Assembly (NCBI GenBank): GCA_043808325.1
Contig: JAZDEY010000078.1
Coordinates: forward strand, 1 to 64,000
Origin: JAZDEY01 sp043808325 [NCBI: Candidatus Eiseniibacteriota bacterium]
Lineage (GTDB): Bacteria; Arandabacterota; Arandabacteria; Arandabacterales
Direction of reading: 5' to 3'
DNA length: 64,000 nt
Shown piece by piece: positions 1-64,000 of this stretch. The translations under genes and the position numbers were made by a program. The number at the start of each line of letters is the position of its first letter. Position 1 is the first letter of the stretch. The notes under the pieces are model-generated. The model was not told where the DNA came from and did not search any database. It saw only the letters and a program-made list of their open reading frames with translations.

Positions 1-118
1 TCATGGGATATCGGTACCTGCCCAGGCTTAGAGAAGCCTTGAGGAGAGAGTTGAAACTCGACGAGCAAACGGTCGGGGTCGCAGTAGCGTGACCATCGCA
101 GCGGAGCCGTCGAGAAAC

Positions 119-1771
119 TCAACTAAGAATGGCATTGACTCCGAGGTTGTCCACGAGATCCCTCGCGCTTGCAGCAATTTCGGCAACGCCACTTCCCTTG
201 ATCTCGTAAGTGCCCCGGTACTTGTAGCCCGGAGTGGCAATGCGCTGCATCTCAAGTGTGTCCGCCCCGATCGTCAGCAGAAGACTTGCATCAATTATGG
301 CTTCGGAAATGTCAACGGAAACCTCGAGCTCGCTGGTAGCAATCGGATCCTGCTTTGCCGATATGGAAATCTCCGGAGGGGTCCCGTCGTTATCCAGTGT
401 GGCGCGTAGCCGGATGGCGAGGTCGCCGGCCGTGAACTCGTACCACGTGATTCCATCCGGGCTGGTGTAGCAAACATGCTGAACCTTGGGCCCGAGGGCA
501 TCGACCGGTATCGGTACCGTGTCGGATGCAGCGGTGATTTTGACCGCAACGTATACGTCATCGCCGGCATGAACCACCGGCCGAGAGTCGAGACTTATCG
601 AATGATACCCCCTGAGCTCGACAGCGTAGTCGAGCTGGCTTGCGATAAGGTTGGTCGGCGTCATGCCGTCAATATCATCGTAGATGTAAACGTCGGCATC
701 GGGAATGGCATCGACCGACCAGAACTCCACCCGCTGGAGCACGACATCCTCAGCCGGCACGAACTTGCACATCGCCCATCCCTCAGTGCTGTGATAGCCG
801 AAGCCCTTGAAGTAGCCCGCTTCGTCGTAGAAGAAAAGCCGCCCATCGGGGTCGAAATCCTGAGACTCATAGATGAACGAAGAAGTCCGTCCTATGCCTG
901 CCGAGCCGTAGGCAATTGTGAAATACCCACCTTCGTCGCCATAGCCGCAGGGCCCACCCCACAAGGCGCCATAGCTGTTCTTCACAATCCAGCCGCCCTG
1001 GCCGCCGGAATGAATCAGGTTGTCGTCCCAGCCGACCAACAGCACGGCGTGGTTGAGGTCGCGATAGCCGACGTGGTCGGTATAATGCAAGGTGTACGAG
1101 CCGTCATAGTTCAGGAATTCGCTGTACCAAGCATCCCCGTGCCCTGCGTTGATGCCGATAAACAGCGGGCCATAGGTCATGAGGTAGGCCTTCAGCACAT
1201 TGGTGGGAGGCAGCGAGTCCTCAGAGATGGCTCGCCAATCGAGAAGGGTCTTCACGCTGGGGCAATCGGTCTTACAGCCCGCAACGGCCTCGACATAGGG
1301 ATCGCATGCCTCAAGCACCGCACCCCCACGGGACAGGTAATTCGCCACTATCCAGTAGTTCCCGCCCCGGCACTTGGCTCCGTACGGGGAGCACTCCTTG
1401 ATGTTGTTCTCGGAGAAATCGAAGCTGCCGGCGCCCTCACGCAGCATCTTTGACTCGATATTGCCGATTGAGGCGAAGGCATAACACGCCCCGCACTTAC
1501 CCTGGTCCTTGACCGGACTTACTTTGCCCTGCTCCCGCCAGTCAAAGTGCGCTGGAAGCGGAGCAAGAGAGCGCGGCATTCTGATCTCGCAGTAGGGGAC
1601 TTTGAATTCCGGAAGGATGAGACCTTGCCCATGAGGAGTCTCTTCGGCTGCCCACCCGGCCGCGCAGGCGACCGTGACGAGAGCCGCAAGAACAAGCAGG
1701 CTTGCCGGCCATGCCAGGTGGCTTACTCCCGGCAGGGCAGGCTTGGCTCCCAATCTACATCCGAAAGTCAT
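119..1771 (-). CDS. Secreted papain-family (C1) cysteine peptidase with lectin-like C-terminal domain
   Basis: Predicted exported cysteine protease of 550 residues. A hydrophobic export segment lies at about residues 22-40. The C1 domain follows: oxyanion Gln90 and nucleophile Cys96 in QGKCGACYAF, catalytic His241 in NHAVLLVGWDD, Asn265 in WIVKNSYG. The nucleophile is followed by Tyr where papain has Trp. After the protease come about 180 residues resembling the lectin-like domain often attached to bacterial C1 peptidases, then a beta-sandwich-like tail. The ATG at 1771 is preferred because an upstream in-frame start at 1840 would overlap the SPFH gene and add charged residues before the signal; the ribosome site is weak (AGTTAGGT). 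It lies 68 bp behind the SPFH gene on the same strand. The C-terminus may be truncated: 118 bp beyond the stop hold peptide-like sequence in the other two frames. Family call firm; substrate unknown. Confidence 0.9.
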   Translation of the reverse strand: MTFGCRLGAKPALPGVSHLAWPASLLVLAALVTVACAAGWAAEETPHGQGLILPEFKVPYCEIRMPRSLAPLPAHFDWREQGKVSPVKDQGKCGACYAFASIGNIESKMLREGAGSFDFSENNIKECSPYGAKCRGGNYWIVANYLSRGGAVLEACDPYVEAVAGCKTDCPSVKTLLDWRAISEDSLPPTNVLKAYLMTYGPLFIGINAGHGDAWYSEFLNYDGSYTLHYTDHVGYRDLNHAVLLVGWDDNLIHSGGQGGWIVKNSYGALWGGPCGYGDEGGYFTIAYGSAGIGRTSSFIYESQDFDPDGRLFFYDEAGYFKGFGYHSTEGWAMCKFVPAEDVVLQRVEFWSVDAIPDADVYIYDDIDGMTPTNLIASQLDYAVELRGYHSISLDSRPVVHAGDDVYVAVKITAASDTVPIPVDALGPKVQHVCYTSPDGITWYEFTAGDLAIRLRATLDNDGTPPEISISAKQDPIATSELEVSVDISEAIIDASLLLTIGADTLEMQRIATPGYKYRGTYEIKGSGVAEIAASARDLVDNLGVNAILS

Positions 1772-1839
1772 ACCTAACTTTAGCCATCGGGAGCCACGAT
1801 GGCAAGAGCAGGCTTCGCCAGCTTCTATGTCCACTTCCA

Positions 1840-2781
1840 CTACTTCGGACTCTGTGGTCCCTCAGGCTGCGCGCCCTTATCGCCTTTGACCTCGCGGAAG
1901 ATCTCACCGATGCCGGCAAGGCTCCCCAAGATGCCCGACGTCTCAATCGGGAGGAATATCTTGGTGGCTTTGCCTTCAGCCACCCACCGTAACGCCTCGA
2001 GATACTTTATGGCGATCAGGTCCGCCGTTGGGCGGCCCTCATGGATTGCGTTGTAGACCTTGGTGACTGCCTGAGCCTCGCCGTCGGCAACCGTAGTCAG
2101 CTTGAACTTATCGGCAGTCGCTACCTTCTGAATAGCCTCGGCCTGACCCTCGGCCTGGAGTATCGCCGCCTGACGCTGCCCCTCTGCCCGCGTGATCGCT
2201 GCCTGCTTGTCGCCCTCGGCCTCGAGAATCTTGGCACGCCGATCTCGCTCGGCTTTCATCTGACGGTGCATCGCCTCGGTGACGTCGGCCGGAGGCTCGA
2301 TCCGCTGGATCTCGACCCGCACGATCCGCACACCCCACTTGTCGGTCGCGTCATCCAGCACCGCCCGGAGCTTCGCATTGATGGTGCCGCGCGCGGTGAG
2401 GCACTCATCAAGCGCCATCTCTCCGACCACGTTCCTCAGGTTGGTCTGGGCCAGCTTCACCGCGGCTAGAGTGAAATTGACGACGTTGTACTTGAGCTTC
2501 ACGGGATCGGTCGCCTCGTAGTAGACAACCGCATCGACCGTGACCGCCACGTTGTCCTTGGTGATCACTTCCTGGGGAGGCACGTCGACCACCTGCTCGC
2601 GCATGTCGACCTTGAGCAGTCGCTCCACCATCGGAATAATCAGCCGCAGCCCGCTCTCGACCCCGCGCTGGTACTTGCCAAACCTCTCCACCAGACCCTT
2701 CTCATAGGGCCTGATGATCCGCATACCGGTTATGGCAATTATGAAGATAATGATGCCGACAATTATGGCTAACGGTTCCAC
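1840..2781 (-). CDS. SPFH/stomatin (band 7) membrane protein, QmcA/HflK-like
   Basis: A 313-residue SPFH-domain protein: one N-terminal membrane segment (about residues 4-24), band 7 domain to about 190, then an Ala/Glu/Gln-rich coiled coil ([19 protein letters not shown] region) and a Pro/Gly-rich tail. Such proteins form large ring-like oligomers that organise membrane microdomains and often associate with membrane proteases. The GTG start at 2781 follows GGAGGGAAGTC. It lies 27 bp downstream of an NfeD gene; the SPFH-NfeD pair is a widely conserved partnership, which supports both calls. Transcription probably starts at the promoter at 3298-3326. Family call firm; specific client proteins cannot be read from sequence. 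Confidence 0.93.
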
Positions 2782-2808
2782 GACTTCCCTCCAGGAAAAT
2801 GTGTCACG

Positions 2809-3261
2809 CTACTCTTTTCCGCCTTCCAGTCTTTCAACAACGAGATGAGTTCCGTCGACTCTCAAGACCCTTACCCTGGCATCCTTTTCGATCTTGGTAT
2901 CATCCGCGCTGGTGGCTCGCCATTCATCCTTCTTGACTCGGACGCGTCCCGTGTCGGTCAGAGGGTCGATCGGCTCAATCACGAGCCCGATCTCATCGAT
3001 CACCCTGTGGGATCCCACCCTTTCGGGTGGCTCCTTCGTGAGTCTATCTGCGAGCTTGCGCGAGAAGATCACCAGGGCCGCCGAGATGACTATGAAGGCA
3101 AGCCACTGGAGCCATGACGGCAGCCCGAGCATGGTAAGGACAGCCGCGATACCGGCCCCCACTCCAAACGGGAAGAGATAGAAACCGGCGGTGAAGATTT
3201 CAGCGATTATGAAGACCGCGGCGAGTATCGCCCAGATCCAGAACATCGACGTGAAGTGCAC
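2809..3261 (-). CDS. NfeD family membrane protein
   Basis: A 150-residue short-form NfeD protein: two to three membrane segments in the first about 75 residues (FWIWAILAAVFIIAEIFTAG and following), then a soluble OB-fold NfeD domain containing GRVRVKKDEWRATSADD, the usual core of the family. It lacks the ClpP-like serine protease domain of long NfeD proteins. The GTG start at 3261 is preceded by GGAGGGCGAGAAC, a good ribosome site; no ATG is better placed. It is the first gene of the NfeD-SPFH-peptidase set on this strand, with a sigma70-type promoter about 37 bp upstream. Known role of the family is as partner of SPFH proteins in membrane organisation or quality control; the specific role here is inference. 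Confidence 0.92.
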   Translation of the reverse strand: MHFTSMFWIWAILAAVFIIAEIFTAGFYLFPFGVGAGIAAVLTMLGLPSWLQWLAFIVISAALVIFSRKLADRLTKEPPERVGSHRVIDEIGLVIEPIDPLTDTGRVRVKKDEWRATSADDTKIEKDARVRVLRVDGTHLVVERLEGGKE

Positions 3262-3297
3262 GTTCTCGCCCTCCGTTTATGATTGGCAGTCGGCGAG

Positions 3298-3326
3298 ATT
3301 CTACCTGCGCGGGATCACAGGGTCAA
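3298..3326 (-). promoter_or_regulatory. Sigma70-type promoter for nfeD-SPFH genes
   Basis: Read on the minus strand: TTGACC, 17-bp spacer, TAGAAT. The -35 box lies at 3321-3326 and the -10 box at 3298-3303, about 37 bp before the GTG start at 3261. Spacing is ideal and both boxes are one or two bases from consensus. Confidence 0.6.
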
Positions 3327-3353
3327 GCCATATCGGGGGCGGGCAGATCTCGG

Positions 3354-3965
3354 TCAGTCGAAGAGCGCCTTTATGGCTCCCCAGGTTGAGGGTTCGAGGG
3401 CATTACTAGGATTGATGCAGTTGGGAAGCACTCCCACAAGCGGGCCATCGGTCACGTTGAGCCCGAACTTTATCCAGATAGGACGCAGAAACGAGTAAAT
3501 CGGTTTAGGTGGCGAGACCGAATAGAAGCATACGATCGCAGTGCCGGCGACCCCGGGCTCACAGCCGCTTTCGTAAGGTTCAAACTTCACAGTCGGCATA
3601 CGCACCGGAATTGTCGGATCGCCTTTGCATTCGAAATAGCTATAGTAGTGGGCGGTACAGCCCTTCTCACCTGTGCCGTAGCCCACGGTATCCGCAAATA
3701 CGAAGTAGCCAAAATCGCAGGCGCGCGGACAATTCTCAAGGCCCAGCAGGATGGAGATATGGCTCAGCGCATGGGACCTGCCGCCATAAGTGGTGACGTC
3801 CCAGGTGATCGTCAGACAGTATTTCCAGTAGCCCACGAACCCCGGGTCGCTCGAAAGCGAAGCCGAGCTTGTCCCCCAAACGGAGTCCTGAGCGTTGACC
3901 GGGGCCGCAAGCATGAGCCCCAGACTCACGAGAGCACCTACCATAATTAGATTGGTCCTATTCAT
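3354..3965 (-). CDS. Secreted protein of unknown function with STWGxIKxxF C-terminal tail
   Basis: A 203-residue protein with a clear signal peptide (about residues 1-26, ending APVNAQ). The mature part is Cys-containing (for example ENCPRACDFGYF and KGCTAHYYSYFECKGD) and probably disulphide-bonded; no known catalytic motif is visible. It ends in EPSTWGAIKALFD. A second, otherwise unrelated secreted protein at 11013-11666 ends in LSTWGEIKSMFR, so the tail looks like a recurring C-terminal signal or anchor. The ATG at 3965 is chosen because the signal peptide begins there and GGAGTAAGG lies just upstream. It is divergent from the cytochrome peroxidase gene, separated by about 230 bp containing a promoter for the latter. 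Function not recognised. Confidence 0.75.
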   Translation of the reverse strand: MNRTNLIMVGALVSLGLMLAAPVNAQDSVWGTSSASLSSDPGFVGYWKYCLTITWDVTTYGGRSHALSHISILLGLENCPRACDFGYFVFADTVGYGTGEKGCTAHYYSYFECKGDPTIPVRMPTVKFEPYESGCEPGVAGTAIVCFYSVSPPKPIYSFLRPIWIKFGLNVTDGPLVGVLPNCINPSNALEPSTWGAIKALFD

Positions 3966-4067
3966 ACGCCTTACTCCGGTTCCTACCCCCACAACGGCCC
4001 CCTATTCTTTGATGTCGGGAGATTGCTGCGGTTGCATTAGGGCAATCTGGAACCGCTCAGAAACCAT

Positions 4068-4096
4068 TTGACGTACGGCCGTGCCCGGACTAGAAT
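4068..4096 (+). promoter_or_regulatory. Sigma70-type promoter for cytochrome c peroxidase operon
   Basis: TTGACG at 4068-4073 and TAGAAT at 4091-4096 with a 17-bp spacer, about 100 bp before the ATG at 4195. The long leader has no obvious structure. The position argues against translation starting upstream of 4096. Confidence 0.6.
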
Positions 4097-4194
4097 CAGC
4101 GGTCGGGGTGGTTGTGAGGAAAGGAGGGATCAGGAATCAGCACCGAATCTCGACTCAGATCGAAATGAGTGCCAACCCAACCAAGGAGGGCAGT

Positions 4195-5259
4195 ATGCGT
4201 AGAATCAGAATCTTGCTCATCCTCGCAGTCTTGGTGCTCCCCCAGGTTCTTCATGCGGCCGACGCGCCGCCCATCACAACGGTAAGCTATCACTCGGCAG
4301 GCCCTCAGCAGATCGGCAACCTGCCGCCCGTTCCAGTGCCGCCGGACAATCCCATGTCTCCCAATCTCGTCGCGCTCGGCAAGCAGCTTTACTTTGATCC
4401 CAGGCTCTCAAAGGACAACACCATAAGCTGTGCCACCTGCCACGATCCGCAGATGGGATGGTCCGACAAGGGGCCTACGAGCGAGGGCATCGCCGGGCAG
4501 CGCGGCGGCCGCAGGTCTCCCCCAGTGTCGAATGCCGCTTATCTACCGCTTCAGTTCTGGGACGGGAGAGCGGCAACCCTTGAGGAGCAGGCCACTGGCC
4601 CGATTGCCAATCCCATTGAGATGGGCAATACCCATGCCGGGATGATAAGGACGCTCAACGATGTTCCGGGTTACGTCGAGGAATTCAAGGCCGTTTTCGG
4701 AACGACCCCGATCACGTTGGATCAGGTCGCCAAGGCGATAGCTGCCTATGAGCGCACCGTGGTCACCACCGACTCCCCCTTCGATAGATACGTGAGAGGG
4801 GATGAGACAGCGCTCACCTGCGAGGAAAGGAAAGGCCTTGAGATCTTCAACGGCAAGGGCCACTGCACCGCATGCCATTGGGGAGCCAACTTCACTGACG
4901 GAAGATTCCACAACCTCGGTGTCCCGCCGGCGCCTGGAAGCAAGCCCGACGAGGGAAGATATGCAGTGACCAAAGACCCAAGAGATATGGGCGCATTTAA
5001 GACGCCGACCGTGAGGGACGCGGGTCTCCGCGCACCTTATATGCATACCGGCGGTGAGACATCGCTCGAGGCCGTGGTGGACTTCTACGATAAGGGCGGG
5101 GGCACAGGCGATCCCAACCTGGATCCCCTGATGGTTCCGCTGGGACTCACGGCCGGGGAGAAGGCCGCGCTGGTTGCCTTCATGAAACGGGCGGTGACAA
5201 GCACCAATCCGGAAGTGGCTAATGTAAAGCCCGTGCCGGCATCTGAGTTTCCAAAGTAA
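4195..5259 (+). CDS. Di-haem cytochrome c peroxidase / MauG family protein
   Basis: A 354-residue exported di-haem protein of the bacterial cytochrome c peroxidase/MauG family. Signal peptide residues 1-22 (cleavage near HAAD). Haem-binding motifs CATCH at 79-83 and CTACH at 224-228, the usual two-domain arrangement; the FWDGRAATLEEQA and FKTPTVRDAGLRAPYMHTG segments are family signatures, the latter holding the distal Met of the electron-transfer haem. Family members reduce peroxide with electrons from c-type cytochromes, or oxidise protein side chains (MauG). The ATG at 4195 follows AAGGAGGGCAGT; upstream in-frame starts lie within the promoter region. Only 11 bp separate it from the next haem protein gene, so the two products probably work together in the periplasm. 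Peroxidase versus MauG-type activity is not decidable here. Confidence 0.93.
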   Translation: MRRIRILLILAVLVLPQVLHAADAPPITTVSYHSAGPQQIGNLPPVPVPPDNPMSPNLVALGKQLYFDPRLSKDNTISCATCHDPQMGWSDKGPTSEGIAGQRGGRRSPPVSNAAYLPLQFWDGRAATLEEQATGPIANPIEMGNTHAGMIRTLNDVPGYVEEFKAVFGTTPITLDQVAKAIAAYERTVVTTDSPFDRYVRGDETALTCEERKGLEIFNGKGHCTACHWGANFTDGRFHNLGVPPAPGSKPDEGRYAVTKDPRDMGAFKTPTVRDAGLRAPYMHTGGETSLEAVVDFYDKGGGTGDPNLDPLMVPLGLTAGEKAALVAFMKRAVTSTNPEVANVKPVPASEFPK

Positions 5260-5270
5260 AGGAGACCAAA

Positions 5271-6536
5271 ATGAGAACGTTGGGCGCTCTTATCTTGCTG
5301 GCAGCCGCAATCTTCTTGTTGTTACCGGCCGAGAGCGATGCTATTCCTGCCTTTGCAAGGAAGCATGGCTTCAACTGCAATATGTGCCACGTCGCCTTCA
5401 TCAAGCTTAACGATTTCGGTCAGCGCTTCAGGGACAACGGCTACCAGATCCCCGGGCAGGTCGGCGGAGAGAAGAACATATTCGCGACTTCGCCCCCCTT
5501 GGCCGTAAGGACTACGACGGGTTTTTCGCTCTACGACTCGGAGTCGGGCGGCGACAAGACGACGACCAATACCTTCAACATCTTTGGGTTTGATCTCCTG
5601 GCGGCCGGCGTACTGCATAAGAACATCTCGTTTCTGTTCATTTATACGCCGAGGATCGATGAGCCTGCTGCAGATGCCTCGGGGCCCCGCGAGAGCGGGC
5701 ATAACCCATCCCAGCTTGCAACCATCGAGTCCGCCAACCTGGTCTTCAGCAACATCGTGCCCGATCTCGTGAATCTGAGGGTCGGTAGGTTCGAGCCCGC
5801 TTATCACGCGATAAGCTCCAAGCGAAGCTACTACGTCTTCCAGCCATATGAGATCTATGGTTTCACTTCGCCCGCGGTCGCTTTCAACTTCGACGACAAC
5901 CAGCTGGGCTTGGAGGTCACGGGACACTGCAAGCGCGGGTGTAAGTACGGAGTCGGCGTGGTCAACGGCAACGGGGGGAACCCCGACATTAACAAGCACA
6001 AGGATGTCTACCTGAACCTGTCCAAGACCTTCATGAAGGGCGATGGCCAGAGTGCGGGCCAGCGGATCGGCGCTTTCGCCTACTATGGGTGGCAGCCCAA
6101 ACGCATAGAGACCGGCGAGCCGCCCCCGGCGTACGAGAAGGCCAACCATACCTTCTACCGCATTGGGGGCAACGCCAGCCTCAACTGGAAGACCCTGAAT
6201 CTTCAGGCCTTGTTCCTGCAGGGGCTGGATGCCAAGGAGCTCAATCTGTTCGGCCTGGGTGAGGCCTACAAGTACTCCGGCGGATTCGTGGAATTGGATT
6301 GGGCCGGGCTCCGGAACAATCGGCTGGTGGCATCCGCGCTCTACAACTGGGTCACGCCGCCCGGCAGTGAGTGCGATCGGGAGGTCAAGGCCTACTCGGG
6401 GCTAGTGAGATACTACATGGGCGACTGGACCGCCGTCAATGTAGCTCTCCACGCCGAGTTCACCCACAAACAGACCGGAAATGACGATCCGCTCAAAGAG
6501 AATCAATTTGCTCTGATTCTCGACTTTGACTTCTAG
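5271..6536 (+). CDS. Exported beta-barrel-like protein with N-terminal c-haem site
   Basis: A 421-residue exported protein: signal peptide 1-24, then one haem c motif CNMCH at 36-40 in an IPAFARKHGFNCNMCH context, followed by about 370 residues of alternating hydrophobic/aromatic strands ending in an aromatic residue (FALILDFDF), the typical end of an outer-membrane beta-barrel. Proteins beginning IPAFARKYGxxCxxCH are a recognised group found beside multihaem cytochromes and peroxidases. It starts 11 bp after the di-haem peroxidase gene with an AAGGAGACCAAA site, so co-transcription is very likely. A plausible role is carrying electrons or reductant across the outer membrane to the peroxidase; that is inference. 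The barrel call rests on strand pattern only. Confidence 0.8.
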   Translation: MRTLGALILLAAAIFLLLPAESDAIPAFARKHGFNCNMCHVAFIKLNDFGQRFRDNGYQIPGQVGGEKNIFATSPPLAVRTTTGFSLYDSESGGDKTTTNTFNIFGFDLLAAGVLHKNISFLFIYTPRIDEPAADASGPRESGHNPSQLATIESANLVFSNIVPDLVNLRVGRFEPAYHAISSKRSYYVFQPYEIYGFTSPAVAFNFDDNQLGLEVTGHCKRGCKYGVGVVNGNGGNPDINKHKDVYLNLSKTFMKGDGQSAGQRIGAFAYYGWQPKRIETGEPPPAYEKANHTFYRIGGNASLNWKTLNLQALFLQGLDAKELNLFGLGEAYKYSGGFVELDWAGLRNNRLVASALYNWVTPPGSECDREVKAYSGLVRYYMGDWTAVNVALHAEFTHKQTGNDDPLKENQFALILDFDF

Positions 6537-6554
6537 CGAAACCCGATCCGGCGC

Positions 6555-6593
6555 AAGGGGCCGCAACCAACTGATGCAGGGGCTGCGGCCCTT
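6555..6593 (+). terminator. Hairpin after the haem-protein operon
   Basis: AAGGGGCCGCA (6555-6565) can pair with TGCGGCCCTT (6584-6593) with one bulged G and an 18-base loop, extended by outer CGC/GCG pairs. Only a weak T run follows (CGCGTTT), so it may be a pausing or partial terminator before the gene at 6635. Confidence 0.45.
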
Positions 6594-6634
6594 CGCGTTT
6601 CGAGCGGCAGGCCATCCAAAGGAGAATCACGTAG

Positions 6635-8023
6635 ATGCTAGGTGCCACAAGCCAATCGAAGGTCCCTTGGGCCATCACGCTTGGGAGCTTGCTCGCCCTG
6701 ATCGCAGGCTCCGCGTTGCTGAGCGCCGGTTCGGCCCTAGCCCCATGCGAACTCAAGGCACGCGGTCTCGCGGGATTCGGCTATCGCGACATCACTACGA
6801 CCGATAAGGACACCCTGAGACTACCCAGCGCCGGCGGCATCATCATATCCCAGATCGTACCCGGCTCACCTGCGGAGCGCGCCGGGCTCAAGGTCGGCGA
6901 CGTCGTAAAGAAATGCGACGACCGCGAAGTCCTTGATGGTTCAGGCCTCGCGAGTATCACCCGGCTCTACTATGCCGGTGACAAGATAACCGTCTCGCTT
7001 GTGCGAGGGGGCAAGGCTCTCGCCGACACCCTGGTGCTCGGGACCTTCCCTCAGGAGACCGGCGACGATCTAGATGTGGAGTACACCTGCTTCAAGAGCG
7101 GTGATGTGAGGTTGCGCGCAGTTGTAACGTCACCGAGCGGGAGCGCGGGACAAAGACTGCCCGCCTTGCTCCTGGTGAGTGCGCTCGGCAGCCCGCGCCT
7201 GACGGCCCTGCCCTACTATGATATGGGGCGTGAGATCGCCAATGCCGTATCGCGCAGCGGCTTCCGAGTCTTGCGATTCGAGCTGCGGGGCTACGGCGAT
7301 TCCGAAGGCGCCGATTATCGGACGACCGATTTCGACACCGAGGTCGGTGACAATCTCGCGGCGCTCGACTACCTGGCTACCCGCGAAGATGTCGATCCGG
7401 CTAGAGTGTTCGTAATGGGGCACAGCACGGGCGGTATGATTGCCTCGGTGCTGGCCGGCAAACGCGAGACCGCAGGACTTATAACCTCGTGTACCATAGG
7501 CCGCACCTTCTATGAGCGGTCACTCGAGACGTTGCGGCTCCAGTCCTCGTTCGCCGGGGATTCGGCAGCCGTGACCGATATCAAGCTCAAGGAATACCTG
7601 GACCTCATGACCTCGGCGGCCCGAGGCGACTCCACCGCAGCGATCCTAAGGAGAAATCCGGCGCTCGCCAAGTATGTCAATAGCAGCGGCCGCATCATGG
7701 ATGACCGCTCTGTCAACTACTGGCGGGAGCAGTTGAATCTCAATCTGCCGGAAGTGTATGGCGCGGTCACCGAGCCCGTTCTGATTGTGTACTGCTCCTC
7801 CGACTTCCTCACCCAGCTCGCTTGCCACGAAACGATAAGAGACGTCATAGTGGCTTCCGGCAATCGCGACATCACCCTCGAGGTTGTATCCGGAACCGAT
7901 CACGCTTACGCGTTCGCGAAGGACAAGAGGGAGAGCTACGACAACTACAAGACCCGGGATTTTAAGGGCAATCCGGAGCCCATCAGACGAGTGACAGAAT
8001 GGCTGGCTCGCCACAGAGATTAG
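6635..8023 (+). CDS. Exported PDZ-domain alpha/beta hydrolase
   Basis: A 462-residue protein with an N-terminal export segment (about residues 13-36), a PDZ domain at about 60-130 (GGIIISQIVPGSPAERAGLK and VVKKCDDREVLDG), and a serine alpha/beta hydrolase domain from about 150 to the end. The nucleophile is Ser264 in MGHSTGGM; the catalytic His is probably His423 in GTDHAYAF and the Asp is near CSSDFLTQL. The fold resembles dienelactone hydrolase/acyl-peptide esterases. PDZ domains usually recognise C-termini, so it may act on peptides or be localised by them. Start ATG 6635 with AAAGGAG upstream. It lies 22 bp before an acyl-CoA ligase gene and 30 codons of sequence share the same strand bias, suggesting an operon. 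The PDZ-esterase fusion is uncommon; substrate unknown. Confidence 0.85.
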   Translation: MLGATSQSKVPWAITLGSLLALIAGSALLSAGSALAPCELKARGLAGFGYRDITTTDKDTLRLPSAGGIIISQIVPGSPAERAGLKVGDVVKKCDDREVLDGSGLASITRLYYAGDKITVSLVRGGKALADTLVLGTFPQETGDDLDVEYTCFKSGDVRLRAVVTSPSGSAGQRLPALLLVSALGSPRLTALPYYDMGREIANAVSRSGFRVLRFELRGYGDSEGADYRTTDFDTEVGDNLAALDYLATREDVDPARVFVMGHSTGGMIASVLAGKRETAGLITSCTIGRTFYERSLETLRLQSSFAGDSAAVTDIKLKEYLDLMTSAARGDSTAAILRRNPALAKYVNSSGRIMDDRSVNYWREQLNLNLPEVYGAVTEPVLIVYCSSDFLTQLACHETIRDVIVASGNRDITLEVVSGTDHAYAFAKDKRESYDNYKTRDFKGNPEPIRRVTEWLARHRD

Positions 8024-8045
8024 GCGCGAGCATTGGAGAGATCAC

Positions 8046-9905
8046 ATGGTCGGCCGAGAGCCCGAGCACAAGCTGAGACCCAGCCGGGAGATCACAGCGA
8101 CCACCATCCATGGGGCAGTTCTGGAGGCCGCCGATCTCTTTCCTCAGCGCGTTGCCCTGATGTACAAGGACGATGCTGGTGTCTATCAGAGCATAACCTA
8201 TGGCGAGCTCCGCGATAGCGTGGCCCAGGCCGCGGAATCATTGAGGAAACTGGGGATCAAGAAGGATGACAGGATCGCGATCTGCGCCTATCATGGCCCC
8301 GACTGGGTGATAGCCGACCTGGCGATCCTAAAGCTCGGAGCAATCGTCGTACCCATCTATCATACGCTCACACCATCAGCGATAGCCTACATCTTAAGAG
8401 ACTCAGGCAGCAAACTGGTCTTCGCGGAAGATGCCAAGATTCTTGCATCCATTCAGAGTGTCAGAGGCGACGTTGCCCAGCTGCGCACGGTCGTGGTGTT
8501 TGACACCAAGAATCTGGAGCGGAGCACGGGATTCTTGAGCTTCTCCGACCTGAAGAGTGGCGGAGGAAACCTGATCTGTGAATCCGCCCGCATGAACGAT
8601 GCTCCGGCCTCCGTCCAGGTTACCCCCGACGATGTTGCGACCATCGTGTACACCTCGGGCACCACCGGTGAGCCCAAGGGCGTCGTCCTCTCGCATGCCA
8701 ACATCGTCTCCAATGCTAAGGCAGGGGTGAAAAGATTCCGCGTCACTCCCGACGACGTGTTGCTATCTTTCCTTCCCCTCTGCCACATGCTCGAGAGGAC
8801 CGCAGGCTGTTATTCCATGCTTTTTGCGGGCGCCACCATCGCCTACGCAACCGGTGTGGGGACCGTGGCCGAGGACGCTTTACGGATCCGCCCTACCATC
8901 CTGGTCGTTGTTCCGAGGGTCATGGAGAAGACCTACGAACTCGTTGAGAAGAGGGTTGCGGAGAGCTCATCTTTCAGCAGGCAACTGGTGCTCGCAGCTA
9001 TCGAGAATCTCAACCGCTGCTGCAACCTGAAGTACAAGGAGTTACCGGTCCCGCTATCACTCAGGCTCAAGTGCCTGTACTACGATAGGTTGGTCGCCTC
9101 CAAATTCCGCAAACTGACAGGTGGCAGGTTGCGCCTGCTGATATCGGCAGGTGCGCCCCTTGACCGGAGGCTGGCGAAGACTCTCTGGGTCCTGGGGTTC
9201 CCGATCGTAGAAGGCTACGGGCTGACTGAAACATCACCCACGGTCGCAGTCGCCACACCCGAAGACAACCGCCTCGGCACCACGGGGAAACCCATCGACA
9301 ACGTGGAAGTGAAGATCGGTGAGCACGACGAGATCCTGGTGCGAGGCCCGAACGTGATGAGGGGTTACTACAACAAGCCCTTATCGACCGCCGCGGCGAT
9401 CGATAAGGAAGGCTGGTTCCACACCGGAGACCAGGGCAGGTTCGACGAGCGCGGCAACCTGGTGATAACCGGACGCCTTAAGGAGATCATCGTCACCTCC
9501 TATGGAAAGAATGTGGCCCCCTTGCAGATCGAGTTCGAACTTGTTCGGAGCCCCTACATTGACCAGGTGATGCTGTGCGGCGATAGGCAGAAATTCATCA
9601 CAGCGTTGATCGTTCCCGCAAAGGAGTCGGTGAAGCGCTTTGCCGACGAGACCATGCTTGGCTGGGTCGACTACCCGGATCTCGTCAGGAAGGATGAGGT
9701 CAAGCGCCTGATAGCCCGTGAGATCGAGAAGGCAACGGCTGAGTGCGCCCCCTTCGAGAAGATCAAAGTCTTTGTCTTGCTGCCCGAGGGGTTCACCACG
9801 GAAAACGATCTCTTGACGCCGACCTTGAAGCTCCGGCGCAGTAAGATCGCCGAGAAATATGCAGCGGAAATCACGTCGATGTATGCCGGGGGCTCCAGCA
9901 CCTGA
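8046..9905 (+). CDS. Long-chain fatty acid--CoA ligase (AMP-forming)
   Basis: A 619-residue ANL-superfamily adenylating enzyme of the long-chain type: P-loop YTSGTTGEPKGVVLSH near residue 202, A5 motif GYGLTETSP near 392, GWFHTGDQGRF near 457, and the A8/A10 region GRLKEIIVTSYGKNVAP. The full length and the C-terminal LTPTLKLRRSKI match the FadD15/long-chain acyl-CoA synthetase subgroup. It activates fatty acids with ATP and CoA via an acyl-AMP. Start ATG 8046 with GGAGAGATCAC. The stop overlaps the next start (TGATG) so it is translationally coupled to an SDR resembling acyl-CoA reductases; activation followed by reduction is a sensible pair. Soluble or membrane-peripheral. Confidence 0.93.
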   Translation: MVGREPEHKLRPSREITATTIHGAVLEAADLFPQRVALMYKDDAGVYQSITYGELRDSVAQAAESLRKLGIKKDDRIAICAYHGPDWVIADLAILKLGAIVVPIYHTLTPSAIAYILRDSGSKLVFAEDAKILASIQSVRGDVAQLRTVVVFDTKNLERSTGFLSFSDLKSGGGNLICESARMNDAPASVQVTPDDVATIVYTSGTTGEPKGVVLSHANIVSNAKAGVKRFRVTPDDVLLSFLPLCHMLERTAGCYSMLFAGATIAYATGVGTVAEDALRIRPTILVVVPRVMEKTYELVEKRVAESSSFSRQLVLAAIENLNRCCNLKYKELPVPLSLRLKCLYYDRLVASKFRKLTGGRLRLLISAGAPLDRRLAKTLWVLGFPIVEGYGLTETSPTVAVATPEDNRLGTTGKPIDNVEVKIGEHDEILVRGPNVMRGYYNKPLSTAAAIDKEGWFHTGDQGRFDERGNLVITGRLKEIIVTSYGKNVAPLQIEFELVRSPYIDQVMLCGDRQKFITALIVPAKESVKRFADETMLGWVDYPDLVRKDEVKRLIAREIEKATAECAPFEKIKVFVLLPEGFTTENDLLTPTLKLRRSKIAEKYAAEITSMYAGGSST

Positions 9906-11005
9906 TGAAGGGCGAGATCTTTCTTACCGGCGCGACGGGCTTCATAGGCAGCAGCCTGCTCCACAAGTGGCTTATCACCCGACCCGACGTGAGAGTCACT
10001 CTTCTGGTGAGAAGACGGCGGGACGAGAGTCCGCAGGTGAGGATGGAGCGGATTTTCGGCGAGTTCTATCCCGCGGCCGACGCTTCCTCCCTGGGCCTGC
10101 GGGTATCAATCCTCGAGGGCGATATCTCGCTCGCCAACTTCGGTCTCAAGGAAACGCAATACCGCGATCTTGCGGCCCGCACCTCACACATTATCCATTG
10201 CGCCGCGGCGGTGCGCTTCGATCTCCCGCTCGAAGAGGCGCGGAGCATCAACGTGGCTGGATCGGAGGGCATCCTTGCCCTCGCACGGAATTGCCGGGAG
10301 CTCGACCGGATCGACTATGTCGGGACCGCCTATGTTGCCGGCAAGCGCAAGGGACTCATCAAGGAAAACGACCTGGACCTCGGCCAGGAACACAACAACA
10401 CCTACGAGCGCACCAAGCTTGAGTCTGAATCGTTGATGCGGCGAGCCATGAGCGATCTGCCCATCACCATCCACCGGCCCAGTATTGTGATCTGCGATTC
10501 GACGACCGGAAGAATCTCACGCTACAGCGCCTTCTATAGAATGCTGAGGACCTACCACCTCGGATATCTCAAGGCGCTGCCCGGCTATCCAACGACGCTC
10601 CTCGACCTCGTCCCCATGGATTATGTAGCTGACGCCATCTATGCGATCGCGGGAAGCCCGGATACCTTGGGCAAGTGCTATCACCTTACTGCGGGCTTGA
10701 CCAATCTGACATCGTTTGAGGAAGTCAGCCTGCTGGCGGCCCGCCACTTCGGGAGACCCGCCTTCGAGATCATCCCGCTGGCGCATTTCGAGGCTTTCGT
10801 TTCAAAGATGACTGAAGGACTCTCCGCGAGGGAACGCGACCTGATCGATGAGATGAGAATCTACCATCCCTACCTTGCAGCCGACGTGAGGTTCGATAAT
10901 TCGAACACTCTGGCTTTCCTGGGGCTGCTCTCCATCACAGTTCCTAAGCTCAGCAGTTACTTCGGGAAGATGGCCGAGTATGTCGTGAGACTGAGCACTA
11001 CCTAA
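9905..11005 (+). CDS. NAD(P)-dependent fatty-acyl/thioester reductase-like SDR
   Basis: A 366-residue extended short-chain dehydrogenase. The nucleotide-binding motif TGATGFIGS is at residues 8-16; the catalytic YERTK (YxxxK) lies near 166. The pattern FLTGATGFIGSSLL, the IEGD-like ILEGDIS step and THIIHCAA are typical of the thioester reductase/fatty acyl-CoA reductase branch (carboxylic acid reductase R-domain, male-sterility family) rather than sugar epimerases. Such enzymes reduce acyl thioesters to aldehydes or alcohols. Its start overlaps the stop of the acyl-CoA ligase gene, supporting a role on the same acyl-CoA. No carrier protein or thiolase is next to it, so olefin synthesis (OleABCD) is not supported. 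It ends 8 bp from a convergent gene. Confidence 0.82.
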   Translation: MKGEIFLTGATGFIGSSLLHKWLITRPDVRVTLLVRRRRDESPQVRMERIFGEFYPAADASSLGLRVSILEGDISLANFGLKETQYRDLAARTSHIIHCAAAVRFDLPLEEARSINVAGSEGILALARNCRELDRIDYVGTAYVAGKRKGLIKENDLDLGQEHNNTYERTKLESESLMRRAMSDLPITIHRPSIVICDSTTGRISRYSAFYRMLRTYHLGYLKALPGYPTTLLDLVPMDYVADAIYAIAGSPDTLGKCYHLTAGLTNLTSFEEVSLLAARHFGRPAFEIIPLAHFEAFVSKMTEGLSARERDLIDEMRIYHPYLAADVRFDNSNTLAFLGLLSITVPKLSSYFGKMAEYVVRLSTT

Positions 11006-11012
11006 ATGAGCC

Positions 11013-11666
11013 CTACCTGAACATCGACTTGATCTCACCCCAGGTGCTCAGGTTTCCGCCACCGCCACCGCAAGGGTCATCACCCACCGCGCCACCGATA
11101 CCCGCACCGCAGGGCTCTGCGGTAGGGAAGTCTTGGTAGGGACCCGGTGACGGCTCGCAATCAACGACCCCATATTCTTCGGTCGCGGGGTTCGGAACGG
11201 GACGGATCACCCCCGGTGTATTGGCAGCAAGCCAACCATAACCGGGGACAATGCTCCAGCCGCGCTGGCAGCCGGACCAGGCAATTGCCGTGCCCTCACC
11301 GGACCGAATGACCGTGCCAACTGCTACGGTGCCCCTGCATCTCACCCATGACATGCTGCCCCAGGCGGAAGGCCATTCAAGACCGAACTCGGTCACGGTG
11401 TACTCATTGAGATCGAAGAAAACCGGCAGGATGTCGACGTCGCCCGAGCCCAGATATGTGAACGTGATTTGGCTACAATGGGTGAAGTCAGGATAGTTCA
11501 CGGTGCATGAAGTGGGATGCGTCTTTACGTGAATCGCAATCTCGACCCGATCGTTGGCGCCCGCGAGTGCAGAGCCGCAAAGGCCGGCGACCAGAACGGC
11601 CAGTGCCAGCGCAACTGCGGGGCCAATGAGCACCGACCTTCCTGCCCCCACCGAGTTCTTTGCCAT
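11013..11666 (-). CDS. Secreted protein of unknown function with STWGxIKxxF C-terminal tail
   Basis: A 217-residue protein with a signal peptide (about residues 12-36, cleavage near ALAGA). The mature part has strand-rich sequence with two Cys pairs (VNYPDFTHCSQ and VRCRGTV, GCQRGW) and a Gly/Cys-rich stretch DDPCGGGGGN just before the end. It finishes LSTWGEIKSMFR, the same terminal pattern as the protein at 3354-3965 (EPSTWGAIKALFD). ATG 11666 has a strong GGAGGAGG site. It is 46 bp behind the alkyltransferase-like gene on the same strand and ends 8 bp from the convergent SDR gene. No function recognised; the shared tail suggests common sorting or anchoring. Confidence 0.75.
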   Translation of the reverse strand: MAKNSVGAGRSVLIGPAVALALAVLVAGLCGSALAGANDRVEIAIHVKTHPTSCTVNYPDFTHCSQITFTYLGSGDVDILPVFFDLNEYTVTEFGLEWPSAWGSMSWVRCRGTVAVGTVIRSGEGTAIAWSGCQRGWSIVPGYGWLAANTPGVIRPVPNPATEEYGVVDCEPSPGPYQDFPTAEPCGAGIGGAVGDDPCGGGGGNLSTWGEIKSMFR

Positions 11667-11712
11667 CGCTCACACCTCCTCCATCACTATACCACCGATC
11701 GGGGGTTTTGGG

Positions 11713-12120
11713 TCACTCGAAATCTGGAGATGCAGTGCGCCTCGGGGAGCTCGCCCGATGATGTGGCGATGCTTTGGATCCGGGCTTCCACCCGAAGAGG
11801 CTCAAGTCCGTTCTGCCCCTCGCATCGAACCGTACGCCCTCGCGCTCGAGCCTCAGGCGCTGGGTTATATCTCCCCCGCCCCAGGGGCTCAGACTGATCT
11901 CGCCTCGGGCGTTGATGACGCGGTGCCACGGAACAAGACTCCGCTCGGGCAAGGCGTGAAGCGCATATCCCACCTGCCGAGCATTCGGCCCGAGTCCGGC
12001 GAGGTGGGCTACCTGGCCGTAAGTCGCCACACGCCCGGCAGGAATGCGGCGAATCACGGCATATACGCGCTCCCATCGGCCTGGAGCTTGGGCTCGATTA
12101 CTTCTCTTGATCATCGTCAT
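11713..12120 (-). CDS. Alkyltransferase-like DNA repair protein (ATL/MGMT family)
   Basis: About 135 residues matching the DNA-binding C-terminal domain of O6-alkylguanine-DNA alkyltransferase: IPAGRVATYGQVAHLAG helix-turn-helix region and ARQVGYALHALP. The active-site PCHRV of true transferases is PWHRVI here, so the alkyl-accepting Cys is replaced by Trp. This is the hallmark of alkyltransferase-like (ATL) proteins, which bind O6-alkylguanine without repairing it and hand lesions to nucleotide excision repair. Residues 100-135 are a short basic tail. Start uncertain among ATG 12120, ATG 12114 and GTG 12123; 12120 is taken. It sits 51 bp after the cyclase-family gene, perhaps only by transcriptional read-through from the long operon. 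Confidence 0.88.
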   Translation of the reverse strand: MTMIKRSNRAQAPGRWERVYAVIRRIPAGRVATYGQVAHLAGLGPNARQVGYALHALPERSLVPWHRVINARGEISLSPWGGGDITQRLRLEREGVRFDARGRTDLSLFGWKPGSKASPHHRASSPRRTASPDFE

Positions 12121-12171
12121 CACCTATCGGATGTATGGATGCCGGCTAGCCACTACTTCGGCACTCCAGCA

Positions 12172-13026
12172 TCATGCCGGGACGCAATCGCCATAGTGGG
12201 TCTTGCGCATCTTCCGCTTCTTGGCAAGCAGCCGCTTGTGCTCTTCGGGGCTGACGAAGGCGACGATGCGGCAGATGCTTGACTCCCCACCGACGAATCT
12301 CCAGGGGAAACACCCAATCGTGACGCGCTGGTTGAGCACGAGGTCGATGTCCCCACCGAGATTCTCGGCATGCACGATCGGTATGTGGAAGAGCGCGATG
12401 TGCATCAGCTGGTAGTCTTCCTGCGGGAACAGGTCATCGATGCCTTTGCGATACTTGGACCTGAGGAAGGCATCGGCTTTCTTGGCATCGGCGGGCATCC
12501 ACTCCCTGATCTTGGTATTCATGGGATGATCGGCCGAACCACAATCCACACCGATCCACTTGATGCGTTTCCGCTTGCACCAGCGTGCGAATTCCATCAT
12601 GGGCCCGGGATGGCGAACCATATAGCGCACCTCGTCACCGGCAGGCTGGTCCCAGGCGTAGCGATGGTAGCCGGTGTTGATTATTAGGATGTCTCCCTGC
12701 TCGACCTTGACTCTCGCCTCGATATCCTTAGAGGTATAGATTCCATAGTCCTCGGCGATATCGCTCAGGTCGACCACAACTCCCGGACCGCACAGGTAAT
12801 CGTTGATGGGCAGGCTCGCGATGTCGCCGCCGTGCGTGCAGAAGTGAATCGGGCCGTCAAGATGGGTGCCCACGTGATTGCTCGTGGTTATCAGCTGGCC
12901 GTTGGCCCCATTGGGTGCGAGGCGCTTGAAGAACTTGATCTGAAGCGGCTCGTAAGTGGGCCAGGGCGGTGTGAGCACGCTAAGTGGCTGGGTGAGATCG
13001 ACGATCCCGAATTGTACCGATTTCAT
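12172..13026 (-). CDS. Cyclase family metal-dependent hydrolase (kynurenine formamidase/isatin hydrolase-like)
   Basis: A 284-residue protein of the cyclase family (PF04199). The metal site HVGTHLDGPIH at residues 51-61 fits HxGTHxDxPxH exactly; a later His/Glu pair (HIALFHIPIVHAENLGGD) completes the usual site. Family members hydrolyse formamide, cyclic amide or lactam bonds (N-formylkynurenine, isatin). It is soluble and cytoplasmic, with no signal peptide. The start ATG 13026 has GGAGGAGGACCT. It is 33 bp after the AllG-like gene at the end of the Mo-hydroxylase/AllHFG operon, so it probably opens a ring or amide in the same pathway. The exact substrate cannot be inferred; a ring opened after hydroxylation is the simplest idea. 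Confidence 0.88.
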   Translation of the reverse strand: MKSVQFGIVDLTQPLSVLTPPWPTYEPLQIKFFKRLAPNGANGQLITTSNHVGTHLDGPIHFCTHGGDIASLPINDYLCGPGVVVDLSDIAEDYGIYTSKDIEARVKVEQGDILIINTGYHRYAWDQPAGDEVRYMVRHPGPMMEFARWCKRKRIKWIGVDCGSADHPMNTKIREWMPADAKKADAFLRSKYRKGIDDLFPQEDYQLMHIALFHIPIVHAENLGGDIDLVLNQRVTIGCFPWRFVGGESSICRIVAFVSPEEHKRLLAKKRKMRKTHYGDCVPA

Positions 13027-13059
13027 AGGTCCTCCTCCGCGTAACTAGTCTCGTTTCAA

Positions 13060-14541
13060 TTATGCCCGCTTCAATGATTCATAGAGGGCTATAAACGCTT
13101 CCTCGAAACACTCAAGCGGCGGCTCCACGAGGCCCGCCCCAACCTGACCAATCCCGGGTTGCTTGTGCGCAATTCCGGTGTTCACCACGGGCACCAGCGA
13201 TTTCTCAACAACCTGAATCAGATCTATGCCCGTGGGGGTGCCTCTAAAGCCCAGCACCGGAATTCGATAGTTCTTGCTCTCGCCGACCGTGATGTCGTAC
13301 ATGGCAAGCGTGTACCGAGTGGCGTCCGAAGGCGCGCCGCCCACGAACTGGACAATCGCGGGGGCAGCGGCCATGGCGAAGCCGCCGATGCCGTAGGTCT
13401 CACAGACCGTGCTGTCACCGAGATCGGGATTGGCGTCTGCCTCGCTGAAGCCCGTGAAATAGAGTCCCTTGACCTTGGGCGCGGGCGCCGTGAACCACCG
13501 ATCCCCAAGGCCGCTTATGCGGATGCCGAAATCCGTGCCGTTACGCGCCATGGTGCTCACTATACTGCAGCCCGGCAGGCCGGCTATGGCGTCAACGCAG
13601 CTCTTGGCGGCAGGCATCGTGAGGTTTAAGAAGAAGTGATCGTTCGAGTTCATGAATTTCAGGACATCGCTCTTGTCCTCATTGCTTGCGCTAGCCATCG
13701 CGATGGCCGGTGCAAGCTCCCGTATCAGAAGTGACGTCCCTGCCCGGTTGCGGTTGTGGCCCTCGTCGCCCATCTGAAGGGCCTGGGCAATCATGGCCCT
13801 GAGGTCAACTTCGCCGCGGATCTCGAGAGCTTGCCCGAGCACCGGTGCGAGAGTGCGCTCCATCCACCGGAGTCTCTCAATCACCTCCTGGCCAAAGGCC
13901 CCGAAGCGCAGAACCTTACCCAGGCCTTCGTTCAAGGTGGCAAAGGCTCGGTTGCCCGTGTGCCTGTTCTCGATGATCCAGACCGGCATCGAGGGCGAGA
14001 CGACGCCCGCCATAGGCCCGACCGCAGCGTGATGGTGACAGGGTTCGAAGCGAATCTTGCCGGAGGCGGCGAGGCGCTCGGCCTCGGCTTGGTCTTTGGC
14101 CCGGTCTTCGTAGATCAAGGCGCCGATGATCGCTCCACGCATCGGACCGCACATCCGCTCCCACCCGACTGGGGGCCCGGCGTGAAGCACGAGGTCATCG
14201 GCCATGCCCGGGATGTCATCGACGGCCTTCCCGATCCCCACAAGGAAAGGATGAGCCTTGTTCAGGGTCTCGAGAGCCTTGGCATTGGCACGGCTTATCA
14301 GTTCGTCAAGTCGCGTGGGCCTGCCTTCGACCACAACCTCCTCGCGGCGAAACTTCTCAAGCACGCCGAAGAGGCGCTCGTCGCCACGGCAGGACGGCGA
14401 CCAGTCGACCGCAATCACCCGCTTCCCCTGGTTGCGCAGGGAATCGACAAAGATGCTGCTGCCAAGGTTCGCTACCACGATCTCACCGTCTAGAAGTCGG
14501 TCGATCTCTTCCACGTCACTCATTGCTCCTGATTCAGTCAT
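13060..14541 (-). CDS. DUF1116 protein, AllG (YlbE)-like subunit of oxamate carbamoyltransferase-type complex
   Basis: A 493-residue DUF1116 protein, homologous to E. coli YlbE/AllG. Recognisable family segments are HHHAAVGPMAGVVSPSMP, NRHTGNRAFATLNEG and GHNRNRAGTSLL. In E. coli AllF (FdrA), AllG and AllH together form the oxamate carbamoyltransferase of anaerobic allantoin breakdown, transferring a carbamoyl group between oxalurate and phosphate. All three partners are adjacent here. The first of two in-frame ATGs (14541) is used; both it and ATG 14523 have their own AGGAG, produced by an 18-bp tandem duplication (14516-14551). The upstream FdrA-like gene stops 49 bp away. Cytoplasmic. The family call is firm; whether the substrate is oxalurate or another ureido acid is open. 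Confidence 0.88.
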   Translation of the reverse strand: MTESGAMSDVEEIDRLLDGEIVVANLGSSIFVDSLRNQGKRVIAVDWSPSCRGDERLFGVLEKFRREEVVVEGRPTRLDELISRANAKALETLNKAHPFLVGIGKAVDDIPGMADDLVLHAGPPVGWERMCGPMRGAIIGALIYEDRAKDQAEAERLAASGKIRFEPCHHHAAVGPMAGVVSPSMPVWIIENRHTGNRAFATLNEGLGKVLRFGAFGQEVIERLRWMERTLAPVLGQALEIRGEVDLRAMIAQALQMGDEGHNRNRAGTSLLIRELAPAIAMASASNEDKSDVLKFMNSNDHFFLNLTMPAAKSCVDAIAGLPGCSIVSTMARNGTDFGIRISGLGDRWFTAPAPKVKGLYFTGFSEADANPDLGDSTVCETYGIGGFAMAAAPAIVQFVGGAPSDATRYTLAMYDITVGESKNYRIPVLGFRGTPTGIDLIQVVEKSLVPVVNTGIAHKQPGIGQVGAGLVEPPLECFEEAFIALYESLKRA

Positions 14542-14551
14542 TGCTCCTAAT
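14516..14551 (-). repeat. 18-bp tandem duplication containing two RBS-ATG start sites
   Basis: On the minus strand ATTAGGAGCAATGACTGA is followed directly by ATCAGGAGCAATGAGTGA (16 of 18 bases identical). Each unit carries AGGAG and an in-frame ATG, so the DUF1116 gene has two possible starts six codons apart. Confidence 0.85.
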
Positions 14552-14590
14552 CAAGAAGTTCCATGCTCCGGCTTGGGTCGCCGCACCAAA

Positions 14591-16120
14591 TCACCGCTCC
14601 GAATCAAGGATCGCTCCCGCCAGTTCGCAGGCGTGCGCATTGGTCTCGGCAACAATTACGCCTGCGGCCTCGAGTTTCTGCCGCTGGAGCCCGTAGTTCT
14701 GGGGATCGCCTTGGGTGCCGCAGATGCTTGCAACAAAAATGGGGTGTGTCCCTATTTTCTCTATTTTCTCCACGAGCTCGCCGGCTGGGTCTGCGTTGCA
14801 TCCATAGCCCAGGACCACGTCCAGAAGTATCACGGCGGTCTCGGGATCGGCTGCTTCCCTCTCGAGCCTTGCGAGTCGATAGGCCTGGTCGATCATGGGG
14901 TGCGCCCGCCCTCGCGTAAACACATCATCTCCCAAGTCAACGATGGTATGCCCGATACTCACCGCAGCATCTTCCAGCCTGACTGTGCCCGGCAATTTCA
15001 TGTTGGTGTGCATTGGGGCCAAGGCGCCACCGAGCATAAACACCGCTTCCTGGGCGAGTGTTCCCCCACTGTAGAGCCCTCGCGCGAACCTGCGCGATGC
15101 CGGAAGCTTCGCCCTCAGGTCCCGAAGACGTTCCGGCAGCCTCCGATCGCGAGGCACCGGCGAGATGACCTGCCCGGTGGCCGCAAGTGCAGCCTCGACC
15201 GCAGTCTCGGCGAGTGTCCCGGTGAAGACAAGACCTCCTCGGTGCTTCTCCCCGGCGTAGCCCGCGAAATAGACGATGCAGGGCTTGCCGCCACCATCTG
15301 CGAGCTCGAGAATCTCCCGTGCTACCCTTTCTGATGGCAGTTTGGACACAATCACGATGACGTCGGTGGCCGCATCACGGACGAGCGCGCTCAAACCCAT
15401 CTTGGTCATCGCGCCGCCTATGGTATCCGAGACATCCCGCCCGCCAGTGCCTATGATCTGCGATACCCCAAGTCCCGATCTCGCCAGGATGGAAGATACT
15501 TCCTGGGCGCCGGTGCCTGAAGCCGCGACCAGGCCGATCCGGCCGCGGGGCACGCTGTTGGCGAAGCCGAGTCCGGCACCTGCGATTATGGCAGTCCCGC
15601 AGTCCGGGCCCATGACCAGTAGCCCCCCATCCCTTCCGATTTCTTTGAGTCGCTGCTCATCTTCAAGGGATACGTTGTCGCTAAAGATCATCACGTGTCG
15701 CCCGGCGCGGAGCGCCTTCTCCGCTTCATACGCGGCAAACCTGCCGGGAACCGAGATAAGGACCAGGTTGATATCCGGATATTGCTTGAGCGCGCTCTCG
15801 AGTCCACGGGCTACGTAGGTTCCGGACTCGTCACCGCCCTGCGGCTTTGCACTCCCTGCGACCTCACTTCGCACCAGTGAAAGCGCGGCCTCAAGGGCGG
15901 CGGCGTCCTGAGCATCTATGGCTATCACGAGATCGTTCGCCGAGGCGGCACCCAGGCCCGCAACATCAAACCCACCCTCTCTGAGCAGCAGCAGATTGGT
16001 ATCGGTCGCCATGGCCACCATGGCGGTCTTGACCCGGGGTGCGTCGCATACCTTCTTAGAGAGGCGCATCAGGCTTACCGAATCGAGGTAGACCGATTTC
16101 TCAATGGATACGTGCTTCAT
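14591..16120 (-). CDS. FdrA/AllF-like acyl-CoA synthetase-type subunit
   Basis: A 509-residue FdrA family protein, built on the succinyl-CoA synthetase alpha fold. Diagnostic segments are GPDCGTAIIAGAGLGFAN, PRGRIGLVAASGTGAQEV and IGTGGRDVSDTIGG, followed by a second Rossmann-like half with SGGTLAQEA and VILLDVVLGYG. In E. coli FdrA is AllF, a subunit of oxamate carbamoyltransferase. The ATG at 16120 follows GAGGAGAATG; it overlaps the end of the AllH-like gene by 20 bp, so translation is coupled. An upstream extension of the frame exists but runs through the AllH-like gene and is not used. A 21-bp hairpin repeat (14737-14757) sits in frame near the C-terminus, coding KIGTHPIF; the same repeat occurs at 38.1 kb. 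Cytoplasmic. Confidence 0.9.
   Translation of the reverse strand: MKHVSIEKSVYLDSVSLMRLSKKVCDAPRVKTAMVAMATDTNLLLLREGGFDVAGLGAASANDLVIAIDAQDAAALEAALSLVRSEVAGSAKPQGGDESGTYVARGLESALKQYPDINLVLISVPGRFAAYEAEKALRAGRHVMIFSDNVSLEDEQRLKEIGRDGGLLVMGPDCGTAIIAGAGLGFANSVPRGRIGLVAASGTGAQEVSSILARSGLGVSQIIGTGGRDVSDTIGGAMTKMGLSALVRDAATDVIVIVSKLPSERVAREILELADGGGKPCIVYFAGYAGEKHRGGLVFTGTLAETAVEAALAATGQVISPVPRDRRLPERLRDLRAKLPASRRFARGLYSGGTLAQEAVFMLGGALAPMHTNMKLPGTVRLEDAAVSIGHTIVDLGDDVFTRGRAHPMIDQAYRLARLEREAADPETAVILLDVVLGYGCNADPAGELVEKIEKIGTHPIFVASICGTQGDPQNYGLQRQKLEAAGVIVAETNAHACELAGAILDSER
14737..14757. repeat. 21-bp REP-like hairpin repeat, copy inside the FdrA-like gene
   Basis: The plus-strand sequence runs AAATGGGG-TGTGT-CCCTATTT, an imperfect hairpin with one G/T pair. 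It is identical to 38232-38252 and to the reverse complement of 38106-38126. Here it lies in coding sequence and is read in frame as part of KIGTHPIF; next to it CTATTTTCT is repeated. Confidence 0.85.
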
Positions 16121-17108
16121 CATTCTCCTCAAAAGCAGGACATTCCTCACGCCCGAGTGCAAGCTTAAACCAGAAGAGAACCCCTGCCAGCATATCCCGG
16201 CCGGAAGTTGCCCCAAGGTCCGATAGGCGATCGATGCAGAATCGCATCTTCGCTGGATCGCGACTCGCCAGCGAGCCGACAAGCCCCCGGAGCGGTTCGG
16301 GATAGAACCCTTCGAGAGCCGCCTTGAGCATGAAATAGGATGGCAGTGTAGTCGACCGGATCAAGGGCCGCATCGCGGCAACAAGATCGTCGATGAGCCC
16401 CTCTCCGGGCAACACATCCGTGCCGGCGAAGCAATGGGCCGCGGCGACGAAGCCCGTGACGAAATCGTCTCCCGAGGGCGTGAGGCCAAATCCCAGGCCT
16501 ATAGCAGGTCCGAGTGCAGCCGCGAGCCGATCGGCCGACTGCGCTTGCCACGCGGCCACGATATCGTTAAGAATGTCGTCAATCCGGGCGCCGAGCAGTG
16601 AACGCAGATCGGTGTCCTGCCCCGGCGCCAGCGCCACCGCTCGAGTCGCAAGCACCCTCGCCAGAAAAAGCGACTGGCCGGGGCATGCTCGAGCGAGCAC
16701 GCGAAGCTCCCGGAGTGCGGCCGCCGCCGAGCCCCGGGAGAAGTATCCGGTGCGGCCGAGCGCAGCATCCCAGGTGTCGGCGCCTTCAAGCACGATCGCG
16801 ACTCCGCGATCTCCGATCTCTATCAAAGACCTGCTGATCCGCACGCTCTCCCCGGGCGTCGCACACAGGAACGGCACCGCATCAGCACCGACATCGACAA
16901 TGATCGAATACGCATGGAGCGGAACCCCAAGCGGATGCAGACTTACCCAGACGCCTCGCCCACCAATGATATTCACAGTCCGCCTGTAGCAGGAATGCAC
17001 TCTCCACGATTCAGGCTCCGCCGGGAGCGTAGCCGCAACGAAACCGCTTACGCTAAGGGCTCGAAGTGTCAGACCTGAAGAGCGCACATGATCGACTATG
17101 AGTGTCAT
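16101..17108 (-). CDS. DUF2877 protein, AllH (YlbF)-like subunit
   Basis: A 335-residue DUF2877 protein, homologous to E. coli YlbF/AllH. The central signature is GLGFGLTPSGDDFVTGFVAA, with RSTTLPSYFMLKAALEGFYPE near the C-terminal third. AllH is the third component of the oxamate carbamoyltransferase assembly. Start ATG 17108 overlaps the stop of the Mo-hydroxylase large subunit (ATGA), and its own end overlaps the start of the FdrA-like gene, so the hydroxylase and the carbamoyltransferase-like trio are translationally coupled. No membrane segment or signal. This unusually tight coupling is the best evidence that the two enzymes act in one pathway. Confidence 0.88.
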   Translation of the reverse strand: MTLIVDHVRSSGLTLRALSVSGFVAATLPAEPESWRVHSCYRRTVNIIGGRGVWVSLHPLGVPLHAYSIIVDVGADAVPFLCATPGESVRISRSLIEIGDRGVAIVLEGADTWDAALGRTGYFSRGSAAAALRELRVLARACPGQSLFLARVLATRAVALAPGQDTDLRSLLGARIDDILNDIVAAWQAQSADRLAAALGPAIGLGFGLTPSGDDFVTGFVAAAHCFAGTDVLPGEGLIDDLVAAMRPLIRSTTLPSYFMLKAALEGFYPEPLRGLVGSLASRDPAKMRFCIDRLSDLGATSGRDMLAGVLFWFKLALGREECPAFEENDEARIH

Positions 17109-19483
17109 GAGCCGGTCTTTGGTTCGGCCCTGAGCGCCAGGAAGACACGCTCGGGACTCAGCGGGAGCTCGTGAATCCGGAGGCCCGTGGCGTCAAACAG
17201 GGCGTTGCCGATCACCGTAGGCACAGAAATCATCGGGTGCTCGGCGACCCCCCGCGCGCCAAAAGGCCCTTTGTCGTGGGGCGTCTCCACGAAGATCTGA
17301 ATCATCTCGCGCGGGATATCCTTGGCCGTAAGGATCTTGTAGTCGGTAAACGAGCTGTTGAGGAGGTGACCCTTATCATCATATCTATACTCCTCGGCGA
17401 GAGCTGTCCCGATACCCTGCACCCCGCCACCAATCACCTGCGCCCGGGCGAGCGCATCGTTGATCACGCGCCCAACATCGAACGCGGATACCAGCTTCAT
17501 AATCTCGATGTCGCCGGTCGCGGGATCAATCTCAATCTCCACCGCATGGGCGCCATAGGTCCAGTTGAGCGCCGGAAGTCCTTGGCCGGTTTCAGTATCG
17601 AGATTGGTGAGACCCTCGGCGACGTAGCTTCCGCGGCCCACGACCGGGCCCCCTATCGAATTCCCATTGGGGAACTTGTAGCCAAGAACCAAATCCTCAT
17701 ATCGCAGGGCTCTCGCAGGCTCACGCGTGACAAAGACCCGTCCGTCATCGACTTCGAGATCGTCCCGCGAAACCCCGAGCGCCTGCGCGGCAACCGCTTT
17801 CATCTGACTGAGCGCATCCTCAGCGGCCCTCATGATGCACAGGCTACCCATCACGGTCAGGCGGCTCGCAACAGTCTGCCAGTCGTAGGGTCCGTACTCA
17901 GTGTCCCTTCCCCAAACGAAATGAATCTTCTCAAACGGCAGTCGCAGGGCGTAGGCCGCGACCTGACTTAAGGCAGTCGCCGTGCCCTGGCCATAATCGA
18001 CTCCGCTCACCATCACATTGGCGGTAGCATCTTCGTTAAACCTGATGATTGCGCTTGAAGCCGTATTGGGCGGCATCGCAGGGGCCTTGTGGAGCACCGC
18101 AAGCCCCTTGCCCCGCAGCTTGCCTCCACTGCCTCCCTTGCCTCCACTGTCGCCGCGCACCCTGTTCCCGCTCCCACCGCCGCGGCCGTCCCAGTCGATG
18201 GCCTTCGCGACCTCTTCCAGACACTTGCGGACATTGCCGGTATGCTCGGTGATCTTCTCACCGGTTATGGTTGTCGAGCCGGGCCGGAGCAGGTTGATCA
18301 TTCTGAACTCAAGCGGGTCCATGCCCAGGTCCCGCGCCACCATATCCATCTGGGATTCGATCGCCCAGAACATCTCGACGTGTCCGAAACCCCGGTAGGC
18401 GGTGCCGAAAGGCTTGGTGGTGTAGACCGTCAGCGAGTCGATCTTGACATTATCGATGTCGTAGGGGCCCGCCCCCGAATAGCCCGACGCCCGGCCGATG
18501 TTGACGCCGTAATCGGCATAGGCCCCGGCATCCCAGACGTACTCGATCTCCTCGGCAACGATCCTTCCCTCGCGCGTGACGCCGGTCTTGATCCTGCTGT
18601 GAAGACCCTGTCGGCAGGGCAGTGTTATGAACTCCTCGGTCCGCGTGGCAACCAGTCTGACCGGCCGGAAGCCCGCAAACTTGGAGAGCATGACCACCAG
18701 CGGCTCCAGATGAATGCCCGCTTTTCCTCCAAACGCTCCCCCCACGTTGGGCACCATCACTCTTATCCGCGCCTGGGATATGTCGAGGGCAACGCTCAGG
18801 AGATGCCGCACCGCAAAAGGCGACTGAGCCGAAGTCCAGATCTCGATCGCGCCACTGGGCTTCCAGTGCCCGATGCTTGCGTGGGTCTCAAGCGGCGCGT
18901 GCTGTACCTGAGGCGCGTAGAAGGTATTCTCGATCGCCTTGTGGCTCTTGGCGAAGCCCGCCTCGACATCGCCCTTCCTCAAGCGGAAATGATTCGCAAC
19001 ATTGGTGTGATGGATCGGGCAGAAGACGCCCTTGACGCAGTCATAGGTGTGGAGGAATTCGTGAACCAGGGGCGCTTCGGGCTTTATGGCCTCCCGGGCA
19101 TCAAGCACCGGCTCGAGCACCTCGTACTTGACCTTGATCAGGCTCACGGCCTCCTGCGCTACCTCTTCGCTGGTTGCAGCCACCGCAGCCACGGGCTCGC
19201 CGCAGTATCGGACCTTGCCGTCGGCGAGAATCGGCTTATCCACCATATAGAGCCCGACCCGATAGGGAAGATCCTTGCCGGTGAGCACGGCCTTGACCCC
19301 CGGGACACCCTTGGCCCGCTCGATATCTATGCTTACGATCTTAGCGTGAGCATGAGGACTGAGGAGCATCTTGGCATAGAGCATGCCCGGCAGCTTGATG
19401 TCGGCCGTGAAGGTGGCACTGCCCGTCACCTTCTCGACACCATCAATTCGCGGCACGGACTTGCCTATGAGGTCATCCTTCAT
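17105..19483 (-). CDS. Xanthine dehydrogenase-family molybdopterin-binding (large) subunit
   Basis: A 792-residue molybdenum hydroxylase large subunit of the XDH/CO dehydrogenase type. Features: N-terminal a/b-hammerhead domain (GSATFTADIKLPGMLYAKML), MPT-binding NVGGAFGGKAG near 255, GYGQGT-type loop (DYGQGTATALSQVAAYAL), and the C-terminal segment with the catalytic Glu in GVAEHPMISVPTVIGNAL. The family hydroxylates a carbon next to a ring nitrogen or an aldehyde, using water. Residues about 431-460 are a Gly/Arg/Ser-rich low-complexity insertion not typical of the family. It starts at ATG 19483, overlapping the FeS gene stop, and its stop overlaps the AllH-like start. No chaperone (XdhC) or Mo-insertion gene is within the window. 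Substrate not identifiable. Confidence 0.94.
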   Translation of the reverse strand: MKDDLIGKSVPRIDGVEKVTGSATFTADIKLPGMLYAKMLLSPHAHAKIVSIDIERAKGVPGVKAVLTGKDLPYRVGLYMVDKPILADGKVRYCGEPVAAVAATSEEVAQEAVSLIKVKYEVLEPVLDAREAIKPEAPLVHEFLHTYDCVKGVFCPIHHTNVANHFRLRKGDVEAGFAKSHKAIENTFYAPQVQHAPLETHASIGHWKPSGAIEIWTSAQSPFAVRHLLSVALDISQARIRVMVPNVGGAFGGKAGIHLEPLVVMLSKFAGFRPVRLVATRTEEFITLPCRQGLHSRIKTGVTREGRIVAEEIEYVWDAGAYADYGVNIGRASGYSGAGPYDIDNVKIDSLTVYTTKPFGTAYRGFGHVEMFWAIESQMDMVARDLGMDPLEFRMINLLRPGSTTITGEKITEHTGNVRKCLEEVAKAIDWDGRGGGSGNRVRGDSGGKGGSGGKLRGKGLAVLHKAPAMPPNTASSAIIRFNEDATANVMVSGVDYGQGTATALSQVAAYALRLPFEKIHFVWGRDTEYGPYDWQTVASRLTVMGSLCIMRAAEDALSQMKAVAAQALGVSRDDLEVDDGRVFVTREPARALRYEDLVLGYKFPNGNSIGGPVVGRGSYVAEGLTNLDTETGQGLPALNWTYGAHAVEIEIDPATGDIEIMKLVSAFDVGRVINDALARAQVIGGGVQGIGTALAEEYRYDDKGHLLNSSFTDYKILTAKDIPREMIQIFVETPHDKGPFGARGVAEHPMISVPTVIGNALFDATGLRIHELPLSPERVFLALRAEPKTGS

Positions 19484-19977
19484 GTCTCGACTCGCCCTTC
19501 CCCGGCGCGCCCCCGGTAAGCCGCATCCAGAATGGCCTCGATGATGGGTTTATAGCCGGTACACCGGCAGAGGTTGCCCGAGATCGCTTCCTTGACATCA
19601 TCTTCGGTGGGATCGGAATTTCTCATCAACAGGGCGCGCGCCGACATGATCATGCCGGCCGTACAGAAGCCGCACTGAAACCCTGCGTGATCCACGAAGG
19701 CTTGCTGGAGCGGACTTAAATCCCCTTGCCGCGCTTCGCCCTCGATCGTCAAGACCTCGCAGCCGTCCGCCTCGACAGCGAGCACAAGGCAGGAGTTCAC
19801 GGGCTTGCCACTTAGGATTACGGTACAGGCCCCGCACTCACCCTTGCCGCAACCTTCCTTGGTCCCGAGGAGTGCAAGCTGGTCGCGCAGCAGCCTTAAG
19901 AGCGTCCAGTTGTCTTCCACCTGGACCGAGATCTTCTCGCCATTGACAGTTACGCTTATGAGTTTTGCCGGGCTCAT
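19480..19977 (-). CDS. [2Fe-2S] subunit of xanthine dehydrogenase-family enzyme
   Basis: A 165-residue small subunit with both iron-sulphur domains. The plant-ferredoxin type cluster uses Cys43, 48, 51 and 63 (EGCGKGECGACT, NSC); the second cluster uses Cys102, 105, 137 and 139 (QCGFCTAG, LCRCTGY). It passes electrons from the Mo centre to the FAD subunit. It has a start at ATG 19977, 7 bp after the FAD gene, and overlaps the large subunit start by 4 bp. Length and cysteine pattern are normal for the CoxS/XdhC-type small subunits. Cytoplasmic, no signal. Confidence 0.95.
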   Translation of the reverse strand: MSPAKLISVTVNGEKISVQVEDNWTLLRLLRDQLALLGTKEGCGKGECGACTVILSGKPVNSCLVLAVEADGCEVLTIEGEARQGDLSPLQQAFVDHAGFQCGFCTAGMIMSARALLMRNSDPTEDDVKEAISGNLCRCTGYKPIIEAILDAAYRGRAGEGRVET

Positions 19978-19984
19978 ATCCGAT

Positions 19985-20827
19985 CTACGTACGTCCCTTC
20001 TTGCGCATAAGCTTCTCGAGCAGACTTGCGACCAACATCTCAGTCATGTACTGCCTGTAGCGGCCCGAGCCTCGTACGTCGTCTATAGGTGAAATCGACT
20101 CACGGACGATTTTGAGGATCTCATCTCGCTGCCCAAGCCCAAGACCCTCCAGTCTGTGAACCAAGAGCGGCGTCGGAGCGACCGCGCCGAGCGCGACCTT
20201 GACCCCACCGCCCGAGCTCGCCGCGGCGGCGTTCACCACGGCCAGATCGTGCCCCCTTATCCGCGTCCGCTTGGCAGCACCGGACGCGATTCCGGCAGCC
20301 ACCGGAACTACGATCTCGGCTACAAGATCATGCCTCGCGAGGCAGGTCTGTTTGGGGCACGTGAAGAACCCTTTGAGCGGCTCGGCCCGTTCGCCCTGTG
20401 GCGAAAGAACCTTGAGATGCGCATCAAGCACCAGGAGCGGCGGGCCCAGATCGCAGGCAGGCGAGGCATTGCAGAGATTGCCGCCGACAGTTGCCCGGTT
20501 TCTTACCTGGTAGGTGCCCAGCCACGAGGCAGCTTCGCGGAGAGCATCCATCCCTTCCGGCAGATGCTTGTATTCGTGGAGCTCGTTCACGGTAACGCAG
20601 GCCCCGATCCGGAGACAACCGTCCCTCGTCTCGATTCTGCGAAGCTCCGGAATCCGTTTGATGTCTATCAGGTACCTGGTGCTCGGGCCCGCGGCTGCGC
20701 CTTCCTGCATGCCGACCAGGAGGTCGGTCCCACCCGCCAGGATTCGCGCCTCCGGCCCATAATCGGACAGGGCCTTCAGGGCTATCCCTATGGTCGTGGG
20801 CCTCAGATAACCGAATCTCGGAAGCAC
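19985..20827 (-). CDS. FAD-binding (medium) subunit of xanthine dehydrogenase-family enzyme
   Basis: About 280 residues of the CoxM/XdhB type. FAD-binding motifs ARILAGGTDLLVG and TVGGNLCNASPACD are present, followed by the C-terminal CO dehydrogenase-flavoprotein domain. The start is chosen as GTG 20827, which follows GACGAGGAAGTT and begins LPRFGYLRP, the usual N-terminus. An ATG at 20950 would add 41 unsupported residues and run over the divergent promoter and nearly into the gene at 20952. First gene of the minus-strand operon. It transfers electrons to NAD or another acceptor. Possible promoter overlaps the divergent one (TTGAAT-N17-TACGCT, weak). Confidence 0.92.
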   Translation of the reverse strand: MLPRFGYLRPTTIGIALKALSDYGPEARILAGGTDLLVGMQEGAAAGPSTRYLIDIKRIPELRRIETRDGCLRIGACVTVNELHEYKHLPEGMDALREAASWLGTYQVRNRATVGGNLCNASPACDLGPPLLVLDAHLKVLSPQGERAEPLKGFFTCPKQTCLARHDLVAEIVVPVAAGIASGAAKRTRIRGHDLAVVNAAAASSGGGVKVALGAVAPTPLLVHRLEGLGLGQRDEILKIVRESISPIDDVRGSGRYRQYMTEMLVASLLEKLMRKKGRT

Positions 20828-20883
20828 AACTTCCTCGTCGAAAACAGGGCTCGAAACTTGAATCACAGCGCGGAGTAATCCGC

Positions 20884-20912
20884 TTGCAAATCCACGCCGA
20901 ATAGCGTAGATT
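20884..20912 (+). promoter_or_regulatory. Sigma70-type promoter for the GNAT-thiolase-DUF35 genes
   Basis: TTGCAA at 20884-20889 and TAGATT at 20907-20912 with a 17-bp spacer, 40 bp before ATG 20952. It lies between divergent operons. Confidence 0.5.
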
Positions 20913-20918
20913 GAAATT

Positions 20919-20938
20919 CCTTGAGATTCAAGGTTTTT
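20919..20938 (+). promoter_or_regulatory. Mini hairpin with T run in the 5' leader
   Basis: CCTTGA-GAT-TCAAGG (20919-20933) followed by five T's lies between the promoter and the ribosome site (GGAGAGG) of the gene at 20952. It resembles a very short intrinsic terminator or attenuator; the 6-bp stem is weak. Confidence 0.3.
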
Positions 20939-20951
20939 CGGAGAGGCCAAT

Positions 20952-21638
20952 ATGAAACAACTCGAAGAAGTCCTGAGACCGCCCGAGAGGAACCTTCCCC
21001 CTTATCCTCCCAAGTCCATCCTGCTCGCCAGTGGTGAGCGAATGGTGGTGAGACAGGCCGCACGGGAAGAAGTTCCGACTCTGCTCAAGGCCGTCCAGCC
21101 CCTGGTCGGCGTTGCCCGCGACTTTTATGACATCGTGGCTGGCCGAACTTATGCTGAGCTCTTAGGATGGATGCGCTACCGCGTGCGCGACGAGTATTGC
21201 CTGGTCGGCTTGATCGACGGCACGCTCGTGGGTCTGGTGAACGGCCGCTCGCTCAGTAAGAAGATCGGCGTGAGCTACCACACGATCGCCATGAGACGCG
21301 GCCTGCGCGTCGGGGCACATCTCTTCGCGGCCAAGATGGAATACCACATCGAGTATCTTGGCCAGGAAGAGGTCTACATAGTTGCCGAGAGCCCCATAGG
21401 CTTCAGGCGCTGGATGATCGAATATCCGCTTGTGGAGCGGCCCCAGGTCCACCACGAACTCGGCGGTGTGATGTCGTGGGCCCTGACGCGAGATATCTAC
21501 CTCGCGGCCAAGCCCAGGCTGGTGGTGGGTGAGCGCCCGGTCTCAAAGGAGTTGCTCGAGACCGCCGCCGAAATCCGCCTGGTCGGGGAAGAGACCCTTA
21601 TTCAGCAGGTCGCCGGAAAAGCGGAGCAGAAGAAGTAA
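20952..21638 (+). CDS. GNAT-fold acetyltransferase-like protein
   Basis: A 228-residue protein with an N-terminal 35-residue extension, then a GNAT-like fold: VRQAAREEVPTLLKAV, YCLVGLIDGTLVGLVNGR and the acetyl-CoA loop region RRGLRVGAHLFAAKMEYHIE. The motif-A R/QxxGxG/A is degenerate, so activity is plausible but not certain. ATG 20952 has GGAGAGGCCAAT. It heads a plus-strand group with the thiolase-like gene 23 bp downstream and is divergent from the Mo-hydroxylase operon. Substrate unknown; context suggests acyl-CoA chemistry. Confidence 0.65.
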   Translation: MKQLEEVLRPPERNLPPYPPKSILLASGERMVVRQAAREEVPTLLKAVQPLVGVARDFYDIVAGRTYAELLGWMRYRVRDEYCLVGLIDGTLVGLVNGRSLSKKIGVSYHTIAMRRGLRVGAHLFAAKMEYHIEYLGQEEVYIVAESPIGFRRWMIEYPLVERPQVHHELGGVMSWALTRDIYLAAKPRLVVGERPVSKELLETAAEIRLVGEETLIQQVAGKAEQKK

Positions 21639-21661
21639 GAGAAGCAGAAAGGTATCACAAG

Positions 21662-22849
21662 ATGCCGTTCGCGCGAAACGTCTATGTAGTCGGCTGTGCC
21701 ATGACCCGCTTCGGCCGGAGCGAAGGCAGCCTTTTGGACATCATCGAGGAGGCATCGCTTGGAGCGATCGCAGACTCGGGACTGGACGCCACGGCGATCC
21801 GCAGCGTGATCGTTGCCAACATGGGAGCCGGCATTCTGAATCATATGACCGGACTCGGCTCGGCCACCGTGGACCGGCTGAGCCTTTACCCTGCGGCCGC
21901 GGAAGTGGTTGAAAATGGCCCAGCCTCGGGCGGTTCGGCCGCGAAGGTTGGGGCCTGCGCAGTTGCATCCGGCTTGGTGGATGTGGCCCTGGTCGTGGGC
22001 GCCGAGAAGATGCGGGACGTCACCGGCTGGGAATCCACCGATTTCGTGGCAACGCTTTCCCAACCCCAGGTCGAGTATATCTACGGGGTCACGCTGCCAT
22101 CGCTTGCCGGCATGTTCGCGCGGCTCTACATGGAGAAGTACGGCATCGAGCCCAGGCATCTCGCAATGGTTGCCATCAAGAATCACGCCAATGCGCTCAA
22201 GAATCCTTACGCCCACATTCAGCAGGCCATAACCATGGAAGGCATTCTCACGAGGCCCGAGGCCGTAGTGAATAACCCTCCGGTTGCCGAGCCCTTGCGG
22301 ATGTTCGATTGCTGCCCGGTGAGCGACGGCGCAGCTGCCCTCGTTCTCGCGTCGGAAGAGGTTGCAAGGAGATTGCCCCATCGGGTCAGGATTGCCGGAA
22401 TCGGCCAGGCAACCGACACCCACGCGGTTCATGAACGCAAGGACCCAACGGAGCTCACCGCGGTTCGCCTGGCAGCCAAGCAGGCTTTTGACATGGCCGG
22501 CGTTAAGCCCGCCGACGTCGATGTCGCGGAATTGCACGATGCTTTCACCATTCTCGAGATCGCGGAGAGCGAAGAAGTCGGCTTCTTCAAGAAGGGTACC
22601 GGACACGTCGCGCTCGAAAAGGGCGAGACATCCCTCACGGGTAAGCTTCCCATAAATCCATCGGGCGGCCTCAAGGCCAAGGGCCATCCGGTCGGCGCCA
22701 CCGGTGTCGCCCAGCTCGCCGAATTGACGTGGCAACTGCGAGGTGAGGCCGGCGAACGTCAGGTCAAGGGCGCCAAGACCGGGTTCTCCTGTAACTTCGG
22801 GGGATTCGGCAATAACGTTGTGGCTTTTGTGCTCTCCGGGGAAAAGTAG
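21662..22849 (+). CDS. Thiolase-family protein (SCP-x/archaeal type) lacking the nucleophilic Cys
   Basis: A 395-residue thiolase-fold protein of the SCP2/archaeal acetyl-CoA acetyltransferase group. His-bearing motifs HDAFTI and NPSGGLKAKGHPVGATG are intact, as is the C-terminal CNFGGFGNN. The usual nucleophile motif (NACASG) reads ENGPASGG, with Pro87 where the acyl-accepting Cys should be; the codons (GGC CCA GCC) are clear. Either another residue serves, or the protein acts as a non-canonical condensing enzyme or scaffold. It is followed 5 bp later by a DUF35 Zn-ribbon/OB-fold gene, the partner that links thiolases to HMG-CoA synthase or to acyl channels in archaea. Thiolysis or condensation of acyl-CoA is therefore only tentative. 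Confidence 0.88.
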   Translation: MPFARNVYVVGCAMTRFGRSEGSLLDIIEEASLGAIADSGLDATAIRSVIVANMGAGILNHMTGLGSATVDRLSLYPAAAEVVENGPASGGSAAKVGACAVASGLVDVALVVGAEKMRDVTGWESTDFVATLSQPQVEYIYGVTLPSLAGMFARLYMEKYGIEPRHLAMVAIKNHANALKNPYAHIQQAITMEGILTRPEAVVNNPPVAEPLRMFDCCPVSDGAAALVLASEEVARRLPHRVRIAGIGQATDTHAVHERKDPTELTAVRLAAKQAFDMAGVKPADVDVAELHDAFTILEIAESEEVGFFKKGTGHVALEKGETSLTGKLPINPSGGLKAKGHPVGATGVAQLAELTWQLRGEAGERQVKGAKTGFSCNFGGFGNNVVAFVLSGEK

Positions 22850-22854
22850 AAGCG

Positions 22855-23187
22855 ATGAACGATATCAACGGATTCGTGTGCAAAGCCTGCAGCCACAAGA
22901 CCTATCCTCGCCACGCCCGCTGTCCGTCCTGCGGCAAGCGCGAGTTCGACCTGGTTCCACTTGGGCAGAGCGCGACCCTGCTCACTTTCACCCGCGTCCA
23001 CATGCTCTCCCTCGCCTTCACCGAGCGGTTCATTACACTGGGGATAGTCCAGTTTGACAGCGGCTTCCGTGCGCTCGGCAGGCTCCTCGTGAGCGAGCCC
23101 AGGGTGGGCATGAAACTCAAGGCCGAGATCGGGACCGTAAGAGACGACGATGGCGAGAAGGTCGCCGGCCTGTGCTTCACCGCGTGA
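22855..23187 (+). CDS. DUF35 Zn-ribbon/OB-fold acyl-CoA-associated protein
   Basis: A 110-residue protein: rubredoxin-like zinc ribbon (CKACSHKTYPRHARCPSCGK, CxxC-13-CxxC) followed by an OB fold (about residues 35-108). DUF35 proteins bind thiolase-like enzymes and can carry the CoA moiety between active sites. It starts 5 bp after the thiolase-like gene, and the pair is a well-known arrangement. Cytoplasmic. A strong hairpin lies about 80 bp downstream. Confidence 0.92.
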   Translation: MNDINGFVCKACSHKTYPRHARCPSCGKREFDLVPLGQSATLLTFTRVHMLSLAFTERFITLGIVQFDSGFRALGRLLVSEPRVGMKLKAEIGTVRDDDGEKVAGLCFTA

Positions 23188-23265
23188 ACGCCTGCTGATT
23201 GAAACCCACCCACTGCTATGCTGCGAAGCTGCCATGAGAGTCAACGGGCGTAGGTTGATACAGCA

Positions 23266-23293
23266 AGGCGTCGGGTCCAATAGCCCGACGCCT
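23266..23293. terminator. Bidirectional hairpin between convergent genes
   Basis: AGGCGTCGGG and CCCGACGCCT form a perfect 10-bp stem with an 8-base loop, between the DUF35 gene (plus) and the giant secreted protein gene (minus). No strong T run on either side, so termination strength is uncertain. Confidence 0.65.
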
Positions 23294-23327
23294 GCGGTCC
23301 CCGCTAACCTTAGCCAGATGACTATCT

Positions 23328-26300
23328 CTATCTCACAACCAGCATTTTCTTGGTGGCCCTGAAGCCTCCGCCGTCCATGGTATAGAAATACACCCCGCTC
23401 GAGACGCGCTCGCCTGCGGCATTTGTCCCGTCCCAGGAGGCGCTGTACCGGCCCGGATCTTTCGATTGCTTGACCAGCGTTCGCACCAACTGCCCCGCGG
23501 TATTGAATACACGGATCTTTACGTCACATCGGCTCGCTATCTCGTACCTGATCTCCGTGGCAGCCGCCACAGGATTCGGCGCATTCTGAGAGAGCGCCCA
23601 GGCGAAAACTGCACGACCCGGCGGTGCCACTCCGGCGGTGCCGCCACCGGACGGCTCTAGGCCAAAGAGGTCATGAAGGATGACGTGCATGAGATCCGCT
23701 CGCCCATAGTAGTCGCCCGCATTGAAATCCGGAGCGGGCGATTGCGCACTGCCATCGCAGTAACCGCGGGAGTGGTTCACTGTAGAGCACAGATCGAAAT
23801 TGAGCGAGACACACTGCCCCAGGCCCTGGTACTCCACGTAGGTGGCCCCATCTGCGTGAGGATAGGTGCCACTCACATTGAGCACATCAAGCAACTGCTG
23901 AGCCGTGTAGCCCGCCGGTGGAGATAGGTTCGTGAGGATGTAGCTCATATCCTTAAGATATGGGCACCCTCGGTAGACCAGGACCGAGTCCAATTGAATC
24001 GAGACCGGGGAGCCGAACACATTGACTGTGGGAGCAGCCTTCATGTAAGCATAGGGGGTAGTGAAGCCGGACTCCATCTCTTCCTCATAGGTGCTACCCA
24101 TGATACCGCTTAGAAACTCACCGCCGAGTGAGTCCTCACCAACCACCACCATGTTGTAAGCGATCCGGTCGCCGCACAACACCACCTTGCCTCCGGCGCC
24201 GAGATAGGCCTTGATGACTCGCTGGGCTTCGGTATCAAACAGGTAATTCGAGAAGTAGGGCCCCGTGAACCACACCACGGCGTCATAGTCATCATACCAA
24301 ATCGGATGGATGTGCTGATTGCTACCCGCGCCGCTGATGTCGTACTTGTCGTAGCAGTAGCCGGCATCCGTCAGGGTCTGCTCGTATATAGCTTCGAGCG
24401 GGACGGTGCGGTCGGTCACACTCAGACACGGTGACCAGTCATACAGCCTCCGGTTGTGTCCGTCCACGAGAAGCACCTTGGTACCCGTATAGGTCTCCGG
24501 GAAAGTGGGAAGGATCGAAAACTCGAAGTAGTCGTCGCGCGTTCCCGTGTGTCCCGTGTGTCCGGGATTTGCTCTACCTGGGAAATACCCGAAGTTGCCG
24601 AGGGCATCGGTCGCCTTGACGTAGTACCAGACCTCGGTGCCCGTGGCCCACTCGGTAAGACCGAAGTCGGAAGGGCACAGGGTCCCATAGTACTCGCCGC
24701 CCAGGGTTGGATCCGAGGGCTCCCGAGGCATGGCGAGGTGCATCACCCTATTGACCCAAGTTGCACCGCCGTCGATGCTCCCCCAGACCTCCACTGCCGT
24801 AAGATGATCGTCATCGGCGACGTTGAGATACAGCTGATCCCCCTTCGGAAGCGGGGGCGCCCCCGGGCCTGAGTAGCGCGCCACCGAGTCGGCGTCGTAA
24901 GCATCGAAGAAGGAGTTGTAGCCGCAGATGCCTGTAAAGAAGGTGTCGTGGAGGAGATCTATGCCGCGCGCTGAAAAGACGGTGGCACTTCCGTCAAAGA
25001 AACCGATCGAGACATTGTCCACCTGAAAATCGGTGCCCGTGTGCTTGCCCCGGCATATATCCCCTGGCACAGAGCTATCTATAATATCCCAAGCATATTG
25101 CATGGAGTCGGCCGTCGAGGTCATATAGCGTGAGACGTCTTCCGACCGGTCGAAATTCCAGAAGAAGCACCCGCTACCGCAGATCGAGTAGTCTCTATCT
25201 TCCACCCAGGGGCACCATCTCTGGGTAGCTGAGTCATAGAACCTTACCCTGGTGGCCGTGTAATCACAGGTGTTGTCCCAGGCACACCTGAACTCGTCCC
25301 ACTGAACCGCGCACCCGCTGCTAGGCACGGGCACCTTGGGTGTCATCAGCCGATAGTACCAACCGTTCCTCCAGGCGACTCCACTAGGGTAGCCCTTTTC
25401 AGGTCGTGCACGGTAAACGAAGGAAGAATCGAGATGGCAGGTAGCTCGCGGGCCTCCGTCACCGCCCTCATACGGTGGGTCGGGATCGTGCGTTATGTGC
25501 CACGCGTCGAGCACGCCGGGGGGATTCTCGAGCGTCCAGTACTCGGGCAGCGGGCCGAAGGCGGCACAGGTCTCAAAGTCCTGAGCGTAGAAGCTCCCGG
25601 CATCGCCATAGATCATTACGTTGTCAACGAAGGCTGCACCATCGGTGTTGCCCCGGCCATCGCCATCACTCCAGGCGCCGTCAGAAACGAATCTCCATCT
25701 CAACTTGGGAGCGTTGACCGTCGTGCCCAGCATCGTCTTGGTGATGATCCCCTTGAATGCGGGGACACCCGTGATAGTTCTGGGTTGCCAGTCGCACCGG
25801 GTGAGCCTCGAAACATCGGTATTCCCGAAGTAATCGGGATTAGGATTGGAGGTCCCACCACAAGCGCTACCCGGGTCATTGCTGGTGGCGTTGAACACGG
25901 CGAGGGTCTTCCAGGTAGTTCCGGCCAAGTAGTCGACGTAGAAATAGTCGTACTTGCACTCGGTGTCATACCGGGGATCGAGGTAAAGTGTACAGCCATT
26001 GGCCACACTGAAGGACGAAGGCAGCGTGAGCTGCGCTACGCAGTTCCACTGGTCGCCGTAACCCGGGGGATTGATCCAGGTCCCACATTCGACCGGCTGG
26101 CCCTGCCACAGCGCCCCCGATCCACACCACAGAGCGTAGTTGCCGCAATAGGCCCTTTGGTCGGTGCGGTAGGTATCCACGTGCCAGTAGTTGATTCCCA
26201 TCGGGGACGGCAGGCTTCTCACATCGACGTGGGTGAAGCACCTGGTATCCCACGGTGGATTGGTGCCGCACGAGTCACCTGGGCCACCCTCAAAACACCA

Positions 26301-26579
26301 GGTCTCAAGCGGCCCCGGGCCACCACTTGTCTCGCCGCCATGCCCCAGGGCGGGGTCCCCCGGGCAGTATGACGCGTTATCATGGGCTTGAAGCCAGGTC
26401 GTGTCGCCGGCGGAAGTCATGACAAAAGGCCCGGAAGCTGAGCCGAGCCCTCCGCCGGGCATTCCCGCAGGATTAAACGGCGGCTGAAGGTCACGCTGGC
26501 ATTCCGTCATTGGGAAACCATCCGAGGAGAGCAACATGAGCGATACAAACAAAAGCCCGACTACGGTCGCTGCTTTCAT
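23328..26579 (-). CDS. Giant secreted protein with FlgD/T9SS-like C-terminal domain (copy 1)
   Basis: About 1083 residues, signal peptide at the N-terminus (MKAATVVGLLFVSLMLLSS). The middle has sugar-binding/jelly-roll-like strands rich in Cys and Trp. At about 720-860 is a segment like GATase1/ThuA folds (VLLVDGHNRR, AVVWFTGPYFSNYL, GGKVVLCGDRIAYN). The last about 85 residues form a FlgD/T9SS type A-like domain (IRVFNTAGQLVRTLV, YSASWDGTNAAGERVSSG, KKMLVVR). It is a close paralogue of the gene at 26588-29830, with near-identical stretches and more divergent ends. The ATG at 26579 has GAGG upstream; the upstream gene stops at 26588. Probably a surface or released protein; no catalytic site recognised. 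Confidence 0.8.
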   Translation of the reverse strand: MKAATVVGLLFVSLMLLSSDGFPMTECQRDLQPPFNPAGMPGGGLGSASGPFVMTSAGDTTWLQAHDNASYCPGDPALGHGGETSGGPGPLETWCFEGGPGDSCGTNPPWDTRCFTHVDVRSLPSPMGINYWHVDTYRTDQRAYCGNYALWCGSGALWQGQPVECGTWINPPGYGDQWNCVAQLTLPSSFSVANGCTLYLDPRYDTECKYDYFYVDYLAGTTWKTLAVFNATSNDPGSACGGTSNPNPDYFGNTDVSRLTRCDWQPRTITGVPAFKGIITKTMLGTTVNAPKLRWRFVSDGAWSDGDGRGNTDGAAFVDNVMIYGDAGSFYAQDFETCAAFGPLPEYWTLENPPGVLDAWHITHDPDPPYEGGDGGPRATCHLDSSFVYRARPEKGYPSGVAWRNGWYYRLMTPKVPVPSSGCAVQWDEFRCAWDNTCDYTATRVRFYDSATQRWCPWVEDRDYSICGSGCFFWNFDRSEDVSRYMTSTADSMQYAWDIIDSSVPGDICRGKHTGTDFQVDNVSIGFFDGSATVFSARGIDLLHDTFFTGICGYNSFFDAYDADSVARYSGPGAPPLPKGDQLYLNVADDDHLTAVEVWGSIDGGATWVNRVMHLAMPREPSDPTLGGEYYGTLCPSDFGLTEWATGTEVWYYVKATDALGNFGYFPGRANPGHTGHTGTRDDYFEFSILPTFPETYTGTKVLLVDGHNRRLYDWSPCLSVTDRTVPLEAIYEQTLTDAGYCYDKYDISGAGSNQHIHPIWYDDYDAVVWFTGPYFSNYLFDTEAQRVIKAYLGAGGKVVLCGDRIAYNMVVVGEDSLGGEFLSGIMGSTYEEEMESGFTTPYAYMKAAPTVNVFGSPVSIQLDSVLVYRGCPYLKDMSYILTNLSPPAGYTAQQLLDVLNVSGTYPHADGATYVEYQGLGQCVSLNFDLCSTVNHSRGYCDGSAQSPAPDFNAGDYYGRADLMHVILHDLFGLEPSGGGTAGVAPPGRAVFAWALSQNAPNPVAAATEIRYEIASRCDVKIRVFNTAGQLVRTLVKQSKDPGRYSASWDGTNAAGERVSSGVYFYTMDGGGFRATKKMLVVR

Positions 26580-26587
26580 CCCACACC

Positions 26588-29500
26588 TCATCTCAATACC
26601 AACATCTTCTTGATCGACTTATACCCGGATGCTTCCATCTTGTAGAAATAGACACCGCTCGACACTCGCTGGCCTTGAGCGTTCGTGCCGTCCCAGGCCA
26701 CATTGTACTCGCCGGGCCCCTTGCGCTCGGCTACCAGGGTACGCACCATCTGACCGGTCGCGCTATAAAGCGTGATCTTGACTTCCCCGGCACGAGCGAC
26801 TGCGTACCTGATGTCTGCGGATGCCCTTACAGGATTGGGTGTATTCTGGAAGAGGTCCCACTGGTGCACCGGGGACTTGGGCTCGGGCGCTCCTGCCTGG
26901 CCACCGCTTGAGGATGGCAGTCCAAAGAGGTCTTCAAGAATCACCCGCACAAGTTCCACGCGGCCATCATAAGTCCCCGCAGCAAAATCCGGGGCCGGGC
27001 CGGCGGCATTGCCGTCGCAGTAGCCGCGCTCATGACTGACCGAGGCCGACAGATCGAAATTGACATAGACGCACTGGCCCAGGCCACTGGCCTCGGTGTA
27101 GATCACTTCATCGGCCTGCGCGATTGTGGGATTCGCAAGGTACATAAGTTGCTGAGCCGTATAGCCCGGAGGCGGAGTGGCGTTGGTGAGCACATACGAC
27201 ATATCCTTCAGGTCCGGGCAGCTCCGATAGACCAGCAGCGTGTCGAGGTCGACGGCCACGGGAGTCCCGAACACGGCGATCGAATCCACGGCCACGGAAT
27301 AGGCAAACGGGTAGGTGAAGCCATCCGGCATCCAGCTCTGGTAGACGCATCCCAGGATCCCACTCAGGAACTCGCCACCGAGCGAGTCCTCGCCGACCTC
27401 CGCCATACAGTAGGCTATCCGGTCACCACACAGCACCACCTTGCCGCCACCATCGAGGTAGTCTCTCAGGGCCCGCTGGGCCTCGGCGTCAAACAGATAG
27501 TTGGCGAAATAGGGCCCCGTGAACCACACTACCGCATCATAGTCTGAAAACGTGGTCGGATGGATGTGCTGATTGCTCCCGGCTCCGCCGATGTCAAACT
27601 TATCGTAGCAGTAGCCGGCATCCGCCAGGGTCTGGCCGTAGATTTTCTCAAGCATGAACTGCTGGTCTGTCTGGCTGAGGCAGGGCGCCCAATCGTTCAC
27701 CCGTCGGCTGTGCCCATCGACAAGTAGAATTCTCGGACCCTCGTAACTCTCCGGAAACATCGGCAGGATCGAGAACTCCAGATAGTCCTCGCGCGTGCCA
27801 GTGCGGCCGGGATGGCTGGGATCGGCCTTGTCCGGGAAATACCCGAAATTGCCGAGGACGTCGGTGGCCTTGACGTAGTACCAGACCTCAGTGCCTCTCG
27901 CCCACTGACCGAGGCCGAAATCGGCCGGGCAGAGTGTACCATAGTACTCTCCGCCAAGAGCCGGGTCGAACGGATCCGCGGCCTCCGCAAAAGTCATAGG
28001 GTTGGAGTGCCAGTTCGCACCCCCGTCAATGCTTCCCCAGACTGCAACGGCGCCAAGATGGTCAGGGTCGATCACGCGGAGATAGAGCTGGTCTTCCTTG
28101 GGAAGCGGCGGCGCTCCCGGACCTGAGTACTTGGCCACGGTATCCGGGCTATAGACATCGAAGAAGGAGTTGTAGCCGCAGATATCGGTGAGGAAGGTGT
28201 CGTGGAGCAGATCTATCCCTCTCCCCCCGAAATCCGTGGCCGCGGCATCGTAGAAACCGATTGAGACGTTGTCGACCTGGTAGTCGGTGGAGGTATGCTT
28301 GCCCCGACACGGGTCCCCAGGCACTGATACATCGAGGACCTCCCACGCGAATTGCATCGAGTCGGCGGTCGAGGTCATATAGTCTGAAACGTCTTTCGAC
28401 CGGTCGAAATTCCAGAAGAAGCAACCCTCAAGATGGATCGGAGTGGGGTCAAGCCACGGGCACCACTTGCCATACTGGCTATCATAGAACCTCACCCACT
28501 CACTCCCATAGTCACAGGTGACGTCGGAACTGCACCAATAGGAGTCGTACTGGATTAGTGCCCCGCTATTCACCATGGGAACGCGCGGAGTCATCAGCCG
28601 GTAGTACCAGCCGTTCCGCCAGGCAGCCCCCGATGGATACCCCTTCTCGGGCCGGGCGCGCCACATCATCGAGGAGTCCACGACGCAGGTGACGCGGGTT
28701 CCGCCATCCCCACCGCCCTCATACGGCGGGTCGGGATCGTGCGTTATGTGCCATTGGTCGATCACGCCGGCCGGATTCTCGAGCGTCCAGTACTCGGGCA
28801 GCTGCCCGAAGGCGGCACAGGTCTCGAAGTCCTGAGCATAGAAACTCCCGGCAGCGCCGTAGACCATCACGTTGTCAACGAAGGCTGCGCCATCCGTGTT
28901 CCCCCTCCCGTCGCTATCACTCCAGCCGCCGTCAGAAACGAATCTCCATCTCAACTTGGGCGCGTTGACCGTCGTGCCCAGCATCGCCTTTGTGATAATG
29001 CCCTTGTATGCGGGCTGTCCGGGCACGGCCCTCTCCTGCCAATTACACTGGGTGAGCCTGTTGAGGTCCGTGTTCCCAAAGTAGTCTGGGTTAGGCGCTG
29101 CACTCCCGCCGCAGGGCCCGCCGGGGTCATTGCTGGTGGCGTTGAACATCGCAAGCGTCTTCCAGGTGGTGCCGCTTAAGTAGTCGACATAGAAATAGTC
29201 GTACTTGCACTCGGTGTCATACCGGGGGTCGAAGTAGACCGTGCAGCCATTGGCCACGCTGAAGGAGGAAGGCAGCGCGAGCTGGGCTATGCAGTTCCAC
29301 TGGTCGCCGTAGCCCGGTGGATCGATCCAGGTCCCGCATTCGACCGGCTGACCCTGCCACAGCGCAGCCGAGCCGCACCACAACGCGCGACTGCCGCAGT
29401 AGGCTCGCTGGGTGGTCTTGTAACTATCGATGTGCCAGTAGTTGATGTTCATCTGCGAGGGTAGAGCTCGTACATCCACGTGCTTAAAACAGTCGGTGGT

Positions 29501-29830
29501 CCAGGGCGGATTGGTGCCGCACGAGTCGCCTGGGCCACCCTCAAAACACCAGGTCTCGAGCGGCCCGGGACCGCCGGTCGCCTCGCCGCCGTGACCCAAG
29601 GTAGGATCGCCAGGGCAAGCGGCCGACGTGTTGTGAACCTGGACCCAGGTGGTGTCTCCCCCTGACGAGAGAACGTAGGGTTCATTGACCGACAGGTAGT
29701 TGGTCGCTGCGAGCGGCGGTGGCGCGATTTGGCCGCGTTCGACCATCGCAAAGCCCGAAGCAGCGAGTACTAACAAGATGACTGCAATAGTCAGCAAACC
29801 TAAGAGCAGATCTGTCTTCCTTGCGTCCAT
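26588..29830 (-). CDS. Giant secreted protein with FlgD/T9SS-like C-terminal domain (copy 2)
   Basis: About 1080 residues, paralogous over its whole length to the downstream neighbour. The N-terminal segment KTDLLLGLLTIAVILLVLAA is a signal peptide or anchor. Shared blocks are CWFEGGPGDSC-type cysteine motifs near the start, jelly-roll-like domains with KYDYFYVDYL, the DGHSRR...GGKVVLCGDRIAYC GATase-like segment and a C-terminal FlgD-like domain (ITLYSATGQMVRTLV, SIKKMLVLR). ATG 29830 follows AGGAGACACGTC. The promoter at 30058-30086 would give a leader of about 220 bases. Downstream copy starts 9 bp after its stop, so both are probably made together. Function unknown; likely cell-surface. 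Confidence 0.8.
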   Translation of the reverse strand: MDARKTDLLLGLLTIAVILLVLAASGFAMVERGQIAPPPLAATNYLSVNEPYVLSSGGDTTWVQVHNTSAACPGDPTLGHGGEATGGPGPLETWCFEGGPGDSCGTNPPWTTDCFKHVDVRALPSQMNINYWHIDSYKTTQRAYCGSRALWCGSAALWQGQPVECGTWIDPPGYGDQWNCIAQLALPSSFSVANGCTVYFDPRYDTECKYDYFYVDYLSGTTWKTLAMFNATSNDPGGPCGGSAAPNPDYFGNTDLNRLTQCNWQERAVPGQPAYKGIITKAMLGTTVNAPKLRWRFVSDGGWSDSDGRGNTDGAAFVDNVMVYGAAGSFYAQDFETCAAFGQLPEYWTLENPAGVIDQWHITHDPDPPYEGGGDGGTRVTCVVDSSMMWRARPEKGYPSGAAWRNGWYYRLMTPRVPMVNSGALIQYDSYWCSSDVTCDYGSEWVRFYDSQYGKWCPWLDPTPIHLEGCFFWNFDRSKDVSDYMTSTADSMQFAWEVLDVSVPGDPCRGKHTSTDYQVDNVSIGFYDAAATDFGGRGIDLLHDTFLTDICGYNSFFDVYSPDTVAKYSGPGAPPLPKEDQLYLRVIDPDHLGAVAVWGSIDGGANWHSNPMTFAEAADPFDPALGGEYYGTLCPADFGLGQWARGTEVWYYVKATDVLGNFGYFPDKADPSHPGRTGTREDYLEFSILPMFPESYEGPRILLVDGHSRRVNDWAPCLSQTDQQFMLEKIYGQTLADAGYCYDKFDIGGAGSNQHIHPTTFSDYDAVVWFTGPYFANYLFDAEAQRALRDYLDGGGKVVLCGDRIAYCMAEVGEDSLGGEFLSGILGCVYQSWMPDGFTYPFAYSVAVDSIAVFGTPVAVDLDTLLVYRSCPDLKDMSYVLTNATPPPGYTAQQLMYLANPTIAQADEVIYTEASGLGQCVYVNFDLSASVSHERGYCDGNAAGPAPDFAAGTYDGRVELVRVILEDLFGLPSSSGGQAGAPEPKSPVHQWDLFQNTPNPVRASADIRYAVARAGEVKITLYSATGQMVRTLVAERKGPGEYNVAWDGTNAQGQRVSSGVYFYKMEASGYKSIKKMLVLR

Positions 29831-30133
29831 GACGTGTCTCCTGATTTCATGGTACACGGTTCTGGGGCGCAGGTCGTGGCATCACTGGAAACCGCTCGGG
29901 AAGCACAGGTGCTGATGAGTACATAGAGCTTGATGAAGAGATGAAGCAGGGCAGAACAGCCGACAGACAGATCGGCCCCTCGCTTCTCACGGCGTCCCTC
30001 CGGGCAATCTAAAGCGGGAACCCTATGCCCACTTGCAAAACCACCCCAACCGCCAATATTATACCACATTTCGCTCAAACCGTGAAGGGGTAGAACTTGG
30101 GCAGCCTCCGTGAGCCAGGTGGCGCATGCGAGG
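29831..30133. other. 303-bp intergenic region upstream of the secreted paralogues
   Basis: Contains a minus-strand promoter (30058-30086) for the two giant secreted proteins and a long leader with no convincing small gene. Nothing else recognised. Confidence 0.5.
30058..30086 (-). promoter_or_regulatory. Promoter for the tandem secreted-protein genes
   Basis: On the minus strand TTCACG, 17-bp spacer and a perfect TATAAT. The -35 is at 30081-30086, the -10 at 30058-30063, about 230 bp upstream of ATG 29830. Confidence 0.55.
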
Positions 30134-32494
30134 TCACCTCCTGACCACGTACGCCGTGGTCCAGGGAGGCGCGGCGGGCGGCCGGCTTATCAGCATCTCG
30201 GTCCACGCTTCGTCGGTCAGGCGATCGCCCATCGGCTGCTTGAATTCGAAATAGGACAACTCGGGACCGGCAGCCGCATAAGTCCCCCGGCCGATCCTCA
30301 TCGCCGTGACAAGGATGTCCAAGTGACCGCAGGCCTCTTCGAGCACCACGCCGCTGTTTGCGTCAGTGTGGACATCGGCAACCATGACGGTCCGCTTGGA
30401 TCTGGCATCCAGCCCTTCAAACACTCCACCCAGGACGCCCCCGAATCCCCGAATGAAGGCCAGGTCTTGCTCGGTCAGGGCCTCCCCATTAAGCTCCCCG
30501 GTCGAAATCCTGATCAAGGTGGTGAGTGCATCCTCAAGCCTAACGAGACTAGCGGCCTGCCGATCCGTAATCAAGGTCATCGCCTTTAGCCCATTGCGCA
30601 TCATCCGGGTAAGGCTCAAGAGGCGGTTATAGACTTCGGGCACGGGTTCCACGTAGCCGGTCACCTTTGGTGCCTCTGTAGGTCGGTCACTAACCATCCC
30701 GGTGGTTTCTATCGTGTAGCTCTGCTTGGCATAAAGGATGGTATCATGCCTGAGCTCGGCCCACGAGGCGAGTCCAAGGGTCACGAGCCTGGTCCTCCAG
30801 GCATCGCTCGCCATAAAGGCAGGGAAGCCGGGGCCATGCTGATTGAGGAGAGCCTTGAGCACCCAGAGCCAATTCCAGTAGAGGTTCTGATTCCAGTCCG
30901 CAGGTTTAAGCTGGTCGATCTCCGTCTTGATCTGGGCGAAGGCCTTGTCGAAGTTCTCATACTTGCTGTCACCCAGATCATCCAAGATGGCCCTCGCCCG
31001 GTCGGAGCCGAGAACCGCCAGCACATCGAGCCCGCGAGGCAGCCCCCGTGCCTTCCCCACACCGGCCATGCCGACGACCGTGAAGGGCATTCCTGTACCG
31101 GTGAACGGGCCCGTATAGGGATTAACAAGCTTGGAGAGTATGTAGGAATCCGGAACGAAGCGTTGACCCATAAACCTGAAACCCCGGGTCTTATCGAGAC
31201 ACTCGTCGGCCTGGTCGGGAGTGAAAGGTGGCACAAGGGCGCAGTCACCGGTCCCGCCGTAGATGCGGGCCGAGCGGTATTCGGCGAGCCTTGCCTTGAG
31301 GGCGCCCTGTTTGGCCGGATCGCCAAAGAGGGCCGGATCAGGCACACCCTTGCTTCCGCCAAATACCCGGTTCATGGCCTCGAGGTACTGATATGGCCCA
31401 AGATCATCCGAGAAGCCGACAAAGAAGGCGGTCGCTCGGTAGACCTGGCCCCACAGCGCCGTCAGGTTCTTATCATCGCCCATCAGCCTGGCTATGAGGC
31501 AGGCGCCCATGGTCTGAATCCTGGCGTCATACTCGGATATCAGGGCATCGCAGGTGAAGCAAGTAGTGCCCGCCGGGATATCGGCGCTACCTTTGAGCAG
31601 CATAGTCATCCTGCCAAACCACATCATCGCCCGGAAGTAGCTCTTGAGTTTCTCCGAGATGGTGTAATGGCCGCGGGGCACATACTGAGAGTAGTCTTCC
31701 GCATATATGACCAGGGGCGAAGACGCAAAACCAGCATGCTTGGCGATAAGGTCACGTTCTGCCTTGACGACTGCAGCGAATTCCGCCGGAACTTCGAACC
31801 GGTAGGTCGCGAGGTCGGCGCTCGTGAATTCCCGCGATTGTCCCGACCGATTGTCGCCGGGGCGCTGGGGCCCCCCGATTCGGGCTCCATCCGATGGCCC
31901 GCCCGCTTGACTGGCTTGAGGTTGGAGCAGGGAAAGCCCGACTGCCAGAAACGTCGCATCCCGCCCTGCGGCCTCTTTGGCATCCCCGCTGGAACTGCGG
32001 TAGACATCCGAACACTGCTCGAAGAGCCGCACGCTCATTGTCCAGAGAGCATCATAGAGATACTGCGCCTCGATTGAACTCAAGGTATAGTCGAAAAGCA
32101 CGTGGTAGGTATGAAGCAGAGATGCCGAGGTCACCAGGATCGGAACCCCGTGGGCCGCAAGGGCCTCATAGGCCTCGGCGACATCCTCGCACTGATGCAC
32201 CAGATTGAAGTCTGTGACTACGAAACCGTTCTTGAGGAAGATATCGTTCGCCTCGGGGGCGAGTTGGAGAGCCGTAAGGTCCCGGTAGTTGGCAATTGAG
32301 CTCGCACTCAAGGGCAGTGAATATGCCGGAGCAGCATATGAACCTGCTAGCGGCTGGTACTCGAAGTAGTGCCTGAAATCCAGGCTCCCATCCGGAGCCT
32401 CCACATCCGACGGGGCTCCTATCGTCACGACTGACCAGATCAAGCCCAGAGCGACCGGCAATACCATCGCCCTCGTGCCAATTCGCTTCGTCAT
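30134..32494 (-). CDS. Secreted DUF3160 domain protein
   Basis: A 786-residue exported protein; signal peptide MTKRIGTRAMVLPVALGL with following hydrophobic stretch to about residue 23. The body fits DUF3160: VVTDFNLVHQCEDVAEAYEAL near the N-terminus, the LLHTYHVLFDYTLSSIEAQYLYDALW segment, SYKLKSYFRAMMWFGRMTML-like helix (EKLKSYFRAMMWFGRMT), and RFMGQRFVPDSYILSKLVNP. DUF3160 proteins are large helical secreted proteins of unknown function. ATG 32494 has AAGGGGG upstream; the preceding in-frame residues are not signal-like. A low-complexity, Gln/Gly/Asp-rich loop lies at about 195-220. Divergent from the sulfatase-superfamily gene. Function not known. Confidence 0.85.
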   Translation of the reverse strand: MTKRIGTRAMVLPVALGLIWSVVTIGAPSDVEAPDGSLDFRHYFEYQPLAGSYAAPAYSLPLSASSIANYRDLTALQLAPEANDIFLKNGFVVTDFNLVHQCEDVAEAYEALAAHGVPILVTSASLLHTYHVLFDYTLSSIEAQYLYDALWTMSVRLFEQCSDVYRSSSGDAKEAAGRDATFLAVGLSLLQPQASQAGGPSDGARIGGPQRPGDNRSGQSREFTSADLATYRFEVPAEFAAVVKAERDLIAKHAGFASSPLVIYAEDYSQYVPRGHYTISEKLKSYFRAMMWFGRMTMLLKGSADIPAGTTCFTCDALISEYDARIQTMGACLIARLMGDDKNLTALWGQVYRATAFFVGFSDDLGPYQYLEAMNRVFGGSKGVPDPALFGDPAKQGALKARLAEYRSARIYGGTGDCALVPPFTPDQADECLDKTRGFRFMGQRFVPDSYILSKLVNPYTGPFTGTGMPFTVVGMAGVGKARGLPRGLDVLAVLGSDRARAILDDLGDSKYENFDKAFAQIKTEIDQLKPADWNQNLYWNWLWVLKALLNQHGPGFPAFMASDAWRTRLVTLGLASWAELRHDTILYAKQSYTIETTGMVSDRPTEAPKVTGYVEPVPEVYNRLLSLTRMMRNGLKAMTLITDRQAASLVRLEDALTTLIRISTGELNGEALTEQDLAFIRGFGGVLGGVFEGLDARSKRTVMVADVHTDANSGVVLEEACGHLDILVTAMRIGRGTYAAAGPELSYFEFKQPMGDRLTDEAWTEMLISRPPAAPPWTTAYVVRR

Positions 32495-32603
32495 CGGAGA
32501 ACCCCCTTTCGGGCCGACCAACCCCATCGATTGTCTCCACGGGATATCCTGGAATGTGGTCTACCTAACTATGCCCGTTTGCGGCATCAACGTCCACTGT
32601 TCG

Positions 32604-32626
32604 ATTGAATCCTCCGGCGATTCAAT
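32604..32626. promoter_or_regulatory. Palindromic operator-like site
   Basis: ATTGAATC-CTCCGGC-GATTCAAT is a perfect 8-bp inverted repeat with a 7-bp centre, 15 bp upstream of the -35 box of the gene at 32677 and between divergent genes. It could be a repressor site; no regulator is adjacent. Confidence 0.4.
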
Positions 32627-32640
32627 TGCAAGGTTTGAAG

Positions 32641-32670
32641 TTGACCCGGCTGCAAGCCAACTGGTAGATT
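32641..32670 (+). promoter_or_regulatory. Promoter giving a probable leaderless transcript
   Basis: TTGACC (32641-32646), 18-bp spacer, TAGATT (32665-32670). The ATG at 32677 is 7 bp beyond the -10 box, where transcription would start, so the mRNA would have no leader. No ribosome site precedes this ATG. Confidence 0.5.
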
Positions 32671-32676
32671 TCGACT

Positions 32677-34521
32677 ATGAGCGCACGACCCACAGACCAG
32701 CCACAGGCAAGGGACGGACTTCGGAGCGAGATATGGAGATATGTGGCGCTGGGGCTTGGTCTCGGCTATTTTGCCGGAGTCGTTGAGGCCGTCTTCGTCC
32801 ACCGGGCGGGTCTTCCCTACATCCCTTTCGCAGGCCTCGCCTATAGCGTGTTATTCGGGGCGGGCTTCCTGGTGCTTGCGCTGGTCGCAAGGTTGGCTCG
32901 ACGCGACCTCGTGCCACTTGGTTTGGGGATTGCCACAATTTTGTTCATCGGGCTTGAGGTCGGCTTTTATCTCAATGTAAGGGCAAATCCCTTCGAGGAG
33001 TCGTCGTCACGGAGAATCGGAAATATCGTTGTCCTTGCGGCGAGCGTGGCCCTCGGGGTCGCGGTCTATCTTCTCACGCGCCGGAGATCGCGAAAGATCA
33101 AACCCCGGCGGCCGATCGCCTGGATTGTACTCGCGACACTGGTGGGTCTCGCCGTCTATTTTGGAATCTCATCCCACGCGTCCCAGCCCGGGACCAATTG
33201 CATCCTTATCTCCGTCGATGCCTTGCGAGCCGATCACCTGGGCACTTACGGCTACCTAAGGAATACTTCTCCCAATATCGACGCCTTGGCTGCGAAGGCG
33301 AAACTCTGGCTCAACGCCTACACGCAGTCACCGGGCACCACAGGCGGGCACGCGGCAATGCTTACGGGGCTCTACACCCTGACCAACGGAGCGTATCTCA
33401 ACGGCTTCCCGCTGGATCGCAAGGTTGAGACCCTGGCCGAGGTCTTTGCCAAGAACGGATATGCCACAGCGGCCTTCATAAACAACTGGTACCTGAGCCC
33501 GGCCCTGGGATTCGGGCAAGGCTTCGACTGCTTTGTCGACGGGGGCAAGGCGGCCATTCTCAACGACGCAAGCCCCCAGATATTCTTACGGGGCCTCCTC
33601 ATCTACCAGGTGATCCACCGGAGTTTGGTGCCGCCCGGAGCGCCGACCGATCTCGATGTCGTCGACACGATCCGATGGATCGAATGGCGCAGGAACCATC
33701 GCTTCTTTGTGTTTCTTCACATTCTTGACCCGCACAGCCCCTATGTACCCCCGTGCGATCTCATGGGCCGGATGGGCGGAAGCGGGTCTGAGCTTGATCC
33801 CGCATATATCGAGAGCCTGCATCAGAAGTCGCTTGAGACCGCACTCACCCCTGCGGAGCAGGGCACGCTCGTCGACCGCTATGATGAGGAAGTCCTGAGC
33901 GCCGACCGCAAGATTGGAAGAATCATGGATGCGCTCGCCCGGCTGGACCTACTCGGCAAGACCCTGGTGATCGTGGCCGCCGATCACGGCGAGGTGCTGG
34001 CTGATGGCGTCGAGAAGCAGTTCAGGCACGGCACGCTCGACTATGTCTGTCTTCACGTGCCCTTGGTCGTCCGTCCTCCCCGAAAGGCGCTGGCGCCGGA
34101 GAGAATCGAGCGGATTGCGCGATCGATCGACATTCTTCCCACCATAGTTCACGTGCTCAATCTTAAGGATGACGCCCGCAGACAGGGTTCATCGCTTTTT
34201 TCATCCGGTCGGGATTTGCCGGGGCGCACCGCCGCGTTTGCGACAGGTGATATAGGGGCCCGCGACGAGTACAGCGTGATTACCGATCAGTGGCAATACG
34301 CGATAAGAGGTGAGAGGCTATCGCTCTACAACCTCAGCGACATCGAGGCCGATGTGACCGCGCAGTATCCCTCAGTTGCGGAAAGCCTTCAGACGCTCGT
34401 GGAGAATTGGATCACGCGGGCCATCGATGATGCGGTCGTACCTTACTCGATCAAGGGCCGTTCCATAGCCCCGGGCAGGGAAGCCCTCGAGCGGCTCAAG
34501 GCTCTCGGCTATATACAATAG
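32677..34521 (+). CDS. Membrane-anchored alkaline phosphatase/sulfatase-superfamily enzyme without the FGly Cys
   Basis: A 614-residue protein with four to five membrane helices in the first about 165 residues, then an exported alkaline phosphatase-superfamily domain. The metal site starts at CILISVDALRADHLG (Asp181) and continues with DPHSPYVPP and VIVAADHGEVLAD. The nucleophile region that in sulfatases reads CxPSR is SPGTTGGHAAMLTG: Thr221 is at the Cys/Ser position and the Arg is absent. Formylglycine maturation is therefore impossible. Thr nucleophiles are used by phosphoethanolamine and phosphoglycerol transferases of the same superfamily, so phosphate chemistry at the envelope is more likely than sulfate ester hydrolysis. 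C-terminus ends GREALERLKALGYIQ, a frequent end in this group. Divergent from DUF3160. Confidence 0.85.
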   Translation: MSARPTDQPQARDGLRSEIWRYVALGLGLGYFAGVVEAVFVHRAGLPYIPFAGLAYSVLFGAGFLVLALVARLARRDLVPLGLGIATILFIGLEVGFYLNVRANPFEESSSRRIGNIVVLAASVALGVAVYLLTRRRSRKIKPRRPIAWIVLATLVGLAVYFGISSHASQPGTNCILISVDALRADHLGTYGYLRNTSPNIDALAAKAKLWLNAYTQSPGTTGGHAAMLTGLYTLTNGAYLNGFPLDRKVETLAEVFAKNGYATAAFINNWYLSPALGFGQGFDCFVDGGKAAILNDASPQIFLRGLLIYQVIHRSLVPPGAPTDLDVVDTIRWIEWRRNHRFFVFLHILDPHSPYVPPCDLMGRMGGSGSELDPAYIESLHQKSLETALTPAEQGTLVDRYDEEVLSADRKIGRIMDALARLDLLGKTLVIVAADHGEVLADGVEKQFRHGTLDYVCLHVPLVVRPPRKALAPERIERIARSIDILPTIVHVLNLKDDARRQGSSLFSSGRDLPGRTAAFATGDIGARDEYSVITDQWQYAIRGERLSLYNLSDIEADVTAQYPSVAESLQTLVENWITRAIDDAVVPYSIKGRSIAPGREALERLKALGYIQ

Positions 34522-34596
34522 ATCCCGTCAGCCCGCCTGCCCTTGGAGATTTGAAGCCCAACGCCCTCGACGATCCGCCTTCAGACGAGATCGCGG

Positions 34597-34980
34597 TCAC
34601 TGTCCGTGTTTCATCCCCTCGGCCGGCTTCGGCTTCTCCACTTTGATCGTGACCGTCTTCTTGCCGGCGATGCTGCACGAGGCGATTACGGTCAGCTGGT
34701 CGCCGATCTTGACGTCGTTAATGAGGTAATGGCCCATCTGCATATCGGCGGTCGGCTGGGACTTGAATTTTTGGTCAATCAGCTTGTCGCCGTTAAGGCT
34801 GACCTCAATCGTGCCAACGAAATGCTTGGTGGCATCTTTGGTATCGTGCATCGCCATAACCATCATCATGTGGTTGTCGGGATTGAACTCCACCTGGACG
34901 TCCTTGGGCGGATGCGCCAGGCCCGCGCCGGCAAGCATCAGAACTGCTGCAAAACAAACCAGAATGACCGAGGACTTCAT
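34597..34980 (-). CDS. Small secreted protein, probable SOR/desulfoferrodoxin-like fold with degenerate iron site
   Basis: A 127-residue protein with signal peptide (residues 1-22, ending GLAHP). The mature part HFVGTIEVSLNGDKLI...LTVIASCSIAGKK follows the pattern of the superoxide reductase domain (HYIEWIELYVDG...LRVLAYCNIHG) but the YCNxHG iron site reads SCSIAG, so the His ligand is missing. Many Met residues at positions 37-46 (NHMMMVMAMH) suggest metal contact. The tail is Lys-rich. ATG 34980 follows GGGGAGGGGTATC. It is 16 bp after a mini membrane protein with two His. Likely periplasmic; the SOR relation is inference from pattern, not a clear family match. Similar true desulfoferrodoxin lies at 38.3 kb. 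Confidence 0.6.
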   Translation of the reverse strand: MKSSVILVCFAAVLMLAGAGLAHPPKDVQVEFNPDNHMMMVMAMHDTKDATKHFVGTIEVSLNGDKLIDQKFKSQPTADMQMGHYLINDVKIGDQLTVIASCSIAGKKTVTIKVEKPKPAEGMKHGQ

Positions 34981-34996
34981 GATACCCCTCCCCTTT

Positions 34997-35179
34997 CTAG
35001 AAGATCTTGGTGTACAGAACCACCGCGGCATGAATCGATGCCAAGGTGATGCCGATGAAACCCAATCTCCTATGCCATACGAATCCCAACTTGATCTTTC
35101 TTGTGCCGCTGAGGACTGAAAGCCACACGATCGCGTACGTGGCAATTCCCAGCGGAATGACAAGCCGGAACAGATTCAT
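34997..35179 (-). CDS. Mini two-helix membrane protein, possible haem b-binding
   Basis: A 60-residue protein with two membrane helices (about 5-24 and 38-58). His36 (VWHRRLG) and His50 (ASIHAAV) are 14 apart on or at the start of the second helix, a spacing used for haem b in ferric reductase/cytochrome b-like small proteins. The start has AGGGGAGAACGA before ATG 35179. It precedes the secreted SOR-like gene by 16 bp in the same direction, so the two are a probable pair. Short genes are easily false, but the ribosome site and hydrophobic pattern support this one. Confidence 0.6.
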   Translation of the reverse strand: MNLFRLVIPLGIATYAIVWLSVLSGTRKIKLGFVWHRRLGFIGITLASIHAAVVLYTKIF

Positions 35180-35468
35180 TCGTTCTCCCCTCGCTCCAGA
35201 CCCAGGTTGGGCCGACTAATCCCACATGGTGCTGGATTCTATTCTATATGATCGCCCGGATCTTTGGCTACTCCGACCTTACCGTTTAGACTCGGCAGGG
35301 GAAGAAAGGTTCCTGCGCCCGGGACTTAGCCTTGGGGAATCGGGCGACATGAATCGAAGATTCTGGCTTCCATGGATTGCAGGGACATGTATAATCGATT
35401 ACCTCGATGCAGCCTGGGAAGCGGACTCAGGCCGTACTCACGAAGCTACCTATCCGGGGGATGATGCG

Positions 35469-38111
35469 ATGCAGAGTAGTCGCGGTCTCACAGCGCGCTT
35501 GGCGCGCCCGATCGTCGCAGGCTTACTTGCCGTTCTGGTCCTTTCGACTCCCTGGACGGCCCGGTCCGCCGGCCTGATTCCGACCCTCGCGGATACGGTC
35601 GATCTTGAGGACTGGCATTTCCTCGGACCCTTCTCCATAGGGCCGCGAGAAGGAATCACGGGGATAGCGGATGACCCCGACTCCCTGATACCTCCCGGCA
35701 GATCGGCGCCCTCAGCCCGTGCCGAGTACCCCAGCATGATTGCCCAGGGTGGCTTCGTCGGATGGAAAAGTGCTGCTCCCGATTCCACAGGCTGGGTCAA
35801 TATCCACTTTGAGAATGTGTTGTGGGATTCGCTGGCCAGCGTCTACGGCGGCGCCGGAGTGCTGAGTGCGTCGTATGCGTATGCCGAATTGGTGCGGCCG
35901 CGCGAGGAGCGGGCGCTCGCGATTGCCGAGCGGATCGGCTCCTTCTATCTCAATGGGAGGGCCCATCTCGGCGATCCTTACGGCCACGATTTCGTGCGGG
36001 TACCGGTGGTCCTGAAGCAGGGCTTGAATCGGATCCTCATACGCCTCTCGGGCTACGGTGACACCGGCTTTAGGTTCGGGCTGATCCCTGCGCCCGCACC
36101 GCTGGTCTTGCTCAACGACTATACCGTCCCCGATCTCATCCGGGGCGAAGATGGTTGCTTCTGGATAGGCGTCACCGTTCTTAATACTATCGATGAGAGA
36201 ATCGATCGGGCGACTCTTACGGTGGGCGACGGCATAAGGGTGCGCGTGTCATCGCGTGAGATCTATAATCTCACGCCCCTATGCCCGCGCAAGATACCCA
36301 TCGAAATCGAATTGGCCGGGCCCGCGGACGGGGACAATCTGGTGGTTCCCATCGAGATCACAACCGAAGGCGGTGCATCTCGCGACGGCAGTGGATCTCG
36401 TGACGCCGGTGAATTTCGCGACGGCAGCACCTTCCGGGATTCCGTGACATTGAGGGTGCGCGAGCCCGGCCAATCCGTGAAGCGAACGTTCATCTCGCGC
36501 ATCGATTGCTCCTGCCAGTACTATGCGGTTCTGGCGCCTACGGATTACGACCCCGGCAGGCAGTACGCTCTACTCTTCTCACTTCACGGGGCCGGCGTAC
36601 GCGCCGAGGGTCAAGTGGATGCCTACAAGCCCAAGCCCTGGGCTCTCATAGTTGCGCCGACCAACCGCAGGCCCTTCGGATTTGACTGGCAAGACTGGGG
36701 AAGGTTGGACGCACTGGAAGTTCTAGACATAGTCAAGTCCACCTACCCCATAGATCCCGATCGCATCTACCTTACCGGCCACTCGATGGGCGGGCATGGG
36801 GTGTGGCATGTTGGACTTGCTCACCCAGACCTGTTCGCGGCAATCGCCCCGGGCGCAGGCTGGACATCGTTCGATCTATACGTTCCCTGGTTCCTCCAGA
36901 AGGCGAGCATCTTCGCCGAGCCGGGCCAGATAGGCATCCGGAACATGAGTCTGAGGGAGGACCAGCCGCTCAATCTCGTCGAGAATGCGGCGAACCTGCC
37001 CGCCTTCATTTTTCAGGGCGGCGCCGACGATAACGTGCCACCCCTGCACGCGCGCATGTTTGTGGATCGACTCGACCGCCTGGGGTACAAATACAGGTAT
37101 AAGGAGATACCGGGTAAGGGCCACTGGTGGAGCATTGACAGTCTCGGAACATCCTGCGTCGATGACCCCGATCTGATGGAGTATGTCGAGGGGTTGCGCC
37201 GGGATAGTTGCCCGTCACATATCGTTTTCAAGACCACCGACCTGGGCAAGAGCAGTCAGGCCTACTGGACGAGGATCACGGAACAGGAGCGACCTTTTCG
37301 AGAGTCTTGGATCGAGGCCAGGCTGATGGATGCGGCTCCCGATGCCGATCCGGTTCAGCACACGGTTGAGATTGAGACTCAGAATGTCAGCGAATTCACG
37401 ATCGCTCCCTGCCCCAGGATCGCTGCCGACCGCCGAATGCGGGTGCGAGTCGATGGGACCGAGTGGGTTACGGACCTGGAGGCCGGAGGCCATCTCACCT
37501 TCTCCAAGCGTGCGGGCCGCTTCCGAATGGGTGAGACGCGGTACAACCACATGAGGAAGACGCCCGAGTTGTTTGGCCCGATCAAACAGGCATACTTCTC
37601 ACCCTTCGTTCTCGTCTATGGCACGATGGGAGACTCCGCGACGACCGACTTGCTCTTGAATCAGGCCCGCATTGAGGCGACCCAGTGGTGGATCCGGGGC
37701 AACGGCTTTGCTGAAATCCTCCCCGACACTGAGGTAGCTGCCGAGATCTTGAGCGACTACAATCTGATTCTCTTTGGAGGGCCTGGGGAAAACCGGGTGA
37801 CTGGCGCAATCAACAGGCAGCTTCCAATAAAGATGATCGGTGACCACATTCTGGTGGGCGGCCGGGAGATCAGGGGCACGGGCCTCGCCGCCGAGTTTGT
37901 TTACCCGAACCCGCTCAGTCAAGATAAGCTGGTGATTGTCCACGAAGGCATCGGGTTCGAGGGGCTCAAGATTTCGACCTTCTTTGGCACCCTCTACTCC
38001 GCGGCAGGGCTGCCCGATTACATGGTCTTCGACCCCTCCGTAAAGCAACGAGGCTGGGCCGGAGTTACCGAGGCAGGTTTCTTCGACTCCAACTGGCAAA
38101 TGGAAAAATAG
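35469..38111 (+). CDS. Large secreted alpha/beta hydrolase (esterase/depolymerase-like) with N-terminal carbohydrate-like domain
   Basis: About 880 residues. The start is placed at ATG 35469 (MQSSRGLT), which gives a signal peptide ending WTARSAG; an upstream in-frame ATG at 35226 would add 81 residues across a TATAAT box at 35390-35395. The N-terminal about 280 residues have jelly-roll strand pattern (IAERIGSFYLNGRAHLGD, LNRILIRLSGYGDTGF). A Ser/Arg/Asp/Gly repeat, SRDGSGSRDAGEFRDGSTFRDS-like, lies at about residues 300-322. The hydrolase follows with nucleophile in YLTGHSMGGHGVW, then GGADDNVPPLHARMF and GKGHWWS for Asp and His. A C-terminal domain of about 250 residues lacks an assigned family. 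Secreted poly-ester or peptidase activity is plausible. Its stop overlaps a REP-like repeat. Confidence 0.82.
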   Translation: MQSSRGLTARLARPIVAGLLAVLVLSTPWTARSAGLIPTLADTVDLEDWHFLGPFSIGPREGITGIADDPDSLIPPGRSAPSARAEYPSMIAQGGFVGWKSAAPDSTGWVNIHFENVLWDSLASVYGGAGVLSASYAYAELVRPREERALAIAERIGSFYLNGRAHLGDPYGHDFVRVPVVLKQGLNRILIRLSGYGDTGFRFGLIPAPAPLVLLNDYTVPDLIRGEDGCFWIGVTVLNTIDERIDRATLTVGDGIRVRVSSREIYNLTPLCPRKIPIEIELAGPADGDNLVVPIEITTEGGASRDGSGSRDAGEFRDGSTFRDSVTLRVREPGQSVKRTFISRIDCSCQYYAVLAPTDYDPGRQYALLFSLHGAGVRAEGQVDAYKPKPWALIVAPTNRRPFGFDWQDWGRLDALEVLDIVKSTYPIDPDRIYLTGHSMGGHGVWHVGLAHPDLFAAIAPGAGWTSFDLYVPWFLQKASIFAEPGQIGIRNMSLREDQPLNLVENAANLPAFIFQGGADDNVPPLHARMFVDRLDRLGYKYRYKEIPGKGHWWSIDSLGTSCVDDPDLMEYVEGLRRDSCPSHIVFKTTDLGKSSQAYWTRITEQERPFRESWIEARLMDAAPDADPVQHTVEIETQNVSEFTIAPCPRIAADRRMRVRVDGTEWVTDLEAGGHLTFSKRAGRFRMGETRYNHMRKTPELFGPIKQAYFSPFVLVYGTMGDSATTDLLLNQARIEATQWWIRGNGFAEILPDTEVAAEILSDYNLILFGGPGENRVTGAINRQLPIKMIGDHILVGGREIRGTGLAAEFVYPNPLSQDKLVIVHEGIGFEGLKISTFFGTLYSAAGLPDYMVFDPSVKQRGWAGVTEAGFFDSNWQMEK

Positions 38112-38126
38112 GGACACACCCCATTT
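38106..38126. repeat. 21-bp REP-like repeat, copy A (inverted orientation)
   Basis: AAATAGGG-ACACA-CCCCATTT, exact reverse complement of 38232-38252 and of 14737-14757. It contains the TAG stop of the hydrolase gene. Confidence 0.85.
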
Positions 38127-38146
38127 TCCGCATTCGGGCTTTCTAT

Positions 38147-38165
38147 AATGGGGACACGCCCCATT
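38147..38165. repeat. REP-like repeat, degenerate copy B
   Basis: AATGGGG-ACACG-CCCCATT, a perfect 7-bp hairpin, two bases different from copy A in its core. Confidence 0.7.
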
Positions 38166-38231
38166 CTCCGCGACCTGCTCTCCAATAGAAATACTTCGGG
38201 AACCTCCCCCGTTAATCCGCAACGACTTAAG

Positions 38232-38252
38232 AAATGGGGTGTGTCCCTATTT
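38232..38252. repeat. 21-bp REP-like repeat, copy C
   Basis: AAATGGGG-TGTGT-CCCTATTT, identical to the copy inside the FdrA-like gene. It runs into the stop codon (TAA) of the desulfoferrodoxin gene, so copies A and C close off two convergent genes with an inverted pair 105 bp apart. Confidence 0.85.
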
Positions 38253-38625
38253 AAGCTTTCCAGAGGCCGTGGAGATTGCAGTATTCGCGGGCTGTGACGG
38301 CTCCCATCTCGACCGTGAAGATCCCCTCGGGCTGGCCCGCCGGCTTCAAGAAGATCCGATAGGCATTGCCGTCCGCTACGATCTGGACCCACTCGATGTA
38401 GTGTTTCTCTTCCATTGGATGAGGAGCGCTTCCGACCTTCACTTTGATGCCGCTTGCGGTCCGCTCTACGACGGGAACGTGCTTCTCCCTGGCCGCATCG
38501 ACCGTGTTCTCGACCTGCTGCTTCATCGGCTTGCCACAGCACACCAACTCTCCTGCGCCCGGATGAAGCACTTCAACTATGTTGCCGCATATCTCGCACT
38601 TATAGATCTGGAGTCCCTGAGTCAT
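38251..38625 (-). CDS. dfx: Desulfoferrodoxin (superoxide reductase)
   Basis: A 124-residue two-centre superoxide reductase. N-terminal desulforedoxin site: Cys10, Cys13, Cys29, Cys30 ([15 protein letters not shown]). C-terminal catalytic centre: His residues in [18 protein letters not shown], plus Cys and His in EYCNLHGLW. It reduces superoxide to peroxide in the cytoplasm without releasing oxygen. ATG 38625 has AAGGAGGAACAGAG. It lies 73 bp behind rubrerythrin on the same strand, a peroxide-consuming partner, so the two detoxify superoxide in sequence. All ligands expected are visible. Indicates an anaerobic or microaerophilic host. Stop codon overlaps a REP-like repeat. Confidence 0.95.
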
Positions 38626-38698
38626 CTCTGTTCCTCCTTGTCCCTCGACCTTACTGGGTCTGATTGCCGCGCTGCCCTCCGCTCCGGTGGCTCATTCT

Positions 38699-39283
38699 TC
38701 AGTAGTTCTCGCCCAAGAGCTCGAAGTGTGCTCTCGGATGCGCACATGCCGGACATTGCTCGGGGGCCTCATTGCCCTCGTGGAGATAACCGCAATTGCG
38801 ACATCTCCACACCACCTTATCGGGACGTTTGAAGACTCTGCCCTTTTCGATATTGGATGCAAGGTCCACGTAACGCTTCTCGTGAAAGCGCTCGGCCACG
38901 GCAATACTCATGAAGACAGCCGCGATGTCACCCAACCCTTCTTCCTTGGCCACCTTGGCAAACCCCGGATACATCTCGGTCTGCTCATAATGCTCGCCTG
39001 CCGCCGCCGCCTTAAGGTTCTCAAGCGTGGGGCCGATCACCCCAGCCGGGAAGGACGCCTTGACCTCCACGTCGCCACCTTCGAGGAATTTGAACAGCCG
39101 CTTGGCATGTTCCCTCTCCTGATTCGCGGTCTCCTCAAAGATAGCTGCAATCTGTTCGTAACCGTCCTTCCTCGCCTGGCTGGCAAAGTAGGTGTAACGG
39201 TTTCTTGCTTGAGATTCACCGGCAAACGCCGTGAGCAGGTTTATCTCAGTTCTGGTACCTCTGACTTTTCCCGCCACCGCCAT
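38699..39283 (-). CDS. Rubrerythrin
   Basis: A 194-residue rubrerythrin: ferritin-like di-iron domain (SQARNRYTYFASQARKDG, EETANQEREHAKRL and AVAERFHEKRY) followed by a rubredoxin-like domain with Cys pairs WRCRNCGYLHEG and EQCPACAHPRAHFELL. Peroxide reductase of the cytoplasm, using NADH-linked electron donors. ATG 39283 has AAAGGAG. It sits upstream of desulfoferrodoxin in the same direction, forming an anaerobic oxidative-stress operon. Confidence 0.95.
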   Translation of the reverse strand: MAVAGKVRGTRTEINLLTAFAGESQARNRYTYFASQARKDGYEQIAAIFEETANQEREHAKRLFKFLEGGDVEVKASFPAGVIGPTLENLKAAAAGEHYEQTEMYPGFAKVAKEEGLGDIAAVFMSIAVAERFHEKRYVDLASNIEKGRVFKRPDKVVWRCRNCGYLHEGNEAPEQCPACAHPRAHFELLGENY

Positions 39284-39543
39284 GTATTAGCTCCTTTCGC
39301 TTGCGCCGGGCTGATTCGTAGCCCTTGTCTTCTTCCTCGGATGTGTTGGTTCCACAGACCCCACTTCTCCAATAAGATGCATTCGGATGGTCGCAGGCTT
39401 CGCGAGGATTATAGGTTGTGGGGATTCCATCGACAACAGGAATCCGCGCCCGGTCGAGATGTTGCCGGTCAGATTAGATGGGGAGCTTTCTCGATGTGAA
39501 TGTCTCAAGACTGGAACGTCATCAGATTGGGATGCTTTCAGGA

Positions 39544-39999
39544 TCACCGGCGAGGTCTCTTGTGCGCGAGGTGCTTCTCCAGGAGAACCGCTTGGTCGAC
39601 CAGCCCATGCCGCCGGTAAAACCTGATCGCACCCTGGTTATCGGGCATCGTGCTGACCGACACCTCGATGCAACCGGTCTCGCGCAGCACCGAGATCAGC
39701 CTGTCCATCAGCATGCTCCCGATCCCCTTGTCTCGTGCCGAGGGTAGCACGACAAGTTCCTCGATCAGACAGGTCGGACCGGCATGATAGAGATCGGGGC
39801 GGATCGAGTAGCTCAGCAATCCAACAACGCTACCTCCGTCTTCAGCCAGCAGGATAGTGCTCGTCGGAGATGACATGTACTGCCTGACATACGTCTCAGT
39901 TGTCGGGCTCGTCTCTTCCAGCCCCTCCACCAGTTCTCCGATGAGACGAGCAATCGCCGACGTGTCACTCGAATGCGCGTTCCGGATTTCCACTCCCAC
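39544..39999 (-). CDS. GNAT family N-acetyltransferase
   Basis: A 151-residue acetyltransferase with a canonical GNAT fold: VEIRNAHSSDTSAIARLI at the start, EELVVLPSARDKGIGSMLMDRLI (acetyl-CoA loop R/Q-x-x-G-x-G/A) and GAIRFYRRHGLVDQ near the end. Substrate unknown. It lies between the rubrerythrin gene and the divergent transketolase gene, with a promoter at 40036-40064. No signal peptide. Confidence 0.88.
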   Translation of the reverse strand: MGVEIRNAHSSDTSAIARLIGELVEGLEETSPTTETYVRQYMSSPTSTILLAEDGGSVVGLLSYSIRPDLYHAGPTCLIEELVVLPSARDKGIGSMLMDRLISVLRETGCIEVSVSTMPDNQGAIRFYRRHGLVDQAVLLEKHLAHKRPRR

Positions 40000-40035
40000 G
40001 GTCAGGCGCCCCTTCCTACGGGTTCTCTCACGACC

Positions 40036-40064
40036 TGTTTATCATACCATCGGGCATTCGTCAA
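40036..40064 (-). promoter_or_regulatory. Candidate promoter for the GNAT gene
   Basis: Minus strand TTGACG, 17-bp spacer, TAAACA. Good -35 and spacing, poor -10. 37 bp from ATG 39999. Confidence 0.35.
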
Positions 40065-40230
40065 TCGGCGCGCCGGAGGACTCCCTTGCGGTTTGGCCTC
40101 GGGCTGTGATACCTTGAGCCTGAATCAGATCCGACGGCTCGATCGACATTGGATCGGCCTCAGCGTGACGTAGAGGGAGCAGCGTGACCCAAGAGAAGAC
40201 TGCCGGAGAACCCCGGAGGTAGCGGCTCGC

Positions 40231-42273
40231 ATGAAGGCTTCACACGACATTGATGGTCTCTGCGTGAATGCACTGCGTTTTCTTGCAGTGGACGCCGTCG
40301 AGAAGGCAAAGTCGGGTCATCCCGGGATGCCGCTCGGCGCGGCCCCCATGGCGTATGTCCTTTGGGGCCGCTTCTTGCGACACAATCCCCGCAATCCCGC
40401 ATGGTTCAACCGGGATCGCTTTGTCCTCTCGGCCGGCCACGGCTCGGCTCTACTCTACGCGCTGCTCCATATGACGGGCTACGACTTGCCACTTGACCAG
40501 CTCCGGCAGTTTCGCCAATGGGGAAGCATCACGCCCGGTCACCCCGAGCATGGCCTCACCCTGGGCGTCGAGGCAACCACGGGGCCGCTCGGCCAGGGTT
40601 TTGCGATGGGTGTGGGCATGGCAATTGCGGAACGATTCCTCGCCGTCCGGCTGAATCGCCCGGGCTTCCCGGTGGTCGATCACTACACCTACGCGATAGT
40701 CTCTGACGGCGACTTGATGGAGGGCATATCATCCGAGGCCGCCTCCCTCGCCGGCACCCTGGGGCTCGGCAAGCTGATCTATCTTTATGATGACAATGGT
40801 ATCTCGATCGAAGGGCCGACCGCACTTACCTTCCGAGAGGATGTCGGCGCACGCTTCACCGCGTATGGCTGGCGGGTGCGGCACGTGAGTGACGGCAACG
40901 ACCTCGATGCCCTCGAGCAAGCAATCCAGGATGCGCGCAAAGACCTCAAGCGGCCGTCGCTCATAGTAGTCAGCACTCACATCGGCTATGGCAGCCCCAA
41001 GCAGGACTCGGCGGAATCCCATGGGGAACCCTTGGGACCAGACGCGGTACGAGCAACCAAGCAAGCCCTCGGCTGGCCGATCGAGCCCGATTTCTACATA
41101 CCTGAGGAGGCTCTCACTCATATGAGGGAGGCGCTCGATCGCGGGGCAAGGCTTGAAGCCGATTGGCGGGACCTGGTCGATCGCAATCGCCGGGATCACG
41201 AGGTGGAAGGGCACCTCCTTGAGGCGGTGACACAGGGCCTCCTGCCGGCGGGCTGGGATCGGGACCTACCGGCTTTCGCCCCCTCCGACGGCCCGGTTGC
41301 TACCCGCGATGCCTCAGGCCGCATCATGAACGCTCTCGCTGAAAGCCTGCCGAATCTGATCGGCGGTTCTGCCGATCTGGCGCCATCCACGAAGACGCTG
41401 CTCAAGGCGTCGTCGGACTTCGGGCCCGGCATTGACGATCCCAAGGCACGGAATCTTCACTTCGGTGTCCGCGAGCACGCGATGGGCGCAATCGTGAATG
41501 GGATGGCCCTCCACGGCGGCGTGATCCCATATGGCTCGACGTTCCTCGTCTTTTCAGACTACATGCGGCCGGCGCTGCGTTTTGCTGCCATGATGCAGAC
41601 GCCTGCAATCTTCATCTTCAGCCACGACAGCGTCGCGCTCGGCGAGGACGGTCCCACTCATCAACCCATCGAACACCTGATGAGCCTGCGCACGATCCCC
41701 GGCTTGACCGTGATCCGGCCCGCCGATGCGAATGAGACAGTTGCTGCGTGGCGGCTCGCGCTGGCGAGAGGGAAACCTGTTGCGCTCATCCTGACCCGCC
41801 AGAAGATCCCCATCCTTGACCCGCGGATTTATCCGGTGGCCGAGGGCGTCCAGCGCGGCGCCTACCTGCTCGAGCCGCTGACGGGCAAAACGCAGGCCGG
41901 CCCGCTACCCGATATCATTCTCATTGCAACCGGCTCCGAGGTTCATCTCGCGCTCGCCGCAAGCCAGATTCTCAAGGACCGCGGGGTGCGAGCCCGGGTC
42001 GTATCGATGCCGTCATGGGAGATCTTCGAGGAGCAACCGGCCGGATACCGGGGGGCCGTGCTCCCGCCGGGCATGCCCAAGCTTGCGATCGAAGCCGGCG
42101 CGACCCTCGGTTGGTACAAGTACGTCGGCGAAAACGGAAGTGATAAGGGCGACGTGATCGGTCTTGATCGCTTCGGCGCCTCCGCGCCGGGCGAGATCGC
42201 CTACGAGAAACTTGGATTCACTGTCGATAATGTGGTTCAAAGGGCAATGCGGCTAATCGGACGGCCGACTTAG
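40231..42273 (+). CDS. tkt: Transketolase
   Basis: A 680-residue transketolase transferring two-carbon units in the pentose phosphate/Calvin-type pathways, with thiamine diphosphate. TPP site [18 protein letters not shown] near 160, [16 protein letters not shown] near residue 30, [14 protein letters not shown], and the second domain with [17 protein letters not shown] and [16 protein letters not shown]. Full normal length. ATG 40231 with GGAGG 11 bases upstream. Glucose-6-phosphate isomerase is 90 bp downstream on the same strand, so sugar phosphate metabolism genes are grouped. Cytoplasmic. Confidence 0.96.
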
Positions 42274-42362
42274 AGTGGGGGCGGCAGATCCCGGCGGGAC
42301 ACGGCCCCATCGGAGAAAGCCGCGCGGGACCGGCAAGGTACGAGCATTACTGTAGGGGCATT

Positions 42363-44033
42363 ATGGACGTGAAGTTTAGCTTAGGACCCATCGCGGATCG
42401 CGTGGATCGGAGGCTCCGCCAATGGGAGGCGGAGCAGTTTGCTCGGCGGCTGTGGGCCAAGGACCCGACAATCTGGTCGCCGACTCAGGTCCCGGAGATC
42501 GCCGACCGACTCGGCTGGCTCGACCTGCCGCAGCAATCCAGGAACGAGGTCGACAAGTGGGACGCGCTGCGCCGCGAGGTGATCGCTGAAGGGATAACAA
42601 GCGTGCTGCTCCTTGGCATGGGAGGCTCGAGTCTTGCGCCAGAAGTATTTCAGGATGTTTTCGGCAATGCTCCCGGCCATCCGCAGCTCCTGGTTCTCGA
42701 CACCACTCATCCGGCAGCCATCAGCGACCTCACCGCGCACCTTCGCCTGGACAAGTGTCTCTTCGTTGTATCCAGCAAGTCAGGCACCACGATCGAGACG
42801 ATGTCCCTTTTCCGCTACTTCTACGGGCGGCTTTCTGAGATCACTGGCACTCCCGGTCGCCATTTCGTCGCCGTCTTCGATCCCGGCACTCCCCTTGAGG
42901 AACTCGGGAGGGCCGGGGACTTCCGCGACATCTTCGTCGCTCCTCAAGATGTTGGCGGGCGATATTCGGCCCTGAGTACATTCGGGCTGCTGCCGGCAAC
43001 TCTGATCGGGATCGATACGCGGGAATTGCTCGCTCGATCCGCGATGACCGATCCTGCCTGCAGCGACTGCGTCTCCAGTCGGTCGAATCAATGCCTCGCG
43101 CTCGGCGCCGCACTCGGCGAGCTTGCCCTCGCCGGAAAAGACAAGATTACCTTGATCACATCGCAGTCGCTCTCGGCCTTTCCTCTCTGGGTCGAGCAAT
43201 TGCTGGCTGAGAGCACGGGCAAGAACGGCAAGGGCATAATACCTGTGGTCGACGAACCCCTAGAGGTCTACTCGAGCGCAGTGGGCACCGATCGCGTTTT
43301 CGTCCACATCTCGCTCCGACAGGATGCCGACCAACATAAAGACCTTCTGAAATCGCTTGAATCCGATGGTCACCCGGTTATCCGCATCGTCCTCTCCGAC
43401 AATCTCGATCTTGGTGCCGAGATGTTCCGTTGGGAAATGGCCACGGCTGCAGCATGCGCAATCCTGGGCGTGCACCCCTTCAATCAACCGGATGTCGAGC
43501 TGGCGAAGCAGCTTGCTCGCATAGTTATGGCGGAGTCGCAAGCGGGTGGTCCGACACCAACCAGGCTGGAAGATCATACCGGCGGGGATATGCGAATTAG
43601 CGGGGAGAACCCCAAGCAAGCCGCAGACTCCATCAAGCGGCTTCTGGCCAATACCAAGCCTGGGGACTATGTCGCCCTTCAGGCCTTCCTCGCGCCTACC
43701 TTCGAGACGACAAGATTGCTCCAGGCGATTCGGTGGCGTCTTGGTTGTCGGACAGGGCTCGCCACTACGCTCGGTTATGGGCCGCGCTTCCTGCATTCCA
43801 CAGGGCAGCTGCACAAGGGCGGGCCCGACACCGGGATCTTCATCCAACTCGTGGACCGACCCCGTAGCGACCTCAAGATCCCAGAGGCAGCCTATTCCTT
43901 CGGCGACTTGATTGAGGCCCAGAGTCTCGGTGACTATCAGGCTCTCCGCCGACGCGGCCGCCGCGTGCTCAGAATACACCTCGGCGCCAACGCCGTCCGC
44001 GGCCTCCAAGCACTGGCCAACGCCCTCGCATAG
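42363..44033 (+). CDS. pgi: Glucose-6-phosphate isomerase
   Basis: A 556-residue phosphoglucose isomerase, interconverting glucose 6-phosphate and fructose 6-phosphate. Phosphate-binding segments GMGGSSLAPEVF near 83 and FVVSSKSGTTIETM near 142 are characteristic of the isomerase domain found in bifunctional transaldolase/isomerase proteins and archaeal-type PGI; the transaldolase half is missing here. The C-terminal third matches the conserved region after QAFLAPTFET. ATG 42363 follows AGGGGCATT. Follows transketolase in one direction; ends 9 bp from a convergent ABC transporter gene. Confidence 0.92.
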   Translation: MDVKFSLGPIADRVDRRLRQWEAEQFARRLWAKDPTIWSPTQVPEIADRLGWLDLPQQSRNEVDKWDALRREVIAEGITSVLLLGMGGSSLAPEVFQDVFGNAPGHPQLLVLDTTHPAAISDLTAHLRLDKCLFVVSSKSGTTIETMSLFRYFYGRLSEITGTPGRHFVAVFDPGTPLEELGRAGDFRDIFVAPQDVGGRYSALSTFGLLPATLIGIDTRELLARSAMTDPACSDCVSSRSNQCLALGAALGELALAGKDKITLITSQSLSAFPLWVEQLLAESTGKNGKGIIPVVDEPLEVYSSAVGTDRVFVHISLRQDADQHKDLLKSLESDGHPVIRIVLSDNLDLGAEMFRWEMATAAACAILGVHPFNQPDVELAKQLARIVMAESQAGGPTPTRLEDHTGGDMRISGENPKQAADSIKRLLANTKPGDYVALQAFLAPTFETTRLLQAIRWRLGCRTGLATTLGYGPRFLHSTGQLHKGGPDTGIFIQLVDRPRSDLKIPEAAYSFGDLIEAQSLGDYQALRRRGRRVLRIHLGANAVRGLQALANALA

Positions 44034-44042
44034 GCCCGGCGA

Positions 44043-45140
44043 TCACTTGACGCGTTTCGAGAACCTCACCCACGAGAAGCCGAAGACCACCAGGCCGAAT
44101 ATCACCATGGAGATGACTTCCGGGTAGAGCACGTCGATCGAAGCGCCCTTCATAATTATCCCGCGGACGATCTTCAGAAAATACCGCATCGGGTTCGCAT
44201 AGGTGATGTATTGGACCAGGCGCGGCATGTTTGATATCGGCGTAAAGAAACCTGAAGTAAGGATCGCAAACAGTGAGAAGAACCACGAGAAGAACATCGC
44301 CTGCTGCTGGGTCCTGGTAACGGTTGAGATCAGGATTCCCGCGCCCAGCGTCGTAAGCAGGAAGATAAAGGCAAGCCCATAGAGCAGGGCCCATGAGCCC
44401 GCAAACGGAATCCTGAACCACAGGATGCCGAAGGCCAGCGCGATGGACATCTCAACGAAGCCGATGATGGCAAAGGGAATGGTCTTGCCCAGAAGCAGAG
44501 CAGGCGTGGATATGGGTGTCACCATCAGCTGCTCCAGGGTGCCGAGCTCGCGCTCGCGGACGATCGCCATGGAGGTGAGCAGTACCGTGATCATCGTAAG
44601 CAGGGTCGCCACGATTCCCGGGACCATGAAGTAGATAGACTCCCCTTCGGGGTTATAAAGGCGCTGCAGCCGGAGCGATATGGGCGGCTCCACATCGATC
44701 AGCCGTTGGTTGAACTGCTGGGTCATGGTGCCGGCGTACCCCATCGCAATCGCCGCCGAATTGGCGTTGGCCCCATCCACCATAAACCCGACTGTGGCCT
44801 GCTCCATATTCCGAAGCCTCTGCGAGAAGTCCTCCGGGATAATAACAACAGCGTCATATTCGTTCTTCTCGAACCCGAGATCCGCCGCACCCAGTGGAAT
44901 CGCAGTGGGGCTCGTGACGAAGTAGTCGCCCGCCGTGAGAGCCCTCACGTACTCCCGGGATACACCGCTTCGGTCAAAGTCATGGACGGCAGTCCGTATC
45001 AACTTGACGTCGGTCGAGACCACATAGCCAAAAAGCAAAATCTGGATCATCGGCATCACGAAAATCAGCCGCAGCATCACCCGGTCGCGCCTGACCTGGT
45101 AGAATTCCTTCCTTATTAGAGCCAAGATCGTGCGAATCAT
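44043..45140 (-). CDS. ABC-2 exporter permease, YbhR-like
   Basis: A 365-residue ABC-2 permease. One N-terminal membrane helix, an extracellular loop of about 140 residues (VSTDVKLIRTAVHDFDRSG), then a five-helix block from about 175 including EREIGTLEQLMVTPIS-type motif (RERELGTLEQLMVTPI). It pairs with the YbhS-like permease, two ATPases and a membrane fusion protein. Last gene of the five-gene operon, 18 bp after the previous one. Multidrug or ion efflux is the family role; substrate unknown. Confidence 0.9.
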   Translation of the reverse strand: MIRTILALIRKEFYQVRRDRVMLRLIFVMPMIQILLFGYVVSTDVKLIRTAVHDFDRSGVSREYVRALTAGDYFVTSPTAIPLGAADLGFEKNEYDAVVIIPEDFSQRLRNMEQATVGFMVDGANANSAAIAMGYAGTMTQQFNQRLIDVEPPISLRLQRLYNPEGESIYFMVPGIVATLLTMITVLLTSMAIVRERELGTLEQLMVTPISTPALLLGKTIPFAIIGFVEMSIALAFGILWFRIPFAGSWALLYGLAFIFLLTTLGAGILISTVTRTQQQAMFFSWFFSLFAILTSGFFTPISNMPRLVQYITYANPMRYFLKIVRGIIMKGASIDVLYPEVISMVIFGLVVFGFSWVRFSKRVK

Positions 45141-45158
45141 GTTCTATCCTACGGTCTC

Positions 45159-46265
45159 CTATCCCATCTTTAGCCGGAATTTCCTGGCCGCTACACCGAG
45201 CAGAATCAGGGTCAGCGCCGCCAGGAACACCCCCTGGATCCACAGCACCCCGATCCCGGCGCCCTTGAGCATTATTCCCCGGATGATCAGCTGAAAGTAC
45301 CTGGCGGGCACGATGTAAGAGACGTACTGAAGCACCCGCGGCATGTTCCTCAAGTCAAAAATGAATCCTGAAAGCATCACCGACGGCAGGATGGTCAAGA
45401 GCTGGGCCGACATCATCGCCACTTGCTGGGTGCTGACAAGCGTTGAGATAAGGATCCCGGCAGAAAGCGCCGCAGCAATGTAGATGAAGCCGAAGAGCGC
45501 GAGCAGCGCCGCCGAGCCCACGAAGGGCACACCGAAATGAAAGACGGCAAACGCTATGACCAGTACCGCGTCCAGAAAGGCCAGAGCAATGTACGGAAGT
45601 ACCTTCCCCACTATCACCTGACCCGGTGTTATCGGCGAGACCAGGAGCTGCTCCATTGTGCCCGTCTCTTTCTCACGGGCGATCGTGATCGACGTCAGCA
45701 TCGCCGATATCACCATCAGAATAATCGCGATGATCCCGGGCACAAAAAAGTTGGCCGACTTGAGATTGGGATTGTAGAGAATCTTGGTGGATATCACGAC
45801 CCGTGGGATTTCGATGCCACTCGGCAACCATTCCTCGCCGAACCGTGCTACGATTATACTCGCATAATTGGTGGCGGCCGCCGCCAGGTTAGCATCGGCA
45901 CCGTCCACCAGAAGTCCCACCTGGTAGCCTGTGAGGTTGGTCAACGCCGCGGCGAATCCCGGCCTTACGGTGAGGATGGCGTCGGCATCTCCCTTCTTCA
46001 GGATTCTTTCCGGATCGGTGGGATCGACGGCCGCGGCAGGCCGCACGAAGTAGCCTGAGTTGTAGAACCTGCCTACGAGATCCCGCGACTCGGCGGTTCT
46101 ATCGGAATCGATGATGGCCAGTCTGACGTTCTTGACATCAAGATTGATCGCGTAACCGAAGAGCAGTGTCATCAGCATCGGCAGCGCGATGGCCATGGTG
46201 AGCGATCGTGAATCCCGCAGGATGTGGCGGACCTCTTTAAGAGCGATGACTTTCGTGGCCCCCAC
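45159..46265 (-). CDS. ABC-2 exporter permease, YbhS-like
   Basis: A 368-residue ABC-2 permease with the same topology as its neighbour: helix near residues 20-40, large periplasmic loop, helical block from about 180. REKETGTMEQLLVSPITP is the family motif. The start codon overlaps the stop of the ATPase gene by one base (46265), typical of a tight operon. Partner of the YbhR-like protein at 44043-45140 and the split ATPases. Confidence 0.9.
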   Translation of the reverse strand: MGATKVIALKEVRHILRDSRSLTMAIALPMLMTLLFGYAINLDVKNVRLAIIDSDRTAESRDLVGRFYNSGYFVRPAAAVDPTDPERILKKGDADAILTVRPGFAAALTNLTGYQVGLLVDGADANLAAAATNYASIIVARFGEEWLPSGIEIPRVVISTKILYNPNLKSANFFVPGIIAIILMVISAMLTSITIAREKETGTMEQLLVSPITPGQVIVGKVLPYIALAFLDAVLVIAFAVFHFGVPFVGSAALLALFGFIYIAAALSAGILISTLVSTQQVAMMSAQLLTILPSVMLSGFIFDLRNMPRVLQYVSYIVPARYFQLIIRGIMLKGAGIGVLWIQGVFLAALTLILLGVAARKFRLKMG

Positions 46266-47005
46266 TACAGCTTGCCTCCCGTCGCAGATTCCCTTCCCGC
46301 GACCAGATGGACGAAGAGGTCCTGGAGGCTTGCCTTGCCATACTTGGCCTTGAGCTCGAGGGGACTTCCGACCTCAACGAGCTTGCCACGGTCCATGATC
46401 GAGATGCGCCGGCAGAACTCGGCCTCGTCCATATAGTGAGTGGTGACAAAGAGGGTGGTGCCCTGGTCGGCAAGTCGATACAGGATTTCCCAGAAGCGGC
46501 GGCGGAACACCAGATCGACACCTCCGGTCGGCTCATCCAGAAAGAGCATCTTGGGTTGGTGGAGCAGTGCGGCGGCCAGGGCTAGCCGCTGCCGCCAACC
46601 TACCGGAATCGATCCTGCGGGACGGTCGATGAATTCGGCCAGTCCGAGATTCTCGGCAAGCTCACCGATCCGCCGCGTGAGCTCACCCGACCGCAACTCG
46701 TAGACGGAGCCGTAGAACCGCAGGTTCTCACGTCCCGTGAGATCGCGGTACAGCGAGAACTTCTGAGACATGTAGCCGATGCTTCGCTTGATCTTCTCGC
46801 TGTCGCGGTAGATATCGAAGCCCGCGACCGTGCCGCTCCCCGAAGTGGGCAAGAGCAGCCCGCAAAGCATCCGTATCGTGGTGGTCTTACCTGCACCGTT
46901 GGCGCCAAGAAAGCCGAAGATCTCGCCCCGCTCTATGGTGAGGCTGACCTCGTCGACGGCAACGAAGTCACCGAACTTCTTGGTCAGCTTGTCAATCTTC
47001 ACCAT
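46265..47005 (-). CDS. ABC exporter ATPase, second half of YbhF-like pair
   Basis: A 246-residue ABC ATPase. Walker A GANGAGKTTT near 34, Q-loop MSQKFSLYRDLTG, degenerate signature IPVGWRQRLALAAAL (PVGW instead of LSGG), Walker B MLFLDEPTGGVD and H-loop VTTHYMDEAEFC. The GWRQRLALA variant is characteristic of the C-terminal half of fused YbhF. In E. coli YbhF both halves are one protein; here they are separate genes 4 bp apart. Overlaps the permease start. Cytoplasmic. Confidence 0.93.
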   Translation of the reverse strand: MVKIDKLTKKFGDFVAVDEVSLTIERGEIFGFLGANGAGKTTTIRMLCGLLLPTSGSGTVAGFDIYRDSEKIKRSIGYMSQKFSLYRDLTGRENLRFYGSVYELRSGELTRRIGELAENLGLAEFIDRPAGSIPVGWRQRLALAAALLHQPKMLFLDEPTGGVDLVFRRRFWEILYRLADQGTTLFVTTHYMDEAEFCRRISIMDRGKLVEVGSPLELKAKYGKASLQDLFVHLVAGRESATGGKL

Positions 47006-47009
47006 GGGG

Positions 47010-47927
47010 TCATCTCGGCCGATCGGCCATCAGCTGAATGAAAGCATCTTCGAGACTCGGAGAGGCCTCTTCGACCGCTTCCGGCAGGATACCGATCGCA
47101 AGGAGTCTCTGCTCGAAATTGCTGATCGTCTCGGCGGAATCCGTGTAGAGATAGGCCGACGACCCGAACCGTCTTTGGGCCAGACCCTCTATGCGGCTGA
47201 GCCCGTCCAGCTGTTCGCCGCTCAGGCTGCCCTTGATGCGATAGACTCGGCCCCTGAACAGTCTCGCCAGCTCCGCGGGGGTACCCTCACCCAGCTTCCG
47301 CCCCCCGTACACGAACGCGGCTCGATCGGCCAGGGCCACTTCATCCATATAGGGCGTGGAGACAACGATCGCCGAGCCGCGCGATCTGAGGTCTTTCAGG
47401 ATGTTCCAGAACTGCTGGCGCGATACGGGATCGACTCCCGTGGTCGGTTCATCGAGGACCAGCACGTCCGGGTCGTGGACGAGAGCGCAACTCAGTGAGA
47501 GCTTCTGTTTCATCCCCCCCGACAAGGCCCCGGCCCGGCGCTTTGCGAAGGGACCAAGCCCCGAGAAATCATAGAGGACCTGCTTCTTTTTCAGGAGATC
47601 CTCCCGGCTGACCTTGAAAAGACCTGCATAGAAGTCGAGGTTCTCCTCGACCGAGAGATCGGGATAAAGTGAGAAGACCTGCGGCATATATCCAAGATAG
47701 GGCTTGATCTTCTCGAAATCCCTGGACACGTCGAGATCCGCGACCCTGATAAGCCCCGAGTCGAAATCTATCAGCCCGCATGTCGCCCGGAAGATGCTGG
47801 TCTTGCCCGCGCCGTCGGGCCCGACAAGAGCAACGATCTCCGCCCGGTCAGCTGTGAGGTTGAATTGGTCCACCGCTTTGATCGGGCCGTAGGTCTTTGT
47901 GAGACCGCTGATCTCTACAAGACTCAT
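47010..47927 (-). CDS. ABC exporter ATPase, first half of YbhF-like pair
   Basis: A 305-residue ABC ATPase with standard motifs: Walker A GPDGAGKTSIF near 35, MPQVFSLYPDLSVEEN Q-loop, signature LSGGMKQKLSLSCAL, Walker B VLVLDEPTTGVD, H-loop STPYMDEVALAD (Pro where His is common). About 80 residues follow the ATPase core. It corresponds to the N-terminal half of YbhF. It lies 31 bp behind the membrane fusion lipoprotein gene and 4 bp before the second ATPase. Confidence 0.93.
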   Translation of the reverse strand: MSLVEISGLTKTYGPIKAVDQFNLTADRAEIVALVGPDGAGKTSIFRATCGLIDFDSGLIRVADLDVSRDFEKIKPYLGYMPQVFSLYPDLSVEENLDFYAGLFKVSREDLLKKKQVLYDFSGLGPFAKRRAGALSGGMKQKLSLSCALVHDPDVLVLDEPTTGVDPVSRQQFWNILKDLRSRGSAIVVSTPYMDEVALADRAAFVYGGRKLGEGTPAELARLFRGRVYRIKGSLSGEQLDGLSRIEGLAQRRFGSSAYLYTDSAETISNFEQRLLAIGILPEAVEEASPSLEDAFIQLMADRPR

Positions 47928-47958
47928 CGGCGGTTCACCGATCGACGATCCGGCGAGT

Positions 47959-48873
47959 TCACTGGATCCTGACCGCGACGGGCATGCCGATCTTGAGCCG
48001 GCCGCCGGGATTGGGGATCGTTACCTTGACTGCGTAGACCAGGTCCGCGCGAGCTTCCTTGGTTTGGACGTTCTTGGGAGTGAACTCCGCCTCATCCGCG
48101 ATCCACGTCACCGTACCCCCGAGCTGCTCGGTGCGACCGTCCTCAGGGTCGACCTTGGCGGCGCCGCCGAGCGCTATCCGCGTGAGATCGCCCGCCGGCA
48201 CGTACACCTTGACCCAGACGGTATCAAGCCTGGCAATCTTCACCAGAGGCTTGCCCACACCGATCCATTCGCCGACATCGACAAACTTGGTAGTGACCAC
48301 CCCCGCGAGCGGCGATATAGGGAAGCAATCACCGAGCTGCTTCTCGAGTAACTTGACGTCGGAGTCCGTTTTCGTGAGCTCGGCTTGCGCGGCTTGATAC
48401 GCGGCATCCGCCTGCCGCTTCGCCAGCGCAGCCTGTTTGTATGCGCTCTCTGTCCGGTCATACATCTGCTGATTGATCGAACCGGATTGGACGAGAGCGC
48501 TCACTCGATCGTATTCCTTCCTGGCAAGATCCTCACTGTAGGCGGCCTGCTCAATCATCAAGGAAGTGATTCTGATCCTATCCCCGGCGGCCAACACGGC
48601 TGCCCGAGCTTGGCGCAGACGGAGCATCGTCGACAGCGTATCGATCTCGGCCACGGTGTCCCCTCGGGCAACTTTATCCCCTTCCTCCAACCTGATCGCC
48701 TTCACTTGGCCGGCAATCTCCGCCGAGAGGATGGCCTCAGTCGCCTCAATAAACCCCGACCCGCCCGGGGCAGCCTTCTCCTTGGCACACGATGGGAGCA
48801 TCGCCAGTGCCGACATCACACCAGCAAGAACTACGCCCCACACCGGGAGCTGAAGTAGTCGAATCGCTTTCAT
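47959..48873 (-). CDS. HlyD/YbhG-family membrane fusion lipoprotein
   Basis: About 304 residues, a periplasmic adaptor for the ABC exporter. The signal peptide ends in a lipobox (MLPSC), so it is probably a lipoprotein. Core order: beta barrel/lipoyl N-terminal half (AEIAGQVKAIRLEEGDKVARGDTVAEID), a coiled-coil hairpin from about 80 to 180 (Ala/Gln-rich RQADAAYQAAQAEL), the second lipoyl half (SPLAGVVTTKFVDVGEWIGVG) and a beta barrel. ATG 48873 follows GAGGAATTGCAG; the GTG 18 bases upstream is less convincing. First gene of the YbhGFSR-like operon. Confidence 0.93.
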   Translation of the reverse strand: MKAIRLLQLPVWGVVLAGVMSALAMLPSCAKEKAAPGGSGFIEATEAILSAEIAGQVKAIRLEEGDKVARGDTVAEIDTLSTMLRLRQARAAVLAAGDRIRITSLMIEQAAYSEDLARKEYDRVSALVQSGSINQQMYDRTESAYKQAALAKRQADAAYQAAQAELTKTDSDVKLLEKQLGDCFPISPLAGVVTTKFVDVGEWIGVGKPLVKIARLDTVWVKVYVPAGDLTRIALGGAAKVDPEDGRTEQLGGTVTWIADEAEFTPKNVQTKEARADLVYAVKVTIPNPGGRLKIGMPVAVRIQ

Positions 48874-48949
48874 CTGCAATTCCTCACTCACATTGGACGG
48901 ACGATCTCCGCCGGCGAATCACCGGTCTAGGGCCGGTTTAGGGCCGTGG

Positions 48950-50656
48950 TCAGCGGCGCGGTTCGATTCGATAGATGACATTGGCAGCATCGCTGGTCAT
49001 ATAGATCGTTCCCGAAGGGCCGACAGTTACCCCATTGAATATCCAGGTTGGATGGTCGCCCTGGAGGCAAGGGGCAAATCCTTCGGCGACAATCGTGACC
49101 TTATGAGTGGCAGGGTCTATGCGCGAGAGCCGCCCGGCCTCGGCCTCCACCACCAACAGGTTCCCATCGCCATCTATGGCAAGCCCCTCGGGGTACTCAA
49201 GCCCCGTAGCCACCTGCACCGGCTGGGCCAATACCTTGCCCTCGGCTGCAACCTGAAGCACCATGCCCGTCACCCAATCGCTCACCCACAGATCGCGATC
49301 GGTCGCGGCCAGCCCGATCGGAAGGGCAAGCCCCTTAGCCAGAGTCGTGCGGTCCTCCGGTCGGGGGCCCGTTATCCTCACCACACTGCTCGATCCCCGC
49401 TCAGCAACCACAATGTCACCCCGGAAGCGGATCGCATTGAGAGGCTCATCGAACCCCGGGTACTCCTCGAGCACTGCTCCGCTCTCAGGATCAAGCACCT
49501 GTACGACGTCTTTCGGGAGCCACGAGGTGAGAATCAAGTTCTTGCCGTCCGCGGCGACCGTGAACGGAGATGTGATACCCCCACGCAGCCCTACACAGTG
49601 GCGCCGACAGGACTGCTCTTTGCCCGCCCCATCGAACTCACGGAGCGTCCAGAAGTCGGCAACAACTACCAATTCGCCTCCGGGCTTCGAAACGACCGCG
49701 ATGCCTCCAGGCGCGATCATGCCGCCCGTGCACACCGCCCGAGCCGCACCATCCGGGAGCACCTCGAGCACGCAGCCGTCCTGGCCGTGGGAAACAAACA
49801 GCCGGTCATTGGAATCGAAGGCAAGGTTATCGAGGCCAGGGGTGAGTTGTGCTACGACAGATTTCTCACCTGTCTTGGTATCGACGCGCACCACCTGGCC
49901 GGTCACTTGCTCAACCACGTAGAGGTTTCCACGGGAGTCAAACTTGACCGCCGACGGGATCTTGAAACCAATGGCTACGGGCGTAATCTCCCCCGTATTC
50001 ACATCTATCCGCACTATCTCGCCCCGGGTCCACACGGGCCCATATAGGAATCCATCCGGGCCCCAATCCACACCGTTGACAAAGCCCAGCTTCTCGGCAA
50101 TCAGCCGGGGAGGAGCTACGAGCTCGGGATCGAGTTCGTACAGGGCATCACCCATGAAAATCAGGGTCACAAAGAGGCGGCCGTCCCTGGAGAAGGCGAT
50201 TCCGTTGACACCGGGGCGAAGGACCTGGCCGGTCCGTGTGCCGTCGGGCGATATCCGGCCGACTTCGCCGGTCGAGAACGACGTCCAGTAGAGCGATCCG
50301 TCCGGGCCGAAGGCAATGTCATCGGGGCCGACTACTCTCTGGTTGGCGCCGATGGTGCTGATCACGTCCCCCGTCTCGGGGTCCATAACCACTATTTCAT
50401 TACCCAGGACGCTCGCGATGTGGAGCCGACCCTGGCTATCGAACCTGATACCATTGGCCCCATGAATGGTCGCACCCTTCGCGAAAACAGCGGGCTCCGG
50501 CCGGGATACGGCGGGAGACCCGCTTGCTTCGCTCCGGCGGAGCGCCTGCGCCGAGCCGGGCGGACCGCTTACAGGGTGTGGGACCCGGTGACACGCGGCC
50601 AAGACCGTCAAGGCCAGCAAGACCGTGACCGTCAAACCTCTGGCAAACCGCAGCAT
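48950..50656 (-). CDS. Lipoprotein beta-propeller (NHL/SMP-30/Vgb-like)
   Basis: A 568-residue lipoprotein: hydrophobic signal to residue 21 and Cys22 in LAAC. The rest is a repetitive six-or-more-bladed propeller: blades with consensus GxxxxPxGIAxxxDGxLYVxD (for example IAFGPDGSLYWTSFSTGEVGRI, VDWGPDGFLYGPVW, LAIDGDGNLLVVEAEAGRL). Such propellers resemble streptogramin lyase and SMP-30/gluconolactonase proteins; no catalytic site is apparent, so binding or lactone chemistry is possible. It lies 76 bp upstream of the exporter operon in the same direction and may be co-transcribed. Anchored at the outer face of the membrane. Confidence 0.88.
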   Translation of the reverse strand: MLRFARGLTVTVLLALTVLAACHRVPHPVSGPPGSAQALRRSEASGSPAVSRPEPAVFAKGATIHGANGIRFDSQGRLHIASVLGNEIVVMDPETGDVISTIGANQRVVGPDDIAFGPDGSLYWTSFSTGEVGRISPDGTRTGQVLRPGVNGIAFSRDGRLFVTLIFMGDALYELDPELVAPPRLIAEKLGFVNGVDWGPDGFLYGPVWTRGEIVRIDVNTGEITPVAIGFKIPSAVKFDSRGNLYVVEQVTGQVVRVDTKTGEKSVVAQLTPGLDNLAFDSNDRLFVSHGQDGCVLEVLPDGAARAVCTGGMIAPGGIAVVSKPGGELVVVADFWTLREFDGAGKEQSCRRHCVGLRGGITSPFTVAADGKNLILTSWLPKDVVQVLDPESGAVLEEYPGFDEPLNAIRFRGDIVVAERGSSSVVRITGPRPEDRTTLAKGLALPIGLAATDRDLWVSDWVTGMVLQVAAEGKVLAQPVQVATGLEYPEGLAIDGDGNLLVVEAEAGRLSRIDPATHKVTIVAEGFAPCLQGDHPTWIFNGVTVGPSGTIYMTSDAANVIYRIEPRR

Positions 50657-50839
50657 CTTACATCCTCCACGAGACGTGGCCCTCTGCGCCTCAGCCCCTG
50701 GCGAATCGTGTGGGTGAAACTCTTGCCGGAACGATGCGCTCCAAGCCAGTGTAGCCCTGCCCGAGAGCCGAGGTCAACACCTATTCAGGTAATCGGGCCG
50801 CCCCCGGCTGGGCCCTCGGGGCATTGATAACTGTGGAGC

Positions 50840-50859
50840 CGGTGTGTATCGGTGTGTAT
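50840..50859. repeat. Perfect tandem 10-bp repeat in a promoter region
   Basis: CGGTGTGTAT occurs twice in direct contact, and the second copy runs into TATACT (50857-50862), a -10-like box 50 bp before ATG 50913. It may be a regulator site or a slippage repeat. Confidence 0.6.
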
Positions 50860-50912
50860 ACTCGCCGTGACGATTGCGGTTGGCTGAGGCAAATTTGCGA
50901 TCTGCGATTCCG

Positions 50913-52796
50913 ATGGAAAACGTGAAAACGTACGCGGCTCTTGCAGCAATCCTCGCGGTGTTCGTCTTTCATTCCATTTCACTCAATTTCACCCAGGATG
51001 ATGCCTTCATCTCGTACAGGTACGTCAGGAACTTGGTCGCGGGTCACGGCCTGGTCTTCAATCCCGGTGAAAGGGTCGAAGGCTATACCAACTTCATGTG
51101 GATCCTTTTGCTTGCAGTCTTCACGCGGCTTGGCCTGGACACCATTCTCGCGTCCAAGATTTTCGGAGTCACGTCCGGATGCATCGCTTTGGTTCTCCTC
51201 TATAAGATATCCAGACTGGTCTTGCGGACCCAGTACGTTCGGGCAGACAGCCCAGCGTCCACAAAGGCCCGGGGCTCTGAACCTCAGGGGTCGGTCGCCA
51301 GCTCCCACTGGCTCTTTGCCGCGATCCCACCCGCGATTCTTGCATCCAACGGCGCCTTCGCCTACTGGACGATCAGCGGCCTCGAGACCGCCTGTTTCGT
51401 TATGGCGGTCCTGCTCTCGGTATACTGCTACTTATCCCGCGGGCGGCTGATGATGGTCGCTGCGGCCCTGGCGACTCTTCTCCGCCCCGAAGGAGCGCTT
51501 GTCTTCGCGATTATCGTGGCGCACAGCTTTCTCACAAGAGAGAGGAGATTCAGGCATTGCTTGGTGCAGGTGCTTGGCTTCACCCTGCTGGTCACACCGC
51601 TCCTCGCTTTTCGAATTAGCTACTACCGCGACATCCTGCCGAATCCTTTCTATGCCAAGACAGGGCTCTCCTTGGGATATGTGAGGGCTGGGGTTACGTA
51701 TTTCTGGCTCTTTCTCAAGGCCTATGGTTTGTGGGGCGGACTCTTGCTGGTGCCGCTTCTTCTTTACCGCCGCCTTCGGCCGATGGAGAAGTTCATCCTG
51801 CTCTTCGTCTACATCTATAGTGCCTACGTGATCGTGGTCGGCGGGGATGTGCTCCGGGCTCACAGGTTCTTCCTGCCGATCTTGCCACCCGTCTACGTTC
51901 TCTTTGCGCTTGGCATCGCCCGCCTGCACTCCTGCCTGCGGATGCGCTCTAAGTACGCGGCCTCGGTGGGCGCGGCTGTCCTGGTCGCAGCCCTGTCGAT
52001 GATGACATTCCTTCTGCCTCGGGCGTCGATAAAGTCGGCCCGCGGAGCTGAGATCGCGCTTTATGACAAGATGGCAAAGCATGCGGAGGCTCTTACACAT
52101 TCCTTCGGCCGTGATTTCACTCTTGCGGCGAGCACGATCGGTGCAATTGGGTACCTCGCGGACGTTAAGGTGATCGACATGCTCGGCCTGACCGATCGGT
52201 ATATCGCCAAACATCCCGAGCGGATCCCCGGGATCTCTTCCGCCTGGAAGGAGAAGACCTTCAATACCCGGTATCTTCTCTCCAGGGACCCCGACGTCAT
52301 CCTTTTCTCTACGGGGATCAGGCCTAGCGCCCCGGCCGAGAAAGCGCTTTTCTTGTCATCCAAGTTCAGGCGGAACTACTACCCCTATTATTTTCCTGCG
52401 ATTCCAGGCACGGTGTACAAGAGGAAAGGGCACTTTCCGGGAGAGAACGTGATCTTCGCGGATGCGGCCTTCGTCGACCTCTATGCCGAGACCCTGTACC
52501 TGGGCCCGGTCCAGGGTGATCTGGAGAAGTGCATCGAGAAGCTCGGGGAGATCATCGTGATCGGCCCCAAGGACTTTGCCCGAGCCTATGAGTACACGGG
52601 CACCTGCTATTATCTCCTCGGGCGCATCCAGACGGCGGAGCAATTCGCCAGGAAAGCAATCTCTATGGATGATTATTGCGTTGAAGCCCACACCGTGCTC
52701 GAAAAGATCTATCTCGCCGAGGGCAACCGCGAAGCCGCGCTTCAAGAAAGGGAAAAGGTTCTCAAGTACAATCCTGAAAGGCTCGACAGCAGGTAG
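50913..52796 (+). CDS. GT-C type membrane glycosyltransferase-like protein with C-terminal TPR
   Basis: About 627 residues with about ten membrane helices in the first 420. The N-terminal FTQDDAFISYRYVRNLVAGH followed by GLVFNPGERVEGYTNFMW is a signature of lipid-linked sugar transferases of the AftB/ArnT-like GT-C group, with DD as the likely catalytic pair in the first periplasmic loop. The last about 90 residues hold TPR-like helices (YLGPVQGDLEKCIEKLGEII, YYLLGRIQTAEQFARKAI), on the periplasmic side or tail. Start ATG 50913 is preferred over a TTG at 50874 for better codons, but neither has a strong ribosome site. Single gene, convergent with the methyltransferase. Sugar donor and acceptor unknown. 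Confidence 0.82.
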   Translation: MENVKTYAALAAILAVFVFHSISLNFTQDDAFISYRYVRNLVAGHGLVFNPGERVEGYTNFMWILLLAVFTRLGLDTILASKIFGVTSGCIALVLLYKISRLVLRTQYVRADSPASTKARGSEPQGSVASSHWLFAAIPPAILASNGAFAYWTISGLETACFVMAVLLSVYCYLSRGRLMMVAAALATLLRPEGALVFAIIVAHSFLTRERRFRHCLVQVLGFTLLVTPLLAFRISYYRDILPNPFYAKTGLSLGYVRAGVTYFWLFLKAYGLWGGLLLVPLLLYRRLRPMEKFILLFVYIYSAYVIVVGGDVLRAHRFFLPILPPVYVLFALGIARLHSCLRMRSKYAASVGAAVLVAALSMMTFLLPRASIKSARGAEIALYDKMAKHAEALTHSFGRDFTLAASTIGAIGYLADVKVIDMLGLTDRYIAKHPERIPGISSAWKEKTFNTRYLLSRDPDVILFSTGIRPSAPAEKALFLSSKFRRNYYPYYFPAIPGTVYKRKGHFPGENVIFADAAFVDLYAETLYLGPVQGDLEKCIEKLGEIIVIGPKDFARAYEYTGTCYYLLGRIQTAEQFARKAISMDDYCVEAHTVLEKIYLAEGNREAALQEREKVLKYNPERLDSR

Positions 52797-52849
52797 CCGC
52801 AGATCTGCGAAACCGAGCCCTACCTTCTCCCCACATGATGAGATGTGCG

Positions 52850-54097
52850 TCACTTCGGCGGGGATTTCTTCCGCGACAACTCCTGAAACTCCGTCTTAAG
52901 CCTGTGATCGACGGAAGGATCGGCCGAAGCCAGCCCCGCTTTGATGAGATACCTGTTGACGAAGATTCGGTTCTTCAAGTAGACGTAGGCAGATATCGTG
53001 TCCTCGCCAGGCGCCTTTCCTCCATCGAACTTCAGAATTACACTCTTCCCCAAGACATACCTCCGCAGGTACGATAAAGCCTCCTCCTTTTTCTGCACTC
53101 GAACGCCCAGGAACCTGACCTCGGTGCCCGTGTTAAGCCGGATTGTGCTTTCATTTACTATCTCGGCAACCTTGTGGAGGTCGTCTGCCTCCGAATCAAA
53201 ATCCTTGGGATCCATTTTCGGCTGCGCATCTTGTATTCCCGGTACGTAATCGATTTCTGGATGCAGCCCCTCAACGGATTCCTGCCTCTCAATTTCAACG
53301 CCTTCATTGAGTCTGAGCAAGTCCTGTTGCATGCCAACCTTCTCCATTATGACTTCAAGGAACGCCTCATTGATCTCGTAGCCTATTGCATTCCTCTCGA
53401 GCTGCAGAGCCACTTTCAATGATGTTCCGCTGCCCAGAAAGGGATCAAGCACCGTGTCACCAACGAACGTGAACATCCTTATCAAGCGCCGCGGAAGCTC
53501 GTCTGGAAACATAGCTTCGTGGCCTACCTGCCTTGCTCCCCCAAAGTACCAGTGCCCGGAGAAGAATTCCTTCCACTCATCCGTGGAAAGTCTCGAGGTG
53601 CGCTTTACCTCCTCTCCCACCTTCTTGTTCTTTCCAGGCTTCTTGAAGATATGAATGAACTCGTAATCGATCTCGATAATACCATTGGGCGGGTGTGGAA
53701 ACGATCCCATCACCGTCGCGCCGCCGGTTGTATTCATCGTCGTTTTCTTCTGCCAGATGATCGAGCCCATGAAATCAAAGCCGATCTTTTCACACTGGGC
53801 GATGAACTCGGCATGAAGGGGGATTACCTTGTACCGTCCATAAATCGCCGATCTTGCAAACTGGTCGCCGATGTTGATACAGAGTCTGGCGCCTGGCCTG
53901 AGTATCCTGTGACATTCGGTCCAAACGTGGTAGAGGTCTACCAAGTACTCATGAAGAGTCTGCCCGAACCCAATCTGGCCGGGGGTCCCATAATCTTTGA
54001 TGTGCCAGTATGGAGGAGATGTCACAACCAGGTCAATGCTCTGGTCGCCGACCTTCTTCATCTTGCGACTATCGCCGACTACTATCTTACCCCACAT
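52850..54097 (-). CDS. DNA methyltransferase (beta class, N4-cytosine/N6-adenine) fused to a nuclease-like OB domain
   Basis: A 415-residue protein. Residues 1-about 255 are a beta-class DNA methyltransferase: motif IV VVTSPPYW near 28-35 precedes motif I VLDPFLGSGTSLKVA near 210, followed by RNAIGYEINEAFLEV. TSPPYW favours N4-cytosine methylation. A charged linker follows, then residues about 320-405 resemble a staphylococcal nuclease (SNase) OB fold: VRFLGVRV...GKSVILKFDGG...ISAYVYLKNRIFVNRYLIKAGLA. The catalytic Asp, Glu and Arg of SNase are not visible, so this domain is probably a DNA-binding or dead nuclease domain. ATG 54097 follows GGAAGGTGCG. No restriction endonuclease lies beside it, so it looks orphan; recognition site unknown. 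Confidence 0.85.
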   Translation of the reverse strand: MWGKIVVGDSRKMKKVGDQSIDLVVTSPPYWHIKDYGTPGQIGFGQTLHEYLVDLYHVWTECHRILRPGARLCINIGDQFARSAIYGRYKVIPLHAEFIAQCEKIGFDFMGSIIWQKKTTMNTTGGATVMGSFPHPPNGIIEIDYEFIHIFKKPGKNKKVGEEVKRTSRLSTDEWKEFFSGHWYFGGARQVGHEAMFPDELPRRLIRMFTFVGDTVLDPFLGSGTSLKVALQLERNAIGYEINEAFLEVIMEKVGMQQDLLRLNEGVEIERQESVEGLHPEIDYVPGIQDAQPKMDPKDFDSEADDLHKVAEIVNESTIRLNTGTEVRFLGVRVQKKEEALSYLRRYVLGKSVILKFDGGKAPGEDTISAYVYLKNRIFVNRYLIKAGLASADPSVDHRLKTEFQELSRKKSPPK

Positions 54098-54222
54098 ACA
54101 CGCACCTTCCATCTGCACCAGATCATACTACGCAACGCGATTTACCAGAATGCTTTTCCACTTGTATGAGAAGAGACACGGAAGAGGCCACAGAACGGAG
54201 CAACAATCGAGGGTCCCGCCAG

Positions 54223-55539
54223 CTATCCCCGAATCGCCCATTTCACGATGTTGCCGAGATTCGCGGACTTGCCCTGCATCAGGATGCCCACGCGGAAGAT
54301 CCGGCTTCCGGCCCACACGCTCAGGACAGCAAATGCTAGCACCCCGACCGCTCCCACCCAGGGCTGCCAGGCCGGAATGGCGACAGGGGTGCCCATTCGG
54401 AGCATCATCAGCATCGGTGTGAAAAGCGGGAAGAGCGAGAGTCCCGTGGAGAAAGTGCTGAGGGGCTCTCTCATCAGCGGAACCATGACGAACATCGGGA
54501 GAATCACCGGAAACATAGCCGGCATCATTAGGGACTGCGCATCCCGCGCATCATTGCAGGTCGAGCCGAGCGAAGCAAGCATCGCGCCGAACATCAGGAT
54601 CGCCAGAACCATATAGGCGAAGAACCAGGGCAGAATGTGGTATGGGATGTAGTCCGCGAGCCCCATCTTTCCGACCGATATGGCCCCCCCGGCAACATAG
54701 ACAAGAGAGGCCGTCAGCGATACACCGACACCTCCAAGCACTTTGCCCATCATAAACTCAAACGGTCTCACCGATCCGAGCAAGACTTCGGCAATCCGTT
54801 GAGATTTCTCTTCCATCACCGAATTGAGAAGGGGCACAGCCCCCATCATGATCATCATGAACATCAGCATCTGCATGATGAAGGGAATAGCGACAGCCCG
54901 CGCCTCACTGCTGCGTTTGGCCTCCTTGATCTGGCCGGTCTCGGCATCGACCGAGACCAGATCCAGTCCCTCCACGGGGAGCCAGATCATCATATCCTTG
55001 ACTGCATCCTGGTCGATCCCGTACTTGGCCATCCGCAGGTTCCGGAGATGATTATTGAGGGGCGAAATCATCCAACCCCGTACATCGTCCACCACCGCGT
55101 TTTCGGCATGATAGGCAATCCTGGCAGAGGTTGAATCCTGGCCCGGCTTGAGCACATCGGGGCCGACATCGAGGAAGGCGTGGAGATCCCGGCTGCGCAC
55201 GCGGTCCGAGAGCATAAGCCGCTGCCGATCGAGATTGCCCTCGTCAGGCTCGATCGCCTCTACGATGTAAGCCGGTTTGATCTTCTTGCCGGAGGCCTTG
55301 TCATAGACCTCGGTCTTGTTGCGTTCCTCAGCTGCTTTGGCCAGAGCCTCGGCCACTACACCCGAGCGATCGATCACCGCTATCTTCTTGTCGGTAGTGT
55401 CGACACGGTTCTGCGTAAGCAGCATCACGATCGCGCTGCCGCCCATAAAGATGGGCATGATCAGAAGGCCGATGATGAAGGCCCTGGTTCTCACGGCCGC
55501 CAGATACTCGCGCCTGGCCACTTTGAGGATCTTAAGCAT
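54223..55539 (-). CDS. ABC-2 type permease (NatB-like)
   Basis: A 438-residue ABC transporter permease, start ATG 55539 (MLKILKVARREYLAAVRT). One N-terminal helix, a long extracytoplasmic loop of about 170 residues, then a helical block from about 245 with NSVMEEKSQRIAEVLLGSVRP, the motif of NatB/YhaP family exporters. It overlaps the ATPase stop by 8 bp, so the two form one transporter. Na+ or drug/peptide efflux is the family role; no substrate evidence. Confidence 0.9.
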   Translation of the reverse strand: MLKILKVARREYLAAVRTRAFIIGLLIMPIFMGGSAIVMLLTQNRVDTTDKKIAVIDRSGVVAEALAKAAEERNKTEVYDKASGKKIKPAYIVEAIEPDEGNLDRQRLMLSDRVRSRDLHAFLDVGPDVLKPGQDSTSARIAYHAENAVVDDVRGWMISPLNNHLRNLRMAKYGIDQDAVKDMMIWLPVEGLDLVSVDAETGQIKEAKRSSEARAVAIPFIMQMLMFMMIMMGAVPLLNSVMEEKSQRIAEVLLGSVRPFEFMMGKVLGGVGVSLTASLVYVAGGAISVGKMGLADYIPYHILPWFFAYMVLAILMFGAMLASLGSTCNDARDAQSLMMPAMFPVILPMFVMVPLMREPLSTFSTGLSLFPLFTPMLMMLRMGTPVAIPAWQPWVGAVGVLAFAVLSVWAGSRIFRVGILMQGKSANLGNIVKWAIRG

Positions 55540-56494
55540 CGCTTGCCCGCCCCCGGGATGCCGCTCCGGCCTCGCGTCCGGCGTCCTTGGCCGCCGCCTC
55601 CCTTGCCTCGGGCCCGGCAATCCGGATGAAGATATCGTGGAGTGAGGGTTTGGCGACTTCAAAGCTGTTCACGCAAGTCCTCGCCATGACCGTTGCCAGA
55701 ATCTCCTGCGGATCGCAGGTGCGAGTCATTCGCAATTCCTGCATACGGCCGAAATCGCTGATCTTCTCAATGCCCTTGAGATCGTCGAGCATCGCGCGGC
55801 CACCCTCGCAACTAAGGCGGAGCGTGTCGTTGCCGTACTGCTCTTGAATCGATGCAAGCGTCCCATCCAGTACCTTCTTGCCCTTGAAGATCATAAAGAT
55901 GAAGTCACACATCCGCTCGGCAACGTTCATGTCGTGGGTGCTCAGGATCACGGTGGTGCCCTCGGCCTGGAGCTCCAGCACCGCCGACCTTATGACGTCG
56001 GCATTGACGGGATCCAGCCCCGTGAAGGGCTCATCAAGAATCAGCAGTTCGGGCTTGGCAACCACGGCGGCTATGAACTGGACCTTCTGGGCCATCCCCT
56101 TGCTCAAGGTCTCGACCTTCTTGCCGGCCCAGGCCGCCAGGTCGAGTTTCTCCAACCACTGGTCCACTTCCCGGGTGAGATTGCCGCCGCCTTTGAGCTC
56201 ACCGTAGAAGCGCAGGACATCACGCACCTTCATCTTCTTGTAGAGGCCGCGTTCCTCTGGCAGATAGCCGACTCCATCCGGCGAGGATGAATCGACCTGC
56301 TTGCCGAAGATGCGGATCGCACCCGAATCCGGGTAGAAGATATTCATGATCATGCGGAGCGTGGTGGTCTTGCCGGAGCCGTTAGGACCGATGAATCCGT
56401 AGACGCTGCCCCTGGGTACCTTAAGCGACAGGTCATCAACCGCCCTGAGCCCGCCGAAGGTCTTGGTGACGTGGTCTATCTCAACAGCGTTGAT
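55532..56494 (-). CDS. ABC transporter ATPase (NatA-like) without a canonical start codon
   Basis: About 320 residues. The frame carries INAVEIDHVTKTFGG, then Walker A GPNGSGKTTTLRM, signature TLSKGMAQKVQF, Walker B LLILDEPFTGLD and H-loop LSTHDMNVAERM, so it is a full ATPase. No in-frame ATG, GTG or TTG exists between the last stop (near 56555) and Walker A. ATC at 56494 is preceded by AGGGAG and six bases and gives the expected N-terminus; another ATC at 56512 follows AAGGGG. Using the ATG at 56353 would remove Walker A. Either a rare ATC start is used or one base is misread. Partner permease overlaps at the 3' end. Confidence 0.85.
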   Translation of the reverse strand: MNAVEIDHVTKTFGGLRAVDDLSLKVPRGSVYGFIGPNGSGKTTTLRMIMNIFYPDSGAIRIFGKQVDSSSPDGVGYLPEERGLYKKMKVRDVLRFYGELKGGGNLTREVDQWLEKLDLAAWAGKKVETLSKGMAQKVQFIAAVVAKPELLILDEPFTGLDPVNADVIRSAVLELQAEGTTVILSTHDMNVAERMCDFIFMIFKGKKVLDGTLASIQEQYGNDTLRLSCEGGRAMLDDLKGIEKISDFGRMQELRMTRTCDPQEILATVMARTCVNSFEVAKPSLHDIFIRIAGPEAREAAAKDAGREAGAASRGRASDA

Positions 56495-56623
56495 CGTGGA
56501 CTCCCTGTTGATGGTAGACCCCTTTCTCCGAGACTGGCCCCTGCCAGGAAAGCGAGCCTAATCCAGGGCCCACGCTGGCAACTTAGATGGCGCTAGGCGA
56601 CCAATATCCTAAAGCGCCCCATA

Positions 56624-56652
56624 TTGTTATGCAAACACGGCCCTCTTGTCAA
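56624..56652 (-). promoter_or_regulatory. Promoter for the NatAB-like operon
   Basis: Minus strand TTGACA (perfect -35, at 56647-56652), 17-bp spacer, TAACAA (56624-56629). It lies about 125 bp upstream of the ATC start, showing that the transcript covers the region where no ordinary start exists. Confidence 0.45.
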
Positions 56653-56781
56653 CGGTTGAGTTCCTGCTCGCGAAGGTCAATGAGCTGCGCGAGAGGTTTT
56701 CGGTTCTGGCTGTGGAAGCCAAGGATAGCTACCGGCTCTCGGGGCAAGTGAGCACCGCGGGCACCACAAGACAACGTGGCC

Positions 56782-57888
56782 TCACGGCGCCAGGAACTTC
56801 CCGTTGCGCTGGATAGATTTGCCGTCGCCGTAGATGGTGAAGCCCTTGCGGGTATCGCAGACCATGTCCCAGTGGATCGCCGACCGGTTCTTGCCGTGTG
56901 ATTCGCGCAGCGAGTCTCCAACGGCTATGTGCATCGTCCCGCCGATCTTCTCATCGAAGAGGGTGTTCTTGGTGAAGCGCGTGATCGAGTAGTTGGTGCC
57001 GAATGAGAGCTCGCCTACGCGCCTTGCTCCCGAATCGGTGCTGAGGACCGCCTGGAGGAGATCGTCCCCCTTATCGGCCGATGCCTTGACCACAACGCCT
57101 TTCTTAAAGGTAAGCCCGACGTTGGTGATCTCGCGTCCGGCGTAGACAGCCGGGAAAGTATACCGGATATGCCCCTCAGCGGAGTTCTCAATCGGGCTGG
57201 TGAAGATCTCACCGTCGGGGAAGTTGAGCTGTCCGTCGCAGTTGACCCAGGGCCTGCCTTCCACTCGGAAGGCGAGATCGGTATCCGCTCCCACGATCCG
57301 TATGGTCTTGAGCGTCCCCAAGAACTTTGCCAACCTGGCCTGCCGGCGTGAGACCTCCCCCCATGCCGCCACCGGGTCGGGCTTCGCCAGCATCCCGGCG
57401 CCGTAAACGAAATCCTCATAGTCCACGAGCGCCATCTCGGCATCCTGGGCAGACGATTGGGTCGGAAATTGGGTCAGACACCAGCTCGCGAGCCCTTTGG
57501 CGGTACGGTCGTGAAGCACGCGGGAAATCTTCTCCATTGATTTCTGCGTCGCCGAGATCTTCTTGGGATCGACACCGGTCAGTTCTTTGGTGTTCCAGTC
57601 ACCCCGGACGAAAAGAATCTTGTCCGCCTTCGTGAAGACGGCCCTATCCGTCGGGGAGACAAACTCGATCTGGTCATTGCTGGCACGCTTGAGGAAAAGG
57701 TGTCTTGCCCCGGGAATCCTGACATTCAGGGTCGGGTGCCCACCCGCTGCGAGCACCTCCCCGAGGGCGGCCCGAAGTAGATCCCGTGCAATGTCGGGAC
57801 CATCTATTTGAACCCACTCCCCCTTCTTAACGCCCAGACTGTAACGAACTAGAACTTGCGCCAGCTTGGTCACACGCGGATCGGCCAT
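56782..57888 (-). CDS. M29 family aminopeptidase (aminopeptidase T/AmpS-like)
   Basis: A 368-residue cytoplasmic metallo-aminopeptidase of the M29 family. N-terminal GVKKGEWVQIDGPDIARDLLRAAL, then the metal-ligand region: EGHIRYTFPAVYAGREITNVGL, VGELSFGTNYSITRFTKNTLFDEK, MHIAVGD and SAIHWDMVCD provide the usual Glu, Glu, His, Tyr/Asp ligands. These enzymes remove N-terminal residues using two divalent metals. ATG 57888 follows GGAGGTGTGAC. Gene stands alone on the minus strand between NatA and the DDAH-like gene. Confidence 0.9.
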   Translation of the reverse strand: MADPRVTKLAQVLVRYSLGVKKGEWVQIDGPDIARDLLRAALGEVLAAGGHPTLNVRIPGARHLFLKRASNDQIEFVSPTDRAVFTKADKILFVRGDWNTKELTGVDPKKISATQKSMEKISRVLHDRTAKGLASWCLTQFPTQSSAQDAEMALVDYEDFVYGAGMLAKPDPVAAWGEVSRRQARLAKFLGTLKTIRIVGADTDLAFRVEGRPWVNCDGQLNFPDGEIFTSPIENSAEGHIRYTFPAVYAGREITNVGLTFKKGVVVKASADKGDDLLQAVLSTDSGARRVGELSFGTNYSITRFTKNTLFDEKIGGTMHIAVGDSLRESHGKNRSAIHWDMVCDTRKGFTIYGDGKSIQRNGKFLAP

Positions 57889-58026
57889 GTCACACCTCCA
57901 TTGGGGTCATGCCTGCAAGGCTGTGAATTCATATGTATCAGTCCCTTCATCATTTCAGATCGCACAGGGACGATTGTTGGATTGTACAACTTCGAGCCGC
58001 CGGTGTTAACAAAAATGATGGGTGCT

Positions 58027-58806
58027 TCAGTCGAGTCCCTCCGGGACAATCAGGCTACAACAGGTGACTCCACCCTCGGCCTTAGCCAATTCCGACATGT
58101 CAACTGTTCGCACGGATATCCCGCGGGCCTCCAGGCGCTCGCGGGTCGCCGGATGGTGAGCGGGATAGACTACGACTTTCCCGATGAGGAGGGCATTGGC
58201 CCCGTTGGGCTCATCGGCTGCAACCTCGATCAAGCGCATATCCTCGAACTGTCCCGCGTAGGCCCATTTAGGATTGATCAGCAAGGTATCTTCGGCCACC
58301 AGCCCCACCGCGGACTTGAGGTGCAGGGCCCCCACGACCGGCACGCCCTCCACCTTGTAGCCAAAGGGCGTGAGCAGGCTCCGCATCTGCGCGAAGCCCC
58401 CCTGGTTGGTTCTCCTGGAAATGCCGACAAAGACCATCTTCCCGGCCACCAGGACGTCTCCCCCATCGAGAGTGCCCGGCAGCTGAATGTGCGAAATTCT
58501 GCGATAGCCCGCCAGGATTTCAGCTACCGCCTGAGTCTCCGCCCGCCGCGAGCGCGCCCCAGGCCGGGCGATCACGGCAAGCTCATCGATCACCACCGCC
58601 GTATCCTCGACGAACACCGAATCCGGCAACCGGGGTTCTGCCGCAAGGCGAATGATCTCGCAGCCGAGCCCCGCAAGGCACTCCTCATACTGGCGGTGCT
58701 GGGTCCGGGCGCGGTCAAGATCGATTGCCTGACGAGCAAGGTAAGTCAGCTCGCAATTCCCAATGCTTGGGCTGACCTCTCGCGTAACAGCTTTAAGTGC
58801 GGTCAT
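58027..58806 (-). CDS. Dimethylarginine dimethylaminohydrolase/arginine deiminase-like amidinohydrolase
   Basis: A 259-residue guanidino-modifying enzyme of the DDAH family. Catalytic positions visible: SVFVEDTAVV (Glu-Asp), LDGGDVLVAGK (Asp), the His in VGALHLKSAVG, and the nucleophilic Cys near the end in GGVTCCSLIV. It hydrolyses methylated arginine or a related guanidine to citrulline-like product and an amine. Start ATG 58806 with AGGAG 11 bases upstream; longer in-frame starts would run into the divergent ferredoxin promoter. The normal length (250-260) favours this start. Cytoplasmic; physiological substrate uncertain. Confidence 0.9.
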   Translation of the reverse strand: MTALKAVTREVSPSIGNCELTYLARQAIDLDRARTQHRQYEECLAGLGCEIIRLAAEPRLPDSVFVEDTAVVIDELAVIARPGARSRRAETQAVAEILAGYRRISHIQLPGTLDGGDVLVAGKMVFVGISRRTNQGGFAQMRSLLTPFGYKVEGVPVVGALHLKSAVGLVAEDTLLINPKWAYAGQFEDMRLIEVAADEPNGANALLIGKVVVYPAHHPATRERLEARGISVRTVDMSELAKAEGGVTCCSLIVPEGLD

Positions 58807-58957
58807 CGGTACCGGGCTCCTACGCAGGTGCATGCATTCATCACTGCCTGAACCCACCAGTGCTTGCACCACGGAATATGGCCCAACCCCTACGAAAATT
58901 CTATCAAATTCTCCTTGGTTTATTCCGGGCCGCGGGCTATGCTCTAAGAAGCTCACC

Positions 58958-59167
58958 ATGCTCGAGGGGTTCAGGGGCAAAATCACGGCGGATGCCGCTA
59001 AGTGTATCGGTTGCAAGCTATGCATGCGGGACTGCCCGAGCGACGCCATCCACATCAATAAAGTCGAGGAGAAGCGCTTCGAGATCGAGATCGACCTCGA
59101 TAAGAAGAAGTTCAAGACCATCTACCAAAATGCCGGACCTACGGAAGATACTCCAAAAGAGCCTTAG
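58958..59167 (+). CDS. Short 4Fe-4S ferredoxin-like protein, hydrogenase-associated, second cluster lost
   Basis: A 69-residue protein with one complete 4Fe-4S motif, CIGCKLCMRDCPSDAI at about residues 16-31, after FRGKITADAAK. In related hydrogenase and NuoI-like ferredoxins a second motif (DLDRCIYCAQC...) follows; here the aligned stretch reads IDLDKKKFKT, with no Cys. Upstream in another frame (about 58880-58945), RKFYQILLGLFRAAGYALRS resembles the N-terminal helix of such subunits, so the gene could be a frame-shifted, degenerate copy. It overlaps the start of the maturation protease gene by 38 bp. No clear ribosome site precedes ATG 58958. Possibly a decayed gene; function doubtful. Confidence 0.6.
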   Translation: MLEGFRGKITADAAKCIGCKLCMRDCPSDAIHINKVEEKRFEIEIDLDKKKFKTIYQNAGPTEDTPKEP

Positions 59168-59690
59168 CGGTGCCGAGCGGATCGCCTTGCTGGCGGTTGG
59201 CTCCGACCTCCGGGGTGACGACGCTGCCGGCCTACTGGTCGCCGAATCCCTGGAGCAGCTCCGCGGGCGGCACGGGCGCACGTCCCGGTTCAGGATCTTT
59301 TTGGGAGAGACGGCCCCGGAAAACCTGACGGGTGCGATCCGGGAATTCGCTCCTACCCATATCATCGTGATCGATTCGGCCGATGCGGGCAAGAAGGCCG
59401 GAACCATCTTCGCGATCGACCCCAAGGAGGTCGGCGGCATCTCCTTCTCGACCCACCAGCTGCCTCTATCGCTTATGATCCAGTACCTGCAGGAATCCAT
59501 CACGTGCTCGGTCTCGATCATCGGCATTCAGCCCAAGAGCCTCGGTTTCGGCGCCCCCGTGTCCCAGGAGATCCGTAAGGCGGTCGCCCAGGTGGCTGCC
59601 GATATGGACGCCGTGATCCAGCAGATATTGGGCGGGAAACCCACCCGAACAAAGAAGCCTGCCCGGAAGCGGGGACCCGCGAGGACTTAG
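59130..59690 (+). CDS. NiFe-hydrogenase maturation protease (HycI/HyaD family)
   Basis: A 186-residue M52-type endopeptidase, which cleaves the C-terminal tail from a NiFe-hydrogenase large subunit. Motifs: LAVGSDLRGDDAAGLLVAE (metal-binding Asp in the GxDxxGDD core), IVIDSADAGKKAGT and STHQLPLSLMIQYL; HycI-like GIQPKSLGFG near the end. The last about 15 residues are Lys/Arg/Pro-rich. Start ATG 59130 overlaps the ferredoxin end. No hydrogenase subunit is in the window, so the target must be elsewhere or lost. Confidence 0.88.
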   Translation: MPDLRKILQKSLSGAERIALLAVGSDLRGDDAAGLLVAESLEQLRGRHGRTSRFRIFLGETAPENLTGAIREFAPTHIIVIDSADAGKKAGTIFAIDPKEVGGISFSTHQLPLSLMIQYLQESITCSVSIIGIQPKSLGFGAPVSQEIRKAVAQVAADMDAVIQQILGGKPTRTKKPARKRGPART

Positions 59691-60295
59691 GCTGTGACCG
59701 CTTTCTTTCTGCGTCTCACGACCAGATAGATCACAGCCCCGACGATGCAGACCGCGACTACGATATCGAGGATGTGGAAATACGGCCTCATCTTCTCCCA
59801 TTGAGGGCCGAGAAGCACGCCCAGGTAACCAAGCAACAAGCACCAGGGTAGGGCGCCGACGAAGGTATATATGCAGAACTTGATGAAGTTCATTCGGGCG
59901 ATGCCCGCAGGCAAGGATATGAAGGTCCGGATGATCGGCATCATGCGGCTAAAGAAGACGGCCTTCGAACCGTACTTGTTGAACCAGCGGTCGGCGATCT
60001 CGAGCTTCTTGTGACTGATGAGGAGATACTTGCCGTATCTCTCCAGAAAGGGTCTGCCGCCGTACGCCCCGACCAGGTAGGCGACGATTGAGCCAAACAG
60101 ATTTCCCAGGGCGCCTGCCATAGTGATCGCCCACAAGGTCATCTTGCCTTCGGAGACCACGAAACCCGCAAACGGCATTATGACTTCACTTGGGAAGGGG
60201 ATACAGGCACTCTCTATAGCCATCGTAAAGAAGACGCCTCCATAGCCGGAGGCCTTTATCATGCCGATCACCAGATTGCTCAGCCATTCGATCAT
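59687..60295 (-). CDS. DedA family membrane protein
   Basis: A 202-residue DedA/SNARE-associated family protein with about five membrane helices. Family signatures: ESACIPFPSEVIMPFAGF near 28-45 (the re-entrant loop), GNLFGSIVAYLVGAYGGR and FSRMMPIIRTFISLPAGIARM. DedA proteins act as lipid flippases or in membrane homeostasis and proton balance. Start ATG 60295. It ends 4 bp into the convergent protease gene. Single gene. Normal length and motifs. Confidence 0.94.
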   Translation of the reverse strand: MIEWLSNLVIGMIKASGYGGVFFTMAIESACIPFPSEVIMPFAGFVVSEGKMTLWAITMAGALGNLFGSIVAYLVGAYGGRPFLERYGKYLLISHKKLEIADRWFNKYGSKAVFFSRMMPIIRTFISLPAGIARMNFIKFCIYTFVGALPWCLLLGYLGVLLGPQWEKMRPYFHILDIVVAVCIVGAVIYLVVRRRKKAVTA

Positions 60296-60353
60296 ACGCC
60301 TAATATCATTCCCCTTCTAAGTTGTGTCAATAAAAGTTGTTAGCATTCCTCAC

Positions 60354-60381
60354 TTGCTTTTACCGGAAAAGGCCCTATGAT
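60354..60381 (+). promoter_or_regulatory. Promoter for the APC permease gene
   Basis: TTGCTT (60354-60359), 16-bp spacer, TATGAT (60376-60381), about 110 bp before ATG 60492. Confidence 0.45.
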
Positions 60382-60468
60382 TTGGCATTTGCAGGCCGAT
60401 TAAGATCGGGTTACTGCAGGATAACGCTGCGGTACCCGGGGCAAGTTAGGAAGCGAGGTGCTTGATCT

Positions 60469-60487
60469 TCGGGTCGCGGTGACCCGA
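60469..60487 (+). promoter_or_regulatory. Hairpin between ribosome site and start codon of the APC permease
   Basis: TCGGGTC (60469-60475) pairs with GACCCGA (60481-60487) around a 5-base loop, ending 4 bp before ATG 60492. GAGGTG at 60455-60460 is the only ribosome-site-like sequence, 31 bp away. An in-frame TGA overlaps the hairpin, so no upstream start is possible; the hairpin would bring the site close to the start or block it. Confidence 0.45.
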
Positions 60488-60491
60488 GCCT

Positions 60492-62516
60492 ATGGAAACG
60501 GACAGCCCCCCATCCTTAAGAAAACGCCTTAGAACCACGATAATTGGCAAACCCCACAGTCCTCACGACAGGAGGCTTTTCCACAGGCTTTCCTTGATAG
60601 CCTTCTTTGCCTGGGTGGGGCTGGGCGCCGATGGGCTGTCATCGTCGTGTTACGGCCCGCCGGAAGCCTTCCTGGCCCTGGGACGACACCACTTTCTCGG
60701 GATCTTTGTCGCTCTGGGTACGACTCTCACCATTTTCGTGATCACGTCGAGCTACTCACAGATAGTTGAATTGTTCCCGTCGGGAGGCGGCGGCTACGTA
60801 GTCGCGAGCAAGCTGCTGTCGCCCAAATTCGGGATGGTGGCGGGATGCGCCCTCTTGATCGATTATATGCTCACGATCACGGTCTCTCTCGCGAGTGGCG
60901 CCGACGCGCTCTTCAGTTTTCTCCCGCCCGAATGGTATGGGTCGCGGCTTGCTTTTGCGCTAGGCTCCGTGGTGCTGCTTACCCTCTTGAACATGCGGGG
61001 CATAAAGGAATCGGTTCTGCCGCTAGTGCCCATCTTCCTCACTTTCGTTATCACGCACGTCGTTATAATAGTCTATGCGATCCTCTCGCACCTGGGGAAT
61101 CTCCCCGAATTGAGCCAATCCCTGGCTGCCGACGTTCATCAGACCACCACAGAGCTTGGATTCCTCGGAATGATCTTCCTGATCCTCAGGTCATACAGCA
61201 TGGGCGCCGGGACCTTCACCGGGATCGAGGCGGTCAGCAATGGGCTGCCGATCCTGCGCGAACCCAGGGCCAAGACCGCTAAACGGACCATGCTCTATAT
61301 GTCGGGTTCTCTTTCCTTCATGGTCTTGGGGTTGATGATTGGCTACCTCCTCTTCCAGACCGAATTCCAGCCTACCAGGACCTTGAACGCGGTGCTTTTT
61401 GACAAGGCCACCGCGGGATGGGGAGACTGGGGCCAGATCTTTGTGCTTGTGGCGCTGCTTTCCGAGGGGGCGATCCTCTTCGTCGGCGCCCAGGCAGGCT
61501 TCCTAGACGGCCCCAGGGTGCTGGCCAACATGGCCAAGGACCGTTGGGTTCCGACCCAGTTTTCCATGCTGAGCGACCGGTTTGTGACCCAGAACGGCAT
61601 CCTGATAATGGGCGGGGCTGCCTTTCTCCTTATGCTCCTCACGCACGGCTCGGTCCGGTTCTTGGTTGTTCTCTATGCCATCAACGTGTTCATTACCTTC
61701 TCCCTTTCACAATTGGGAATGGTGCGCCACTGGTGGCAGGAGCGCAAGACCTCAAGGGGCTGGGGACACAAGCTCCTGGTCAACGGCATAGGCCTGGTTC
61801 TCACACTCTTCATCCTGATCTCCGTCACCACACTCAAATTCCATGAGGGCGGCTGGATAACTTTGCTGATCACGGGCGCCTTGATACTTGTGGTTATGTC
61901 AATCAAGCGCCACTACAAATATGCCGCCCGCCTGCTTCAGCGGCTCGAAGTTCTGGTAAAGGCGACCGAAGTGTCCTTGACCACATCTATTCCGGGGGTG
62001 CCCGGCAAGGAGCTGCCGATCAAAGCCGCCCTCCAGAAGCCCGCGGCGCCTTTTGATCCCGAAGCCAAGACCGCGATCTTGCTGGTCAACGGCTTCAGCG
62101 GGCTGGGGCTCCACACCCTCTTTAGCGTCATTCGCGTATTTGAGGATTCCTTCAAGAACTTCATCTTCATTCAGATCGGGGTGATCGACTCCGGGAATTT
62201 CAAGGGCTCATCGGAGATCGAGCATTTGCAGACTTATGCCCAGGGCGAGGTCGACCGCTATGCCGAGTATATGCGTCGCCACGGTTATCATGCCGAGGGA
62301 ATCACCCAGATCGGGGTCGATGTGGTCGATGAGGTTGCCAAGATCGTTCCCGAGATAATGAAGCACTGTCCTCACGCCGTCTTCTTCGGAGGTCAGCTGG
62401 TATTCCCACACGAGACGATCCTTACAAGGGCACTCCACAACTACACTGTGTTTGCGGTCCAGAGGAGGCTCTACCAGCAGGGAATCCCCATCGTGATCAT
62501 GCCGGTCCGCGTCTGA
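60492..62516 (+). CDS. APC superfamily amino acid permease with C-terminal cytosolic domain
   Basis: A 674-residue permease: about twelve membrane helices in residues 30-465 in the APC pattern (WVGLGADGLSSSCYGPPEAF with the unwound helix 1; GAGTFTGIEAVSNGLPILREP helix 6 region), then a 190-residue soluble domain (SIPGVPGKELPIKAAL, VNGFSGLGLHTLFSVIRVFED). This architecture resembles putative amino acid or K+/proton-coupled permeases with an extended C-terminus; the tail could be regulatory. Start ATG 60492 is forced by an in-frame TGA just upstream. It stands alone between DedA (divergent) and the pyrophosphatase gene. Substrate unknown. Confidence 0.85.
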   Translation: METDSPPSLRKRLRTTIIGKPHSPHDRRLFHRLSLIAFFAWVGLGADGLSSSCYGPPEAFLALGRHHFLGIFVALGTTLTIFVITSSYSQIVELFPSGGGGYVVASKLLSPKFGMVAGCALLIDYMLTITVSLASGADALFSFLPPEWYGSRLAFALGSVVLLTLLNMRGIKESVLPLVPIFLTFVITHVVIIVYAILSHLGNLPELSQSLAADVHQTTTELGFLGMIFLILRSYSMGAGTFTGIEAVSNGLPILREPRAKTAKRTMLYMSGSLSFMVLGLMIGYLLFQTEFQPTRTLNAVLFDKATAGWGDWGQIFVLVALLSEGAILFVGAQAGFLDGPRVLANMAKDRWVPTQFSMLSDRFVTQNGILIMGGAAFLLMLLTHGSVRFLVVLYAINVFITFSLSQLGMVRHWWQERKTSRGWGHKLLVNGIGLVLTLFILISVTTLKFHEGGWITLLITGALILVVMSIKRHYKYAARLLQRLEVLVKATEVSLTTSIPGVPGKELPIKAALQKPAAPFDPEAKTAILLVNGFSGLGLHTLFSVIRVFEDSFKNFIFIQIGVIDSGNFKGSSEIEHLQTYAQGEVDRYAEYMRRHGYHAEGITQIGVDVVDEVAKIVPEIMKHCPHAVFFGGQLVFPHETILTRALHNYTVFAVQRRLYQQGIPIVIMPVRV

Positions 62517-62586
62517 CGATCTCCTCTCGCCTCATCAAGCTTGATCGCCGTGCCCAGCGGCATCTCATGATTTCCGCTCTCCATCA

Positions 62587-62615
62587 TTGACACCCGCCCC
62601 CGGGCTCACTATAAT
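62587..62615 (+). promoter_or_regulatory. Perfect consensus sigma70 promoter of the pyrophosphatase gene
   Basis: TTGACA (62587-62592), exactly 17 bp, TATAAT (62610-62615), about 80 bp before ATG 62697. Both boxes match the consensus at every base. Confidence 0.7.
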
Positions 62616-62696
62616 TCCTGACTTGCTTGCGTCTGCTATATGAGGAGAGGATGTCTGACATCTAAGAGCGGTCTCGGCACTTCCTGGAGGTAACGT

Positions 62697-64000
62697 ATGG
62701 GAACCGGTCAGCTTATCGCATTGGTCATAGGCTTCAGTCTGTTCGGGCTGCTCTTTGCGGCCTATCTTGCGAGGTGGGTCCTCCGCTTCTCTACGGGGAG
62801 CGAGGCCATGCAGCGCATCTCCAATGCGATCAAGGAGGGCGCTGAGGCTTTCCTGCGCCGTCAGAACAGGACCATCATCGTCTTGGCCTTGTGCGTTGCG
62901 GTCCTCCTGTTCGTGGGGTACGGCTTCCTGAGAAGCCATCGTCCTTTTGACCCGGTGGGCTCCTCTCTTCAACTGGCGAGCTGGATCACCCTATCCTTCG
63001 TCTTCGGCGCGTTGTGCTCCGTGTTCGCCGGATACGTCGGGATGTGGATATCGATCCGCAGCAATATCCGCACCGCCACCGCAGCCCTGACAAGCCTCAA
63101 TGACGCGCTCCGCATCGCCCTGCGTGCCGGGGCCGTGTCCGGCCTCCTTGTGGTGGCCATGAGCCTGCTCGGGGTAACGGGGCTTTATGCGATCGTGGGA
63201 AAATTCAGCAACTTGAGCGCCACCGCTCCCGAGAAGATACCCTTGCTTATCGTGGGATACGGGTTCGGCGCATCCTTTGTCGCTCTGTTCGCCCAGCTGG
63301 GAGGCGGTATCTATACGAAGGCTGCCGACGTAGGGGCAGACCTTGTGGGCAAAGTTGAAGCGGGTATACCCGAGGATGATCCGCGCAATCCGGCCGTTAT
63401 CGCCGACCTCGTTGGAGACAACGTCGGCGATTGTGCCGGCCGTGGCGCGGACCTTTTTGAATCGACGGCCGCCGAGAACATCGGCGCCATGATCCTGGGG
63501 GCATCTCTGGCCGCCGCGGCCCAGAAACAGGGGATGGCCTTCTCGGCCGGCATTGTCGGCGTGATGATGTTCCCGCTCGTGGCCCGCGCATTCGGGATAG
63601 TAGCCTCGATCGTGGGGGTAATGGCTGTCCGCATGGATAAGGCCGAGAAGATGGATCCCATGGAGGCCCTCAACCGCGGCTACTATGTTGCGGTTGTGCT
63701 GGCTGTGATCGCATTCGGCGGCGCCACCTACTGGCTCTTGAACAGCCCGCAGGCGCCCAACGCCTGGTGGCACTTCTTCATCTGCGGGATCGTCGGAGTC
63801 TTGACCTCGGTGGCCTTTGTCTACATCACCCAATACTACACCGAGTACAGGTACCGGCCAGTAAAGTCCATTGCCGAGGCGTCCCAGACGGGGCCTGCTA
63901 CCAACATCATTGCCGGGCTGAGTGTGGGCTTTGAGTGTGTTGCGGTGCCTGCGGTCGTGATGGGCGGCGCCCTGCTCGCCTCCTACTTCCTGGGCCAAAG
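62697..64000 (+). CDS. hppA: Membrane-bound proton/sodium-pumping pyrophosphatase (partial, 3' end outside window)
   Basis: The first about 434 residues of a membrane pyrophosphatase (M-PPase), which hydrolyses PPi and pumps H+ or Na+. The reading frame is open to the window end. Diagnostic PPi-site segment: YTKAADVGADLVGKVEAG, then IPEDDPRNPAVIADLVGDNVGD and CAGRGADLFESTAAENIGAMI. At least eight helices precede and follow. ATG 62697 has GGAGG (CTGGAGGTAACGT). The residue that decides K+ dependence and the ion specificity lies beyond the window. It has a consensus promoter, consistent with high expression. Energy from PPi fits an anaerobic lifestyle with the rubrerythrin/SOR genes. Confidence 0.95.
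   Translation, partial: MGTGQLIALVIGFSLFGLLFAAYLARWVLRFSTGSEAMQRISNAIKEGAEAFLRRQNRTIIVLALCVAVLLFVGYGFLRSHRPFDPVGSSLQLASWITLSFVFGALCSVFAGYVGMWISIRSNIRTATAALTSLNDALRIALRAGAVSGLLVVAMSLLGVTGLYAIVGKFSNLSATAPEKIPLLIVGYGFGASFVALFAQLGGGIYTKAADVGADLVGKVEAGIPEDDPRNPAVIADLVGDNVGDCAGRGADLFESTAAENIGAMILGASLAAAAQKQGMAFSAGIVGVMMFPLVARAFGIVASIVGVMAVRMDKAEKMDPMEALNRGYYVAVVLAVIAFGGATYWLLNSPQAPNAWWHFFICGIVGVLTSVAFVYITQYYTEYRYRPVKSIAEASQTGPATNIIAGLSVGFECVAVPAVVMGGALLASYFLGQ

What the first reader, a model, noticed from the sequence alone, without database searches (positions are those of the whole stretch)
12172..20827. Mo-hydroxylase + AllHFG-type carbamoyltransferase + cyclase in one coupled operon
Seen: FAD, 2Fe-2S and MoCo subunits of a xanthine dehydrogenase-family enzyme, then DUF2877 (AllH-like), FdrA (AllF-like), DUF1116 (AllG-like) and a cyclase-family hydrolase, in order on one strand. 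Gene joins are ATGA overlaps or gaps of 7-50 bp, and the MoCo gene overlaps the AllH-like gene. Known: in E. coli AllF, AllG and AllH form oxamate carbamoyltransferase of anaerobic allantoin degradation. Inference: hydroxylation of an N-heterocycle, ring opening by the cyclase and phosphorolysis to carbamoyl phosphate form one pathway. Carbamate kinase, allantoinase and allantoicase are not in the window, so the substrate is probably not allantoin via the known route; it may be an undescribed purine, pyrimidine or hydantoin route.
Basis: partly seen in the sequence, partly recalled or inferred. Interest (0 to 1): 0.78.

Follow-up and report, generated by a model that had tools for sequence, protein, structure and literature searches.

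The report
Likely anaerobic uracil-burning gene cluster
The seven joined genes are real and recur side by side in many unrelated groups of bacteria, and the genes that travel with them suggest a so far undescribed way of burning the RNA base uracil without oxygen while saving some of its energy as ATP; no enzyme has been tested.

Summary
In detail: FAD, 2Fe-2S and MoCo subunits, AllH, FdrA/AllF, AllG and a cyclase-family hydrolase lie in that order on the minus strand (12172-20827), with joins of -20 to +49 bp. A divergent trio starts 124 bp upstream and recurs with them: a GNAT-fold protein without a Pfam family, a thiolase homologue lacking the nucleophilic cysteine, and a DUF35 protein.

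The link is not chance. Of 80 loci found through AllG, 68 carry this cyclase and 46 also the Mo-enzyme, in 18 named phyla. In sampled genomes the cyclase hardly occurs without AllG (15 of 15 in Spirochaetota, 30 of 31 in Bacillota).

Neighbours in related loci mostly point to pyrimidines: uracil-type permeases (15 of 17 scored; two lean to xanthine), cytosine deaminase, carbamate kinase, amidases, CoA-transferase, an Na+-pumping (methyl)malonyl-CoA decarboxylase.

Best explanation: uracil to barbiturate (Mo-hydroxylase), to ureidomalonate (cyclase), to malonamate plus carbamoyl phosphate (AllFGH); the C3 unit goes to acetyl-CoA. It would be an energy-conserving version of the aerobic barbiturate pathway, with a barbiturase unrelated to AtzD. 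No substrate was tested, and the window shows no permease, carbamate kinase or decarboxylase.

The parts
19985..20827 (-). FAD subunit of a Mo-hydroxylase (GTG start; the ORF can be read up to 20950)
   Evidence: PF00941 152 bits, PF03450 32 bits; XdhB equivalog 150 bits, cut-off 310
19480..19977 (-). 2Fe-2S subunit of the Mo-hydroxylase
   Evidence: PF01799 113 bits, PF00111 36 bits; eight cysteines (43, 48, 51, 63, 102, 105, 137, 139) kept in 58 of 58 aligned
17105..19483 (-). MoCo-binding catalytic subunit; proposed uracil (C6) hydroxylase
   Evidence: PF02738/PF20256/PF01315; Glu748 in 46 of 46 that align there, R364-G-F-G367; best solved match 4-hydroxybenzoyl-CoA reductase alpha 1rm6
16101..17108 (-). 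AllH-like subunit (DUF2877)
   Evidence: PF11392 71 bits, cut-off 25
14591..16120 (-). FdrA/AllF-like subunit
   Evidence: NF004760 451 bits, cut-off 433; solved FdrA 3dmy 262 bits
13060..14541 (-). AllG-like subunit (DUF1116) with a short N-terminal domain that resembles the C-terminal end of FdrA-type proteins
   Evidence: PF06545 341 bits; residues 8-64 match positions 499-554 of the FdrA model, weakly (20 bits, E 1.5e-4); the family profile finds 3clq
12172..13026 (-). cyclase-family metal hydrolase; proposed ring-opening barbiturase
   Evidence: PF04199 120 bits; H51, H55, D57, H61 kept in 78 of 78 that align there; model closest to isatin hydrolase, Z 20.1, rmsd 2.9, 208 aligned
20828..20951 (.). 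124-bp gap between the two divergent gene sets, a possible shared control region
   Evidence: no promoter-like site reported in it
20952..21638 (+). GNAT-fold protein without Pfam family; recurrent partner
   Evidence: no Pfam or NCBIfam hit; AF2 pLDDT 91.8; GNAT chains Z 13.4, rmsd 2.9, 164 aligned; in 26 of 80 loci
21662..22849 (+). thiolase-fold protein without the nucleophilic cysteine (ENGPASG)
   Evidence: PF22691/PF00108; Pro87 in 20 of 20 where solved thiolases 7yvy, 6esq and 6hsj have Cys
22855..23187 (+). DUF35/OB partner of the thiolase-like protein
   Evidence: PF01796 24.8 bits, just under its cut-off of 27.1; with a 60-bit filter 13 of 80 loci have it and all 13 hold the thiolase-like gene

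Best explanation
The cluster encodes an anaerobic, energy-conserving oxidative pyrimidine degradation route. (1) The Mo-hydroxylase oxidises uracil (perhaps thymine) at C6 to barbiturate. (2) The cyclase-family metal hydrolase opens barbiturate to ureidomalonate (N-carbamoyl malonamate). (3) AllFGH phosphorolyses it to malonamate and carbamoyl phosphate, analogous to oxalurate to oxamate in E. coli. (4) Carbamate kinase, elsewhere in the genome or in the operon in relatives, makes ATP. (5) The C3 product goes through malonyl-CoA to acetyl-CoA: by amidase plus CoA-transferase in some clusters, by the GNAT, thiolase-like and DUF35 trio in others such as this window, with an Na+-pumping decarboxylase in some. 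Shown: gene content, order, conservation, co-occurrence, conserved metal-site and Mo-site residues. Inferred: every substrate and the order of steps.
For: Cyclase in 68 of 80 loci, 54 of the 68 on the same strand within 250 bp of AllG; cyclase plus Mo-enzyme in 46 of 80 and in 31 of the 38 loci of at least 15 kb. Cyclase genomes that also have AllG: 15 of 15 (Spirochaetota, n=296) and 30 of 31 (Bacillota, n=299), Fisher 1e-22 and 2e-29. NCS2 permease: 18 cyclase loci of the 80 hold one; of the 17 scored against NCBIfam (L041 is split and was not scored), 15 score higher with the uracil or RutG model than with the xanthine model, and so do 5 of 5 from wide loci. Cytosine deaminase in 5 loci, one over the NCBIfam cut-offs. 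MmdA in 6 clusters. Carbamate kinase over cut-off in 27 of 30 genomes against 2 of 14 controls, next to the cyclase in 7 of 30. AllFGH interconverts oxamate plus carbamoyl phosphate and oxalurate (PMC11326118: abstract, discussion, passages); ureidomalonate is the malonyl homologue (established chemistry). The cyclase model is nearest to a ring-opening amidohydrolase.
Against: No enzyme of such a cluster was found assayed in the papers searched. The window shows no permease, carbamate kinase, amidase or decarboxylase; the substrate rests on relatives. AllFGH was assayed with oxamate. Two cyclase loci (L057, L072, both Caldisericota) have a permease that scores higher with the xanthine model (235 against 133 and 232 against 125 bits), and none of the uracil-type ones reaches the uracil-permease cut-off. 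The CoA-transferase scores about as well with oxalate as with succinate-glutarate CoA-transferases. Only 4 of 80 loci show Mmd and 3 of 80 a cytosine deaminase; four of the five deaminases are below the curated cut-offs, and L066, which has both, shows neither cyclase nor Mo-enzyme. All 14 control genomes ring weakly for carbamate kinase. In the Eisenbacteria-group relative L093 the carbamate kinase sits beside YgeW-like and HyuA-like genes, so it may serve another route. In L210, L212 and L214 the MoCo subunit is only 30-31% like the window's.
Confidence: 0.6

Rival explanations
1. Hydantoin route: the Mo-enzyme oxidises hydantoin to parabanate, the cyclase opens it to oxalurate, and AllFGH acts on its known substrate to give oxamate and carbamoyl phosphate.
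For: Oxamate is the substrate assayed for AllFGH; [quoted passage not shown] title only seen); the CoA-transferase resembles oxalate CoA-transferase.
Against: No homologue of E. coli oxalyl-CoA decarboxylase in 121 stretches, while (methyl)malonyl-CoA decarboxylase genes sit in or near several clusters; uracil-type permeases and cytosine deaminase would be unexplained.
Confidence: 0.15
2. Purine route: the Mo-enzyme is a xanthine or hypoxanthine dehydrogenase, and cyclase plus AllFGH degrade a downstream ureide.
For: Mo-hydroxylases of this family often act on purines (recalled); the permeases of L057 and L072 lean to xanthine; PucR-like regulators occur.
Against: The six AllG loci with clearly purine-type permeases (L001, L043, L204, L205, L209, L215) have no cyclase; L043's passes the xanthine-permease cut-off. 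The window's Mo, FAD and FeS subunits pass no xanthine dehydrogenase cut-off. Hits to E. coli AllB, AllC, AllD or AllE: 1 of 80 loci, an AllD-like gene in L066.
Confidence: 0.14
3. A related N-heterocycle other than uracil, thymine, hydantoin or purine (for example a dihydropyrimidine, a creatinine-derived or a man-made ring) is degraded by the same logic.
For: The chemistry only needs a cyclic ureide (established chemistry); clusters differ in downstream genes.
Against: The uracil-type transporter, cytosine deaminase and malonyl decarboxylase links would have to be coincidental.
Confidence: 0.08
4. Chance or loose neighbourhood: the Mo-enzyme and AllFGH-cyclase belong to separate pathways.
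For: No Mo-enzyme subunit was seen in 6 of the 38 loci of at least 15 kb.
Against: Conserved across 18 named phyla with varying gene order; cyclase and AllG co-occur genome-wide.
Confidence: 0.03

Closest known systems
AllFGH oxamate transcarbamylase with AllK, anaerobic allantoin degradation of E. coli (PMC11326118)
   Same: Same three subunit families, same reaction type (N-carbamoyl amide plus phosphate to amide plus carbamoyl phosphate).
   Different: Here next to a Mo-hydroxylase and a cyclase; none of the E. coli allantoin genes searched for; proposed substrate ureidomalonate; the small domain is on AllG, not on FdrA.
Aerobic oxidative pyrimidine pathway (barbiturase and ureidomalonase; PMC3758960, passages)
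   Same: Proposed first two steps: pyrimidine to barbiturate to ureidomalonate.
   Different: The known route ends in malonate and urea by hydrolysis, with an AtzD-type barbiturase; here an unrelated cyclase-fold hydrolase and phosphorolysis that keeps the energy.
Cyclase family PF04199: isatin hydrolase, bacterial kynurenine formamidase
   Same: Fold and metal-ligand motif; isatin hydrolase also opens a cyclic amide (PMC6117287, passages).
   Different: About 22% identity; no isatin signature; not over the arylformamidase cut-off; a subfamily of its own.
AtzD-FdrA/AllG-carbamate kinase clusters (L003, L043, L209)
   Same: Ring-opening amidohydrolase coupled to AllFGH-type genes and carbamate kinase.
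   Different: AtzD fold instead of cyclase, no Mo-enzyme hit in these stretches, xanthine-type or ABC transporters.

Membership tests
AllFGH transcarbamylase | all three subunits, adjacent | tested here: met
   AllH and AllG over Pfam cut-offs, FdrA over its NCBIfam cut-off, in one run
AllFGH transcarbamylase | carbamate kinase to use the product | tested here: inconclusive
   no hit in the window; no genome held; in 27 of 30 genomes of related loci
AllFGH transcarbamylase | oxamate/oxalurate activity | not testable with these tools
   needs an assay
Xanthine dehydrogenase (equivalog) | passes curated XdhA/XdhB/XdhC cut-offs | tested here: not met
   509 of 780, 150 of 310, 185 of 217 bits
Mo-hydroxylase superfamily | FAD, 2Fe-2S and MoCo domains, catalytic Glu | tested here: met
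   the role of the Glu is recalled
Aerobic CO dehydrogenase | active-site Cys loop (recalled) | tested here: not met
   RGFG in 50 and RGYG in 1 of 51; CoxL has a Cys in this loop in the alignment
Cyclase family PF04199 | HxG[T/A]HxDxPxH metal motif (PMC6117287, passages) | tested here: met
   window HVGTHLDGPIH; ligands in 78 of 78 that align, but the Pro is Glu in 50 of 79
Isatin hydrolase | GLQC/GLAS signature (PMC6117287, passages) | tested here: not met
   absent from the window protein by reading it
Kynurenine formamidase | TIGR03035 cut-off | tested here: not met
   51.7 of 223 bits
AtzD/barbiturase family | AtzD homology | tested here: not met
   cyclase is PF04199; no hit of the L003 AtzD homologue in the window
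Oxidative pyrimidine pathway | uracil oxidation to barbiturate | not testable with these tools
   only neighbours speak for it
Thiolase (partner gene) | nucleophilic cysteine | tested here: not met
   Pro87, 20 of 20, where 7yvy, 6esq and 6hsj have Cys

The most novel reading that the evidence does not exclude
A widespread fermentative uracil pathway, undescribed in the papers searched, in which AllFGH is a ureidomalonate phosphorylase, a cyclase-fold enzyme is a second, unrelated barbiturase, and energy is saved twice: as ATP from carbamoyl phosphate and, in some hosts, as an Na+ gradient from malonyl-CoA decarboxylation. In the GNAT branch, to which this window belongs, the GNAT protein would run backwards, turning malonamate directly into malonyl-CoA, with the thiolase-like/DUF35 pair, which lacks the nucleophilic cysteine, acting as a malonyl-CoA decarboxylase. 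Hints: GNAT and CoA-transferase never share a locus (0 of 80, p 0.003), GNAT loci nearly lack amidases (1 of 26, against 7 of 14 CoA-transferase loci), and the thiolase-like gene and Mmd never share one (not significant).
Probability: 0.48. Interest if true: 0.82.

Novelty: new variant of a known kind. Interest (0 to 1): 0.72.

Why it matters
Oxidative pyrimidine breakdown has been called rare, with AtzD/barbiturase homologues in 3% of 6423 surveyed genomes (PMC3758960, passages). If this reading is right, a phosphorolytic version is spread over 18 named phyla of mostly uncultured lineages, gives a second substrate to the recently identified AllFGH enzyme, names a new barbiturase fold, and explains how pyrimidines from dead cells could be fermented with ATP gain. 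Each step can be put to a short assay.

Tried and rejected
Rejected: allantoin by the known route (E. coli AllB, AllC, AllD, AllE references hit 1 of 80 loci, L066; allantoicase was not searched for); CO dehydrogenase; chance adjacency; the oxalyl route as the main reading. The AllG tree did not make cyclase loci one clade: 12 changes, shuffled mean 19.5, so a single origin of the link is not shown; some rows there are labelled other because the contig ends early. In one search four loci (L024, L049, L087, L203) were counted as lacking the cyclase because overlapping ORFs were dropped, and its set was partly hand-picked, so its p-values are not used; one search recounts the 80 loci without that step. 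Thiolase-like against Mmd exclusion is not significant (p 0.57 of 80, 0.34 of 100). The promoter and terminator scan was at chance level. A viral-contig scan with AllG gave no relative. Fold matches give fold, not function.

Searches were added for the permeases and turned L057 and L072 from undecided to leaning to xanthine; the main confidence went from 0.62 to 0.60, the purine rival from 0.12 to 0.14, and the novel case from 0.50 to 0.48.

Not in print: nine literature searches were answered; in their listings and the passages read I saw no such cluster, no cyclase-family barbiturase and no AllFGH acting on a pyrimidine product. The library holds open-licence papers only; the supplement of PMC12625717, which discusses allFGHK in nitrifiers, was not read.
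Full report
OBSERVATION. The seven genes are present in the stated order on the minus strand, with joins of +7, -4, -4, -20, +49 and +33 bp. FdrA is taken to start at 16120, so it overlaps AllH by 20 bp. Purine-rich, ribosome-binding-like stretches precede FdrA, AllG and the cyclase (by eye). With the reference set used, the window has no hit to carbamate kinase, NCS2 permeases, AtzD or E. coli AllB, AllC, AllD, AllE.

OUTSIDE THE COORDINATES. 124 bp upstream, divergent, lie a 228-aa protein with no Pfam or NCBIfam family (20952), a thiolase homologue (21662) and a DUF35/OB protein (22855). The first is a confident GNAT fold (pLDDT 91.8; Z 13.4, rmsd 2.9, 164 aligned). The thiolase homologue has Pro at the place of the nucleophilic cysteine in 20 of 20 relatives; the solved thiolases 7yvy, 6esq and 6hsj have Cys there, while 4yzo, a putative acyl-CoA acyltransferase of unknown role, also lacks it. 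These genes recur beside the AllFGH-cyclase genes: GNAT 26, thiolase-like 18 (L084 doubtful), DUF35 16 of 80 loci.

CONSERVATION. Genes were assigned by best BLAST match to reference proteins. Of the 80, 68 carry the cyclase, 49 a Mo-enzyme subunit, 46 both; 54 of the 68 cyclases are on the same strand within 250 bp of AllG, 62 within 1500 bp. Many contigs are short; of 38 loci of at least 15 kb, 35 have the cyclase, 32 a Mo-enzyme subunit, 31 both. The record titles of cyclase-bearing rows fall in 18 named phyla (counted; most are metagenome-assembled genomes). Gene order varies: Mo genes before, after or divergent, which argues for selection on function rather than only inheritance.

LESS BIASED SAMPLES. 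AllG (PF06545) was found in 5 of 8 genomes held of the phylum of G002 (an Eisenbacteria genome), 18 of 296 of the Spirochaetota draw, 57 of 301 Chloroflexota and 44 of 299 Bacillota (phylum names are those of the centre locus). Within 1.5 kb of AllG the cyclase was seen in 5 of 5, 12 of 18, 8 of 30 and 16 of 30 fetched loci (in the last two groups only the 30 best matches were fetched). Searching the same draws with the cyclase profile at E 1e-50 gave 15 Spirochaetota genomes, all 15 with AllG, and 31 Bacillota genomes, 30 with AllG (Fisher 1e-22 and 2e-29). The cyclase subfamily thus hardly occurs without AllG there; AllG occurs without it in 3 and 14 genomes.

WHAT TRAVELS WITH IT. (a) Permeases: 18 cyclase loci of the 80 hold an NCS2 permease. 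By BLAST against E. coli transporters, 16 are clearly closest to UraA or RutG. Against NCBIfam, 17 were scored (L041 is split): 15 score higher with the uracil or RutG models than with the xanthine model, L057 and L072 the other way; none passes the uracil-permease cut-off. Five more from wide loci (L197, L198, L208, L212, L214) are uracil-type. Six AllG loci with clearly purine-type permeases (L001, L043, L204, L205, L209, L215) have no cyclase; they carry an isochorismatase-type or AtzD-type gene and carbamate kinase. (b) Cytosine deaminase: five loci (L013, L024, L066, L200, L214). L214 passes two curated cut-offs (568 of 483, 546 of 438 bits), the others do not (L066 399, L200 410, L013 269, L024 261 of 438). 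L066 itself shows neither cyclase nor Mo-enzyme. (c) Carbamate kinase: over cut-off in 27 of 30 genomes, those of the first 30 of the 80 loci, against 2 of 14 control genomes, all 14 of which ring weakly; beside the cyclase in 7 of 30 Bacillota loci. In L093, from the genome of the close relative L009, it lies near YgeW-like and HyuA-like genes, so there it may serve another route as well. (d) Decarboxylase: MmdA in L050, L057, L066, L196, L202 and L207, and beside carbamate kinase in L099; MmdB alone at the contig edge of L048. The three alpha subunits of cyclase loci that were scored do best with methylmalonyl-CoA decarboxylase but under its strict cut-off (755 to 885 of 998.8), and the L050 beta subunit is well over the Na+-pump cut-off (511 of 190.6). 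(e) CoA-transferase in 14 and amidases (nitrilase type or amidase type) in 15 of 80, together in 7. GNAT and CoA-transferase never share a locus (0 of 80, p 0.003). No homologue of E. coli oxalyl-CoA decarboxylase was found in the 121 stretches tested.

ENZYME FEATURES. Mo subunit: Glu748 in 46 of 46 that align there, RGFG or RGYG loop in 51 of 51; the best solved match is 4-hydroxybenzoyl-CoA reductase alpha, followed by CoxL and quinoline 2-oxidoreductase; it passes no NCBIfam cut-off. All 59 Mo subunits compared, the window's own included, score higher with the window's than with E. coli XdhA; L210, L212, L214 and the four comparison plasmids are only 28-31% identical to it. Cyclase: metal ligands kept in 78 of 78 that align, motif as in isatin hydrolase and kynurenine formamidase (PMC6117287, passages). 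Its model is closest to isatin hydrolase (Z 20.1, rmsd 2.9, 208 aligned, 22% identity), but pLDDT falls below 50 in five stretches between residues 20 and 66, which include part of the metal motif.

MECHANISM. AllFGH is shown in E. coli to form oxalurate from oxamate and carbamoyl phosphate (PMC11326118: abstract, discussion and passages). Oxalurate is N-carbamoyl oxamate; ureidomalonate is N-carbamoyl malonamate, and is the product of barbiturate ring opening (PMC3758960, passages). So Mo-hydroxylase (uracil to barbiturate), cyclase (to ureidomalonate) and AllFGH (to malonamate plus carbamoyl phosphate) make a chemically closed series that fits the neighbours seen: uracil permease, cytosine deaminase, carbamate kinase, amidase, CoA-transferase and malonyl-CoA decarboxylase. 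The step assignments are inference. The roles of the GNAT, thiolase-like and DUF35 proteins are the least certain; their exclusion of the CoA-transferase suggests an alternative way to handle the C3 product.

NOVELTY. The literature searches turned up the separate parts but not this pathway; the library is limited to open-licence papers. The parts are known; their coupling and the phosphorolytic logic for pyrimidines would be new, hence a new variant of a known kind.

Noticed in passing
L003:7445-12537, L043:3543-12380, L209:5359-13514: AtzD-type ring-opening amidohydrolase near FdrA/AllG and carbamate kinase: a second, non-homologous ring-opener coupled to AllFGH, perhaps for cyanuric acid/biuret or barbiturate.
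   Followed up: partly
window 14350-14541; L050:9947-10198; L089:8681-10348: A short domain at the N-terminus of the window's AllG resembles, weakly, the C-terminal end of FdrA-type proteins and looks like a separate small ORF in L050.
   Followed up: partly
L005, L006 (haloarchaeal plasmids): Cyclase about 50% identical next to a Mo-hydroxylase, XdhC-type genes and NCS2 permeases but no AllFGH hit: perhaps an aerobic variant.
   Followed up: partly
L002, L004 (Nonomuraea, Embleya): FdrA-AllG with a distant Mo-hydroxylase, RutG-like permeases and PucR, but no cyclase hit; in Nonomuraea an AtzD homologue lies about 31 kb from the Mo genes and 41 kb from AllG on the same record.
   Followed up: partly
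L001, L204, L205, L215: Another AllFGH type: isochorismatase-family hydrolase, xanthine-type permease and carbamate kinase.
   Followed up: partly
L093, L104: YgeW-like transcarbamylase, HyuA-like hydrolase and carbamate kinase together in genomes that also hold an AllFGH-cyclase or AllFGH-Mo-enzyme locus.
   Followed up: partly
window 23328-29857: Two consecutive ~1090-aa minus-strand ORFs overlapping by 4 bp; the one at 26588-29857 ends in a FlgD-Ig domain, typical of secreted proteins; the other was not scanned.
   Followed up: no
window 11713-12123: Minus-strand ORF just downstream of the cyclase that looks, by eye, like an alkyltransferase-like (MGMT-type) DNA repair protein; not tested.
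   Followed up: no
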